38,036 nt of DNA from Lachnospiraceae bacterium (GTDB taxonomy: Bacteria > Bacillota > Clostridia > Lachnospirales > Lachnospiraceae), in assembly GCA_014239155.1 (NCBI GenBank), contig JAAZZQ010000070.1, positions 1 through 38,036 on the forward strand, written 5' to 3'. How positions within the stretch are numbered: position 1 is the stretch's first letter; each line of letters opens with the position of its first letter. The notes beneath the pieces were generated by a model. The model was not told the origin of the DNA and did not search any database. It saw nothing but the letters and a program-made list of their open reading frames with translations. This document shows positions 1 through 38,036 of this stretch, piece by piece. The position numbers and the translations under genes were made by a program.

Positions 1-109
1 CAAAAACATAAGATCCATTATTCGTCCAGACAGACATTTTAAGAGGAAAGTGAGTCATCACGGAATAACAAATGGTTTTTGCATACGCATAAATTTATAG
101 TTACTAGAT

Positions 110-190
110 TTTCGGCTTAAGTTGACGACATTGATCCCCCTAACCCCCTTGCGCGCAAAATTTAGAAACTTCCTTTGTGAAGTTTTTAAA
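110..190. other. Possible oriT relic
   Basis: A C-rich tract (CCCCCTAACCCCC) followed by TTGCGCGC and a 7-bp inverted repeat (166-172 with 179-185, 6-nt loop) lies just ahead of a MobC-like fragment and a broken relaxase start. That order (oriT, mobC, relaxase) is common in mobilisable elements of Firmicutes. The assignment as an origin of transfer is inference from context; no nick site is proven. Confidence 0.35.
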
Positions 191-253
191 TTTTTACGCT
201 TGAAAAATCCTCCTACCAAACATGATATATTTAACAAAATCAGACCATTTTTA

Positions 254-397
254 ATGAAAGAATCTTCTCAAACAATGGAGAAAAGAGAACACAAAAACCA
301 CTTCGCACTATGCCTAAGTAATGATGAATTTCATATACTAAAGGAAAACTTCATAGACTCCAATATGAAAGACGAATCCGCTTTCCTACGCATCTGA
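254..397 (+). pseudogene. MobC-like mobilisation protein fragment
   Basis: A short reading frame of about 47 residues (another in-frame ATG at 275) ends in a stretch whose pattern, a basic N-terminus, then FALCLSNDEF, then a helix and SAFLRI, resembles the ribbon-helix-helix start of MobC relaxosome proteins. MobC proteins help the relaxase open oriT. The family normally runs past 100 residues, so this copy stops early and is probably truncated. It lies between an oriT-like sequence and a relaxase relic, which supports the reading. It could also be a chance frame, because similarity is weak over so short a length. Confidence 0.35.
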
Positions 398-561
398 TTA
401 TATACGTTTTTGTCTATGAGATTAGCTATCAGAATTTTTGAAATATTATGCTATGACTGACAAAATCAGTAACTATTTAAATCGGTTTGTATGGCGTATA
501 AATGCCACAGACAATATATACCAACCGATATAAAAGAAGTAAATAATCGGAGGCAAAAAAT

Positions 562-650
562 ATGATATACAAAAAATCCATGCTATTATGACAACTGTTG
601 GTAACGCATGAAATCATTTATCAAAATGGATATGAAAATACTTACTTTTA
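562..650 (+). pseudogene. Relaxase N-terminus relic (frameshifted)
   Basis: An ATG at 562 follows a GGAGGC ribosome binding site, but its own frame closes within ten codons. Shifting frame just after the start gives KIHAIMTTVGNA, the opening motif of VirD2-like relaxases of Firmicutes (typically KIH..K.TV..AI.YI), then a TGA at 609. The gene has therefore lost its frame, and almost all of the protein is missing. Together with the MobC-like fragment upstream it marks a decayed mobilisation module. Confidence 0.4.
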
Positions 651-700
651 CAATAAATGGATTTCTTTTTTAATATCAAAAAAGAAATCCATTTATTGTA
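649..700. repeat. Perfect 23-bp inverted repeat with 6-nt loop
   Basis: Positions 649-671 are exactly complementary to 678-700, with loop AATATC. The stem is AT-rich and the arms meet at A6/T6 runs. It sits in a non-coding stretch right after the relaxase relic. It could act as a bidirectional terminator or be the trace of a small inverted-repeat element. No gene was found between about 650 and 1152; the rest of that stretch is AT-rich and shows nothing I recognise. Confidence 0.7.
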
Positions 701-1152
701 TATATATATCTGATTTTGTGTACAATTACGAAATTCAACTATACAGTCAGAAAAACTTCTTACTTAATATCAATTTTCTAACAACAACAACTTACATAAT
801 TATTTTCTTGTGTTTTACCATATTACTTAATTCCTAATAGCTCACTTTTTTAACCTCGTAATTTAGGAAAAATCAACATTATAAAAGTTATTTGCAACAG
901 CAAGTTCTTTTTCATCAATAAATGAGCAAATTTGAAATCTTGCACGAAATTATTCAATGTATAAAGACCAATTTGAGATTTTTCTGTCCGAAAGTAAAAA
1001 ACAAAGCACAGAAATTTTTGTATATCTTTCTTGATTTGCTAAATTATAGATTTCATATAAAAATCTCATTGTTTCAATTCTGAAAAATCATACTCCTTAA
1101 CTCATAAATTACATATCAATCAAGATAACAGATTGGCAATCCCACAAGTCTT

Positions 1153-4122
1153 TTAATCAATCAATGGAGCAATTTCCGGCATTAGTACTTCTTTAAATTC
1201 ATTAATCATTTGCATTCTGAATTTAAATTTGGGCAAAGCGTCTGGTGTTGCTTCCCTATAAGCTGCATAATCCGCACTATCCTTTAGTTTATTCTCATTG
1301 GAAAGTTCTCCATCTCTGTAATTATATGTTTCATATTTGACATCATCCACATTAAGATACCACTTCCTAGCAAACTTTTGTATTTCTTTGTCAATAGCCG
1401 CATAACGCATTTGATTTATAATTACCGAAATATCCTGCCCGACATATTTTTCCCGGTTCGCTTCTATTTCATCAACAACCTTCGTCAGCAACGCACTAAG
1501 TTTCGGATTGTCACCCGAAAACTCAACAATAATCTCACGAAGCGTTCTTATTTTTGCTTCAAAAGATGCCTCGTCATAGTCCTCTAAAGACTGGTCTAAG
1601 GACTCAACAAATCCCCGTAATAATTCTACAATGTATTCAAAATCAATACGTAATTTGCTGTATGCTATAAGTTCATAGTCATCACGGACAGGATCGTCCG
1701 CAGAATCTGTGTCATCTCCCGGCTTTTTTAGTTCTTCCATTACGTTTTTATACATCGCGGCAAAATCTTCATATTCTGCCTCACTAAATCCCCACTCATC
1801 AAGTACGCTATCATTGTATATGGAAAATGACTTCAGATGTGCAAAATCATGATCTAACGCCCGGAAAAGCTGTATAAATGCTTTTTTCTGTTTACGGGAA
1901 AGTCCTGCAATTTCTTCTGGTGTCTGTGCCAGATTCCGTATCGCCTTGAGTGAAATTGCAAATGACTTTTCCACATCATCCCAATCCTCTGCAATCGGAT
2001 TCCCATCACCCCCACGGGAGTACAGCATAAGGGCATCATTAATTGCATTTTTGAACTTATCGTGCGCTTGGAATGTCACAATCTGTCCGTACTGTTTCCC
2101 ATCATCAAACAGCCTGTTCGTGCGTGAAAATGCCTGAATAATATTCTGTGGAGTCATTGGCTGCCTGTCAATAAAAAGAGTTGAAAGGCAGGGGGCATCA
2201 AATCCCGTAAGAAGCCTGTCTACAACGATAACAAGGTCAAGCTGTTGCTCCCTGTTAAAATATTTTTTGTCCTTCCGTGCAAGGCGGTCATTCAAGTTGC
2301 TGTTATACGCATTGATTTCTTCTATGCCAAAATGAGTTCCAAACATTTGGTTATAATCGTCCAGTGCTTCTTTCATCTTTTTCTGATTAACCTCAGAAGC
2401 CTCCTCATTTTCGGAAACAGAATAGGTTATGGCAAACTTTGGGAAATCGGGGAGCGCCTTGTGCATATTCTCGCTAATTTTTAACTCATCCTCACCGTTT
2501 GTTATTTTCTTGAGAAGGTCATAGTATTTCTGTGCAATGGCGATGGACTTGACTGTCAAAAGTGCCTCATAAGTCCTTCCACGTCCATTCTGCATTCCAA
2601 ACTTGGTATAGGATTGATTTAAAATAACATTCAGAACGCTGCGCATATGCGTTTCGGTATCATACAGCTGCGCTTCTTCCTCTGAAGATATCCCCTTTGG
2701 TCCAAGATTCTCAACCATAAAGCCAAGTACAGCCTCGTCATGAATTGCCTCTTTAATGGTATAGCTGTGCAAAGGCTTGCCGTTATTCCCATACAACTGA
2801 TCAGTCGTTTGGGGCAGATCACCTTTCTGCTCATATTTATTTTCTTCAAAAATGGGTGTTCCAGTAAAGCCATACCATAACGAATTAGAAAAGAAACGTT
2901 CTAAATCACGCTTTGTCTGCGGAGTGACTGCCCTATGACACTCGTCTACTACAAAAGCGATTTTCAATCCTTTTATTTTTTCGTACTGTCTGCTTCCCTT
3001 TTTTAACCGCTTACTGACCATAATCTGCATTTTCTGTCTTGTCGTAACAATCATCTGACGGCTGTCATCGGTCATCCGCTTGATTAAGGTATCTACATAA
3101 TCCGTATCGTCTACATCAATCGTATCATTTTCTGCATAGGACTGAAAAGCCAGTTTTGTCTGTGTATCCAAGTCCTTTCGGTCAATCAGGAACACCGTCT
3201 TATCAATTGACGGAATATCCATAAGCAGATTACGAGTTGCTTTGTATGATGTCATCGTCTTGCCGGAACCCGTTGTATGCCAGATAAAACCTGATTTCCC
3301 TTTCTTAGAAGCCTCACGCATTGCTTCAATCGCATGAATCTGATAGGGGCGCAGGATAAGAAGCTTTTTCTTATCATTATCTAACACAGTATATTTCGCC
3401 ACCATCTCATGTGCCTCTGGAATTTTTAGTACAGCTTTTGCAAAATCAATATAATCACAAACTGGCAAATTTTCTTTGTCAAGCCACCTCGATATAAATT
3501 TTTTGTTCAATTCTGTATCCCTTGCAGCAGCAAAATATTTTGTATCTACAGCATTGCTTACTACAAACATCTGCACATTTGAGAAGATGCCATGAAATTT
3601 GCCCTCAGCAATATACTTCTTTATCTGCCGAAAACCGTCCATATAAGAATGTTCTTTATTTTTTAATTCGATATGTATCAACGGTATGCCATTAATGAGC
3701 AGTGAAACGTCAAAACGCCTGTCTCTGCTCCCCTCCTCTTCCTTGGAGTAAAACGCCTGATATTGGTTTATTACTTCATATACGCTTGTTCCTCCAGCAA
3801 TATGCTCGTTATTCATAACAACAAGATGGAGTGTTTCATTTCCCCTTTGCACATGAACATACACCTTGCCATTTTCGCCAATCAGCCATTTGCCAGCATC
3901 ATAAAAGGAAGCATGGGACAAATCATTCTTAATCTTTGCAAATTCTGACTCGCTCAATGGAATATCATTGAGTTTTGCTTTGTTATTCTGTTCCAAAATA
4001 TATTTGAAATTGTCCCATAGCTGTTCTTCCGTTCTAATGTCTGGTCGGTATGTCCATTGCGACTCATCACAACAGAGCTGGTCGATCAGCCTTTTTTCGA
4101 TTACAGATTCTAATTCTGCCAT
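1153..4122 (-). CDS. hsdR: Type I restriction enzyme, R subunit
   Basis: This is the restriction and translocation subunit of a type I system. It pumps DNA with its SF2 motor and cuts far from the unmodified recognition site when bound to HsdM and HsdS. Of 989 residues, the N-terminus holds the PD-(D/E)XK nuclease (Asp138, then Glu152-Leu-Lys154). The motor follows, with Walker A TGSGKT (284-289), DECH (393-396), FTGTP (419-423) and a QAFSRTNR motif VI. Length and order are normal for HsdR, and no lesion was seen. It is last in the hsdM-hsdS-hsdR operon, 5 nt after hsdS, and its AGAAAGGA ribosome binding site lies in the end of hsdS. Confidence 0.96.
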   Translation of the reverse strand: MAELESVIEKRLIDQLCCDESQWTYRPDIRTEEQLWDNFKYILEQNNKAKLNDIPLSESEFAKIKNDLSHASFYDAGKWLIGENGKVYVHVQRGNETLHLVVMNNEHIAGGTSVYEVINQYQAFYSKEEEGSRDRRFDVSLLINGIPLIHIELKNKEHSYMDGFRQIKKYIAEGKFHGIFSNVQMFVVSNAVDTKYFAAARDTELNKKFISRWLDKENLPVCDYIDFAKAVLKIPEAHEMVAKYTVLDNDKKKLLILRPYQIHAIEAMREASKKGKSGFIWHTTGSGKTMTSYKATRNLLMDIPSIDKTVFLIDRKDLDTQTKLAFQSYAENDTIDVDDTDYVDTLIKRMTDDSRQMIVTTRQKMQIMVSKRLKKGSRQYEKIKGLKIAFVVDECHRAVTPQTKRDLERFFSNSLWYGFTGTPIFEENKYEQKGDLPQTTDQLYGNNGKPLHSYTIKEAIHDEAVLGFMVENLGPKGISSEEEAQLYDTETHMRSVLNVILNQSYTKFGMQNGRGRTYEALLTVKSIAIAQKYYDLLKKITNGEDELKISENMHKALPDFPKFAITYSVSENEEASEVNQKKMKEALDDYNQMFGTHFGIEEINAYNSNLNDRLARKDKKYFNREQQLDLVIVVDRLLTGFDAPCLSTLFIDRQPMTPQNIIQAFSRTNRLFDDGKQYGQIVTFQAHDKFKNAINDALMLYSRGGDGNPIAEDWDDVEKSFAISLKAIRNLAQTPEEIAGLSRKQKKAFIQLFRALDHDFAHLKSFSIYNDSVLDEWGFSEAEYEDFAAMYKNVMEELKKPGDDTDSADDPVRDDYELIAYSKLRIDFEYIVELLRGFVESLDQSLEDYDEASFEAKIRTLREIIVEFSGDNPKLSALLTKVVDEIEANREKYVGQDISVIINQMRYAAIDKEIQKFARKWYLNVDDVKYETYNYRDGELSNENKLKDSADYAAYREATPDALPKFKFRMQMINEFKEVLMPEIAPLID

Positions 4123-4127
4123 AGTTA

Positions 4128-5381
4128 TTATCCTTTCTGTGGAAACATATTTTGCAGCATAAAACGTTTTACTTCTTTTAACTGGTCACACTTATGCTGG
4201 TGAAGGTTAATAAGTCGGTCGAAGATACAGAAATATTCTCCTATTTCACGTTGTTCGTCTATATCTTGTGGCAGGCAAAGTGATGTTATCTTCAAGATTT
4301 CAGTATTTATGGAGGGCATCGTTTGTCCAACCGCACGAGAAATAATATCATTTCGTACACTGTCGGTTTCCAATAATGTGTGTAAAAACATACTATCAAT
4401 TTCTGCATATGGGCGCACTCGAAGCACTCGACCAGAAAAAAGCCATTTATCTTGAAATGGCGTAACCAAAGCATTTATATCAACTGAACCAACTCGCGAA
4501 AATACAATATCATTAATATTTAATATATAACTGCTCAATCTACAATAATCATTCTCTGATACTTGTGGTATGCCATCTTTCACTGTCGGAAGTTGCCCAC
4601 TTTTGAAATGCTCAGTAGTTATAATTGGCATACCATCATTGATATAATCGTCAGCATGTAGTGTACTTCCAAATGGACCTGTTTTAATATCAGAAAATTC
4701 CCCCAGCTTGTGCTGTTCCCAATCATCAGTAAATCCCGCAAAACGAATCTCTGGAATTAGCTCACCATTCTTGGGGAACATTTTTTGGAACATAAATTTT
4801 TTTAGTTGTTTCACCTCATCACACTTACGCTGGTGAAGGGTGATGAGGTGGTCAAGGTGGTGAAAATACTTGCCGATTTTTCTTTGCTCTTCTTTATTCG
4901 GAAACGGTATTGGCATTTCCATGAATTGTGTTGATGAAATTGTAAACCTATCAAATCTTGCTCCTGAATCTCCATTAAGTTTCATGAATCTATGCCAGCT
5001 TGTTGTCTTAAAATAAAATTCCAAATACAGATTATCTATTCCGTGTGTTCTGAAAACTGTATAAAGCGGCGACATTACGCCATTTCTGCCAAGTCGGTTT
5101 CTATTAATCGGACCTACAGGAGCTGTAACAGAAATTCTCGGATTATAAACAAAATCATCATTTCTGACTATGTAATATCCATCAAGATTCTCCTGATTCG
5201 CAACTTCTCGTTCAAAATAATCCTTTTGACTGATGATTCCGAGTTCTGCGGAATTTGTAAGTGGTTCAGAAAATTCGTTATTTTTATTTTTTTCAGTCAC
5301 TTTATCAGCTATCTCCGAGAGCTTACGCTGTTCCCAATCGTCAGCAAATCCCTTAAATCTTATATTAGGTGTATTCGCCAT
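4128..5381 (-). CDS. hsdS: Type I restriction enzyme, specificity subunit
   Basis: HsdS chooses the DNA sequence recognised by the whole type I complex. The 417-residue protein has the usual two-repeat plan: each half opens with a DDWEQ-K-L segment starting a target recognition domain and closes with a helical spacer (LHQRKCDE..., LHQHKCDQ...). The C-terminal spacer and the central spacer are clearly related, and both end in M/Q-MFP. I place the start at the ATG at 5381 because GGAGG lies 7 nt upstream; a GTG two codons earlier (5387) is possible and would overlap the hsdM stop. No second hsdS or partial hsdS for gene shuffling was seen nearby. Confidence 0.95.
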   Translation of the reverse strand: MANTPNIRFKGFADDWEQRKLSEIADKVTEKNKNNEFSEPLTNSAELGIISQKDYFEREVANQENLDGYYIVRNDDFVYNPRISVTAPVGPINRNRLGRNGVMSPLYTVFRTHGIDNLYLEFYFKTTSWHRFMKLNGDSGARFDRFTISSTQFMEMPIPFPNKEEQRKIGKYFHHLDHLITLHQRKCDEVKQLKKFMFQKMFPKNGELIPEIRFAGFTDDWEQHKLGEFSDIKTGPFGSTLHADDYINDGMPIITTEHFKSGQLPTVKDGIPQVSENDYCRLSSYILNINDIVFSRVGSVDINALVTPFQDKWLFSGRVLRVRPYAEIDSMFLHTLLETDSVRNDIISRAVGQTMPSINTEILKITSLCLPQDIDEQREIGEYFCIFDRLINLHQHKCDQLKEVKRFMLQNMFPQKG

Positions 5382-5383
5382 TG

Positions 5384-6979
5384 TCACACCTCCCGAAAAA
5401 CACTGATGAGTTCCTCTACTGCGTCTTTTGTTTCTGATTTAGAAAAGGTCAAATCTCCCAACATTTCAAGCAAAGCGGCATTATTCTCTTTGATCGCCTT
5501 ATTTGTCGTTTTTATGCTTTCTGATAGCTGGTGAAGATCAATTTCCTGTTCTTCCTCGCTTGTGTCAATATATCTTGGAATATTCAAATTATAATCATTG
5601 GCTTGTATATCTTCAAAAGATGCCAGATAAGCTTCTTTATCAACCGACACTCTATTACAATACAGTTCAAGCACATGGTCAATATGCTTTTCCTGCATCA
5701 CATTCTGTTTTTTCTCTTTTTCATACAGTTTAGAAGCATCAATGAACAAGACATCCCGCCCTTCCCTGTGTTTTTTCAGAACGATAATGCACGTAGGGAT
5801 AGAGGTATTGTAAAACATATTTGCAGGAAGCCCGATTACTGCATAAATCGCTCCATTTTCAAGTAAAATCTGCCGTATTGTCCCTTCCGCAGCACCCCGA
5901 AACAAAACGCCATGTGGAAGAACAATCGCCATTGTTCCTGTCTGTTTCAAATGATAGAAACCATGAAGCAGAAAAGCATAGTCAGCCTTGGACTTTGGAG
6001 CAAGTTTTCCTCCATAATCCATAAATCTCTCATCCTGCTTAAACCCCTCTGCCGCAGACCAATTTGCCGAATATGGCGGATTCATTGTTACTGCATCAAA
6101 CTCTGTTTCTTCATCTGTCGGCCAGTCAGCATCAAGTGTATCTCCATTGCGAAGATGCTGATTCTCTGGTAAAACGCCATGCAGAAACATATTCATACGC
6201 GCTAAGTTATATGTTGACGGCATAAGTTCCTGCCCATAGTACTTTATAAAATCAGGAACCTTTGAGTAGTTCCGACAGCTTAACATCAAAGATGCCGAAC
6301 CCATACAGGGATCGTATACCTGCAACCCCTTTTTCTGTTCCTGACCAACCATTACAATCCTGCATAAAATCTGCGCAGGACCATGCGGGGTATAAAATTC
6401 TCCGGCTTTCTTTCCTGTTTCCGATGCAAACTGACCAATCAGATATTCATATGCATTTCCAAGAACATCGCCCTCTGTATGGATAAGATCAGCACCGTCC
6501 AAAACTTTAATGACCTCAGCGATAGTTGCACTCTGTTTTTGATCACCCGTTCCAAGCCTGTTTGAATATAAATCCACATCTGCAAACAATCCATTAAAAA
6601 GTTCATCAGACTCTTGAATCCGATTGAAAGCTGCCTGTAATTTTTCCCTATTGAATGCATTATTTTTTGCTGCGTTCAACATACTGATATATGTCATATT
6701 AGGTTCAAGTGTATAGTGCATTGATTTCTTTATTTCTTCAAGCAGGTCAGGAGCATCCTCTGATTTCATCGCCTCCTCATATACCGACTGTGCCTCGTTC
6801 AGGTTATCGGGTTTTGCATCATTCAGCAAGTCATATACCTTTGCCAAGTAGGAGTCAGATAAATACTTATAGAAAACAAGCCCTAAAAGATAGGTCTTAT
6901 ATTCGTTTGCATCCATTTTGCCCCTCAAAACATCTGCGCCACTCCATAACACTGTCAATAAGTCTTTTCCCTCAGTCAT
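5384..6979 (-). CDS. hsdM: Type I modification methylase, M subunit
   Basis: HsdM is the N6-adenine methyltransferase subunit; with HsdS it methylates the recognition site and so protects host DNA, and it is also required for cutting. The 531-residue protein has the HsdM N-terminal helical domain. The AdoMet-binding motif DPCMGSAS lies at 223-230 and the catalytic motif NPPY at 300-303, as in gamma-type adenine methylases. The start has a good GAGGAG ribosome binding site. It lies 69 nt after the STAND ATPase gene, with no terminator visible in the gap, so the two are probably co-transcribed. Length is typical. Confidence 0.96.
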   Translation of the reverse strand: MTEGKDLLTVLWSGADVLRGKMDANEYKTYLLGLVFYKYLSDSYLAKVYDLLNDAKPDNLNEAQSVYEEAMKSEDAPDLLEEIKKSMHYTLEPNMTYISMLNAAKNNAFNREKLQAAFNRIQESDELFNGLFADVDLYSNRLGTGDQKQSATIAEVIKVLDGADLIHTEGDVLGNAYEYLIGQFASETGKKAGEFYTPHGPAQILCRIVMVGQEQKKGLQVYDPCMGSASLMLSCRNYSKVPDFIKYYGQELMPSTYNLARMNMFLHGVLPENQHLRNGDTLDADWPTDEETEFDAVTMNPPYSANWSAAEGFKQDERFMDYGGKLAPKSKADYAFLLHGFYHLKQTGTMAIVLPHGVLFRGAAEGTIRQILLENGAIYAVIGLPANMFYNTSIPTCIIVLKKHREGRDVLFIDASKLYEKEKKQNVMQEKHIDHVLELYCNRVSVDKEAYLASFEDIQANDYNLNIPRYIDTSEEEQEIDLHQLSESIKTTNKAIKENNAALLEMLGDLTFSKSETKDAVEELISVFREV

Positions 6980-7048
6980 AGTTTATTCTCCTCATTTTCA
7001 TAGTTAAGTTTTAGATTTTTTATATATTCTTTTACATTTACACGAATC

Positions 7049-10000
7049 TTAAATATTATCTACAATACGTATATGACCATTAATTCCATTGCTCTCATAA
7101 ACAAAGTATCCCTCACGGCGCTGCCACTTCTGATTATGATCTCCTAGAAAATATTGCTTTTCTCCTGCTACTGTCCAGAATAGTTTAACATTTGTTTTCT
7201 CTATGTACTGATTTAAAATATCCCTTCGAATAAGGAGTTCACTATGCTCATTTCCCATGACGGATAAATCAAATGCTGCAATTTCTTCATCACAGTAATA
7301 GATACCATCTACAGATTTTTCATAAAGAGCCATTGCCTGAATGATATTTCCTGCCGGAATCATAAAGGAAGTGGTTTCTTCCTGCGAGGCATCATATTCC
7401 TCTTCCCATAAAACATTTATTGATGCTGGGACTGCGTTTATTGGAACTCTATTATCATCATCTTCTGATATCGCAAACTCTGCATTATATCCAGGACTCC
7501 AAGCATATTCCCTGCTAAATAAAGAATAACAATCTCTTGTATTAGACGACTGGCTTTGAATAAATCCCGAAGATATCAGTTCTTCTTCTGTAAGTTTATC
7601 CATTTTATCAGCGACAATATACATTGATGCCATCGACCAGATATGTTGTTCCCCAACTGGAAATCCTATAACAGGCATTTCTTCATTTGGCGGCTGCAGC
7701 CTGTTCTCCTGATAAAGATACAAAGAAACCCATTCAGCCCCCGTTTCATCTTTGTGTATCAATCGGTTTGGAAAATCCTGAAACATCTTATCATCGGAAA
7801 TTATCCAGTCTTCCACATCTGAAACGGCTGCTCCAAAGTCCAAAAAACTCTCGTCTCCGTATTTCGGTAATTCTATTCTAAGCTTATTTTTTATAGGTTT
7901 TATTCTAATGTTTAAGGTAGGATCAAAATCTCTCACATATGGCTCCCATGGTCCTTCGTAAACATGACCTGTTTTATCATTCCAATCCCAGCCTTTAACC
8001 CTATAAACATCTGACAAGCGAGCCAGAATATTGTACATGGCTATCCATTGATACTTTTTTCCTATTCTTTCTACTCTCTTAACATGATGTCTATCGAATC
8101 CCGCTTTATGCGAATCATACTCGCCAAAATATTTTGAGCAATAACCCAAATCATCAAAAATGTATCTTAACGCATAATAATAAACATTTGCCATATCAAC
8201 ATCATTGAAATCACTAACTGCTGATTGGAAAGTATACCTTCCAAAATCTCCATAAAGTCCTACACCTTTCACATGGAAATCAAATTTCATAGAAAATAGT
8301 AACTTCCATACCCCTGGCTGTTTAAACTTTTCATCTCCGTAATCTACTTCCTCGACCTTTGGTATCACCACAGATTTATAAGGAGGTCTAACTTTTGAAA
8401 TGTCAAAAATTTTCGCATCCTCTGAGTATTCCCATAAAAAACGTTCTATGATTAACCGTGCATAATCTCTCAACAAAATATCTGGATATACATATTCCTG
8501 ATCAAATACTTCGTTATAAATCCATTCTGCCAATTCGGCAAATTCCTTTCTGAATTCTGCTGTTCTTTTCATAACTGCACCAAACACAGTTCCAAACATT
8601 CGCTGAATAATATAGGGATCATTAACCGACTTGAAATTCTCAAGCAATTTTTTACACAATCCAAAGTGAAATATCATTATCTCAACCATCGACTTTGAGA
8701 TTCTGTCTCTCAAAATGCGATTTGAAGAAGAAAGCATCCATGAGAAAAGTATCAACAAAAGAAATGCTTTGTTCTCCGATAAACCTTCAAATTTATTTCC
8801 TGCCTCTATGAAATATGCCAAACTTATAATACGATCTTCTTCATTTAAGTCATTGATTTCAATAGTCCACAAATAATCACGGAGATTAATCTCATATCTG
8901 CTTAAAAGTTTAGTCAAACCGATTGCATTTAACTCACTATTTTCTTTGGTCGCATTTTCAATAAATACATCCCATACCTGTTTCGGGTGTACAGAATACT
9001 TATCTACTAAATTCAGAAAATCATTAAATTTAATATAAGAACTTCTCCAAGTAAACATTCTGATGTATTCATCTACTATCTGATTTTTGTCCCATTCGTT
9101 CGTTATACAATCAACTATATCTATACATTCTTCGCCAAACTCCATCGCATATAAAGACAAAAGCATCGCACATATAGATTTATTTCCATAATTTGTTACA
9201 TTTCCTTGTTCATCTATTCCTAATAATCGTGTTGTACAGTACTCTCTAACTTTTTCCTTATCTTGTTCACGGTCAATAATCCTGCTTGCCTTTAGGTAAT
9301 CTTCAAGCAAGTTATATCCAATATAAAAAATCTCTTCCTGTTTTCTTACATAAGAAGTCAAAATACCCGCACGTTCAACAGCCTTAATGTATGCTATCTT
9401 CTTTGTCACACCATACATATTCCACACAGGTAAATTTAATAACACAGGCTTAGTAATTGTTTTCTCTTCCTCTATATCAATCAAATTGTAAAGCAGTTCT
9501 CTAAGCATCCCAACCGCTTCATTAAAGCCTGCTTCTTTAGAACCTTCCCTATCTGCCTTTTCTATAATTCTTCCTATGAGATCTGTTAATCCCTGTTCTT
9601 CACCTGTATAAGTTTGGCAAAACCATGTAAGGAACAATGGATTTGTCATTTCCGTTTGGAAATAATATTCTGGCGAAAATGGTATTCCACAATTTGACAG
9701 AAACTCATATATGGCAGTCGGAGAATCATCATTCAAACCATAGTGGACTATTTCAGCAATCAGCCCATTCTTTCGGTCTGAAAGTACTTTCTCACTTAAT
9801 GTTAATTCTTCAAATCCTTTTCTCAAAGAAATAACAAGTCGTATATTTTTGTATTTCTCGATTTCAACTATTAACCGGTTTATTCCATTTTTCCATATTT
9901 CACGGTTTCTGCTCTCGTTTATTGCATCAATGAATATTACAGCATCTCCTCCTGCTAAATATGTTTTTTCATCTAAAACTGCCAATAAAGACTCCAAAGA

Positions 10001-11149
10001 TTGTCCTGTGCTTAATCCCTCAAGACCATTCATAATCTGTATTTCAATCTTTTCATCCGAAATATATGTCTGTCCCAAAAGGAGCAGAGCAGGGCGGGCA
10101 TTTTCAAGCATTCTTTTAGCAGAGGTTGCCAGAAGTTGAGATTTTCCAGTACCCATTTCTCCCATAACCAACATCACTCTGTTCGTGATATACTTTAGTT
10201 CTTTTTTCTGAAATCCAAGATAATCTGGCAATGCAATCAACTGTTCCACAAGAAAAGCTCTATCTCTTAATTCCTCATAATTTGAATCCCTTTTCTGGCA
10301 GCCCTCCATTTTTGCATATAATTCATCTCGTTTTACCTGTAGATTATTAAAAATAGTTTGCCCATGTTCCCGAAAGTCATCTTCCCACCTAAGTGCGTCA
10401 TAAGTGGTTGCTGCGGTAATATCTGGTATGTTACTTACCATATTTGATAAAGAATTTATTATCTTCTTATATTCACCATCACATCTCCATCGAATATTCT
10501 TTATCTCAGACAACAAGTCCTTCTTCTTTCCATTAATAGCTTCGATTCCTGCATCTTCTCTTAAAAAAATTGACAAATCCCGCTGTGCTTCAGTATTAAT
10601 GTTAAATAACGAATTATACCTATTCCCCAAATCCGCAAGGCTGATTTGAAGATTTCCTTGAAACCAATCCTCATCCAAAAAGTCAAGTCCAAAATAACAT
10701 GATAAGACTGTCGGATACTCTGCAGCACAGTCCAATATTTCTTGTCCAGTCACTAAAATGACATCTATTCCCGCACCATTTAAGATTGTTTTAATATTTT
10801 TGTAGGAATCACTTGTTTCTGTAATATCCTTATTACAGTACAAATAAATTGTATTCAAGACGCCTGTATAGTGCCTTATCGCTGTATTAGCAGAATCTTT
10901 TATCTGATCATAATCAATTCTATCATGAAAATATTTTGCTTGAAAACTAATAAGTGATTTACCATCTCTTGATAAAACAGGTGCAACTTCTACCCCTGGA
11001 TGGTTCGGGTCAGAATGAAGAATAACACCGTCTGCACATAATTCTCTTCGAAATAATGATCTGCACAAGTTTTCAAATACAATTCTTTTATCAGCATGAA
11101 GCTGTTCAAAATGCTCCCATGTTAAATCATATTGATTTGTTCCTAGCAT
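7049..11149 (-). CDS. Nuclease-STAND ATPase, Avs-like defence protein
   Basis: This 1366-residue protein looks like an antiviral STAND NTPase. The first 100 or so residues form an Mrr-like PD-(D/E)XK nuclease (PGVE around residue 54, then QAK at 70-72 in a predicted strand). A linker with LGNRYNSLFNIN (174-185) resembles the link seen in Avs proteins. The NTPase has Walker A GEMGTGKS (330-337), Walker B VIFIDAINES (404-413) and an RLVISLR sensor. The remaining 900 or so residues lack recognisable motifs and probably form the sensor. In known Avs proteins a conserved phage protein binds the C-terminus and triggers tetramerisation and nuclease action; that this protein does so is inference. It has an AAGGAAGG ribosome binding site and is first in an operon with hsdMSR. 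Confidence 0.72.
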   Translation of the reverse strand: MLGTNQYDLTWEHFEQLHADKRIVFENLCRSLFRRELCADGVILHSDPNHPGVEVAPVLSRDGKSLISFQAKYFHDRIDYDQIKDSANTAIRHYTGVLNTIYLYCNKDITETSDSYKNIKTILNGAGIDVILVTGQEILDCAAEYPTVLSCYFGLDFLDEDWFQGNLQISLADLGNRYNSLFNINTEAQRDLSIFLREDAGIEAINGKKKDLLSEIKNIRWRCDGEYKKIINSLSNMVSNIPDITAATTYDALRWEDDFREHGQTIFNNLQVKRDELYAKMEGCQKRDSNYEELRDRAFLVEQLIALPDYLGFQKKELKYITNRVMLVMGEMGTGKSQLLATSAKRMLENARPALLLLGQTYISDEKIEIQIMNGLEGLSTGQSLESLLAVLDEKTYLAGGDAVIFIDAINESRNREIWKNGINRLIVEIEKYKNIRLVISLRKGFEELTLSEKVLSDRKNGLIAEIVHYGLNDDSPTAIYEFLSNCGIPFSPEYYFQTEMTNPLFLTWFCQTYTGEEQGLTDLIGRIIEKADREGSKEAGFNEAVGMLRELLYNLIDIEEEKTITKPVLLNLPVWNMYGVTKKIAYIKAVERAGILTSYVRKQEEIFYIGYNLLEDYLKASRIIDREQDKEKVREYCTTRLLGIDEQGNVTNYGNKSICAMLLSLYAMEFGEECIDIVDCITNEWDKNQIVDEYIRMFTWRSSYIKFNDFLNLVDKYSVHPKQVWDVFIENATKENSELNAIGLTKLLSRYEINLRDYLWTIEINDLNEEDRIISLAYFIEAGNKFEGLSENKAFLLLILFSWMLSSSNRILRDRISKSMVEIMIFHFGLCKKLLENFKSVNDPYIIQRMFGTVFGAVMKRTAEFRKEFAELAEWIYNEVFDQEYVYPDILLRDYARLIIERFLWEYSEDAKIFDISKVRPPYKSVVIPKVEEVDYGDEKFKQPGVWKLLFSMKFDFHVKGVGLYGDFGRYTFQSAVSDFNDVDMANVYYYALRYIFDDLGYCSKYFGEYDSHKAGFDRHHVKRVERIGKKYQWIAMYNILARLSDVYRVKGWDWNDKTGHVYEGPWEPYVRDFDPTLNIRIKPIKNKLRIELPKYGDESFLDFGAAVSDVEDWIISDDKMFQDFPNRLIHKDETGAEWVSLYLYQENRLQPPNEEMPVIGFPVGEQHIWSMASMYIVADKMDKLTEEELISSGFIQSQSSNTRDCYSLFSREYAWSPGYNAEFAISEDDDNRVPINAVPASINVLWEEEYDASQEETTSFMIPAGNIIQAMALYEKSVDGIYYCDEEIAAFDLSVMGNEHSELLIRRDILNQYIEKTNVKLFWTVAGEKQYFLGDHNQKWQRREGYFVYESNGINGHIRIVDNI

Positions 11150-11203
11150 TATATTTCACCTTCCTTATACCACGAGTTCTCCCAGAAATTATTTGATTTG
11201 ATA

Positions 11204-11215
11204 TTCCCATGGGAA
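11204..11215. promoter_or_regulatory. 12-bp palindrome in the defence operon leader
   Basis: TTCCCATGGGAA is a perfect palindrome within the roughly 160-nt leader between the promoter and the STAND ATPase start codon. It may be an operator, but a 12-bp palindrome can also arise by chance. Confidence 0.25.
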
Positions 11216-11315
11216 AAACCTGCTGCAACCACCATTATTTTCTTTGGTCATCTTGATAATCTCTTACGTTATTCCCACAATAATCATCTAATTTCTATCA
11301 ATTTTTATGCTTGTT

Positions 11316-11344
11316 ATTATATGATTACAAGGCATAAAAGTCAA
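11316..11344 (-). promoter_or_regulatory. Sigma-A promoter for the defence operon
   Basis: On the minus strand TTGACT (11339-11344) and TATAAT (11316-11321) are separated by exactly 17 bp, close to consensus. It points to the STAND ATPase and hsdMSR genes. Transcription would begin near 11309 and leave a 5' leader of about 160 nt. No other promoter this good was seen between here and hsdR. Confidence 0.75.
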
Positions 11345-11478
11345 CATAAATGCATTTGCCTGACACACCGCCTAATATCGTCCTCTACAAAATGTATACC
11401 TTCTTCTATAACAATATTTTCTCATGTTGTATAGTACAAAATACAATTTACACACCATATAAAGAAATTTTTACCAAA

Positions 11479-11645
11479 CTAATCTGTAAATGTCATAATA
11501 TCGTTTGGTGTACAATCTATAAGTTCACAAAGTTTCTCGACAGTAGCCGTTGAAATATGACAGTTCCTTTTCATAGCTGAATCAGATAATACTGTGATAT
11601 TCCTTTTTCTTCCATTGTCTGCCAAAGTGGCGAATAATCTATCAT
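11479..11645 (-). pseudogene. Decayed XRE-family HTH regulator
   Basis: The ATG at 11645 has an AAGGAAGG ribosome binding site and begins MIDYSPLWQTMEEKGISQY, the usual start of small Cro/C1-type regulators in Lachnospiraceae, but this frame stops after 24 codons. In another frame the C-terminal half, CHISTATVEKLCELIDCTP, continues to a TAG at 11479. The recognition helix between them is shortened. A small deletion with a frameshift explains this. The gene sits just upstream of the defence operon promoter and may once have regulated it. The 11150-11478 gap otherwise holds only that promoter and a palindrome. Confidence 0.6.
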
Positions 11646-11727
11646 TTTTATCACCTTCCTTTGCTTATATTATCTCCAAACGGAACGAAAATTTATAGGA
11701 CATATAATTACGTAGCGATAATTTATA

Positions 11728-11756
11728 TTGCGTAAAATATCGTAATATGTTATTAT
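11728..11756 (+). promoter_or_regulatory. Promoter for the small broken gene
   Basis: TTGCGT (11728-11733), a 17-bp spacer and TATTAT (11751-11756) precede the plus-strand ATG at 11795. The region around it also has short TACG/CGTA repeats. The match to consensus is moderate. Confidence 0.45.
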
Positions 11757-11794
11757 AAAATGTATCAAAAACCATAAGAAAGGAACTTTAAAAC

Positions 11795-12061
11795 ATGGAT
11801 AATGAAGTATTAGAGATGTTTACCCACTATCTTACTGAGGATAGATTAAACAAAATTGTTGAATAAGATGAAGAATATCAGGCAGCAAAATGGCATGAAA
11901 TAGAGGCACATGACAGGTTTGAAAGAACCTTAACAGAATAACAAAACGAACTGTTCAATAATTTTATCGTAGCAGCTTCCGAAACCGAAGCTAATATCGA
12001 ACGAATAAATTACCAGCAAGGTATGAAAGACCTGTTTGCACTACTTAAATCATTGTCATAA
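11795..12061 (+). pseudogene. Small acidic protein gene with two in-frame stops
   Basis: One frame of 88 codons runs from an ATG with a GAAAGGAA ribosome binding site to a TAA just before a terminator, but TAA also falls at codon 24 (11864) and codon 49 (11939). Read through, the product is a small helical acidic protein (EEYQAAKWHEIEAHDRFE, then YQQGMKDLFALLKSL) that resembles short DUF6809-type proteins of Firmicutes. Either stop could come from one substitution, so a dying gene is the plain reading; recoding is unlikely. The promoter and terminator remain in place. Confidence 0.6.
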
Positions 12062-12071
12062 CAACAAAAGA

Positions 12072-12096
12072 GGATTGCTTTCCGCAATCCCTTTTT
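12072..12096 (+). terminator. Rho-independent terminator
   Basis: Stem GGATTGC (12072-12078) with GCAATCC (12084-12090), 5-nt loop, followed by CTTTTT. It closes the plus-strand broken gene that ends 10 nt earlier. Confidence 0.85.
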
Positions 12097-12123
12097 AGTG
12101 TGTTCCTGCCCTATATTTTGTTT

Positions 12124-12155
12124 AATGTACCTATAACTGGCACGCTATATCTTCT
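12124..12155. repeat. Direct repeat copy A (23-bp identical core)
   Basis: The 23-bp core at 12130-12152 is identical to 16071-16093. Looser similarity continues outward for some 35 bp, including TAGTGTGT near 12096-12103 and at 16033-16040. The two copies lie in the same orientation, 3.94 kb apart, and frame the toxin-antitoxin/nuclease cargo. They could be recombination scars, att-like sites, or two copies of one gene end (both encode DIACQL then stop on the minus strand). Confidence 0.6.
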
Positions 12156-12223
12156 GCTTTAATGATTGCCTTAACATAAGCTGCTGCTTTTATATATTGT
12201 AAATTTTGATAATTTGTTTCCAT
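12131..12223 (-). CDS. Hypothetical 30-residue peptide
   Basis: An AGAGGAG ribosome binding site lies five bases before an ATG at 12223, followed by 30 codons ending DIACQL. The frame stays open upstream to an ATG at 12382, which would give 83 residues, but that start lies against a terminator and has no ribosome binding site. The C-terminus is encoded by direct repeat copy A. No family is recognised; the frame may be the tail of a longer gene of which only the end survives. Confidence 0.3.
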   Translation of the reverse strand: METNYQNLQYIKAAAYVKAIIKAEDIACQL

Positions 12224-12384
12224 TTTTCTCCTCTTAAAAATTTTGATTTTTATTTCGCATTCGCTCTCAGACATTGTATCATACATTATCGTTTTTCCGA
12301 CATAATATTTAAACAAAACATCGCTTGTCAAAATAGAATCCACATGGTTTTCATCCAGTACCTTATTAAATACATTTTTCATAA

Positions 12385-12414
12385 AAAAAGGACTGCCCTT
12401 GCAATCCTTTTTTA
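12385..12414 (-). terminator. Terminator after the Cys-rich hypothetical gene
   Basis: On the minus strand, GGATTGC pairs with GCAGTCC (one G-U pair) and is followed by a run of T. The plus strand also ends in T6, so it may work in both directions. It lies about 60 nt beyond the stop of the gene at 12476. Confidence 0.75.
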
Positions 12415-12475
12415 TTGTCTATACTTGCAAATTTCTCATGGCAATTCCTCCATCTTTACCAAAGCAGCTTGCTTG

Positions 12476-13117
12476 TCAGGTGTTTTTCCCCTTAACTGCT
12501 TCAAGCATTTGCTCCTGAAGAATTTTTCTTTCCTTGGAATCACGCATACAGAATACTCTATTGCACTGTTCGCTCCAAAAACAAGTTTCACAAATAATCT
12601 GGTTTATTCCTTGTATTATCAAATCACCATCGCTTGGAAGTTCATAAGATGCTATCTTTTTAATGCCCTTTGGATTCCTTAGAGAGTAGTCTATCAGTTT
12701 GCCATTACCCTTCTTTACATAGCGATAAACATCTGCATAAAATTTGACACAATCCCCAATATGATAAGATTCAAACCATGGCTTTTCCACCCAAACATGG
12801 TCTTCCTTACCATCAAACATCTCTCCATCGCTATACATTCCTCTGACAAATACTCTCTCAAAACATACGTTACTCTTTGTTACCCTTTCAATCTGTCCTT
12901 TAAATTCCATTGCATAATTAAAATAACACATTTCAAAATATGAACGCATTTTCCCCATAGATTGAAACTGCACATCTAAATACTCATCGTATGTCATAGC
13001 TCCTGCACCGACAACCTCTTTCAGACTGTCCGGGTTAAAAAAGATAACTCCTCCTTCCATTTGTGTACAAACGTTTTTACCGTAATTTGCTTTTTTTAAT
13101 ACACTGAAACCTCCCAT
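12476..13117 (-). CDS. Hypothetical protein with C-terminal Cys cluster
   Basis: I do not recognise this 213-residue protein. A central part (residues about 85-150) alternates short strands, MFDGKEDHVWVEKPWF and GDCVKFYADVYRYVKK, in a way that suggests an OB-like or other small beta-barrel. The C-terminal third has ICETCFWSEQC...FC, which could bind zinc or an iron-sulfur cluster. The start is set at the ATG at 13117 because GGAGGTGA lies just upstream; an earlier GTG (13126) falls inside that ribosome binding site. It has its own terminator and a 16-bp palindrome upstream, so it is a single-gene unit. A nucleic-acid-related role is a guess. Confidence 0.65.
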   Translation of the reverse strand: MGGFSVLKKANYGKNVCTQMEGGVIFFNPDSLKEVVGAGAMTYDEYLDVQFQSMGKMRSYFEMCYFNYAMEFKGQIERVTKSNVCFERVFVRGMYSDGEMFDGKEDHVWVEKPWFESYHIGDCVKFYADVYRYVKKGNGKLIDYSLRNPKGIKKIASYELPSDGDLIIQGINQIICETCFWSEQCNRVFCMRDSKERKILQEQMLEAVKGKNT

Positions 13118-13140
13118 TTCTTTCACCTCCGTTAATAAGT

Positions 13141-13156
13141 GCTGTCATATGACAGC
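13141..13156. promoter_or_regulatory. 16-bp perfect palindrome, possible operator
   Basis: GCTGTCATATGACAGC is perfectly symmetrical and lies just upstream of the ribosome binding site of the Cys-rich hypothetical gene. Its position suits a repressor site. No clear promoter was found with it. Confidence 0.4.
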
Positions 13157-13270
13157 CTGACATGCTAACATGGGCTTTTCAAAATGGAAAACACTTTATA
13201 TTACTGATATATCGTATCACAAATACTGCCAGAAGGCAAACTTCTTTATCCCCACAGCGCAACAAAACCT

Positions 13271-13308
13271 CCCTTTATGCCTTTCCCATGCTATCAAGGC
13301 ATAAAGGG
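13271..13308. repeat. 13-bp perfect hairpin
   Basis: CCCTTTATGCCTT (13271-13283) pairs with 13296-13308 across a 12-nt loop. It lies about 105 nt downstream of the DUF4365-like gene on the minus strand. It lacks a strong T-run on either strand, so it is at best a weak terminator. Nothing else was recognised in 13157-13411. Confidence 0.5.
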
Positions 13309-13411
13309 ATAAATATGTTGTATTCACAACTAATTCCCCCTGTACTCTGAAAATCGGAACTCTTTAAAATGAAACTGGGGTTGTCGGGCATTGGCTGAAC
13401 TCCCACAATTC

Positions 13412-15232
13412 TTATTTATTGCTTAAGAGATATTCCTTTATAATAGGCATATCCTTTATAATTCCAAATTCTCCTGTTCCTCTATCTAATCCCAAATCCT
13501 CCTTATAGGCCAATGCCATGCCTATATTTATAAATATTTTCAAATAATTATAGAACGGCATCTTCTCTGTGAATATCAAATCAATATTTTTTCCCGAAAA
13601 GCTCTGACAATATGTATTATCGTATTTTCTAATTGCGTCTTTTTCACATAATTCTTCAATGCTTATATTAAAAGTATCTGATTTGTCATAAAACAAGTGA
13701 TACTTATATGGCTCATAAATATTATATGTTACAATAAATTTACCACAGATTTTAAATCGACTATGAGAACCAATATATTCTCTATATGTTTGCAAATAAA
13801 TGTATCCAAAATTAGCAAAGAACTTATTTAGATTTTGATACAAATCTCCTACAATAAAACCATGAGCCTTATCATTCAAATTACTTTTGCGTTGCTCATC
13901 TTTATACAATTTCCATTTACGAGGTTTCCATACTCTCTCAACTTTCGTGATTCTTCTCTTTTTTAATTCCTCCAAAGCCATTTCAAATAAAGGAATCTCT
14001 ATATATGAACTTATAAATTTAATTTCACATGGCAAGTTTCTTGGAGATTTTATGGAATCAATTAGCAAATCATATTCTTCCCCACTAGGTTTTATCAATG
14101 GGTTGAACAGCAAAAAGCGTTCTCCATAAATGTTATATACATTTAACAATGCTTTGGCGTAGTTGGACATTGGAATTTCTTTTACTAAACGATAATGAAA
14201 AGTTTTTAATCCATCATAATACCGTATTACGGTCTCTATACTTTCAGAATTATTTTTGTACACCATATCATCCCCCTGCAAATACCTAATATCAGCAGCA
14301 AGCCTATCCAAAAATACATATACAATTTCATTCAAGACTATATTTGGTAAAAATTGGGGATTCAAACCAAGAATGTTAAAATAGTGCGTTATAACCTTTC
14401 CAATCCACTTGTCTATATTTTCACTTATGAAGTTTGCCCCTTTTCTTCCTGAAAAAACACTATTTAAATATCCCTCATTTTCTATATCATAATTTCTAAT
14501 TAATGTGTCATTTTCTCCTTTTAATATAGCGTATATGCCTAATGCACATAACCCGTTTCCATATTCCCGATATGCAACTCCAAATTTCCATACTCTAGGA
14601 AATAATAATCTTTTCATACTAATTAATTCATTATCAAATTTGTTATTTAACCGATCCACCTCTTTTTGCAGTTCGTCATTATAAAGAACATCCTGTTCTA
14701 TAAACAAATACGGATTACTGCCTCTTTCTATGATTATTCCAATTTTTTTGAATATTTTTATCATAAAAGACGTAAATTTTTTTTCATCGTAAATATCATT
14801 GTTGTCAAAATTAATAGTTTTATCTTTTTGAGTTCCAATATTTAAAGATTCTGCATATTCCTTTGAAATATATTTCCAGAATATCTTTTTGTCATTTTTA
14901 TCCACGAGTAATAATACCACCGGATTAAATGTCACATTATTTATTACAACATTAAAAACTTTCGTATCACAACTATACTTATATGGATAAGTTATTTTAT
15001 AATTTGTCGGCAAAGTCTTCACCTGAATATCAATGGTGATTCTTTCCATTGAATTATTATCCAATATCATCAGCTTTCCATCTAAATTTGGAATTTTATC
15101 AGCTTCTTGAGCACGTACTTTGATTCTTTTATTTTTTTCCAAAATTTCTCTAATGATTGTAATTGAATTACTTTCCTTAAAATCATTATCAGAAACTTTT
15201 CCCATATTAACATTCCCCAATGATTCAAGCAT
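13412..15232 (-). CDS. DUF4365-like nuclease-domain protein
   Basis: The N-terminal 150 residues resemble DUF4365, a branch of the PD-(D/E)XK superfamily found in defence and nuclease proteins: NLDG with Asp51, then the strand IDIQVKT with Gln70 and Lys72, then YSCDTKVFNVVIN and VVLLLVDKNDKKIFWKYIS. The remaining 450 residues match nothing I recognise and are mainly helical, possibly a sensor or partner-binding region. The start has an AGAGGT ribosome binding site. It is third in an operon after a RelE/HigB-type toxin and XRE antitoxin, 49 nt beyond the antitoxin, with no terminator between. An abortive-infection or restriction role is plausible but inferred. Confidence 0.6.
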   Translation of the reverse strand: MLESLGNVNMGKVSDNDFKESNSITIIREILEKNKRIKVRAQEADKIPNLDGKLMILDNNSMERITIDIQVKTLPTNYKITYPYKYSCDTKVFNVVINNVTFNPVVLLLVDKNDKKIFWKYISKEYAESLNIGTQKDKTINFDNNDIYDEKKFTSFMIKIFKKIGIIIERGSNPYLFIEQDVLYNDELQKEVDRLNNKFDNELISMKRLLFPRVWKFGVAYREYGNGLCALGIYAILKGENDTLIRNYDIENEGYLNSVFSGRKGANFISENIDKWIGKVITHYFNILGLNPQFLPNIVLNEIVYVFLDRLAADIRYLQGDDMVYKNNSESIETVIRYYDGLKTFHYRLVKEIPMSNYAKALLNVYNIYGERFLLFNPLIKPSGEEYDLLIDSIKSPRNLPCEIKFISSYIEIPLFEMALEELKKRRITKVERVWKPRKWKLYKDEQRKSNLNDKAHGFIVGDLYQNLNKFFANFGYIYLQTYREYIGSHSRFKICGKFIVTYNIYEPYKYHLFYDKSDTFNISIEELCEKDAIRKYDNTYCQSFSGKNIDLIFTEKMPFYNYLKIFINIGMALAYKEDLGLDRGTGEFGIIKDMPIIKEYLLSNK

Positions 15233-15281
15233 ACTTTTACCTCTTAATATTAGAATTTATTTTTATTAAAATCTTTTATTT

Positions 15282-15587
15282 CTATAAAAAATCCTTTTTC
15301 TTAATATTCCGCTTTGGAACAAATTCGATTTTTAAAGCCATATCCATACCTTCTGCCAGTCTTTTTAAAAGATTGATAGATGGATTCCTGGTTCCATGCT
15401 CCAACTTACTGATATCCGCCTGATTGATTCCCGTACGCTGTGCCAATTCTTTCTGTGTAAGGTTTTGTGAAATTCTTGCATCTATAATGGCCCTTATGAC
15501 ATCAAATTCTGGCTGCATATCCTCATATTCTTTTTTAAATTCTTCATCCTGTAACTGCTCATCTAAAAAATCATCAAATTTTCTCAT
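15282..15587 (-). CDS. XRE-family antitoxin (HigA-like)
   Basis: A 101-residue protein with a helix-turn-helix of the Cro/C1 type in its second half (LTQKELAQRTGINQADISKLEHG). It should neutralise the toxin encoded just upstream and repress the shared promoter. I chose the ATG at 15587 because it overlaps the toxin stop as ATGA; an ATG three codons earlier is also in frame. Toxin-first order is typical of higBA and related systems. The acidic N-terminal third (FDDFLDEQLQDEEFKKEYED) is likely the toxin-binding part. Confidence 0.88.
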   Translation of the reverse strand: MRKFDDFLDEQLQDEEFKKEYEDMQPEFDVIRAIIDARISQNLTQKELAQRTGINQADISKLEHGTRNPSINLLKRLAEGMDMALKIEFVPKRNIKKKDFL

Positions 15588-15940
15588 TTTCCACACATCC
15601 TTTCCAAATAATCCTTACGATATGCTTTTGCCCGCTCTATTTCCGCCTTCGGAGTCTTTTGTGTTTTTTTTACAAAACCATTGGTTAATATTATTTTTCC
15701 TTCATGACAGAAAAAATATAATACTCTTGAAATATTATTGCCCAATTTACCTCGGAGTTCAAATATCCCATCCTCTAAATGTTTACTATAAGGTTCACGC
15801 AAATAAGTTCCATACTCCTGCAAAACACCTATAATGCCAGATATTTTAACCCGCATTTTTCTGTCCAGGCTTTTCAAAAAATCTTCAACAGGAACATCCC
15901 CATTTTCCTTTTCATAAAATATCACTTCAAATTTTGACAT
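15584..15940 (-). CDS. RelE/HigB-family toxin (Gp49-like)
   Basis: A 118-residue member of the RelE/ParE superfamily, nearest the phage-derived Gp49-like/HigB group: GIFELRGKLGNNISRVLYFF, then ILTNGFVKKTQKTP and a basic C-terminal helix. Such toxins usually cleave ribosome-bound mRNA. It has a GAGGTGG ribosome binding site and a consensus promoter with an embedded operator just upstream. It overlaps the antitoxin gene by 4 nt. Length and motifs are normal, so it is probably active. Confidence 0.88.
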   Translation of the reverse strand: MSKFEVIFYEKENGDVPVEDFLKSLDRKMRVKISGIIGVLQEYGTYLREPYSKHLEDGIFELRGKLGNNISRVLYFFCHEGKIILTNGFVKKTQKTPKAEIERAKAYRKDYLERMCGK

Positions 15941-15957
15941 ATTGCCACCTCAATCAT

Positions 15958-15986
15958 AGTATATGGCAAATATGCCATATTGTCAA
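15958..15986 (-). promoter_or_regulatory. Toxin-antitoxin promoter with embedded operator
   Basis: On the minus strand TTGACA (15981-15986), a 17-bp spacer and TATACT (15958-15963) form a near-perfect sigma-A promoter. The spacer holds the inverted repeat ATGGC-N6-GCCAT (15963-15978), well placed for the XRE antitoxin to block RNA polymerase. The transcript would start about 10 nt before the toxin start region and cover toxin, antitoxin and the nuclease gene. Confidence 0.8.
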
Positions 15987-16064
15987 TTACATCTTTATAT
16001 ATCTCATATATCCCATAAATCCTAGATCAAATAGTGTGTCCCGCCCTGCATTTTTATCATTTTC

Positions 16065-16096
16065 CATGTGCCTATAACTGGCACGCTATATCTATC
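16065..16096. repeat. Direct repeat copy B (23-bp identical core)
   Basis: The core at 16071-16093 is identical to 12130-12152 and lies in the same orientation. This copy is joined directly to the broken end of a SNF2-helicase fragment, which reads GETQTAI and then runs into the repeat and a stop codon. The junction therefore looks like an insertion or deletion breakpoint. Confidence 0.6.
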
Positions 16097-16270
16097 GCTG
16101 TCTGCGTTTCACCAAAAGAGGAAGCCCAACTGTCAAAATGCCCTAACCCAAGTTTCTGTAACGTGCCATACTGGAGGTAGCGCATATTGGTATAAAGCTC
16201 TGTCATGCTGTTACTGATTGGCGTTCCGGTTGCAAAAGTAACCCCTTTTCCACCTGTTATTTCAGGGACG
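16072..16270 (-). pseudogene. SNF2-type helicase fragment
   Basis: The minus strand reads GGKGVTFATGTPISNSMTEL, then YTNMRYLQYGTLQKLGLGHFD and SWASSFGET. This is the helicase core segment of the very large SNF2/methylase-like proteins carried by Firmicutes conjugative elements. About 65 residues survive out of a protein that normally exceeds 2000; both ends are cut. It shows that a larger conjugative element once occupied this site. Upstream the frame meets a TGA near 16278. Confidence 0.75.
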
Positions 16271-16311
16271 TGTTGTCAAGTGTGTTTTTAAACTTTTATA
16301 ATCGTAAACTC

Positions 16312-16527
16312 TTAATTTAACCGATTGCTCTGCTTTGATTGGCTTCCATAGACTATCAGAAATTCCATTCTTGTAAAGCCTGCTAACGCACCGTAAAACG
16401 GCTTCGGACTTGACCAGAATTCCATTTCTGATGCAGGACAATCAAGCCAATCAATGGCGGTTTCCGCGTCCGGAACACCGGTTTCCAAAATTCCGGAATG
16501 GAGGTTTCTTGAAGCAAGAATATTCAT
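16312..16527 (-). other. Open frame of unknown status
   Basis: A 71-codon frame without a convincing ribosome binding site lies between the helicase fragment and the DUF6973-like gene. Its base composition is richer in G+C than the genes beside it, so it may be debris of a mobile element. I do not recognise the product and would not call it a gene. Confidence 0.2.
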
Positions 16528-16540
16528 TTGAGTTTAGTAA

Positions 16541-17197
16541 TTAATTATTAAGCCAAATAAAATTAGTATTTTCATCATATACAGCATTATAAATTATTTC
16601 TGCTAGCTGTTCTTCGCTTGCTGTTTTATTATTTTCCCCAATAATTCTACCTTCTGCATTATTATGTATGTCCATATTTTTATGTTCTAATTTAGTATGC
16701 CCATCTACCTCCAAACCCGTAATATCCTTATCCTCGTGAGCCGTTGCAAACATTTCTGCTTTCTCACTTCCGATTAATATAACCATTTCTGCATTCCACA
16801 TACCATGTCTAAATGCATCACTCCTATCACCAAGCCCATTATAACCAAACTTTTTTTCTGTCTGTGTAGTTGCAATATTTTTGGCTGTATTTACTTTTAA
16901 TGCATCAAGTGGATATCTAATGACTAATTTTTTTTCTGTATCCGTTAGAGAATTCCAAATATTACTTACACCACTATCTCTTCTCATAGAAACCTGTCTT
17001 ACTATAAGCGTTTCTATTTCTTCATTTCCCTTTTCTGGATTTTTCGATTTAATTTCAATAATAATCTTTATCAGTTCACCAAAATCATCATTTACTTGTA
17101 TTGCTAAAGCATTATTTGCTGCCATAGCCTCAATATTAAATCCGATTATCATCCATATGCATATTACAAATGTCAACAGTCTTATTTTCTTTTTCAT
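16541..17197 (-). CDS. Secreted DUF6973-like protein
   Basis: A 218-residue protein with a clear signal peptide (basic KKK, hydrophobic core, cleavage near AMA-A at residues 24-27). The mature part has DAFRHGMWNAEM (residues 127-138), AHED (153-156) and MDIHNNAEGR (175-184), the conserved histidine/asparagine pattern of DUF6973-type domains, whose function is unknown to me. The pattern suggests a metal-dependent or hydrolytic site. An AGAGAGG ribosome binding site precedes it, and it begins 11 nt after the ABC permease gene, so it is the last gene of the RiPP operon. Possible roles are processing of the exported peptide, immunity, or a separate secreted factor. Confidence 0.6.
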   Translation of the reverse strand: MKKKIRLLTFVICIWMIIGFNIEAMAANNALAIQVNDDFGELIKIIIEIKSKNPEKGNEEIETLIVRQVSMRRDSGVSNIWNSLTDTEKKLVIRYPLDALKVNTAKNIATTQTEKKFGYNGLGDRSDAFRHGMWNAEMVILIGSEKAEMFATAHEDKDITGLEVDGHTKLEHKNMDIHNNAEGRIIGENNKTASEEQLAEIIYNAVYDENTNFIWLNN

Positions 17198-17208
17198 TGT
17201 ATTCCTCT

Positions 17209-19542
17209 CTATACTTGTCGAATTATTTCTATTATGTTAATTTCCTTAACTTTTTGCAAAGGCATCAGTGATGATACAATTGCTGTAAATATAGTAATTC
17301 CAATAATTGTAATTATCATTTCAACAGGTAATCTCCATACGGTATTAAAATACTTAGCAACTAGATGACTATAAAGATAATAATGTAAAGGTACACCAAT
17401 TGCTATTCCTAACGCCCCACCTCCACATGCATATAATAGAGCCTCCAGTATTACTATCTTTTTACATTGTTTTGTCGTCCCACCTACAGCACAAATCATC
17501 CCATACTTTTTCATATTATTCCAAACACTTATGCTCATACAATTTATAATATTAAAGATAGTTACCGCTATGATAGTTCCACAAAATCCATATACAAAGA
17601 CTGCCATTGTTAAAAATTGGTTTTTGCTTTCTTCTTTTTTTTGTCGGTAATCAAATATACTAAATTTTTCTGGTATAATTTTAGTCATTAATTCCCATAC
17701 TTCCTCATTTCCCTTACTAAATCTTATATCCAGTATGGAATAATCCATATTTCCTACTACCTGTTGAAACAATGCTTCTGCAAGCAGGCATCTCACACTG
17801 TCAGCCGAATCATATGGAAAATTCCTTAATACTCCTCCTACTACACACGCTATTGTATTGCCTCCATTACCTTTAATCAGTACCTCATCTCCTACTTCTA
17901 AACCACTTTCTTCATCAACTAATATTTCTTCTCCTTCTAATAACCTGCCTATATTTAATTTCCCAGAAATTATTTTGCTTTCTATCCATTCAAATTGCTG
18001 TTTGTCATATGATACAAGCAACGTAGAAAATACATTTCCATTTTTTTCCAATTCTGCATTGTTTACTTTACGTCCAACAACACTTTCTACACCACTTATT
18101 TCTTCTATTTTCCACTTTACTTCATCATGAATATAGTACTTACCTTCTTTATTATAAATAGAGGCATCCGGATTATATGGCTTTGTAAAATATGAACCTT
18201 CATAAATAAAGTTAATCATAACAGAAAAAGCAAAAATCAAAACAATATTCATTGCAAAAGAAGCTATCATAAGCCCAAGTGATTTTCTATTGCTTCCTGT
18301 CTGTCTAAGGCTAATTAGTAATTCTACTGGAATTTTTATCGTCCTTCTTTTTTTTCGGCATTTTATATCTTTCTGATAAGTTTCTTCATTTATCGCTGTT
18401 AATGGCGGAATACTGCATACATATCTTACCGGACTCACTGTCGCTATCATAACTGCTGCCAAACCAGTAAATATTCCAATCACAATCCCTGCTATACTGA
18501 CTTGAAACACAAAAATATTTTCAAACATATCTTTATTAAGAAGTCGTAGCAATAATAAACAGCACCATGTCAAAACCACCCCGCTCCCAATCCCTGCGGG
18601 TATACTATGACACCATAGTATTTTTCCTTCTTTCTGCACACATCTTCTTAATTGTTTTGAATCTGCTCCTATACACCTAAGTAAGCCATATAATTGCTTT
18701 TTCTCATGAACACTTATATTCAAGCAATTTGTAATCATCAGAATACTTACAAGAAATACAAGACAAAATAAAATACCCGCTATCAAATATAAATTAGCGG
18801 CTAAGACAGATTTCCCCTTTCCCATAACTGCCAACAATATTTCATTTAACTGTATTCTGTTTTCTTCCAAATGATACTCTTCTATAAGTTTACATTTTAC
18901 TTCATCGATTTCTTCCACATTTTGACATGTAATATAATAATCCCCACAACTATTTCCCAGTATCCTTCCGCCTTCTACAGACAACAAAAGACCATACACA
19001 TCTCTTGCTGTAAGGGAAGAAAAGGTATCGCATACCCCTACAATGTCCAGGTTATACGTCTTTCCTTCCAACCTAACTGGCAGGACATCTCCTACCTTCA
19101 AAGCATAATCCTTCTTAACCTTTTTATCAATAACAACCTCTTCTCCGGTCTTTGCATATTGTCCTTCTAAAAGTCTGACATCAAACTGCTGTATGATATC
19201 CGCATCTCCGCATAGTATCCTGCACTCTTTCTCTTTCAATTCTCCTGTTGGTAACTCAACCAACCAGCCTGCATGACTTATTCCTTCTATTTTTTCTATA
19301 TCAGTAATTTCAAAAGAAAGATTTTCCACTTTCATATGATAGTTTCCATAGATGTTCTTGACGGCCTGTATTTCAACATCTATTCCAATATCCGCCAAAC
19401 TAAATACCGTTGTAATCATGCAAATAGCCGCCGCAATACATGCCACTGTAATAGTTGTTTTCTTTTTATGCATACGATAATATTTATATATGATTTCTAA
19501 ATAATTATTCTTCCACTTATCTTCTTTCACTAACACAACCAT
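17209..19542 (-). CDS. ABC transporter permease, FtsX/MacB type
   Basis: A 777-residue membrane protein with two copies of the FtsX-like permease unit. A first transmembrane helix near residues 30-50 is followed by an extracellular domain. Three helices lie around 250-370, another helix and second extracellular domain around 425-650, and three helices at the end. Such permeases pair with a separate ATPase in MacB, LolCDE and BceAB-like pumps, exporting peptides or giving resistance to them. The ATPase gene lies immediately upstream and overlaps it. In this operon it most likely exports the modified peptide or protects the producer. The exact start is uncertain: several ATG/GTG/TTG codons are possible within the first eight. 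Confidence 0.85.
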   Translation of the reverse strand: MVVLVKEDKWKNNYLEIIYKYYRMHKKKTTITVACIAAAICMITTVFSLADIGIDVEIQAVKNIYGNYHMKVENLSFEITDIEKIEGISHAGWLVELPTGELKEKECRILCGDADIIQQFDVRLLEGQYAKTGEEVVIDKKVKKDYALKVGDVLPVRLEGKTYNLDIVGVCDTFSSLTARDVYGLLLSVEGGRILGNSCGDYYITCQNVEEIDEVKCKLIEEYHLEENRIQLNEILLAVMGKGKSVLAANLYLIAGILFCLVFLVSILMITNCLNISVHEKKQLYGLLRCIGADSKQLRRCVQKEGKILWCHSIPAGIGSGVVLTWCCLLLLRLLNKDMFENIFVFQVSIAGIVIGIFTGLAAVMIATVSPVRYVCSIPPLTAINEETYQKDIKCRKKRRTIKIPVELLISLRQTGSNRKSLGLMIASFAMNIVLIFAFSVMINFIYEGSYFTKPYNPDASIYNKEGKYYIHDEVKWKIEEISGVESVVGRKVNNAELEKNGNVFSTLLVSYDKQQFEWIESKIISGKLNIGRLLEGEEILVDEESGLEVGDEVLIKGNGGNTIACVVGGVLRNFPYDSADSVRCLLAEALFQQVVGNMDYSILDIRFSKGNEEVWELMTKIIPEKFSIFDYRQKKEESKNQFLTMAVFVYGFCGTIIAVTIFNIINCMSISVWNNMKKYGMICAVGGTTKQCKKIVILEALLYACGGGALGIAIGVPLHYYLYSHLVAKYFNTVWRLPVEMIITIIGITIFTAIVSSLMPLQKVKEINIIEIIRQV

Positions 19543-20197
19543 CCTTTACATACAGTATTCTATCTGCTACTTTGGCAATATCATGATTATGAGTAATTAG
19601 CAAAACTGTTCTGCCATATTCTTTTGATATTTCCCACAATATTTTAATAACCTCCTGACTATTTTTGCTATCCAAATTGCCTGTCGGTTCATCTGCTAAT
19701 ATCAATTTCGGCTCTGTTGCCAATGCCCTGCCTATCGCCACTCTTTGCTGCTGCCCGCCCGATAACTGTGATGGAAAATGCTGTTTCCTTTTCTCCAGTC
19801 CCAATTTATTTATAATACTATCTATTTTCTTTCTATCCGGCTTATTATGCCCTAATGAAATGGGAAAAATTATATTTTCCTCAACGGTTAATTCCTGAAT
19901 CAAATTAAAGGATTGAAAAATAAAACCTATGTTTTCTCTTCTAAATACTGCTTGCTGATCCAGTGTCATCTCTCTTTGTTCTATCCCATCAATTACTATT
20001 TTTCCGTTGGTCGGTCTGTCTAACATCCCTACAATATTAAGTAAAGTACTTTTTCCAGAACCCGATTCACCTATAATAGCAATAAATTCCCCTTTGTGTA
20101 CTGAAAAACTTACATGATTCAGTGCCTTTACCTCACTATCCCCCGAACCATATATTTTATCGACATTCTCCATTTCCAAAATATAATTATCCGCCAT
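19517..20197 (-). CDS. ABC transporter ATP-binding protein
   Basis: A 226-residue ATPase of the MacB/LolD/BceA class, with Walker A GESGSGKST, Q-loop, signature LSGGQQQR, Walker B LILADEP and an H-loop histidine (LLITHNHD). I place the start at the ATG at 20197 (MADNYILEMENV) because GGGGAGG lies 9 nt upstream, inside the end of the preceding radical SAM gene; a start six codons earlier lacks one. It powers the adjoining FtsX-type permease. Overlaps on both sides show tight coupling with the radical SAM genes and the permease. Confidence 0.93.
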   Translation of the reverse strand: MADNYILEMENVDKIYGSGDSEVKALNHVSFSVHKGEFIAIIGESGSGKSTLLNIVGMLDRPTNGKIVIDGIEQREMTLDQQAVFRRENIGFIFQSFNLIQELTVEENIIFPISLGHNKPDRKKIDSIINKLGLEKRKQHFPSQLSGGQQQRVAIGRALATEPKLILADEPTGNLDSKNSQEVIKILWEISKEYGRTVLLITHNHDIAKVADRILYVKDGCVSERR

Positions 20198-21548
20198 AGC
20201 AACTTTCCTCCCCAAACAAATACTTTTTGTCTATATCAGTTAAAGAAATATATATTTTTAATGCTTGTTCCGTTAAAAACTTTTGCAATTTGCAATTACA
20301 TTCTGCCGGTATATTTATATTTTTCATTAACAAAAGATTATCATGCATACATCCTCCAGAGCATATAGACTGACATATACAATATTTACATTTTTCCGGA
20401 ATTTTATATAATTGATTATATATCACATCATGTTCAAATACATTAGTGGAAACATCCCCCATGCAAAACTCCTTATCACCCACAAATCGATGACATGGAT
20501 ATATATATCCATCAATATCTATAGATATTGCTTTAAAACCTGCTGCACAATAAACATTTCTCTTCTTTCCTTCATGAATTTCTCTTAAAATACTATATAG
20601 ATTATGTCTTGCAATACACTCTTTATATTTATGCTCTAATAATAATTTTTCAAACTCTTCGCAATATAAAAAATAATTTTCGATTATTTTTTCAAAATCA
20701 TTTTCCTTTAACATATTATTTGCTGGTGCCAAATGTACATATGCAAATCCTTCCTCCAACAAATGTGTAACATTTTCACTAACATTCAAACCAGCAGGTG
20801 TAATTGTACCCCTTGCTCCTACAACCATCTTATCTTGTAAGGCTTTTGCACCTTCAAGTATTCTAGAATACGCACCTCTTCTATGAATATCAAACCGATT
20901 TGCATTAGTTACACTTTCTATTCCATCTATACTAACCTGCACTAAAAAATTATTTTCTCTTAAAAACTGTACTATTTCATCGTCCGTAATTGTTCCATTA
21001 GTTGTTATGCTATAATGAGTTTTTTTATTATATAATATATCTTTTTCTTTACAATACCCCACCGAACGCTTTATTACTTCAAAATTTATTAAAGGTTCTC
21101 CTCCAAAAAAAAGAATTACAATATCTTTTGTGTTTCTAGAATGTTCATACAAAAAGTCTATAGCTCTTTTTGCAACTTCAAAACTCATTATACCTATATT
21201 TTTATATTCTCCGCCATCTCCAAAACAGTACTCACATCTTAAATTACATTTCTGTGTTACTAATAATGTCATGTCACATATATCTAATTTTTCTATCTCT
21301 ATTTTTCGTATTCTATCTCCTCTTTCATAAATCAGTTTCATTTCTTCTAATTTATCAATCATTTCCTGTATATCTACTTTTATATCATACCTATTAACTC
21401 TTTTCCACATTTCTTCTTCAGTCGCTGGCTTATTTAATAGCACATCCTTGATTAAGAAATTTATCTTAAAAATTTTATTTGTTTCAGCAATATATACATA
21501 ATTTTCTTTTTCGTTTTCTAATAACATATACGTATTATATATGATCAT
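20187..21548 (-). CDS. Radical SAM/SPASM peptide maturase (third)
   Basis: A 453-residue enzyme. The N-terminal 90 residues look like a PqqD-type peptide-recognition (RRE) domain. The radical SAM core follows, with C101-x3-C105-x2-C108 and FGDGGEY, and GGEPL. The C-terminus (about 335-425) is rich in cysteine, KCKYCICQSICSGGCMHD, as in SPASM domains that hold two auxiliary iron-sulfur clusters. It is a clear paralogue of the first radical SAM enzyme in this operon: the three cluster cysteines even fall at the same residue numbers. Enzymes of this plan typically form thioether or carbon-carbon links in RiPP precursors. Its start overlaps the second radical SAM stop (ATGA). Confidence 0.9.
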   Translation of the reverse strand: MIIYNTYMLLENEKENYVYIAETNKIFKINFLIKDVLLNKPATEEEMWKRVNRYDIKVDIQEMIDKLEEMKLIYERGDRIRKIEIEKLDICDMTLLVTQKCNLRCEYCFGDGGEYKNIGIMSFEVAKRAIDFLYEHSRNTKDIVILFFGGEPLINFEVIKRSVGYCKEKDILYNKKTHYSITTNGTITDDEIVQFLRENNFLVQVSIDGIESVTNANRFDIHRRGAYSRILEGAKALQDKMVVGARGTITPAGLNVSENVTHLLEEGFAYVHLAPANNMLKENDFEKIIENYFLYCEEFEKLLLEHKYKECIARHNLYSILREIHEGKKRNVYCAAGFKAISIDIDGYIYPCHRFVGDKEFCMGDVSTNVFEHDVIYNQLYKIPEKCKYCICQSICSGGCMHDNLLLMKNINIPAECNCKLQKFLTEQALKIYISLTDIDKKYLFGEESCYGG

Positions 21549-22474
21549 ATTTTCCCCTCTATTTTCTCTATAGCATCATCAATAACTTTCTTATCAAAAT
21601 AACTGAATATTTTACTACATGCATCACACATATCTACATATTGGCAATTGTCAACCAAACCAGGATTCATATCTCTAATAGTATTAATCAACACTTGTAA
21701 ACCATTTTTCTTAATATAATTAGTATATATATTATTTTTAGCATTTACCAAAATTGTTTCAAATGAATCCACATAAACATTTCCCACACTTCTTATACTA
21801 CTCATTACACAAGCACTTCCACATGGATATACTGTACCATTGGGTTCAATAAGTAACATATTGCTTTCATTGCATTTTCCTCTAATTGTATCACTCAAAT
21901 AGAACAATTCTTTTGGTATTTTTACTGCATCTCCAATTGGATACGCTCTATATTGGCAAAATAAAATATTAGCCATTTCATCATCAAAATGTTCTAAAAC
22001 ATGCCGATTACCGATTCCATTTTTTAAAATTGTACAACCTATCAAAACTTTAATATCTAACATCTGGGAAATTCTAAAAATTCTTCGATAATTTTCAGTA
22101 GATATATGCTTCATATGGAAATCATCCAAACTAACCTTTATACTTCTTACACCATAGTGTTTGAGTTTTTCTAATTTTTCAAATGTACCATCCTTATCAG
22201 TTGCCCAAAAAGCATTAGTTGTAAATGTTGTTTGCATTCCTAATGAAAAAGCCAACTTGCATAATTCTAAAATTTCTTCATAATAGATAAATGGTTCACC
22301 ACCAGTAATTCCTATAAGTTTAATTCCATTATAAGCAGAATCTCGTATTACCTTTTTTGCTACTTCCAAATCCATTTTTTCATTTCTGTTTGGTCCACAT
22401 TTCAAACCACATATTTCACAAGTTCCCGTACATTTATATGTATACAGCAGCCCTACAGCATTATATTCTATCAT
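21545..22474 (-). CDS. Radical SAM enzyme resembling YydG peptide epimerases
   Basis: A 309-residue enzyme with C15-x3-C19-x2-C22, then GITGGEPFIYYEEI and TTNAFWA. The C-terminal part has NGTVYPCGSACVM, FETIL, IKKNGLQVLIN and CQYVDMCDACSKIF. From memory this order matches YydG, the epipeptide epimerase of Bacillus (about 319 residues), which makes D-residues and carries an auxiliary cluster. It differs in plan from the two long SPASM enzymes beside it. The ATG at 22474 has GGGAGG upstream and overlaps the previous stop as ATGA. Assignment as epimerase is inference; a general twitch/SPASM radical SAM role is the safe call. Confidence 0.8.
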   Translation of the reverse strand: MIEYNAVGLLYTYKCTGTCEICGLKCGPNRNEKMDLEVAKKVIRDSAYNGIKLIGITGGEPFIYYEEILELCKLAFSLGMQTTFTTNAFWATDKDGTFEKLEKLKHYGVRSIKVSLDDFHMKHISTENYRRIFRISQMLDIKVLIGCTILKNGIGNRHVLEHFDDEMANILFCQYRAYPIGDAVKIPKELFYLSDTIRGKCNESNMLLIEPNGTVYPCGSACVMSSIRSVGNVYVDSFETILVNAKNNIYTNYIKKNGLQVLINTIRDMNPGLVDNCQYVDMCDACSKIFSYFDKKVIDDAIEKIEGKI

Positions 22475-23847
22475 CTGTTTTCCTCCCAATATTTGCAAAG
22501 TTTTCTAAATAAATCGGGTTCATTTACTTTAATCTTCAGGTATAATCTAAGACTAATATCAAATAATATTTTATTTTTTTCACACCACTCTTCAGCAGGT
22601 ATATTAATATCCGAATTGTATACTAAATTTTCACACGGACAACCTTCCCCGCAATATAATTGGCAATAACAATTCTGACATTGTGCAACCTTTTGTTTCT
22701 CGAAAGGTTTAGAAAATACTGTGAAATCATGTTGCCTAACATTTCCCAACAAAAAATCATTCTCCCCAACTAAACGATAACACGAATATGCGTCTCCATT
22801 ACTTGCGAATGCTGCAATCTTTTCCTTCCAAACGAAACAATTAATTGCATAGTTTCTAGTATGTAAATTTTGCATATAATCAAATATGTTGCCATAAATA
22901 TTCTTACTTCCAGAAATCAAGTGCTGATACATTAAATCACTCAATATTTCAGTTTGGAATTTGAGTTCTTTATAATCTTTTTCTTGATATATTTCATTTT
23001 TGTCAAATACTATATTTGAGTAAACTTTATCTACTCCCATTTCCCATAAAGCAGTAACTGCTTCTTCTAAAAAAGGAATATCTTCTCTTCGTAATGTTAT
23101 TTGACAATTTAAATTACTAATATGAGCCAACAGTTTTTTTGTGTTTTTTGCAACTAGATCCATACTTCCCTTCCCTGATGCAAACGCTCTATTTTTATTG
23201 TGAATTTTTGAAATCCCATCTAAACTTACACTTACTAAAAAATCATTTTTAATAAACATTTCTATAATACTATTATTTAATATTGTTCCGTTAGTAGTAA
23301 TCATATATTTAACATTTCCGTTAATACTTTGCTTTTTTGAATTTATGTATTGTACAACAAATTCAATTACTTCTAAATTTAAGAGTGGTTCTCCCCCAAA
23401 AAAGCTTACAACGATATTCTGCTTTTTCTCTTCAATATTTTTTAACCAATAATCAACACACCTACGTGCAGTATCAATTGACATCATTTCTTGTTGGAGT
23501 CCATAACTTCCCCCTTTTCCGAAACAATACGAACATTTCAAATTACATTTTTGAGCGACATTTAGGAACAATGTATTAAGTGAGTGCACATTTTTCCCAC
23601 CTATTTTTTGATATGTCCTTAGTAGTAAATTTTGTTCTGATAATATACCATTATTCATTGCTACAAGTAGCCCTTTTTCTGCATTTTCTATTTCTTCCAC
23701 TGTAAACTTTTCTGTTAATTTTTCATTTCTATTTAAAAGTATTTCATATAATATTTCGCTAATTTCAAAAATATTTCCTGTACCACCATCAAATGCAAAG
23801 TATCTATGATTTATTTTTTCTAATTTGAATGTACTATTTACTTTCAT
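22471..23847 (-). CDS. Radical SAM/SPASM peptide maturase (first)
   Basis: A 458-residue enzyme encoded right after the precursor peptide. Residues 1-80 resemble a PqqD-like recognition domain that would hold the leader. C101-x3-C105-x2-C108 (CNLKCSYCFGKGGSY) binds the SAM cluster, with FFGGEPLLN after it. A SPASM-type cysteine region, CQNCYCQLYCGEGCPC, follows near 370-395. It is paralogous to the third enzyme of the operon. With three cysteines in the precursor, thioether formation (sactipeptide or ranthipeptide type) is the leading guess for its chemistry. The start at 23847 follows GGAGGG; an earlier in-frame codon would lie inside that site. Confidence 0.9.
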   Translation of the reverse strand: MKVNSTFKLEKINHRYFAFDGGTGNIFEISEILYEILLNRNEKLTEKFTVEEIENAEKGLLVAMNNGILSEQNLLLRTYQKIGGKNVHSLNTLFLNVAQKCNLKCSYCFGKGGSYGLQQEMMSIDTARRCVDYWLKNIEEKKQNIVVSFFGGEPLLNLEVIEFVVQYINSKKQSINGNVKYMITTNGTILNNSIIEMFIKNDFLVSVSLDGISKIHNKNRAFASGKGSMDLVAKNTKKLLAHISNLNCQITLRREDIPFLEEAVTALWEMGVDKVYSNIVFDKNEIYQEKDYKELKFQTEILSDLMYQHLISGSKNIYGNIFDYMQNLHTRNYAINCFVWKEKIAAFASNGDAYSCYRLVGENDFLLGNVRQHDFTVFSKPFEKQKVAQCQNCYCQLYCGEGCPCENLVYNSDINIPAEEWCEKNKILFDISLRLYLKIKVNEPDLFRKLCKYWEENR

Positions 23848-23864
23848 TTTTCCCTCCAATCAGA

Positions 23865-23907
23865 AAAATCGGGTGATATTATTATAAAACTAATATCACC
23901 CGATTTT
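23865..23907 (-). terminator. Hairpin between precursor and modification genes
   Basis: A perfect 17-bp stem (23865-23881 with 23891-23907, 9-nt loop) is followed on the minus strand by TTTTTC. It lies 8 nt after the precursor stop and just before the ribosome binding site of the first radical SAM gene. Such leaky terminators let RiPP operons make more precursor mRNA than enzyme mRNA. Confidence 0.8.
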
Positions 23908-23914
23908 ACGTACA

Positions 23915-24043
23915 CTAATGGATAAACGGCTGACAAATACCTTCGATTGATCCACAAGAGTCTGAATGTCCGCAGAAGATAAATCCATCATTGTCCTTAA
24001 CTTCTTTGTCCTCTACGTTTACCTGAACAAACATCTTATCCAT
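23915..24043 (-). CDS. RiPP precursor peptide, 42 residues, three cysteines
   Basis: The ATG at 24043 follows AAGGAGG and encodes 42 residues. The N-terminal half (MDKMFVQVNVEDKEVKDNDG) is acidic and leader-like. The C-terminal half has Cys24, Cys30 and Cys37 among Gly, Ser and His (CGHSDSC, GSIEGIC, QPFIH). It lies between agrB and the first radical SAM gene, with a terminator-like hairpin just after it; small size, position and cysteines all fit a substrate for these enzymes. It matches no named class I can recall: it lacks the six-cysteine SCIFF pattern, and the double-glycine leader end is not evident. Cleavage probably falls near residues 20-23. Confidence 0.8.
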   Translation of the reverse strand: MDKMFVQVNVEDKEVKDNDGFIFCGHSDSCGSIEGICQPFIH

Positions 24044-24123
24044 AACCTTGTCCTCCTTCCTTTAATGATTATATTATCTCCTCAACAAGGAATGATAATA
24101 TCAAATATGATCTTTTCTATTAA

Positions 24124-24681
24124 TTATTCTGTACTCATTGCGACTTTTCTATATTTTATATACCCTCCTATTAAAGAAATTCCAACCATTGAGCATGCAA
24201 CGGCGATAGGCGTTGATATATACACAATTGATGCCTTCTTTAAAATACAATATAGTACATAATAAATTAATGCTATTTTTTTAGCTCTTGTTCCGTATTC
24301 TTTCTTTTCTTCATACTCCAATCTATGCACAACACTGTCTATAGGAGATAAGAATATAATTATAAGCAAATTGATTGTTTGAATTAAAATTCCTACATTA
24401 TCATCACATTGTAATATTTTAATTCCCATCAATGCGATAAACAGAGTAATGAAAGAAAGAAAATAGCATCTTATGGGAGTATCCGCATGATACCCACCTG
24501 CATATTTTCTTAATGCACTAAAGCAAAATAAAAAAAATATACTTTGCCATACTATACCCAACAGATACCCCGCCATTATTGTAACTATGGTGCTTATAGA
24601 TATAACTATACTTCTTCTAATACCATAATTTATGATTTCCTCTCGCTCTTCTTCTGACAGTTGCTCAATCTGAATACTCAT
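24124..24681 (-). CDS. agrB: AgrB-like pheromone-processing membrane protease
   Basis: AgrB is a membrane cysteine protease that cleaves the AgrD C-terminal tail and forms the thiolactone ring of the autoinducing peptide. The 185-residue product has the family motif RKYAGGYHADTPIRC with catalytic His65 and Cys72 exactly seven residues apart, and about five hydrophobic segments. It starts 2 nt after the agrD stop, the reverse of the S. aureus B-D order but common in Clostridia. The gene is followed by 80 nt without a terminator before the RiPP precursor, so agrDB and the RiPP genes probably share a transcript. Confidence 0.93.
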   Translation of the reverse strand: MSIQIEQLSEEEREEIINYGIRRSIVISISTIVTIMAGYLLGIVWQSIFFLFCFSALRKYAGGYHADTPIRCYFLSFITLFIALMGIKILQCDDNVGILIQTINLLIIIFLSPIDSVVHRLEYEEKKEYGTRAKKIALIYYVLYCILKKASIVYISTPIAVACSMVGISLIGGYIKYRKVAMSTE

Positions 24682-24683
24682 CT

Positions 24684-24824
24684 TTAAAACTTCCTTAATT
24701 TTTTTACCGCCTTAGGTATCTCTGGTTGATAATTAATAAATGGACATGTTGTATTTGCTTCAGAAATCGCTGCCCTGATTGCAATTTTCTCAATTATCTT
24801 TTTTAATCTGTTATGCTTTTTCAT
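24684..24824 (-). CDS. agrD: AgrD-like autoinducing peptide precursor
   Basis: I use the ATG at 24824 (46 residues), which has GTGAGGG upstream; an in-frame ATG at 24875 gives 63 residues but overlaps the promoter -10. The layout is that of AgrD: a basic amphipathic helix (KKHNRLKKIIEKIAIRAA), a short core with a single cysteine (NTTCPFIN), and a recognition tail YQPEIPKAVKKL. The YQPE.P tail is the usual AgrB recognition element. By analogy with Clostridium perfringens (CLWFT before HQPEEP), the predicted signal is a CPFIN thiolactone, perhaps with N-terminal residues or the following Tyr. Confidence 0.88.
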   Translation of the reverse strand: MKKHNRLKKIIEKIAIRAAISEANTTCPFINYQPEIPKAVKKLRKF

Positions 24825-24870
24825 TTTGTATCCCTCACTTGTATAATGATTCATTTGTTTTTTTGATAAT

Positions 24871-24898
24871 ATCATATTTTCATATCTTAATTTTCCAA
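24871..24898 (-). promoter_or_regulatory. agrDB promoter with weak -35
   Basis: On the minus strand TTGGAA (24893-24898), a 16-bp spacer and TATGAT (24871-24876). The poor -35 and short spacer suggest that an activator is needed. The direct repeats of the putative AgrA site start 2 bp upstream of the -35. Confidence 0.6.
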
Positions 24899-24900
24899 AT

Positions 24901-24930
24901 GGCGAAATTCATATATATTAGGGCGAAATT
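24901..24930 (-). promoter_or_regulatory. Putative AgrA (LytTR) binding repeats
   Basis: Two identical 9-bp direct repeats, AATTTCGCC on the minus strand (24901-24909 and 24922-24930), are separated by 12 bp, so their centres lie 21 bp, two helical turns, apart. That is the spacing of AgrA sites in S. aureus, although the sequence differs. They lie directly upstream of the agrDB promoter -35. Binding by the encoded LytTR regulator is inferred. Confidence 0.7.
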
Positions 24931-24933
24931 TGT

Positions 24934-24987
24934 ACAAAAAAAGCCTCTCCATTGAAATAGGTCTGGTAAACCTAAACGATGTGAGGC
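24934..24987 (-). terminator. Terminator after agrC
   Basis: On the minus strand GCCTC (24983-24987) pairs with GAGGC (24943-24947), with an inner AGGT/ACCT stem, and T7 follows. It lies about 35 nt after the agrC stop and separates agrAC from the AgrA-controlled agrDB-RiPP transcript. Confidence 0.75.
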
Positions 24988-25021
24988 AATAATATGTAAG
25001 TGTCTGTTAAATTTTCTATTT

Positions 25022-26278
25022 CTACAATAAAGCATATAATATAATTTTTACATCAAAAATATTATCTTTGTCTGATATCTGCATATCCCCCTTGTAAGTA
25101 TCAACCACGTTCTTGACATTTTGCAATCCGATTCCATGAATCCGCTTCTCTTTCTTTGTGGTAATATAAATTTCTCCTTTTCTTTTTATTGCATTATCAT
25201 AACTATTTCTGACACGAATAAAAAGCATACCCCGTTCATAATTTAAAAATAGTTCCAACCATCTTTCCTTTGACTGCTCAGCTGACTCTATCGCATTCTC
25301 CAATAGATTCCCGACAATGACATTTAAATCAAAGGAACGAATTGCCAATTCCTTTGGGATATTTATCTCGTAATTAACATGATTAAGAACTGTCTTTGCT
25401 CTGTTCAGCATATAATTCATCAGACTGTCTACTTCCTGATTTCCACTGCTGATATACTCATGTGGATTTTCAAGATATGCCTGCATATCACAAATATAGT
25501 CCATTACTTTATCATCATTTTGATGCCTCGCTAAAATCATTAATTCATTTAAATGGTGCTTCATATCATGCTTTAGTGTTCTTACTTTTTCTTCCGTTTG
25601 TGTCATAATATTTAATTGATTGGCATAGCTAGCAATCTGTCGTTCAAATAATGCTCTTTCCTCTAACTTTAAATAAGCATCAACTAAAACACCATATAAA
25701 TAAAATATTAATAGATTAATAAGCAAAATCCCAACACTTACAGAAATTAGTATCATTCTGCTATTCAGGTTGTTCATAACCAATATTAGTAAAATCATTA
25801 TACTAATAGCAGGGATAGCAATTAATATGTTTCCGTGAAATGGTATAAAATCCTTACTTTTATTCTTCACCAAAAATCTCTCTACAACAAATTCACAAAT
25901 AAGTATTAAAAAAGTAGTAATGTATACTGTCATTCCATTTGCTTCTTCACCTACCATGTAATTACCAAAGGAATATACTGCTATAATGTCACAAAACATA
26001 TTGATTCCATATATCAAAAGAGTAACCAATACTTTTTTCTTCTCTACCCCCACATATAATCGTGTAATAAAATAAATCAATAATAAATTAGTTATGATGT
26101 TTAATACGGGAAAGTGAAAAAACGAATGAACTAATACTGTCAGTGAAAAGAAAACAAAATAACATATCCTCTCCTTTCCCTTTTCTTCAATATTTATTTC
26201 AAAAAATATTGACATGAATCTTTTGAGAATGAATGTTCTAAATAAGTTAGTGCTTAAAACCGTAATCATTTCTGCCAC
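25022..26278 (-). CDS. agrC: AgrC-like sensor histidine kinase
   Basis: A 418-residue membrane sensor. Residues 1-200 hold about six hydrophobic helices, the pheromone-sensing part. A dimerisation helix follows with LKHDMKHHLNEL (phosphoacceptor likely His237), then a GHKL ATPase domain with N-box NLLENAIESAE and G-box HGIGLQNVKNVV. It should detect the cyclic peptide made from AgrD and phosphorylate AgrA. The start is a GTG at 26278 with GGGAGG upstream, one nucleotide after the agrA stop. Length and order are normal for AgrC. Confidence 0.93.
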   Translation of the reverse strand: MAEMITVLSTNLFRTFILKRFMSIFFEINIEEKGKERICYFVFFSLTVLVHSFFHFPVLNIITNLLLIYFITRLYVGVEKKKVLVTLLIYGINMFCDIIAVYSFGNYMVGEEANGMTVYITTFLILICEFVVERFLVKNKSKDFIPFHGNILIAIPAISIMILLILVMNNLNSRMILISVSVGILLINLLIFYLYGVLVDAYLKLEERALFERQIASYANQLNIMTQTEEKVRTLKHDMKHHLNELMILARHQNDDKVMDYICDMQAYLENPHEYISSGNQEVDSLMNYMLNRAKTVLNHVNYEINIPKELAIRSFDLNVIVGNLLENAIESAEQSKERWLELFLNYERGMLFIRVRNSYDNAIKRKGEIYITTKKEKRIHGIGLQNVKNVVDTYKGDMQISDKDNIFDVKIILYALL

Positions 26279-26279
26279 A

Positions 26280-26996
26280 TTATTTTTCCTCCCATTTATA
26301 TTTCATAATCTGTTCCCTTACTAATTTTCGATATGGAATACTAATACTCAATAAATTATCTCCCTGCATTCTGATTGCTTCATAGGAACACTCTACCATA
26401 TAATCTAAATTTATAATATAAGACTGATGAATCATGATAAAATTATGTGGTAATTCTGAAGCTATTTCTTTCAGTTTTCCATTAAACTGTCTTTCGCCCT
26501 CTCTTGTAACAATATTAATCTTCTTATTCTGGCTATAGAAAAATATAATTTCTCGAAAAGAAATCTTGTAAAAATAACCTTTCGAATAATACTCAAATTT
26601 TTGATTTTTCAATTCGTAAAAATGAATGCTCTTTAAAAATACATTTTCTACAGTTTCTGTCTTTAATGGTTTAATTAAAAAGCCTATCGGTTGCACCTCA
26701 AAAAGCCGCATTGCATAACTGCTTTTAGATGAAATATATATGATAATTAATTCTAAATTTTTCATTTTCTCTCGTATAAAATTACCTACCTGAATTCCGT
26801 CTGTGGTAATTAAGTCTATGTCCAAAAACAGCATATCTAAAGTATTTTCCCTTTTTAAAAAATCACAAAGACTTTCTCCGGAAAACCATACACTTGTTTC
26901 TAGCCCTACCCCATGCTTTTTTCCCAATTTATAAATCATATCTTCCAGTTCTGCACAGACTTCTTTTCCATCATCACATATCCCTATATGAAACAC
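26280..26996 (-). CDS. agrA: AgrA-like LytTR response regulator
   Basis: A 238-residue regulator. The receiver domain has Asp8/Asp9 (ICDDG), the phosphoacceptor Asp59 in LFLDID, and KPL with the conserved lysine. The C-terminal half is a LytTR DNA-binding domain (FYSQNKKINIVTREGE, MIHQSYIINLDYM). It is probably phosphorylated by AgrC and activates the agrDB-RiPP promoter. I place the start at a GTG at 26996 because GGGGGAGG lies 7 nt upstream and because the receiver begins there; thirty codons of open frame further upstream look non-coding. Confidence 0.92.
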   Translation of the reverse strand: MFHIGICDDGKEVCAELEDMIYKLGKKHGVGLETSVWFSGESLCDFLKRENTLDMLFLDIDLITTDGIQVGNFIREKMKNLELIIIYISSKSSYAMRLFEVQPIGFLIKPLKTETVENVFLKSIHFYELKNQKFEYYSKGYFYKISFREIIFFYSQNKKINIVTREGERQFNGKLKEIASELPHNFIMIHQSYIINLDYMVECSYEAIRMQGDNLLSISIPYRKLVREQIMKYKWEEK

Positions 26997-27161
26997 ATCA
27001 TATCCTCCCCCAATTTTTGTTTTATACTCAAACTTCGCACTTGAATAAGTGTTTATGCACCTTGAACATTCAATAATTACTGGCATTAAAATAGCATGAA
27101 ACCATCTGGTTTGGTATAATTGAGTTGTTCAAAACAATTAAAACACCACAGGCTCATGCCT

Positions 27162-27704
27162 CAAGTAGATATGGGGATTGCTCCCCATACCCCTCATTAG
27201 AACCGTACATGCACTATTAACGCATACGACTCAACCCAATATTCTTTCATTGCAAGGTGTGCCCCTTCCCTCCACCGTTATTAACGGTTTCTTTGGTACT
27301 ATGAGCACTTCAGACTTCCTATTATCCATTTAATTTCCTCTCTTGTTCCCTTAATTGTACATCATACCCTATGCCAGGGGGATAATAAGACCCCAACTGT
27401 TCTGTATTATATATTTCTCATCAACCTCTCCAAGCTCTCGGACTGGGGGATGCCCCTGTCCCTCACCATAGCGGTTACAGAGATGTTGTCTGCTACGAAC
27501 GCAAACGCATCGACCATTTCCGACCTCATACTAATTTGCAAGCTCTATCACTTCACTTTCGTTTCGGCTCTGTTGCCTCTGTCCTATGCTTAAATCTGAT
27601 GTTGCCACTTCGACTCCAAGGACTTGGTACGGGCGGTTGATTAAACCTTTCCCGACAGGATTTTCCTGCTATATAATCAGCTATGCTGATTTCTCAGCTC
27701 GCAC
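27162..27704 (-). mobile_element. Group II intron lacking its protein gene
   Basis: Read on the minus strand, the element begins GTGCGAGCTGAG, the usual 5' start of bacterial group II introns. It continues through domain I-III-like sequence and ends with domain V (27200-27232: GAGTCGTATGCG, then GTACGGTTC) and a domain VI hairpin (GGGGAGCAATCCCC). Total length is about 540 nt, whereas ORF-bearing introns are 2 kb or more. It carries only a 32-codon stub where the reverse transcriptase should be, so it can move or splice only with help in trans. It lies about 165 nt upstream of the agrA start on the same strand. The exact 3' end is uncertain by a few bases. Confidence 0.82.
27231..27329 (-). 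pseudogene. Group II intron reverse transcriptase stub
   Basis: The ATG at 27329, preceded by AGAGAGG, opens MDNRKSEVLIVPKKP, the standard beginning of intron-encoded proteins (LtrA type) in Lachnospiraceae. It stops after 32 codons at the edge of domain V. The RT, maturase and endonuclease domains have been deleted cleanly, leaving the ribozyme. Confidence 0.65.
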
Positions 27705-27815
27705 TATGAATAAAAGTATAACACAAAACAACCAAAATGATAAACAAATTTCTAAATCTATCCGAAGATTTTTTACTATTTTTTACTAGATTTCATGTTT
27801 CATCTGTATTAAAAA

Positions 27816-28514
27816 CGGCTAATGCGTATAAAAAGAAGGGAACTCCTGCAGTGGAAATCTTTCAGTACCTGTTTCTTTTGATTTTTTCAAACAGAGGCAT
27901 ATAAGAACCTTATTTCATGAAGAAATACTCTGGCTTTTGCCAAGGATACTGTATACCGCTTTATGAAAATGGTCCAGATCAACTGGATCCGTTTTACAAC
28001 CATTCTTGCAGGCAGAATCATCAGAGAGGCAATCCTTCCGCTGGATTCACAAGACCGCGCCAACGTATTGATCATCGATAATTCTATGTTTGAACGCAAC
28101 CGTTCAAAAAAAACGGAACTTCTTGCAAAAGTATATGACCATGCCAGACACACTTATAAATTTAGTTTCCGTATGCTCACGCTTGGATGGTCTGACGGAA
28201 GTACTTTCCTTCCGATTAACAGTGTGCTTCTTCCACCTGAAAATAAGAAAAACTGGATCAATCAAGCAGAGCCTGTCGAAAAAAGAACCGTTGGTTATAA
28301 ACGGCGTGCACTTTCTATGCAGAAAGGAACACATGCCATGCTGGAACTCCTGTCATCTGCTAAAAAAGCAGCCATTCCTGCAAAATATGTCCTTTTTGAC
28401 AGCTGGTTTTCCTCTCCAAGCGCCCTACATTCCGTTAAGGAAACTGGGTATGATGTCATCGGAATGATAAAGAAAACCCCGAAAATGTTCTTCCGTTATA
28501 ATGGGGAAGTCTAA
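27816..28514 (+). pseudogene. IS4-family transposase fragment
   Basis: Continuous from 27963, 183 codons read as the central part of an IS4-type DDE transposase: VLIIDNSMFERNRSKKTELL, KVYDHARHTYKFSFRMLTLG, KYVLFDSWFSSP. Upstream, KKKGTPAVEIFQYLFLLIF (from about 27830) and AFAKDTVYRFM belong to the same protein in different frames, with one frameshift near 27893 and one TGA. The C-terminus is missing after YNGEV. The gene is dead and cut off next to the relaxase of the Tn4451-like element, so that element's left boundary may lie at 28512-28580. Confidence 0.8.
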
Positions 28515-28581
28515 TGCTGGAACATAGACTGGATGTCCCTGCTCACACTCTCTCCCACAAGCAGACCACCATCTGCCTATT

Positions 28582-30270
28582 CTACCTCGCCCCTTTGTCA
28601 TTTTGCCTTGCCTGATGCACCCTGCCTGCTTCTCTTTCTTTTATAGCCCTCTCTTTTTGCCTAAGCCTGTCTCTGACGCTCTTAGTATCCACCACTTTTT
28701 CTCCATAAGTTTTCTCGTACTCCGCACAAGCTGCTTCATAATTCTGATTCTCTCTTTTTGCCACATCAAGTTCCTTATAGAATGCCTGCATAGAATCAAA
28801 ATGATGTTCTTTCACAATAGAAGAAAGCCTCTTTTTCATATTGAAAATCTGATTATCAAAGCTGTCGATCTCCTGCTGTAACTCCCTGCGCCTGCCGCCT
28901 TTGAAGATGCCCGTACATTCAGACAATTCTTTTTTCAGCATATCCCTCTGTTTTTCACGCCCGAATATTGCCTTGTTCTGGTCTTTCAGCCTGCCCTCAA
29001 TCTCTTTCAGCCGGGGATATTTACTTGCCAGTACGGACGGTTTTGGCTGCGGCGGTCTTTCTGCTGGCTGCTCTTTTTCAACCAGAACAGGTTTTCGCTC
29101 CGCCTTTACCTGTTTAATAATGCTTTCTTTCTCTTTGGAAGCAGTCATTGAATATTCTGTATTCTTTTTCATATCGAGTTTTCGATGCGGATCTATGGGA
29201 AATGGTATCTCCTTTCTTTCCGGCTGAAATCCTGGATCATCTCCTGCATGGATACGGCTGTCCGTTTCTTTTGATGTTTCCTTTATGGCACTGACACCAT
29301 TTCCGATCACTTTCTCCACTATATCAATCACCTTCTGCATGGCTTTCATAATCAGGAGTTCTAACAACAAAATCGCTGCCCTGACAATCTCCCCGAACAG
29401 CTCCGGCCTTTGTCCGTTCTGCTCCACGGATTCTTTTACTTTATCCGTTATCTCCGTCTTTTTAAGCTCCACAATCTCCGCTTCTGATACGCCGCTTACA
29501 ATCGCACGGTCAACGGTTCTGTTCCACTCCATGCGTATTTCATTGTCCGATTTGATTTCCTCCGCTTTCGGATTATTTTTGCCAACCTTCTTTGTCGCAA
29601 GGTACGGACCGTTTTTATCAAAAATACTTAACCTGTCCCTATCATCAAGCACCATCTGGTTGATTAAATCCGTATAAAACACTTTTACCCCATCTAAAAA
29701 AGATTCTTGCTTAAAGCGTTCATCTTTGACAGTGAAAATTTTGCGTTCATACACCTCACCTTTTTTAATGATTTTACAGCCTTGACGGATATTCCCATCT
29801 CCGTCAAGAATCTCTTTCTTTGTCCTCACATGACGCCCCTGCTCATTGTAGAACATATTCCGAGTGGCAATTTTCTCTGTCGGCTGTTCCAGCCGCTTTC
29901 TCTCCGCAAATACCATATGGATATGCAGATTCGTTTTACGTTTATTGTGGTGGAGCGCAGCAAAGCACTCCACGCCGTACTTTTCCTTAAATTCGTCTGC
30001 CATCTTTTTCAAAAGATAGTCATGCTCATAGTTGATAAAACTCTCCGGAAGTGCAATCATCAGCTCCCTTGCCTCAATGCACTTCCCATTCGTGCCGCTT
30101 TTTTCAAATTCCTCCTGATTACATTTGGCAAGCTCCCGCCAGAATGCCCTGTCCGGCTCCGTTGTATAGACTTCATAGAGATGCTCCTGCTTGGCGTGGC
30201 TTGAAATATAAGTGATGCGCCCTGATAAGTCATGCAGCTTTGCCATTTCTATAAATGAATTTCTTTTCAT
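28582..30270 (-). CDS. MobA/MobL-family relaxase
   Basis: A 562-residue relaxase that would nick oriT and lead one strand into a recipient. Its N-terminal domain has a candidate catalytic Tyr21 (GRITYIS) and the metal-binding histidines HHNKRKTNLHIH (His107, 108, 116, 118), typical of MobA/MobL (MOBQ-type) enzymes. The C-terminal half (about 400-560) is a long charged coiled coil, KDQNKAIFGREKQRDMLKKE and onward. I place the start at the ATG at 30270, with AAAGGAAAAG upstream, not at the earlier in-frame codon at 30312. Transfer would depend on a helper conjugative system, since no coupling protein or type IV secretion genes are present. Confidence 0.9.
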   Translation of the reverse strand: MKRNSFIEMAKLHDLSGRITYISSHAKQEHLYEVYTTEPDRAFWRELAKCNQEEFEKSGTNGKCIEARELMIALPESFINYEHDYLLKKMADEFKEKYGVECFAALHHNKRKTNLHIHMVFAERKRLEQPTEKIATRNMFYNEQGRHVRTKKEILDGDGNIRQGCKIIKKGEVYERKIFTVKDERFKQESFLDGVKVFYTDLINQMVLDDRDRLSIFDKNGPYLATKKVGKNNPKAEEIKSDNEIRMEWNRTVDRAIVSGVSEAEIVELKKTEITDKVKESVEQNGQRPELFGEIVRAAILLLELLIMKAMQKVIDIVEKVIGNGVSAIKETSKETDSRIHAGDDPGFQPERKEIPFPIDPHRKLDMKKNTEYSMTASKEKESIIKQVKAERKPVLVEKEQPAERPPQPKPSVLASKYPRLKEIEGRLKDQNKAIFGREKQRDMLKKELSECTGIFKGGRRRELQQEIDSFDNQIFNMKKRLSSIVKEHHFDSMQAFYKELDVAKRENQNYEAACAEYEKTYGEKVVDTKSVRDRLRQKERAIKEREAGRVHQARQNDKGAR

Positions 30271-30509
30271 AAACGCTTTTCCTTTCTTTTGGCGGATAAC
30301 CTGCCACCGCATTTTTTGTGAGCAGCCATTATAGGACGGCTGTCTGTGAACCGATGCCCGTATCCGGGCAGTCTACGGCTGTCGCTTTCTGACAGCCGCA
30401 GGGGGCTTTGTTTTGTGAAGTCCCCTCTGCAATGCTGCACATCTGTCCTGAAATGTAGCCGTAAGCAGCAGCGCCATCTATGCGCCCGTCCTCTGGGCGG
30501 CATGGATAA

Positions 30510-30665
30510 ATACAGTCCGGTTTTTTCGGACTGTATAAATTCACACTTGCGTGAATTTGCCCCCGGCAGGGCGAAATCCCCGGAGCATAAACCGAAGGTT
30601 TGTGCGTAGGGTGTATTTCGCTCTCAAACGCCGAGGGCTTAGGGGAGAGCTTGCGCCCTCCCCGG
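30510..30665. other. Putative oriT of the Tn4451-like element
   Basis: The region upstream of the relaxase gene carries three inverted repeats: ATACAGTCCG/CGGACTGTAT near 30511-30538, AATTCAC/GTGAATT near 30538-30558, and CATAAACC/GGTTTGTG near 30584-30605. GCGCCCTCCCC at 30653-30663 equals, as I remember it, the core around the RSF1010/R1162 (MOBQ) nick site. Position and partner relaxase fit an origin of transfer; the nick site is not proven. Confidence 0.45.
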
Positions 30666-30730
30666 AAATTAGTTGCTGACACTCTCTGAACCACTCCGAA
30701 GCAGTCCGTGGAACAGATTCTTTACAGGCA

Positions 30731-30782
30731 TAAAAAAGCCGCCTGCCTGAAAACTGGTATTCCAGTCTCAAAACAGACGGCT
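30731..30782 (-). terminator. Strong terminator downstream of the hairpin array
   Basis: On the minus strand AGCCGTCTG (30774-30782) pairs with CAGGCGGCT (30737-30745), one G-U pair, around an inner ACTGG/CCAGT stem, followed by T6. It ends the transcript that crosses the segregation genes and hairpin array, so the relaxase must have its own promoter between 30271 and 30730; no clear one was seen. Confidence 0.85.
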
Positions 30783-30794
30783 ACATTTGCACCC

Positions 30795-31005
30795 TTATTT
30801 GCAGCCTTCCGGCTGCTTTCTGCCCTTATTTTGCGGGCTTGAATGCCCGCCCTTTATTATGCAGCCTTTAATGGCTGCCCCTTGTCCTTGTTTTGTAGCC
30901 TTTCGGCTACCTTTTGTTAGTCTTTTTTCAAAATACGGCTACATTTATACTTTGATATAAAAAATCCGCAAAAATAAGGCTACAGTAAACCTAATTACCG
31001 TAGCC
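30795..31005 (-). repeat. Array of short G/C hairpins, several with GNRA loops
   Basis: Four perfect 6-bp hairpins lie at 30801-30816, 30833-30850, 30861-30878 and 30895-30910, starting every 28-34 bp. Their joints contain variants of CCCTTATTTT. On the minus strand two have GNRA tetraloops (GAAA, GGAA), the others 6-nt loops. Related GTAGCC half-sites occur at 30777-30785 and 30933-30942, and a longer GGCTAC/GTAGCC hairpin at 30978-31005 with a T-run directly follows the ParR-like gene. The array would form the 3' part of that transcript, ahead of the terminator. Its function is unknown. Confidence 0.75.
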
Positions 31006-31021
31006 CTGCCCTATAAATATA

Positions 31022-31543
31022 TTAAAATGCGTCAAAATCAATCAAATCATTGTCCGGCGGCTCTGTGGCATTCTCTGATACAGCTTCTTCCTGCATATTC
31101 CCCGCATTCCGTATCGTTGCTTTCGTAGCAGCGGGAGAAACTGTGCCGCCCGTCACATTTCCACTGTCTGCGCCGTTTAATGATTCCTGCCCGCACACCA
31201 TGCCGCCCTGCGCCGCCTGATAAGCCCCCATAGGAACGGATAAAGGAAAAAGCTGCATCTGTGCCATATACATACCAAAAAGCGCCGGGAGATTGGACAT
31301 TACTTTCTTTTCAACCGCTTCCACGATACGCTCTGCAAAAGCATCCTCTTTCTCCCGTGTTTCCAGATAGGGATCATACTCTGCCGCCATGCGCCTGTTA
31401 TAATAATCATTGACCGCCTCTATCACAAATTTATTCTGCGACTTGAACATCTGCCGTATCTTTGGGGAGTGCAGAAGCTCCCACGCCCTGCATTCGTCCC
31501 CTTTTTCCATGTTAAAGCGGATATTATGGTTTTTGTTTTTCAT
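31022..31543 (-). CDS. ParR-like partition adaptor protein
   Basis: A 173-residue protein encoded 13 nt after a ParM-like actin. The first 50 residues (IRFNMEKGDECRAWELLHSP, then SQNKFVIEAVNDYYNRR) match the ribbon-helix-helix pattern of ParR/StbB DNA-binding adaptors. The middle is helical, and the last 60 residues are low-complexity, ending in an acidic DNDLIDFDAF that could bind the filament end. In type II plasmid partition, ParR binds a centromere and links DNA to ParM. The ribosome binding site is AAGGGG. Repeats in the neighbouring hairpin array might serve as its site; that is a guess. Confidence 0.75.
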   Translation of the reverse strand: MKNKNHNIRFNMEKGDECRAWELLHSPKIRQMFKSQNKFVIEAVNDYYNRRMAAEYDPYLETREKEDAFAERIVEAVEKKVMSNLPALFGMYMAQMQLFPLSVPMGAYQAAQGGMVCGQESLNGADSGNVTGGTVSPAATKATIRNAGNMQEEAVSENATEPPDNDLIDFDAF

Positions 31544-31556
31544 TCAAATGCGCCCC

Positions 31557-32507
31557 TTATCCGGCTGATGCCATTGCTTTCTGCCTGCGGAGTTTCATAT
31601 AACAGAAATATTCGTAGCCTTTGGCGTTTGCCCGTATATCATGGTTAAAAGTAACATTATCGCTGTCATAACTGCCCACAAGCTCCACAACCTTCGCCCC
31701 ACCGCCCATGACATACAGTTTCATAAGATTAGGATTGTAACCATGCGCTTTCAGTTCTGCAAATATCTTATCCACATAGGATTTTGCCGCTTCCTCCATG
31801 AGCTGCTGGTATTCCCCGCCCACTTTTGTATCGCCGCAGCGCAGATAATTCTCAATAATTTCCATCGGAAGTTCCTCCGCTTTTCTGTCTAAGATGTGGT
31901 CACGGATCACCTTAAAACACTCGCCCACGCCAAGCCGCACTGTCCACGATTTGCTTTCGCTTGCCTTGCCATTATTGAGTATCATCACGTTCATCGTCCC
32001 ATTCCCAATATCAGCTACCATGTGCATACCCTTAAAATCCGGCAGGCTCTCCGCTATCGCTGCATAGCACTGTGGCATGACCGTACAGTCCACAATGTCA
32101 ATCAAATAACGCCTGCCCGCATACTTATAATCTACATGACGGTTCTGCATCATATACTCCCGGAACGAATCCCGCTGTGTCTGAACCCATTTTAACGGAA
32201 GTCCCACCGCAAGATGAATCTTTGCCGTTGACAGCCCTCTTGCGTTCAGTTCCTTTGCTATGGCGGCAAGGGTAATGATATAATTATCGTCATCCATGCT
32301 CTTTTCCGCCACAAAATCCTTATGCCCCTCGCCTATGGTGTAATAGCTGCCTTCATATTCCAAATAATTCCTTGTAAAAATAGGCGGCTGGTCGCTCCTG
32401 CTCACGGAAGTCGGGAAACAGCACCTTGCCGTCTTATAGTTCCCATAGCCTGCATCCACGCCTAAAATAATTGTCCCGTTCATGTTGTAATCCCTGATCT
32501 TTGTCAT
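31557..32507 (-). CDS. parM: ParM/StbA-like actin ATPase
   Basis: A 316-residue actin-like ATPase. It has the phosphate-1 loop GVDAGYGNYKTA (residues 16-27), phosphate-2 VADIGNGTMNV near 163-173, and an adenosine-motif glycine run YVMGGGAKVVE near 265-275. ParM filaments push plasmid copies apart. In integrative elements such genes may stabilise the excised circle. It is translated from the ATG at 32507 with AGAGAGG upstream and is coupled to the ParR-like gene. Confidence 0.88.
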   Translation of the reverse strand: MTKIRDYNMNGTIILGVDAGYGNYKTARCCFPTSVSRSDQPPIFTRNYLEYEGSYYTIGEGHKDFVAEKSMDDDNYIITLAAIAKELNARGLSTAKIHLAVGLPLKWVQTQRDSFREYMMQNRHVDYKYAGRRYLIDIVDCTVMPQCYAAIAESLPDFKGMHMVADIGNGTMNVMILNNGKASESKSWTVRLGVGECFKVIRDHILDRKAEELPMEIIENYLRCGDTKVGGEYQQLMEEAAKSYVDKIFAELKAHGYNPNLMKLYVMGGGAKVVELVGSYDSDNVTFNHDIRANAKGYEYFCYMKLRRQKAMASAG

Positions 32508-32545
32508 ATAAAAATCCTCTCTTTCATGGTTTGTTTTTAATAAAA

Positions 32546-34519
32546 TTATCTGCCATACTTGCGTTTCACTTCTTCTTTCGTCGGAAGGCTGCCGTCTACG
32601 ATAACTTTATTTTCCCCGGCTGTTATGGCTGCAACCTGCTCCGTGCTGTCTGTAAGCAGAAGTCCATCCGCTGACTGCCTCGCTTCCTCTATCTGTTTCT
32701 GCCTGTCTGCGGCATTTGCACCCTCAATCAGCTGCCGGATTTCCGGTCTGTGCTTCTTGCGGTATGCTTTTTGGTACTCCCTGCTGTACTGGCGGCGTTT
32801 CCGTTTCTTTTCTTCCTCTGCAATTTCTTCCTCCGAAAGTTCCTGCGCCGGAAGATCCACCTTCCCGATATAATTTAAGAAAATCTCAATCTCCTGCACA
32901 CGGTCTCCATCCATTTTCTCTATTTTGTGTACCAGAACCTTGTCCACAAATTCATTGACGATGGCAGGCGTAAGTTCCTGAATGTCAGTGTATTTATGCA
33001 CAAGCAACAAAAATTCTTCCGTCCTGTCCGTATCTTCTTCAAACTGCATGAGTTTTTCCTGAATTTCTCTCATGGAAATCTCAATCTCCTGCTGTTCCTT
33101 TTCATAATCGGAAGAAAGCATTTCGTATCGCCTGTCCGGCAGCTTTCCCATTGCGTTGTCCTCATACACCTTTTTAATCAGCAGGTCAAGGTCTGCAAAG
33201 CGTTTCTCTTTTTTCACAAGGTCTGATTTCAGCTTTTTTACCTCGCCTTTGTCCCTGACCTGTGATGCGCTCCGCATACTTTTTATAAATGCCGCCTCGT
33301 CCATGCGGACGCTTTTTAAGGCATACTGTATTGTTTCAAGGATAAGTTGCTTTACCGTGTCCTCTTTGATGGAGTGGGAACAGCACACCTTTCTGTTCTG
33401 CTTTCTGGCACTGTTATATGTCCCACAGTTAAAGCCTGCGGATGTGTGTTGGACTTCCCCGTTCGGAATCCCACGCCAGTCCCTGCCTGCCCTCGTTGTT
33501 CCCCTGCGGTAGTGCATTTTTCCACCACAGTCTGCACAATAGAGCTTTCCGGTCAGCATACTCCCTTCCCCGCTGGTATCAAACCTTCGAACAGTTTTTC
33601 TTAATTCCTGCACCATATACCAAGTCCTGCGGTCTATAATCGGTTCATGGGTATCCTGAAAAACAAGAATCTCGTCACTGCTGTTTTTGACTGCTTTCTT
33701 GTCCTTATAGGATTCCTTGTGGCTGCGGAAATTTACGGTATCTCCCATATATTCCGGTCTTTCCAGTATCCGTGCAACCGATCCGCCCGTCCAGTTATAA
33801 GGAGTTTCAAAATTACACATAGTTTTATAATTCCCCCTGTTTCTGGTCGCCTGATAATATGATGGTTTCTCAATCTTTTCTTCCGTAAGCTGCTTGGCAA
33901 TCTGGAACGGTCCCATGCCATCCACTGTCAGCCTGAAAATCTTCCGCACAACCTCCGCAGCTTCATCATCGACAATCCAAAGATTTTTGTCATCAGGGCT
34001 TTTTACATAGCCATATGGCGGATTGCTCGTAATCGGTTTTCCCTCTTTCCCCTTTGCCCGCAAAACTGCGGTGATCTTCCTGCTGCAGTCACGAAGATAC
34101 CATTCGTTCATGATATTCAAAAAAGGGGCGAATTCACTGCTGGTGTTGTTGGTACTGTCAACACCGTTGGAAACAGCAATAAAACGGACACCCTTCTCCC
34201 GGAAGAATACCTCGGTGTAGAATCCCACCTGAAGGTAATCCCTCCCCACACGGCTCATATCTTTTACTATGACTGTGCTGACGTCGCCGTTTTCAATCCG
34301 GCTTAACATCTGCTTCCATCCCGGTCTTTCAAAACTGCCGCCGGAAAATCCGTCATCCGTAAAATGCACCGTGTTCGTGTACCCGTTATTTTTTGCGTAG
34401 TCTTCCAGCATTTTCTTCTGGTTGACTATGCTGTTGCTGTCCCCCGCAAGATCATCGTCCCTTGAGAGTCGCTCATAAAGAGCTGTTATTCTGTTGTCAC
34501 CAGCCGTCCTGTTGTTCAT
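32546..34519 (-). CDS. Large serine recombinase (TnpX type)
   Basis: A 657-residue recombinase that should excise and integrate this element. The resolvase domain comes first (LYERLSRDD with the nucleophile at Ser19; FTDDGFSGGSFERPG; VIVKDMSRVGRDYLQ), then a recombinase domain (NPPYGYVKSPDD). A zinc ribbon CADCGGKMHYRR...C...CCSHS follows near 325-385, then a coiled coil and a basic tail. This is the plan of TnpX of Tn4451 and TndX of Tn5397. It overlaps the TnpW-like gene by 4 nt. Attachment sites were not identified. Confidence 0.93.
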   Translation of the reverse strand: MNNRTAGDNRITALYERLSRDDDLAGDSNSIVNQKKMLEDYAKNNGYTNTVHFTDDGFSGGSFERPGWKQMLSRIENGDVSTVIVKDMSRVGRDYLQVGFYTEVFFREKGVRFIAVSNGVDSTNNTSSEFAPFLNIMNEWYLRDCSRKITAVLRAKGKEGKPITSNPPYGYVKSPDDKNLWIVDDEAAEVVRKIFRLTVDGMGPFQIAKQLTEEKIEKPSYYQATRNRGNYKTMCNFETPYNWTGGSVARILERPEYMGDTVNFRSHKESYKDKKAVKNSSDEILVFQDTHEPIIDRRTWYMVQELRKTVRRFDTSGEGSMLTGKLYCADCGGKMHYRRGTTRAGRDWRGIPNGEVQHTSAGFNCGTYNSARKQNRKVCCSHSIKEDTVKQLILETIQYALKSVRMDEAAFIKSMRSASQVRDKGEVKKLKSDLVKKEKRFADLDLLIKKVYEDNAMGKLPDRRYEMLSSDYEKEQQEIEISMREIQEKLMQFEEDTDRTEEFLLLVHKYTDIQELTPAIVNEFVDKVLVHKIEKMDGDRVQEIEIFLNYIGKVDLPAQELSEEEIAEEEKKRKRRQYSREYQKAYRKKHRPEIRQLIEGANAADRQKQIEEARQSADGLLLTDSTEQVAAITAGENKVIVDGSLPTKEEVKRKYGR

Positions 34520-34761
34520 TCCGAACTCCTTTCCGGCGGCTGGCTCATCTGTGGTGAATCCATCTTAACATAACTTTCCGTGCCTGTCACCATTTCATTC
34601 AAAATTAAGCGGGGAATTTTTTCATCCAGCGTGTCTGCGTATCCCGAACCCGTATATACCCTGACCTTGAAAAGCGTCCCTCCGATTCTTCTGTAAAAAA
34701 ATCCAGCCTCATGCGGGCTGGTTTCCATCATCCTGTCATTATCCGTTTTTACTGTTTCCAT
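34516..34761 (-). CDS. TnpW-like transposon protein
   Basis: An 81-residue protein of the TnpW type, small proteins found next to the serine recombinase in Tn4451-like elements; the conserved part is HEAGFFYRRIGGTLFKVRVY followed by DEKIPRLILNE. Function is not established. The ATG at 34761 has GGGAGG six bases upstream, better than the earlier in-frame start at 34830. Its stop overlaps the recombinase start (ATGA), so the two are co-translated. Confidence 0.85.
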   Translation of the reverse strand: METVKTDNDRMMETSPHEAGFFYRRIGGTLFKVRVYTGSGYADTLDEKIPRLILNEMVTGTESYVKMDSPQMSQPPERSSE

Positions 34762-34998
34762 GCATCCTCCCTTGCGCATCCGGCTCACTGCCGTTATAAT
34801 GTTTCTTATGCTTCCGTTATTTGTAACCATATTTTTGTGTTATCCGTATCCCATATTCCCATTCTCCTTTCTTGTAACCAATTTTTAAATAAAAAGAATT
34901 ACATCTTTCACTAATGGGAGAAAAACGGCTATAAAAACGGAAGTGTTTTTGAAAAAACTGCTACAAAATTTTATTTTTTTGCAAAGGACTGACTATAA

Positions 34999-35646
34999 AT
35001 GCCGAAATACGCTGAGTTCCAGACATTCAGGGAACAAAACTTAATAACCGAAGCTGACGGGGATATGCTCCACCGTGAAGCCCGTGCGCTTGCCCTCCGG
35101 CGTATCGAGGAAAGCGCACGGACAGAGGAGGATTTCAGGGAAGTCATTAAATGGTGGGATAAACTGGATGCTAACAGGGAACGCAGGGAAAGGGATCATG
35201 AAAAAGGACGCTCCGTTGTCCCTCTGGAATGGGGCACAGACGAACCATATCTTTCTGACAGGCCTTCCTATGACACGGTTTTAAGAAGGCTCATGCTTGC
35301 AGGCGATTTCATTGACCTCATATTTGACTGCCCGGAAACGCTACATGAACTTGTCACGGATGCGGATTTATCAAGAATATTAAAAGACCTGAAACCGCAT
35401 CTCAAAAATATGCTCTATTATCTGTTCCTGCATGATTACTCTGCTGCGGAGTATGCGGAGAACATCGGACAGTCAGACCGGAATATCCGTGGCATTCGGG
35501 AGACTGCACTGAAAAAGATACGGAAACTTTATGGCGGCATACTCGCATACAGACAAGAGAACAGCCTTCCGATGACGATTGATGAAAAATATTTCTTAAA
35601 CAATGGCGTGCGGAAGAAAAAGGACAGCAGACAGCTTGACCGATAA
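34999..35646 (+). CDS. Sigma-70 region 4-like regulator
   Basis: A 215-residue protein. The C-terminal third (LKPHLKNMLYYLFLHDYSAA, then YAENIGQSDRNIRGIRETAL) is a helix-turn-helix of the sigma-70 region 4 type, and a basic tail follows. The N-terminal half is charged and helical, and no region 2 is clear. Such proteins are frequent in mobile elements as regulators. It is divergent from the recombinase genes across a 170-bp region and could control them. A possible promoter (TTGAAA, 17 bp, TATTTT) lies near 34947-34975. The ribosome binding site is AAAGGA. Confidence 0.7.
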   Translation: MPKYAEFQTFREQNLITEADGDMLHREARALALRRIEESARTEEDFREVIKWWDKLDANRERRERDHEKGRSVVPLEWGTDEPYLSDRPSYDTVLRRLMLAGDFIDLIFDCPETLHELVTDADLSRILKDLKPHLKNMLYYLFLHDYSAAEYAENIGQSDRNIRGIRETALKKIRKLYGGILAYRQENSLPMTIDEKYFLNNGVRKKKDSRQLDR

Positions 35647-35664
35647 CAGGTAACTGCTTATAAT
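35636..35664 (+). promoter_or_regulatory. Consensus promoter inside the end of the sigma-like gene
   Basis: TTGACC (35636-35641), a 17-bp spacer and TATAAT (35659-35664). It overlaps the stop codon of the sigma-like gene and drives the zinc-finger gene through a leader of about 110 nt. Confidence 0.75.
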
Positions 35665-35710
35665 ATAGGAAGTATTACATCAGATGATGCAATGAGCGCA
35701 AGAGAGGAAA

Positions 35711-35769
35711 GAGGGAGCTTGCTCACTCTTGACGAACGGCGAATGCCGATCATGAACGAAGTTCATGAT
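35711..35769 (+). promoter_or_regulatory. Leader with three consecutive hairpins
   Basis: In the untranslated leader, GAGGGAGC/GCTCACTC (35711-35728), CGGC/GCCG (35737-35748) and ATCATGAAC/GTTCATGAT with a GAA loop (35749-35769) follow one another almost without gaps, ending 11 nt before the start codon. None is followed by a T-run, so control of translation or mRNA stability is more likely than termination. Confidence 0.6.
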
Positions 35770-35780
35770 ATGATAGATTG

Positions 35781-36716
35781 ATGGATTGGAGCAGATTTTC
35801 TATGAAGAATTTATTTGAACATACCAGCGCACCGTGGATTCGGTACAGCAACTACGAATATAAAACAGATAATAATGACAATCTTTACATAACCGTTTCC
35901 AAAGATGCCAAGCCGGAAATGTACCGCCCCATGCAGAAAGCAGGACAACTCGTTATGGATGCCGTAAATGTCGGACTTGCCGCCATGCACAAAGTCCCGG
36001 AAGAAGAACTGAAAGAATCTGTCCTCGGTTTTGTGCGGAAGTACGGTTTCCTCGGCTTTATGACCGCCCTGCCGACAACAGCGGATTTTATCACCTATGA
36101 ATCCGTGTATCTTCCCAAGAACCACTTTATAAAGGAAGAATCCCTCTCCACTGAGGATTACCTTTCTTATTTCTATCCTTTTAATAAGCCGGATTTCAGA
36201 AAAAAAGGCGTGGAATCGGGATGGTCTGTGACTGACCGTGAGGGCATTGCAATCGCAATGGCTATGGGGAATGCGCCGCAGGCTGTGACGATGGGATTCC
36301 AGAAGGAATATGCCGAAAAGTACGACTGGATTGTGAAAGAGTTTACTGACCTTGCGTTTACGTTTATGACAAGTTTCCTTTATTACCTCGATTATGATTC
36401 GCTTGACGAAGATACCCGCAGCCTGTACCGTCAGGGCATTTCCGCTTTCGGCGGTATTGCCCCAACTTACCGGATCGCACTTGAAAAGGATGCGCCCGTC
36501 ATTGTATGGGACTTCCATTCCCTACTTATCATGGTTCAGATGTGTTTCTCCTTCATGCTCACGGATAAGGACAGCGATATGCGGATGTGCAAGCACTGTA
36601 AAAAAGCTTTTATTGCAAGCAGAAAAGGAAATGAGTTTTGCAGTCCGCAATGTAAAAACCAATATAATGTATACAAATCAAGAGAAAAGAAAAAGGGGAA
36701 CAAAAACGATGATTGA
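35781..36716 (+). CDS. Mobile-element protein with C-terminal zinc finger
   Basis: A protein of about 311 residues that I cannot assign to a function. The main body is mixed helix and strand with no catalytic motif seen. The C-terminus has MCKHCKKAFIASRKGNEFCS and PQCKNQY, a C-x2-C...C-x3-C zinc finger like those ending CGNR-type and DUF6076-like proteins, and should bind nucleic acid. The start is uncertain: the ATG at 35781, a TTG just before it, and an ATG at 35802 are possible, and none has a strong ribosome binding site; the hairpin leader may matter for initiation. The next gene overlaps its end by 8 nt. Confidence 0.7.
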   Translation: MDWSRFSMKNLFEHTSAPWIRYSNYEYKTDNNDNLYITVSKDAKPEMYRPMQKAGQLVMDAVNVGLAAMHKVPEEELKESVLGFVRKYGFLGFMTALPTTADFITYESVYLPKNHFIKEESLSTEDYLSYFYPFNKPDFRKKGVESGWSVTDREGIAIAMAMGNAPQAVTMGFQKEYAEKYDWIVKEFTDLAFTFMTSFLYYLDYDSLDEDTRSLYRQGISAFGGIAPTYRIALEKDAPVIVWDFHSLLIMVQMCFSFMLTDKDSDMRMCKHCKKAFIASRKGNEFCSPQCKNQYNVYKSREKKKGNKNDD

Positions 36717-37227
36717 AAACAGGAATGTAAATATCATAACCGATGCTGACGGTAAAAAGCTGGCCTTGATTAACGATATACGTTTCAAGGGCAAACGGCA
36801 GATTGACTGGGATGATGTAAAACAATATCTTGAGGGATATGTCGGTGACTATTACGAAATTGAAGAAAGTGCAGAACGTATTTATATCGGAAATGAACTT
36901 CCGGAAGAATACACGGAATCAGAGAGCCGTAAAAGCCTTATGGGGGCTAATGCGAAAGCTAAGGCAAATGCCGCCACTGCAATACCGGAGCTGATCCAGA
37001 TAGCATCCAATCCGGCTTATGAGGAAAACCGCAAGGAAAAACACAATAAAAATGCCAAATTCGGCTGGTACAGGTATGATGTCCGTTTTGCCCTCCCGGT
37101 CTATGAAGAAAACGTACTCGTCAGATACAATATTTTCCATGCCCGGCTTCTAATCAACCACGCTGAAAACGGCAAAAAATATCTGTATGACATTTTGGCA
37201 GTAAAAAAAGAAACGAGCAAGCCGTAA
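36709..37227 (+). CDS. LPD3-like mobile-element protein
   Basis: A 172-residue protein translated from an ATG at 36709 within the end of the upstream gene, with AAAAGGGG before it. Residues 110-168 (FGWYRYDVRFALPVYEENVL, then VRYNIFHARLLINHAENGKK and YLYDILAVKK) resemble the LPD3-type domains of large polyvalent proteins and phage MuF-linked toxins. Residues 1-60 form a second small domain with ADGKKLALINDIRFKGK. Its role is unknown; co-translation with the zinc-finger protein suggests they act together. Confidence 0.6.
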   Translation: MIENRNVNIITDADGKKLALINDIRFKGKRQIDWDDVKQYLEGYVGDYYEIEESAERIYIGNELPEEYTESESRKSLMGANAKAKANAATAIPELIQIASNPAYEENRKEKHNKNAKFGWYRYDVRFALPVYEENVLVRYNIFHARLLINHAENGKKYLYDILAVKKETSKP

Positions 37228-37339
37228 CAAGATGTACGGTGAAAACCCATTTCTTATTGTCAATAATAAGCTATTTTTCCCGTCCTGTCAATCCCCGATT
37301 TTGATTTTTTCAAAATGCCGCCATTGGCATTTCTAATGC

Positions 37340-37362
37340 AATGGGGGAACTTTGTTCCCCCT
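37340..37362 (+). terminator. GGGGGAAC hairpin
   Basis: GGGGGAAC pairs with GTTCCCCC across TTT. It follows the LPD3-like gene by about 115 nt. The T-run after it is weak (TTAAC), so it may be a terminator or part of the structured region with the large inverted repeat beside it. Confidence 0.5.
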
Positions 37363-37373
37363 TAACTACCCCA

Positions 37374-37453
37374 TAGCAGGAAGCGCAGAAGATGTCAAGA
37401 CCGCCGCAGGCGAGGCAGAGCCGATGTCTTGACATCTTCTGCGCTTCCTGCTA
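37374..37453. repeat. Perfect 28-bp inverted repeat with 24-bp loop
   Basis: Positions 37374-37401 are exactly complementary to 37426-37453. The loop itself is G/C-rich and includes GCCGCAGGCG. The repeat lies between two convergent transcription units (LPD3-like gene and tnpV). A perfect stem this long is unlikely by chance. It may be a recombination or replication site, a single-strand initiation structure, or a bidirectional terminator; T-runs are absent, which argues against the last. Confidence 0.85.
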
Positions 37454-37476
37454 CCACCTGCGGGATTTCCACAAAA

Positions 37477-37830
37477 TTAAAGAGAATAAATCAAGTCATG
37501 CAGCACTATTTCCTCCGCCCTGCTCCTGATGCTGTTTGTTTTTTGAATCCAAAGCAGCCAGTCATCGGATTTTAGCTGCTCCGTCACACCCTCGTTTTTT
37601 GCCATCTGTCTTACAAGCCTGTCCATCATTTCATTACATTCCTCGTCAATCTCTGCAAGATGCTTCCATAAGGTTTCCGACAAAAGCATATAAGAATAAA
37701 TGCCCCTGTGGTTTTCTTCCAAAAACCGCTTTCTCATTCTCCCATACTTCCCGATCTGATATTCTATTGTATCCGAAAGTTTGAGATCAGGGATTAGATA
37801 ATCGCCTTCCCAATGATATGTAATCTCCAT
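37477..37830 (-). CDS. tnpV: TnpV-like transposon protein
   Basis: A 117-residue protein matching TnpV of Tn4451-like elements: GDYLIPDL near the start, IGKYGRMRKRFLEENHRGIY in the middle, then LWKHLAEIDEECNEMMDRLV and EGVTEQLK. TnpV proteins are conserved in these elements, but their function is not established. The ATG at 37830 has AAAGGCGG 9 nt upstream; a TTG two codons earlier is in frame but too close to that site. Its presence with TnpW, a TnpX-type recombinase and a relaxase identifies the element family. Confidence 0.88.
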   Translation of the reverse strand: MEITYHWEGDYLIPDLKLSDTIEYQIGKYGRMRKRFLEENHRGIYSYMLLSETLWKHLAEIDEECNEMMDRLVRQMAKNEGVTEQLKSDDWLLWIQKTNSIRSRAEEIVLHDLIYSL

Positions 37831-37860
37831 ATACAACCGCCTTTCTTTGTGCTAAACTGT

Positions 37861-37974
37861 TTACAGATACGAATAAAAAGAGCTATCACCCACTTTCTTT
37901 ACCACAACATCTGCAAGTTTCCATTCACCACAAATGAGCCAGCCGCATATGTTGTATTTTAGCAGATGCCCCAT
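37861..37974 (-). CDS. Small hypothetical protein upstream of tnpV
   Basis: From an ATG at 37974 a 37-residue frame (MGHLLKYNICGWLICGEWKL, then ADVVVKKVGDSSFYSYL) ends 30 nt before the tnpV start, on the same strand. The frame extends upstream without a better start to the window end region. The AGCGGAA before the ATG is a weak ribosome binding site. I do not recognise the family; codon use looks gene-like. Confidence 0.35.
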   Translation of the reverse strand: MGHLLKYNICGWLICGEWKLADVVVKKVGDSSFYSYL

Positions 37975-38036
37975 TTCCGCTAAAATACTGCGTTTGCCGA
38001 AAATGTTTACATCTACAGTTCACAACATATCACATC

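Follow-up and report, generated by a model that had tools for sequence, protein, structure and literature searches.

A complete agr system directly ahead of radical SAM peptide genes on an apparent mobile island of gut Lachnospiraceae

A contig of a Lachnospiraceae bacterium (38,036 nucleotides, analyzed over its full length and called the window here) carries a run of eleven open minus-strand genes (16541..26996) in which a complete agr quorum-sensing system leads into genes for a radical SAM peptide. The order is agrA-agrC-agrD-agrB, a 42-aa precursor, three radical SAM enzymes (rSAM1 to rSAM3), an ABC ATPase with an FtsX-type permease, and a secreted DUF6973 protein (Table 1). Open reading frames and family profile matches bear out an earlier note on this DNA, which had described eleven minus-strand genes forming a full agr system followed by a RiPP operon. 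In our best reading, the cluster is an island-encoded quorum switch for a PapB-like thioether peptide with CX3D and CX3E motifs; its regulation, product, and activity are what we infer from these genes and signals. The constituent parts are known, and their assembly seems new. A hairpin between the precursor and rSAM1, a weaker terminator-like fold before the AgrA-type site, and the mobile-island context are absent from that note.

Table 1. Features of the agr-RiPP locus and the surrounding island (window positions)
Feature	Position	Strand	Evidence or remark
Mobile island	16262..38036	.	left end ~16262 within helicase gene; right end not seen in window
Secreted DUF6973 protein	16541..17197	(-)	PF22322 92.5 bits; signal-like N-terminus by eye
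FtsX-type permease, MacB/PsdB-like	17209..19542	(-)	PF02687 84.3 bits; weak matches MacB E 7.7e-4, PsdB E 2.7e-3
ABC ATPase	19517..20215	(-)	PF00005 130.8 bits
rSAM3, SPASM-type maturase closest to PapB	20187..21548	(-)	NF047865 321.1 bits (cut-off 340); 5wgg E 3.2e-56
rSAM2, YydG/EpeE-like family	21545..22498	(-)	TIGR04078 136.7 bits (cut-off 300); EpeE 8ai3 E 3.6e-24
rSAM1, SPASM-type maturase, PapB-like	22471..23859	(-)	NF047865 219.1 bits (cut-off 340); 5wgg E 8.6e-42
Strong hairpin + T-run, precursor to rSAM1; terminator or processing site	23865..23907	(-)	MFE -22.6 kcal/mol, z -6.17
Precursor, 42 aa, MDKMFVQVNVEDKEVKDNDGFIFCGHSDSCGSIEGICQPFIH	23915..24043	(-)	ORF; GGAAGGAGG preceding ATG
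agrB, AgrD-processing membrane peptidase	24124..24681	(-)	PF04647 109.6 bits (cut-off 23)
agrD, 46 aa, ...TTCPFINYQPEIP...	24684..24824	(-)	TIGR04223 45.9 bits (cut-off 19)
Promoter-like TTGGAA-N16-TATGAT, immediately past second repeat	24871..24898	(-)	promoter scan, overall at chance level
Putative AgrA/LytTR-type site AATTTCGCC-N12-AATTTCGCC	24901..24930	(-)	exact 9-N12-9 repeat preceding agrD
Terminator-like fold GCCTC...GAGGC then T7, agrC to agrD promoter	24936..24987	(-)	MFE -17.6, z -1.96
agrC, sensor kinase, GHKL ATPase	25022..26278	(-)	PF14501 84.1 bits
agrA, LytTR response regulator	26280..26996	(-)	PF04397 57 bits, PF00072 receiver 37.5 bits
MobA/MobL-like relaxase of island	28582..30312	(-)	PF03389 25.0 bits, just below cut-off 26.7; MobQ 23.8 bits, cut-off 200
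Large serine recombinase of island	32546..34519	(-)	PF00239, PF07508, PF14287, PF13408

The earlier note gave overlaps of 4–26 nt for many of the genes. Four adjacent pairs overlap: FtsX/ABC by 26 nt, rSAM3/rSAM2 by 4 nt, ABC/rSAM3 by 29 nt, and rSAM2/rSAM1 by 28 nt. The last two values count from the listed TTG starts and shrink to 11 and 4 nt if the following in-frame ATG is used; the remaining six pairs are free of overlap. For rSAM1, an ATG at 23847 behind GGAGG is a more likely start than the listed TTG; for agrA, the GTG at 26996 is preferred, in a frame open to 27086.

The agr system is well known from staphylococci, and here AgrB and AgrD (both above their family cut-offs), a GHKL kinase, and a LytTR regulator occur in one locus. 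The AgrD signal core is probably a CPFIN thiolactone, with a ring size that we assume by analogy, and the sequences suggest that this peptide would activate AgrC and AgrA. The 197-nt intergenic region preceding agrD contains an exact tandem 9-bp repeat whose spacing matches that of AgrA promoters (repeats 21 bp apart); such a repeat was reached in 4 of 2000 shuffles of the region. A scan of the window allowing at most three mismatches gave 1 match (0.05 expected), so the AgrA-like site upstream of agrD is the sole one there, as had been claimed, and no other exact match occurs in the 4.57 Mb of the genome (one further site has 2 mismatches and six have 3; a reversed control pattern gave 6 matches). 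The 2-mismatch site (C2:87741) was rejected as a second AgrA target; it sits within a coding region of L027. Another perfect 9-mer pair with spacing 21, of different letters, is found at 28982 inside the relaxase gene. Among 40 Lachnospiraceae agr loci, an exact spacing-21 repeat precedes agrB in 11 and was not seen in 29, and no other spacing between 10 and 40 occurs in more than 2; four intergenic stretches scanned in an agr-lachnocin locus (L126) do not contain it. For the promoter-like sequence beside the second repeat, position is the only argument beyond the promoter scan, which as a whole is at chance level (66 sites versus 64.9 expected).

The gap between agrB and the precursor has no terminator (fold z -0.23), in agreement with the earlier note. 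The hairpin behind the precursor is more stable than all 200 shuffles, and the fold ahead of the AgrA-type site was equaled by 7 of 200 (folded stretch 24915-25022). The terminator scan, with a loop limit of 8 nt, listed neither fold; it returned 2 other sites, with 3.3 expected by chance. Because of the hairpin, agr probably drives agrDB and the precursor, the enzymes being reached by read-through or from another promoter, and with the promoter scan at chance level the precursor or the enzymes might have a promoter of their own. The proposal that the agr pheromone turns on both itself and the RiPP genes is favored in part, by the single agr-type site before agrD, the terminator-free run to the precursor, and the retention of agr in near-identical copies of the cluster, but for the enzyme genes such control is less certain, given the strong hairpin and possible promoter-like sites before the precursor.

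If the hairpin, with its T-run right after the precursor, were a true terminator, agr would govern only itself and the precursor, and the enzymes, ABC/FtsX, and DUF6973 would be constitutive or answer to another signal. We consider this rather unlikely: the probable rSAM1 ATG lies 16 nt beyond the T-run, which leaves scant space for a separate enzyme promoter, and hairpins after precursor genes commonly set the ratio of precursor to enzyme in RiPP operons.

Alternatively, the agr and RiPP genes could merely be joint cargo of the island, with an agr-independent promoter for the precursor. A promoter-like site at 24123-24095 (from the same chance-level scan) and a difference at 24090 in one island copy, between agrB and the precursor, are consistent with this, as is the rarity of the association: 38 of 40 agr loci have no radical SAM maturase neighbor, and the two that do are both in this genome. 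A general agr-radical SAM linkage was rejected on this count. However, the terminator-free gap argues against mere joint cargo, as do the lachnocin loci, two of four with a full agr system and a third with only AgrA, and agr at 2 of 11 CcpM loci, and we regard it as quite improbable. The combination of agr with a radical SAM RiPP is uncommon but not unique; what the earlier note described as unfamiliar was agr combined with two SPASM enzymes plus a YydG-like enzyme. Our analysis on balance favors, with fair though limited confidence, activation by the island agr of one promoter before agrD, driving the pheromone, the precursor, and, by read-through, the RiPP genes.

The precursor contains C24-x3-D28 and C30-x3-E34, as in the CX3D/E motifs of PapB-type ranthipeptides, and a third Cys (C37) with Ile at +4. 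Asp or Glu at +4 of two of three Cys may be a matter of chance in a peptide this acidic, at a probability that we roughly put at 0.1. Profile searches, the lachnocin precursor family included, gave no family match. PapB forms Cys/Asp and Cys/Glu links within CX3D/E motifs, as outlined in PMC9413430, and rSAM1 and rSAM3 are closest to PapB, although neither reaches the NF047865 cut-off; against the lachnocin maturase family (cut-off 550) rSAM3 scores 94.6 bits and rSAM1 81.9 bits. The locus resembles freyrasin/PapB ranthipeptide systems in its maturases and motifs and differs in its sub-cut-off scores, two maturases, three Cys versus six motifs, the extra rSAM2, and agr.

The description of rSAM2 as YydG-like holds for family homology (TIGR04078, short of the cut-off, and EpeE 8ai3), but the label epimerase is unsuitable. 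Cys223 is the hydrogen donor in EpeE, according to the text available of PMC8326336; in this column rSAM2 has Gly (PCGS), in place of the Cys (CC) of EpeE and of 15 of 15 examined full-length homologs, and for this reason we do not name it an epimerase. It is an EpeE-family enzyme in which the epimerase hydrogen donor appears to be naturally replaced. A further Cys of the PCGSAC segment (C230, four residues past C226) could take over as donor and, with the overall YydG/EpeE homology, would make the product a thioether-ringed epipeptide; conservation of the Cys223-column Cys in every one of those homologs makes this doubtful. Epipeptide operons share with the locus a YydG-like radical SAM enzyme and an ABC pair; here no EpeP-like protease was recognized among the eleven genes, the catalytic Cys is missing, and PapB-like enzymes are added. 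The operon is designated epeXEPAB or yyd in the accessible text of PMC12871923.

The FtsX-type permease may serve in export and/or self-protection. The DUF6973 protein has a profile match to a Bacteroides fragilis type VI secretion effector (9uu0, E 1.6e-4), and none of the papers listed by a literature search on such effectors was recognized as describing 9uu0; nothing was found for or against a role as leader protease. A single-sequence structure prediction of this protein (mean pLDDT 36.9) was set aside.

We propose that the AgrD pheromone, via AgrC and AgrA, would turn on the single promoter preceding agrD, and that the transcript would yield more pheromone (agrD, agrB) plus the precursor from which a second peptide is made. 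The majority of transcripts would probably stop at the hairpin, so that precursor is plentiful and enzyme scarce; others would continue into the three radical SAM enzymes, ABC/FtsX, and DUF6973. The two PapB-like enzymes probably build Cys-to-Asp/Glu thioether rings (C24-D28 and C30-E34), and rSAM2 would add a third change, possibly at C37 and probably other than simple EpeE-type epimerization; ABC/FtsX would export the product and/or protect the producer.

Searches for relatives returned no diverged homologous cluster, agr-free or otherwise, in 397 Lachnospiraceae or 391 genomes of the class. At E 1e-60, rSAM1 was found only in its own genome among the 397; for rSAM2 the counts were 5 of 397 at E 1e-20 and 8 of 391 at E 1e-18, its own genome included each time. 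The other rSAM2 relatives are 24 to 33% identical in both sets, which leaves the cluster without a diverged counterpart there. A plasmid search with rSAM1 gave 219 records, all below 60% identity (23.5 to 30.8% among the matches listed, 30 of 219), and scans of viral contigs with rSAM2, a YydG alignment, and the DUF6973 pair gave no relatives. As only near-identical copies were found, no substitution pattern backs the precursor or the AgrA site.

These copies place the locus as apparent cargo of a mobilizable island that terminates in a helicase gene (Helicase_C and LPD16 domains, weak SNF2-like matches). All eleven genes are present in three named genomes with 0, 1, and 2 differences, and agr is retained in all near-identical copies found to cover the agr end (L030, L031, and L033); the contig of a fourth (L032) stops inside agrB and is uninformative there. 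The two coding differences among island copies, a single SNV and a 66-bp insertion that keeps the frame, are both in agrC. The island is nearly identical in sequence across several gut bacteria, the culturable Parablautia muri D42-62 among the carriers, and has recently moved between species. With its own agr directly ahead of the peptide genes, a carrier probably makes the peptide only with enough carriers near, and since agrD is identical and agrC almost so in carriers of different species, the pheromone may count island carriers, not one species; the locus is a test case for such counting. A bolder version, unlikely in its entirety, is that the shared pheromone, once carriers are dense enough, jointly switches on, across gut species, a two-ring thioether peptide with a new type of rSAM2 change, and that exchangeable radical SAM RiPP modules have repeatedly come under agr control in Lachnospiraceae; a peptide favoring carriers over non-carriers would then make the switch serve the spread of the island.

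Control of radical SAM RiPPs by peptide quorum sensing is described for streptococcal RaS-RiPP clusters with Rgg/SHP (texts available of PMC8326336, PMC8092268, and PMC13361665), to which agr control in gut Lachnospiraceae would be a parallel; the regulator there is Rgg, whereas here it is agr, with an AgrD pheromone, a membrane kinase, and a LytTR regulator. The term agr is absent from the main text of PMC13361665. SCIFF-derived ranthipeptides of Clostridium beijerinckii are likewise tied to quorum sensing, with the agr locus upregulated (Chen et al. 2020, via PMC8102284); the account there describes no agr-RiPP operon, and the influence seems to run from the peptide to agr. In C. acetobutylicum, according to the accessible text of PMC10301443, a LanM-like, RiPP-enzyme-like gene (CA_C0082) lies directly downstream of agr and is agr-controlled, a precedent for the arrangement here, but its protein lacks conserved catalytic residues and the remaining lanthipeptide machinery is missing. 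Among the papers listed by searches of a library with few subscription papers, we saw none on an agr-ranthipeptide or agr-lachnocin operon, and a search on lachnocin found nothing.

Lachnocin clusters (NF038169/NF038170) are similar in that agr genes, and related ABC/FtsX and DUF6973 proteins, each occur at 3 of 4 loci; full agr precedes the lachnocin genes on the same strand at L126 and lies beside them at L123. They differ in that our precursor has no match to the lachnocin precursor family, our maturases fall below the maturase cut-off, and the eleven genes include no S8-like protein, separate exporter, or second kinase/regulator pair. The island itself resembles streptococcal IMEs that carry a serine integrase and a relaxase and insert in the snf2 gene of an ICE (text available of PMC5357655); it shares the serine recombinase, a relaxase-like gene, and an apparent insertion in a helicase gene, and differs in its RiPP and quorum-sensing cargo, with an ICE as the presumed host element.

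In the window, the agr genes run directly into those of a predicted ribosomally synthesized, modified peptide (RiPP), as the earlier note had claimed: eleven minus-strand genes follow one another in the order agrA, agrC, agrD, agrB, precursor, rSAM1, rSAM2, rSAM3, ABC, FtsX and DUF6973 (rSAM1 to rSAM3 being radical SAM enzymes). AgrB and AgrD exceed the cut-offs of curated families; AgrC carries a GHKL ATPase domain and AgrA receiver and LytTR domains. The source genome is a 4.57-Mb draft in 89 contigs (completeness 98.4%, contamination 4.0%), of which the window is contig C46. Fragments of two mobile elements are also seen near the cluster (see table).

Features of the window (positions in window coordinates)
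Feature	Position	Strand	Description
Defence-rich stretch	1153-15940		Left of the island; includes type I restriction-modification genes
agr-RiPP cluster	16541-26996	-	Eleven genes
DUF6973 gene	16541-17197	-	Last gene of the cluster
Precursor gene	23915-24043	-	Predicted 42-aa peptide
Candidate AgrA-type site	24901-24930		AATTTCGCC-N12-AATTTCGCC, between agrC and agrD
Group II intron remnant	27433-27664		Just upstream of agrA; Rfam RF02005, 90.2 bits
DDE transposase fragment	27963-28514		Just upstream of agrA
Other perfect 9-mer pair	28982		Inside relaxase gene; different letters

The gap between agrB and the precursor, said to lack a terminator, indeed folds no better than its shuffles (z -0.23). 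A strong hairpin with a T-run lies between the precursor and rSAM1 (-22.6 kcal/mol, z -6.17, 0 of 200 shuffles as good), and a weaker terminator-like fold (z -1.96) precedes the AgrA-type site in the agrC-agrD gap. Neither was reported by a simple terminator scan of the window, which allows loops of up to 8 nt; the loop of the precursor-rSAM1 hairpin is 9 nt. The likeliest arrangement is an agr-activated transcript that would carry agrD, agrB and the precursor, with the three radical SAM enzymes expressed by read-through past the precursor.

The claim of a sole AgrA-like site upstream of agrD also stood: at up to three mismatches the window holds a single match (0.05 expected; 5 of 100 shuffles gave one), and this repeat is the only exact match in the 4.57-Mb genome. 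The genome holds seven more matches: one, with two mismatches, sits within a coding region of L027 (a lachnocin locus of the same genome); the six with three mismatches are at chance level, a backward control pattern also giving six. Dinucleotide shuffles of the 197-nt agrC-agrD intergenic region produced a perfect pair at that spacing in 4 of 2000 cases, and in 12 of 1000 when all spacings of 19 to 23 were accepted. Downstream of the second repeat is a promoter-like TTGGAA-N16-TATGAT, from a promoter scan that overall performs only at chance level.

A repeat spacing of 21 is that of AgrA/LytTR sites. Each of the 40 fetched agr loci was searched over the 450 nt preceding AgrB (just 176 and 277 nt in two of them) for exact 9-mer pairs with three or more different letters and one or more G or C. 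Spacing 21 occurred in 11 of the 40, or in 10 of 39 when the window is left out, and was absent in 29; every other spacing from 10 to 40 occurred in at most 2. The letters vary from locus to locus among loci whose repeats were printed, and it is possible that a 9-N12-9 direct repeat of locus-specific letters is a general AgrA site in Lachnospiraceae.

The 42-aa precursor matched none of the protein families searched; its three Cys are located in CGHSD, CGSIE and CQPFIH, and PapB is reported to join Cys to Asp or Glu within CX3D/E motifs (PMC9413430). PapB is the best NCBIfam family for both rSAM3 (321.1 bits) and rSAM1 (219.1 bits), each under the cut-off of 340. The nearest solved protein to both by sequence is 5wgg, which we take to be CteB, a thioether-forming maturase. 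The label "YydG-like" given to rSAM2 fits its best family match, YydG (136.7 bits, under the cut-off of 300), and its nearest solved protein, EpeE/YydG, and fails at one site. In EpeE, Cys223 has been proposed to donate the hydrogen, and mutating it is reported to lead to peptide breakage (PMC8326336). An alignment was built from 17 homologues (phmmer, E < 1e-8) from 12 loci, where three weaker matches were unused; two 125-aa pieces without the Cys223 site were excluded. The site reads CC in all 15 remaining homologues (three of locus L115 and three of L116 being near copies) versus CG in rSAM2, so it is not safe to name rSAM2 an epimerase. Another Cys of rSAM2 lies four residues past its C226 (PCGSAC).

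Among 60 Lachnospiraceae genomes with a completeness of 95% or more, 21 have AgrB (E 1e-20), in 41 rows; exclusion of one row full of stops left 40 loci. Within about 10 kb each side, some views being shortened by contig ends, five maturase queries (E < 1e-12) detected a radical SAM peptide maturase at 2 of the 40, the window and C43 (L020, 445-11550), both from the same genome; on C43, agrD-agrB lies ahead of a CLI_3235/CcpM cluster on the same strand. A weaker match at L082 (3e-11, no CxxxCxxC found) was left uncounted. Four loci, from 3 of 378 genomes, carry lachnocin maturases: L126 (G321) has agrA-agrC-agrB-agrD directly ahead of exporter, precursor and maturase on one strand; L123 (G104) has a full agr system adjoining DUF6973, ABC/FtsX, kinase/regulator and lachnocin genes; L027 has an AgrA-type regulator and no other agr gene; and L119 has no agr genes. 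AgrB and AgrD of L126 and L123 exceed family cut-offs. CcpM maturases are present in 8 of 119 genomes; of their 11 rows, two have agr genes nearby, C43 and L130 (G029, AgrB confirmed), in both cases ahead of the CcpM cluster on the same strand. DUF6973 is present in 8 of 250 genomes; its 11 rows gave 10 loci, two on contigs under 5 kb, with agr-type genes at five (window, L027, L118, L123, L124) and radical SAM maturases at four (window, L027, L119, L123). Set against the 2 of 40 agr loci, these lachnocin, CcpM and DUF6973 counts therefore make the pairing rare among agr loci and recurrent among certain RiPP clusters, in small numbers.

The agr-RiPP locus is apparently part of a mobile island, the left end of which is visible in the sequence. 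When one genome of each species was scanned, four named contigs proved to carry rSAM1 at 100% identity, from Lachnospiraceae bacterium 526-35, Parablautia muri D42-62, a Clostridium sp. MAG and Lachnospiraceae bacterium 1XD21-87. These align with the window at 99.8-100% over 17.5 kb (526-35), 17.6 kb (P. muri), 17.7 kb (1XD21-87) and 3.7 kb (the entire short MAG contig). A further alignment to the P. muri contig reaches the window end at 38036. Right of 16262 there are zero differences from 1XD21-87 (17.6 kb) or the MAG (3.7 kb); P. muri has one substitution, in agrC, and 526-35 (L048) one between agrB and the precursor and an in-frame 66-bp insertion in agrC, the site of both coding differences found among the island copies. 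Left of 16262 the window differs from P. muri and 1XD21-87; the break falls inside a helicase gene that is open for 912 codons in 1XD21-87 (Helicase_C and LPD16 domains, weak SNF2-like matches) and only a fragment in the window. Serine-integrase IMEs within snf2 genes of ICEs are described from streptococci (PMC5357655). The island encodes a large serine recombinase, an actin-like protein and a MobA/MobL-like protein (match just under family cut-off). A sister element in 526-35 (L049, C221) has the same recombinase/relaxase backbone at 81-87% identity, matches that helicase stretch at 79%, and carries cargo including ResIII and Eco57I-type restriction genes. The defence-rich stretch left of the island also encodes an Avs2-like protein of 1366 aa (643 bits to a PADLOC Avs2 model) and a Gp49/HTH gene pair similar to toxin-antitoxin systems.

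The part families of the cluster are already known. In streptococci, radical SAM RiPPs are known to be under Rgg/SHP quorum-sensing control (PMC8326336), and the control proposed for the window cluster would resemble it; agr upregulation is tied to C. beijerinckii ranthipeptides (Chen et al. 2020, as reviewed in PMC8102284), and an agr-controlled LanM-like gene is reported directly after agr in C. acetobutylicum (PMC10301443). A Hungate1000 survey counts ranthipeptides in one class and AgrD peptides in another (PMC13289728). The earlier note could not recall the combination, and the literature searched likewise yielded no published description of a mobile cluster linked to agr that combines two PapB-like enzymes with a YydG-family enzyme in which the epimerase Cys is missing; this predicted assembly appears new to that literature.

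The ABC/FtsX pair is similar to MacB-, Lol- and Psd/Bce-type transporters, weakly so in the permease. A two-sequence profile of DUF6973 and its nearest relative matches a Bacteroides fragilis T6SS effector, 9uu0 (E 1.6e-4; 0.008 in a single-sequence search), a possible relation that we regard as a lead only. The motif AFRH..W ... AHE ... NN..GR is common to the DUF6973 proteins of the window and of L027 (3783-4445) and the effector.
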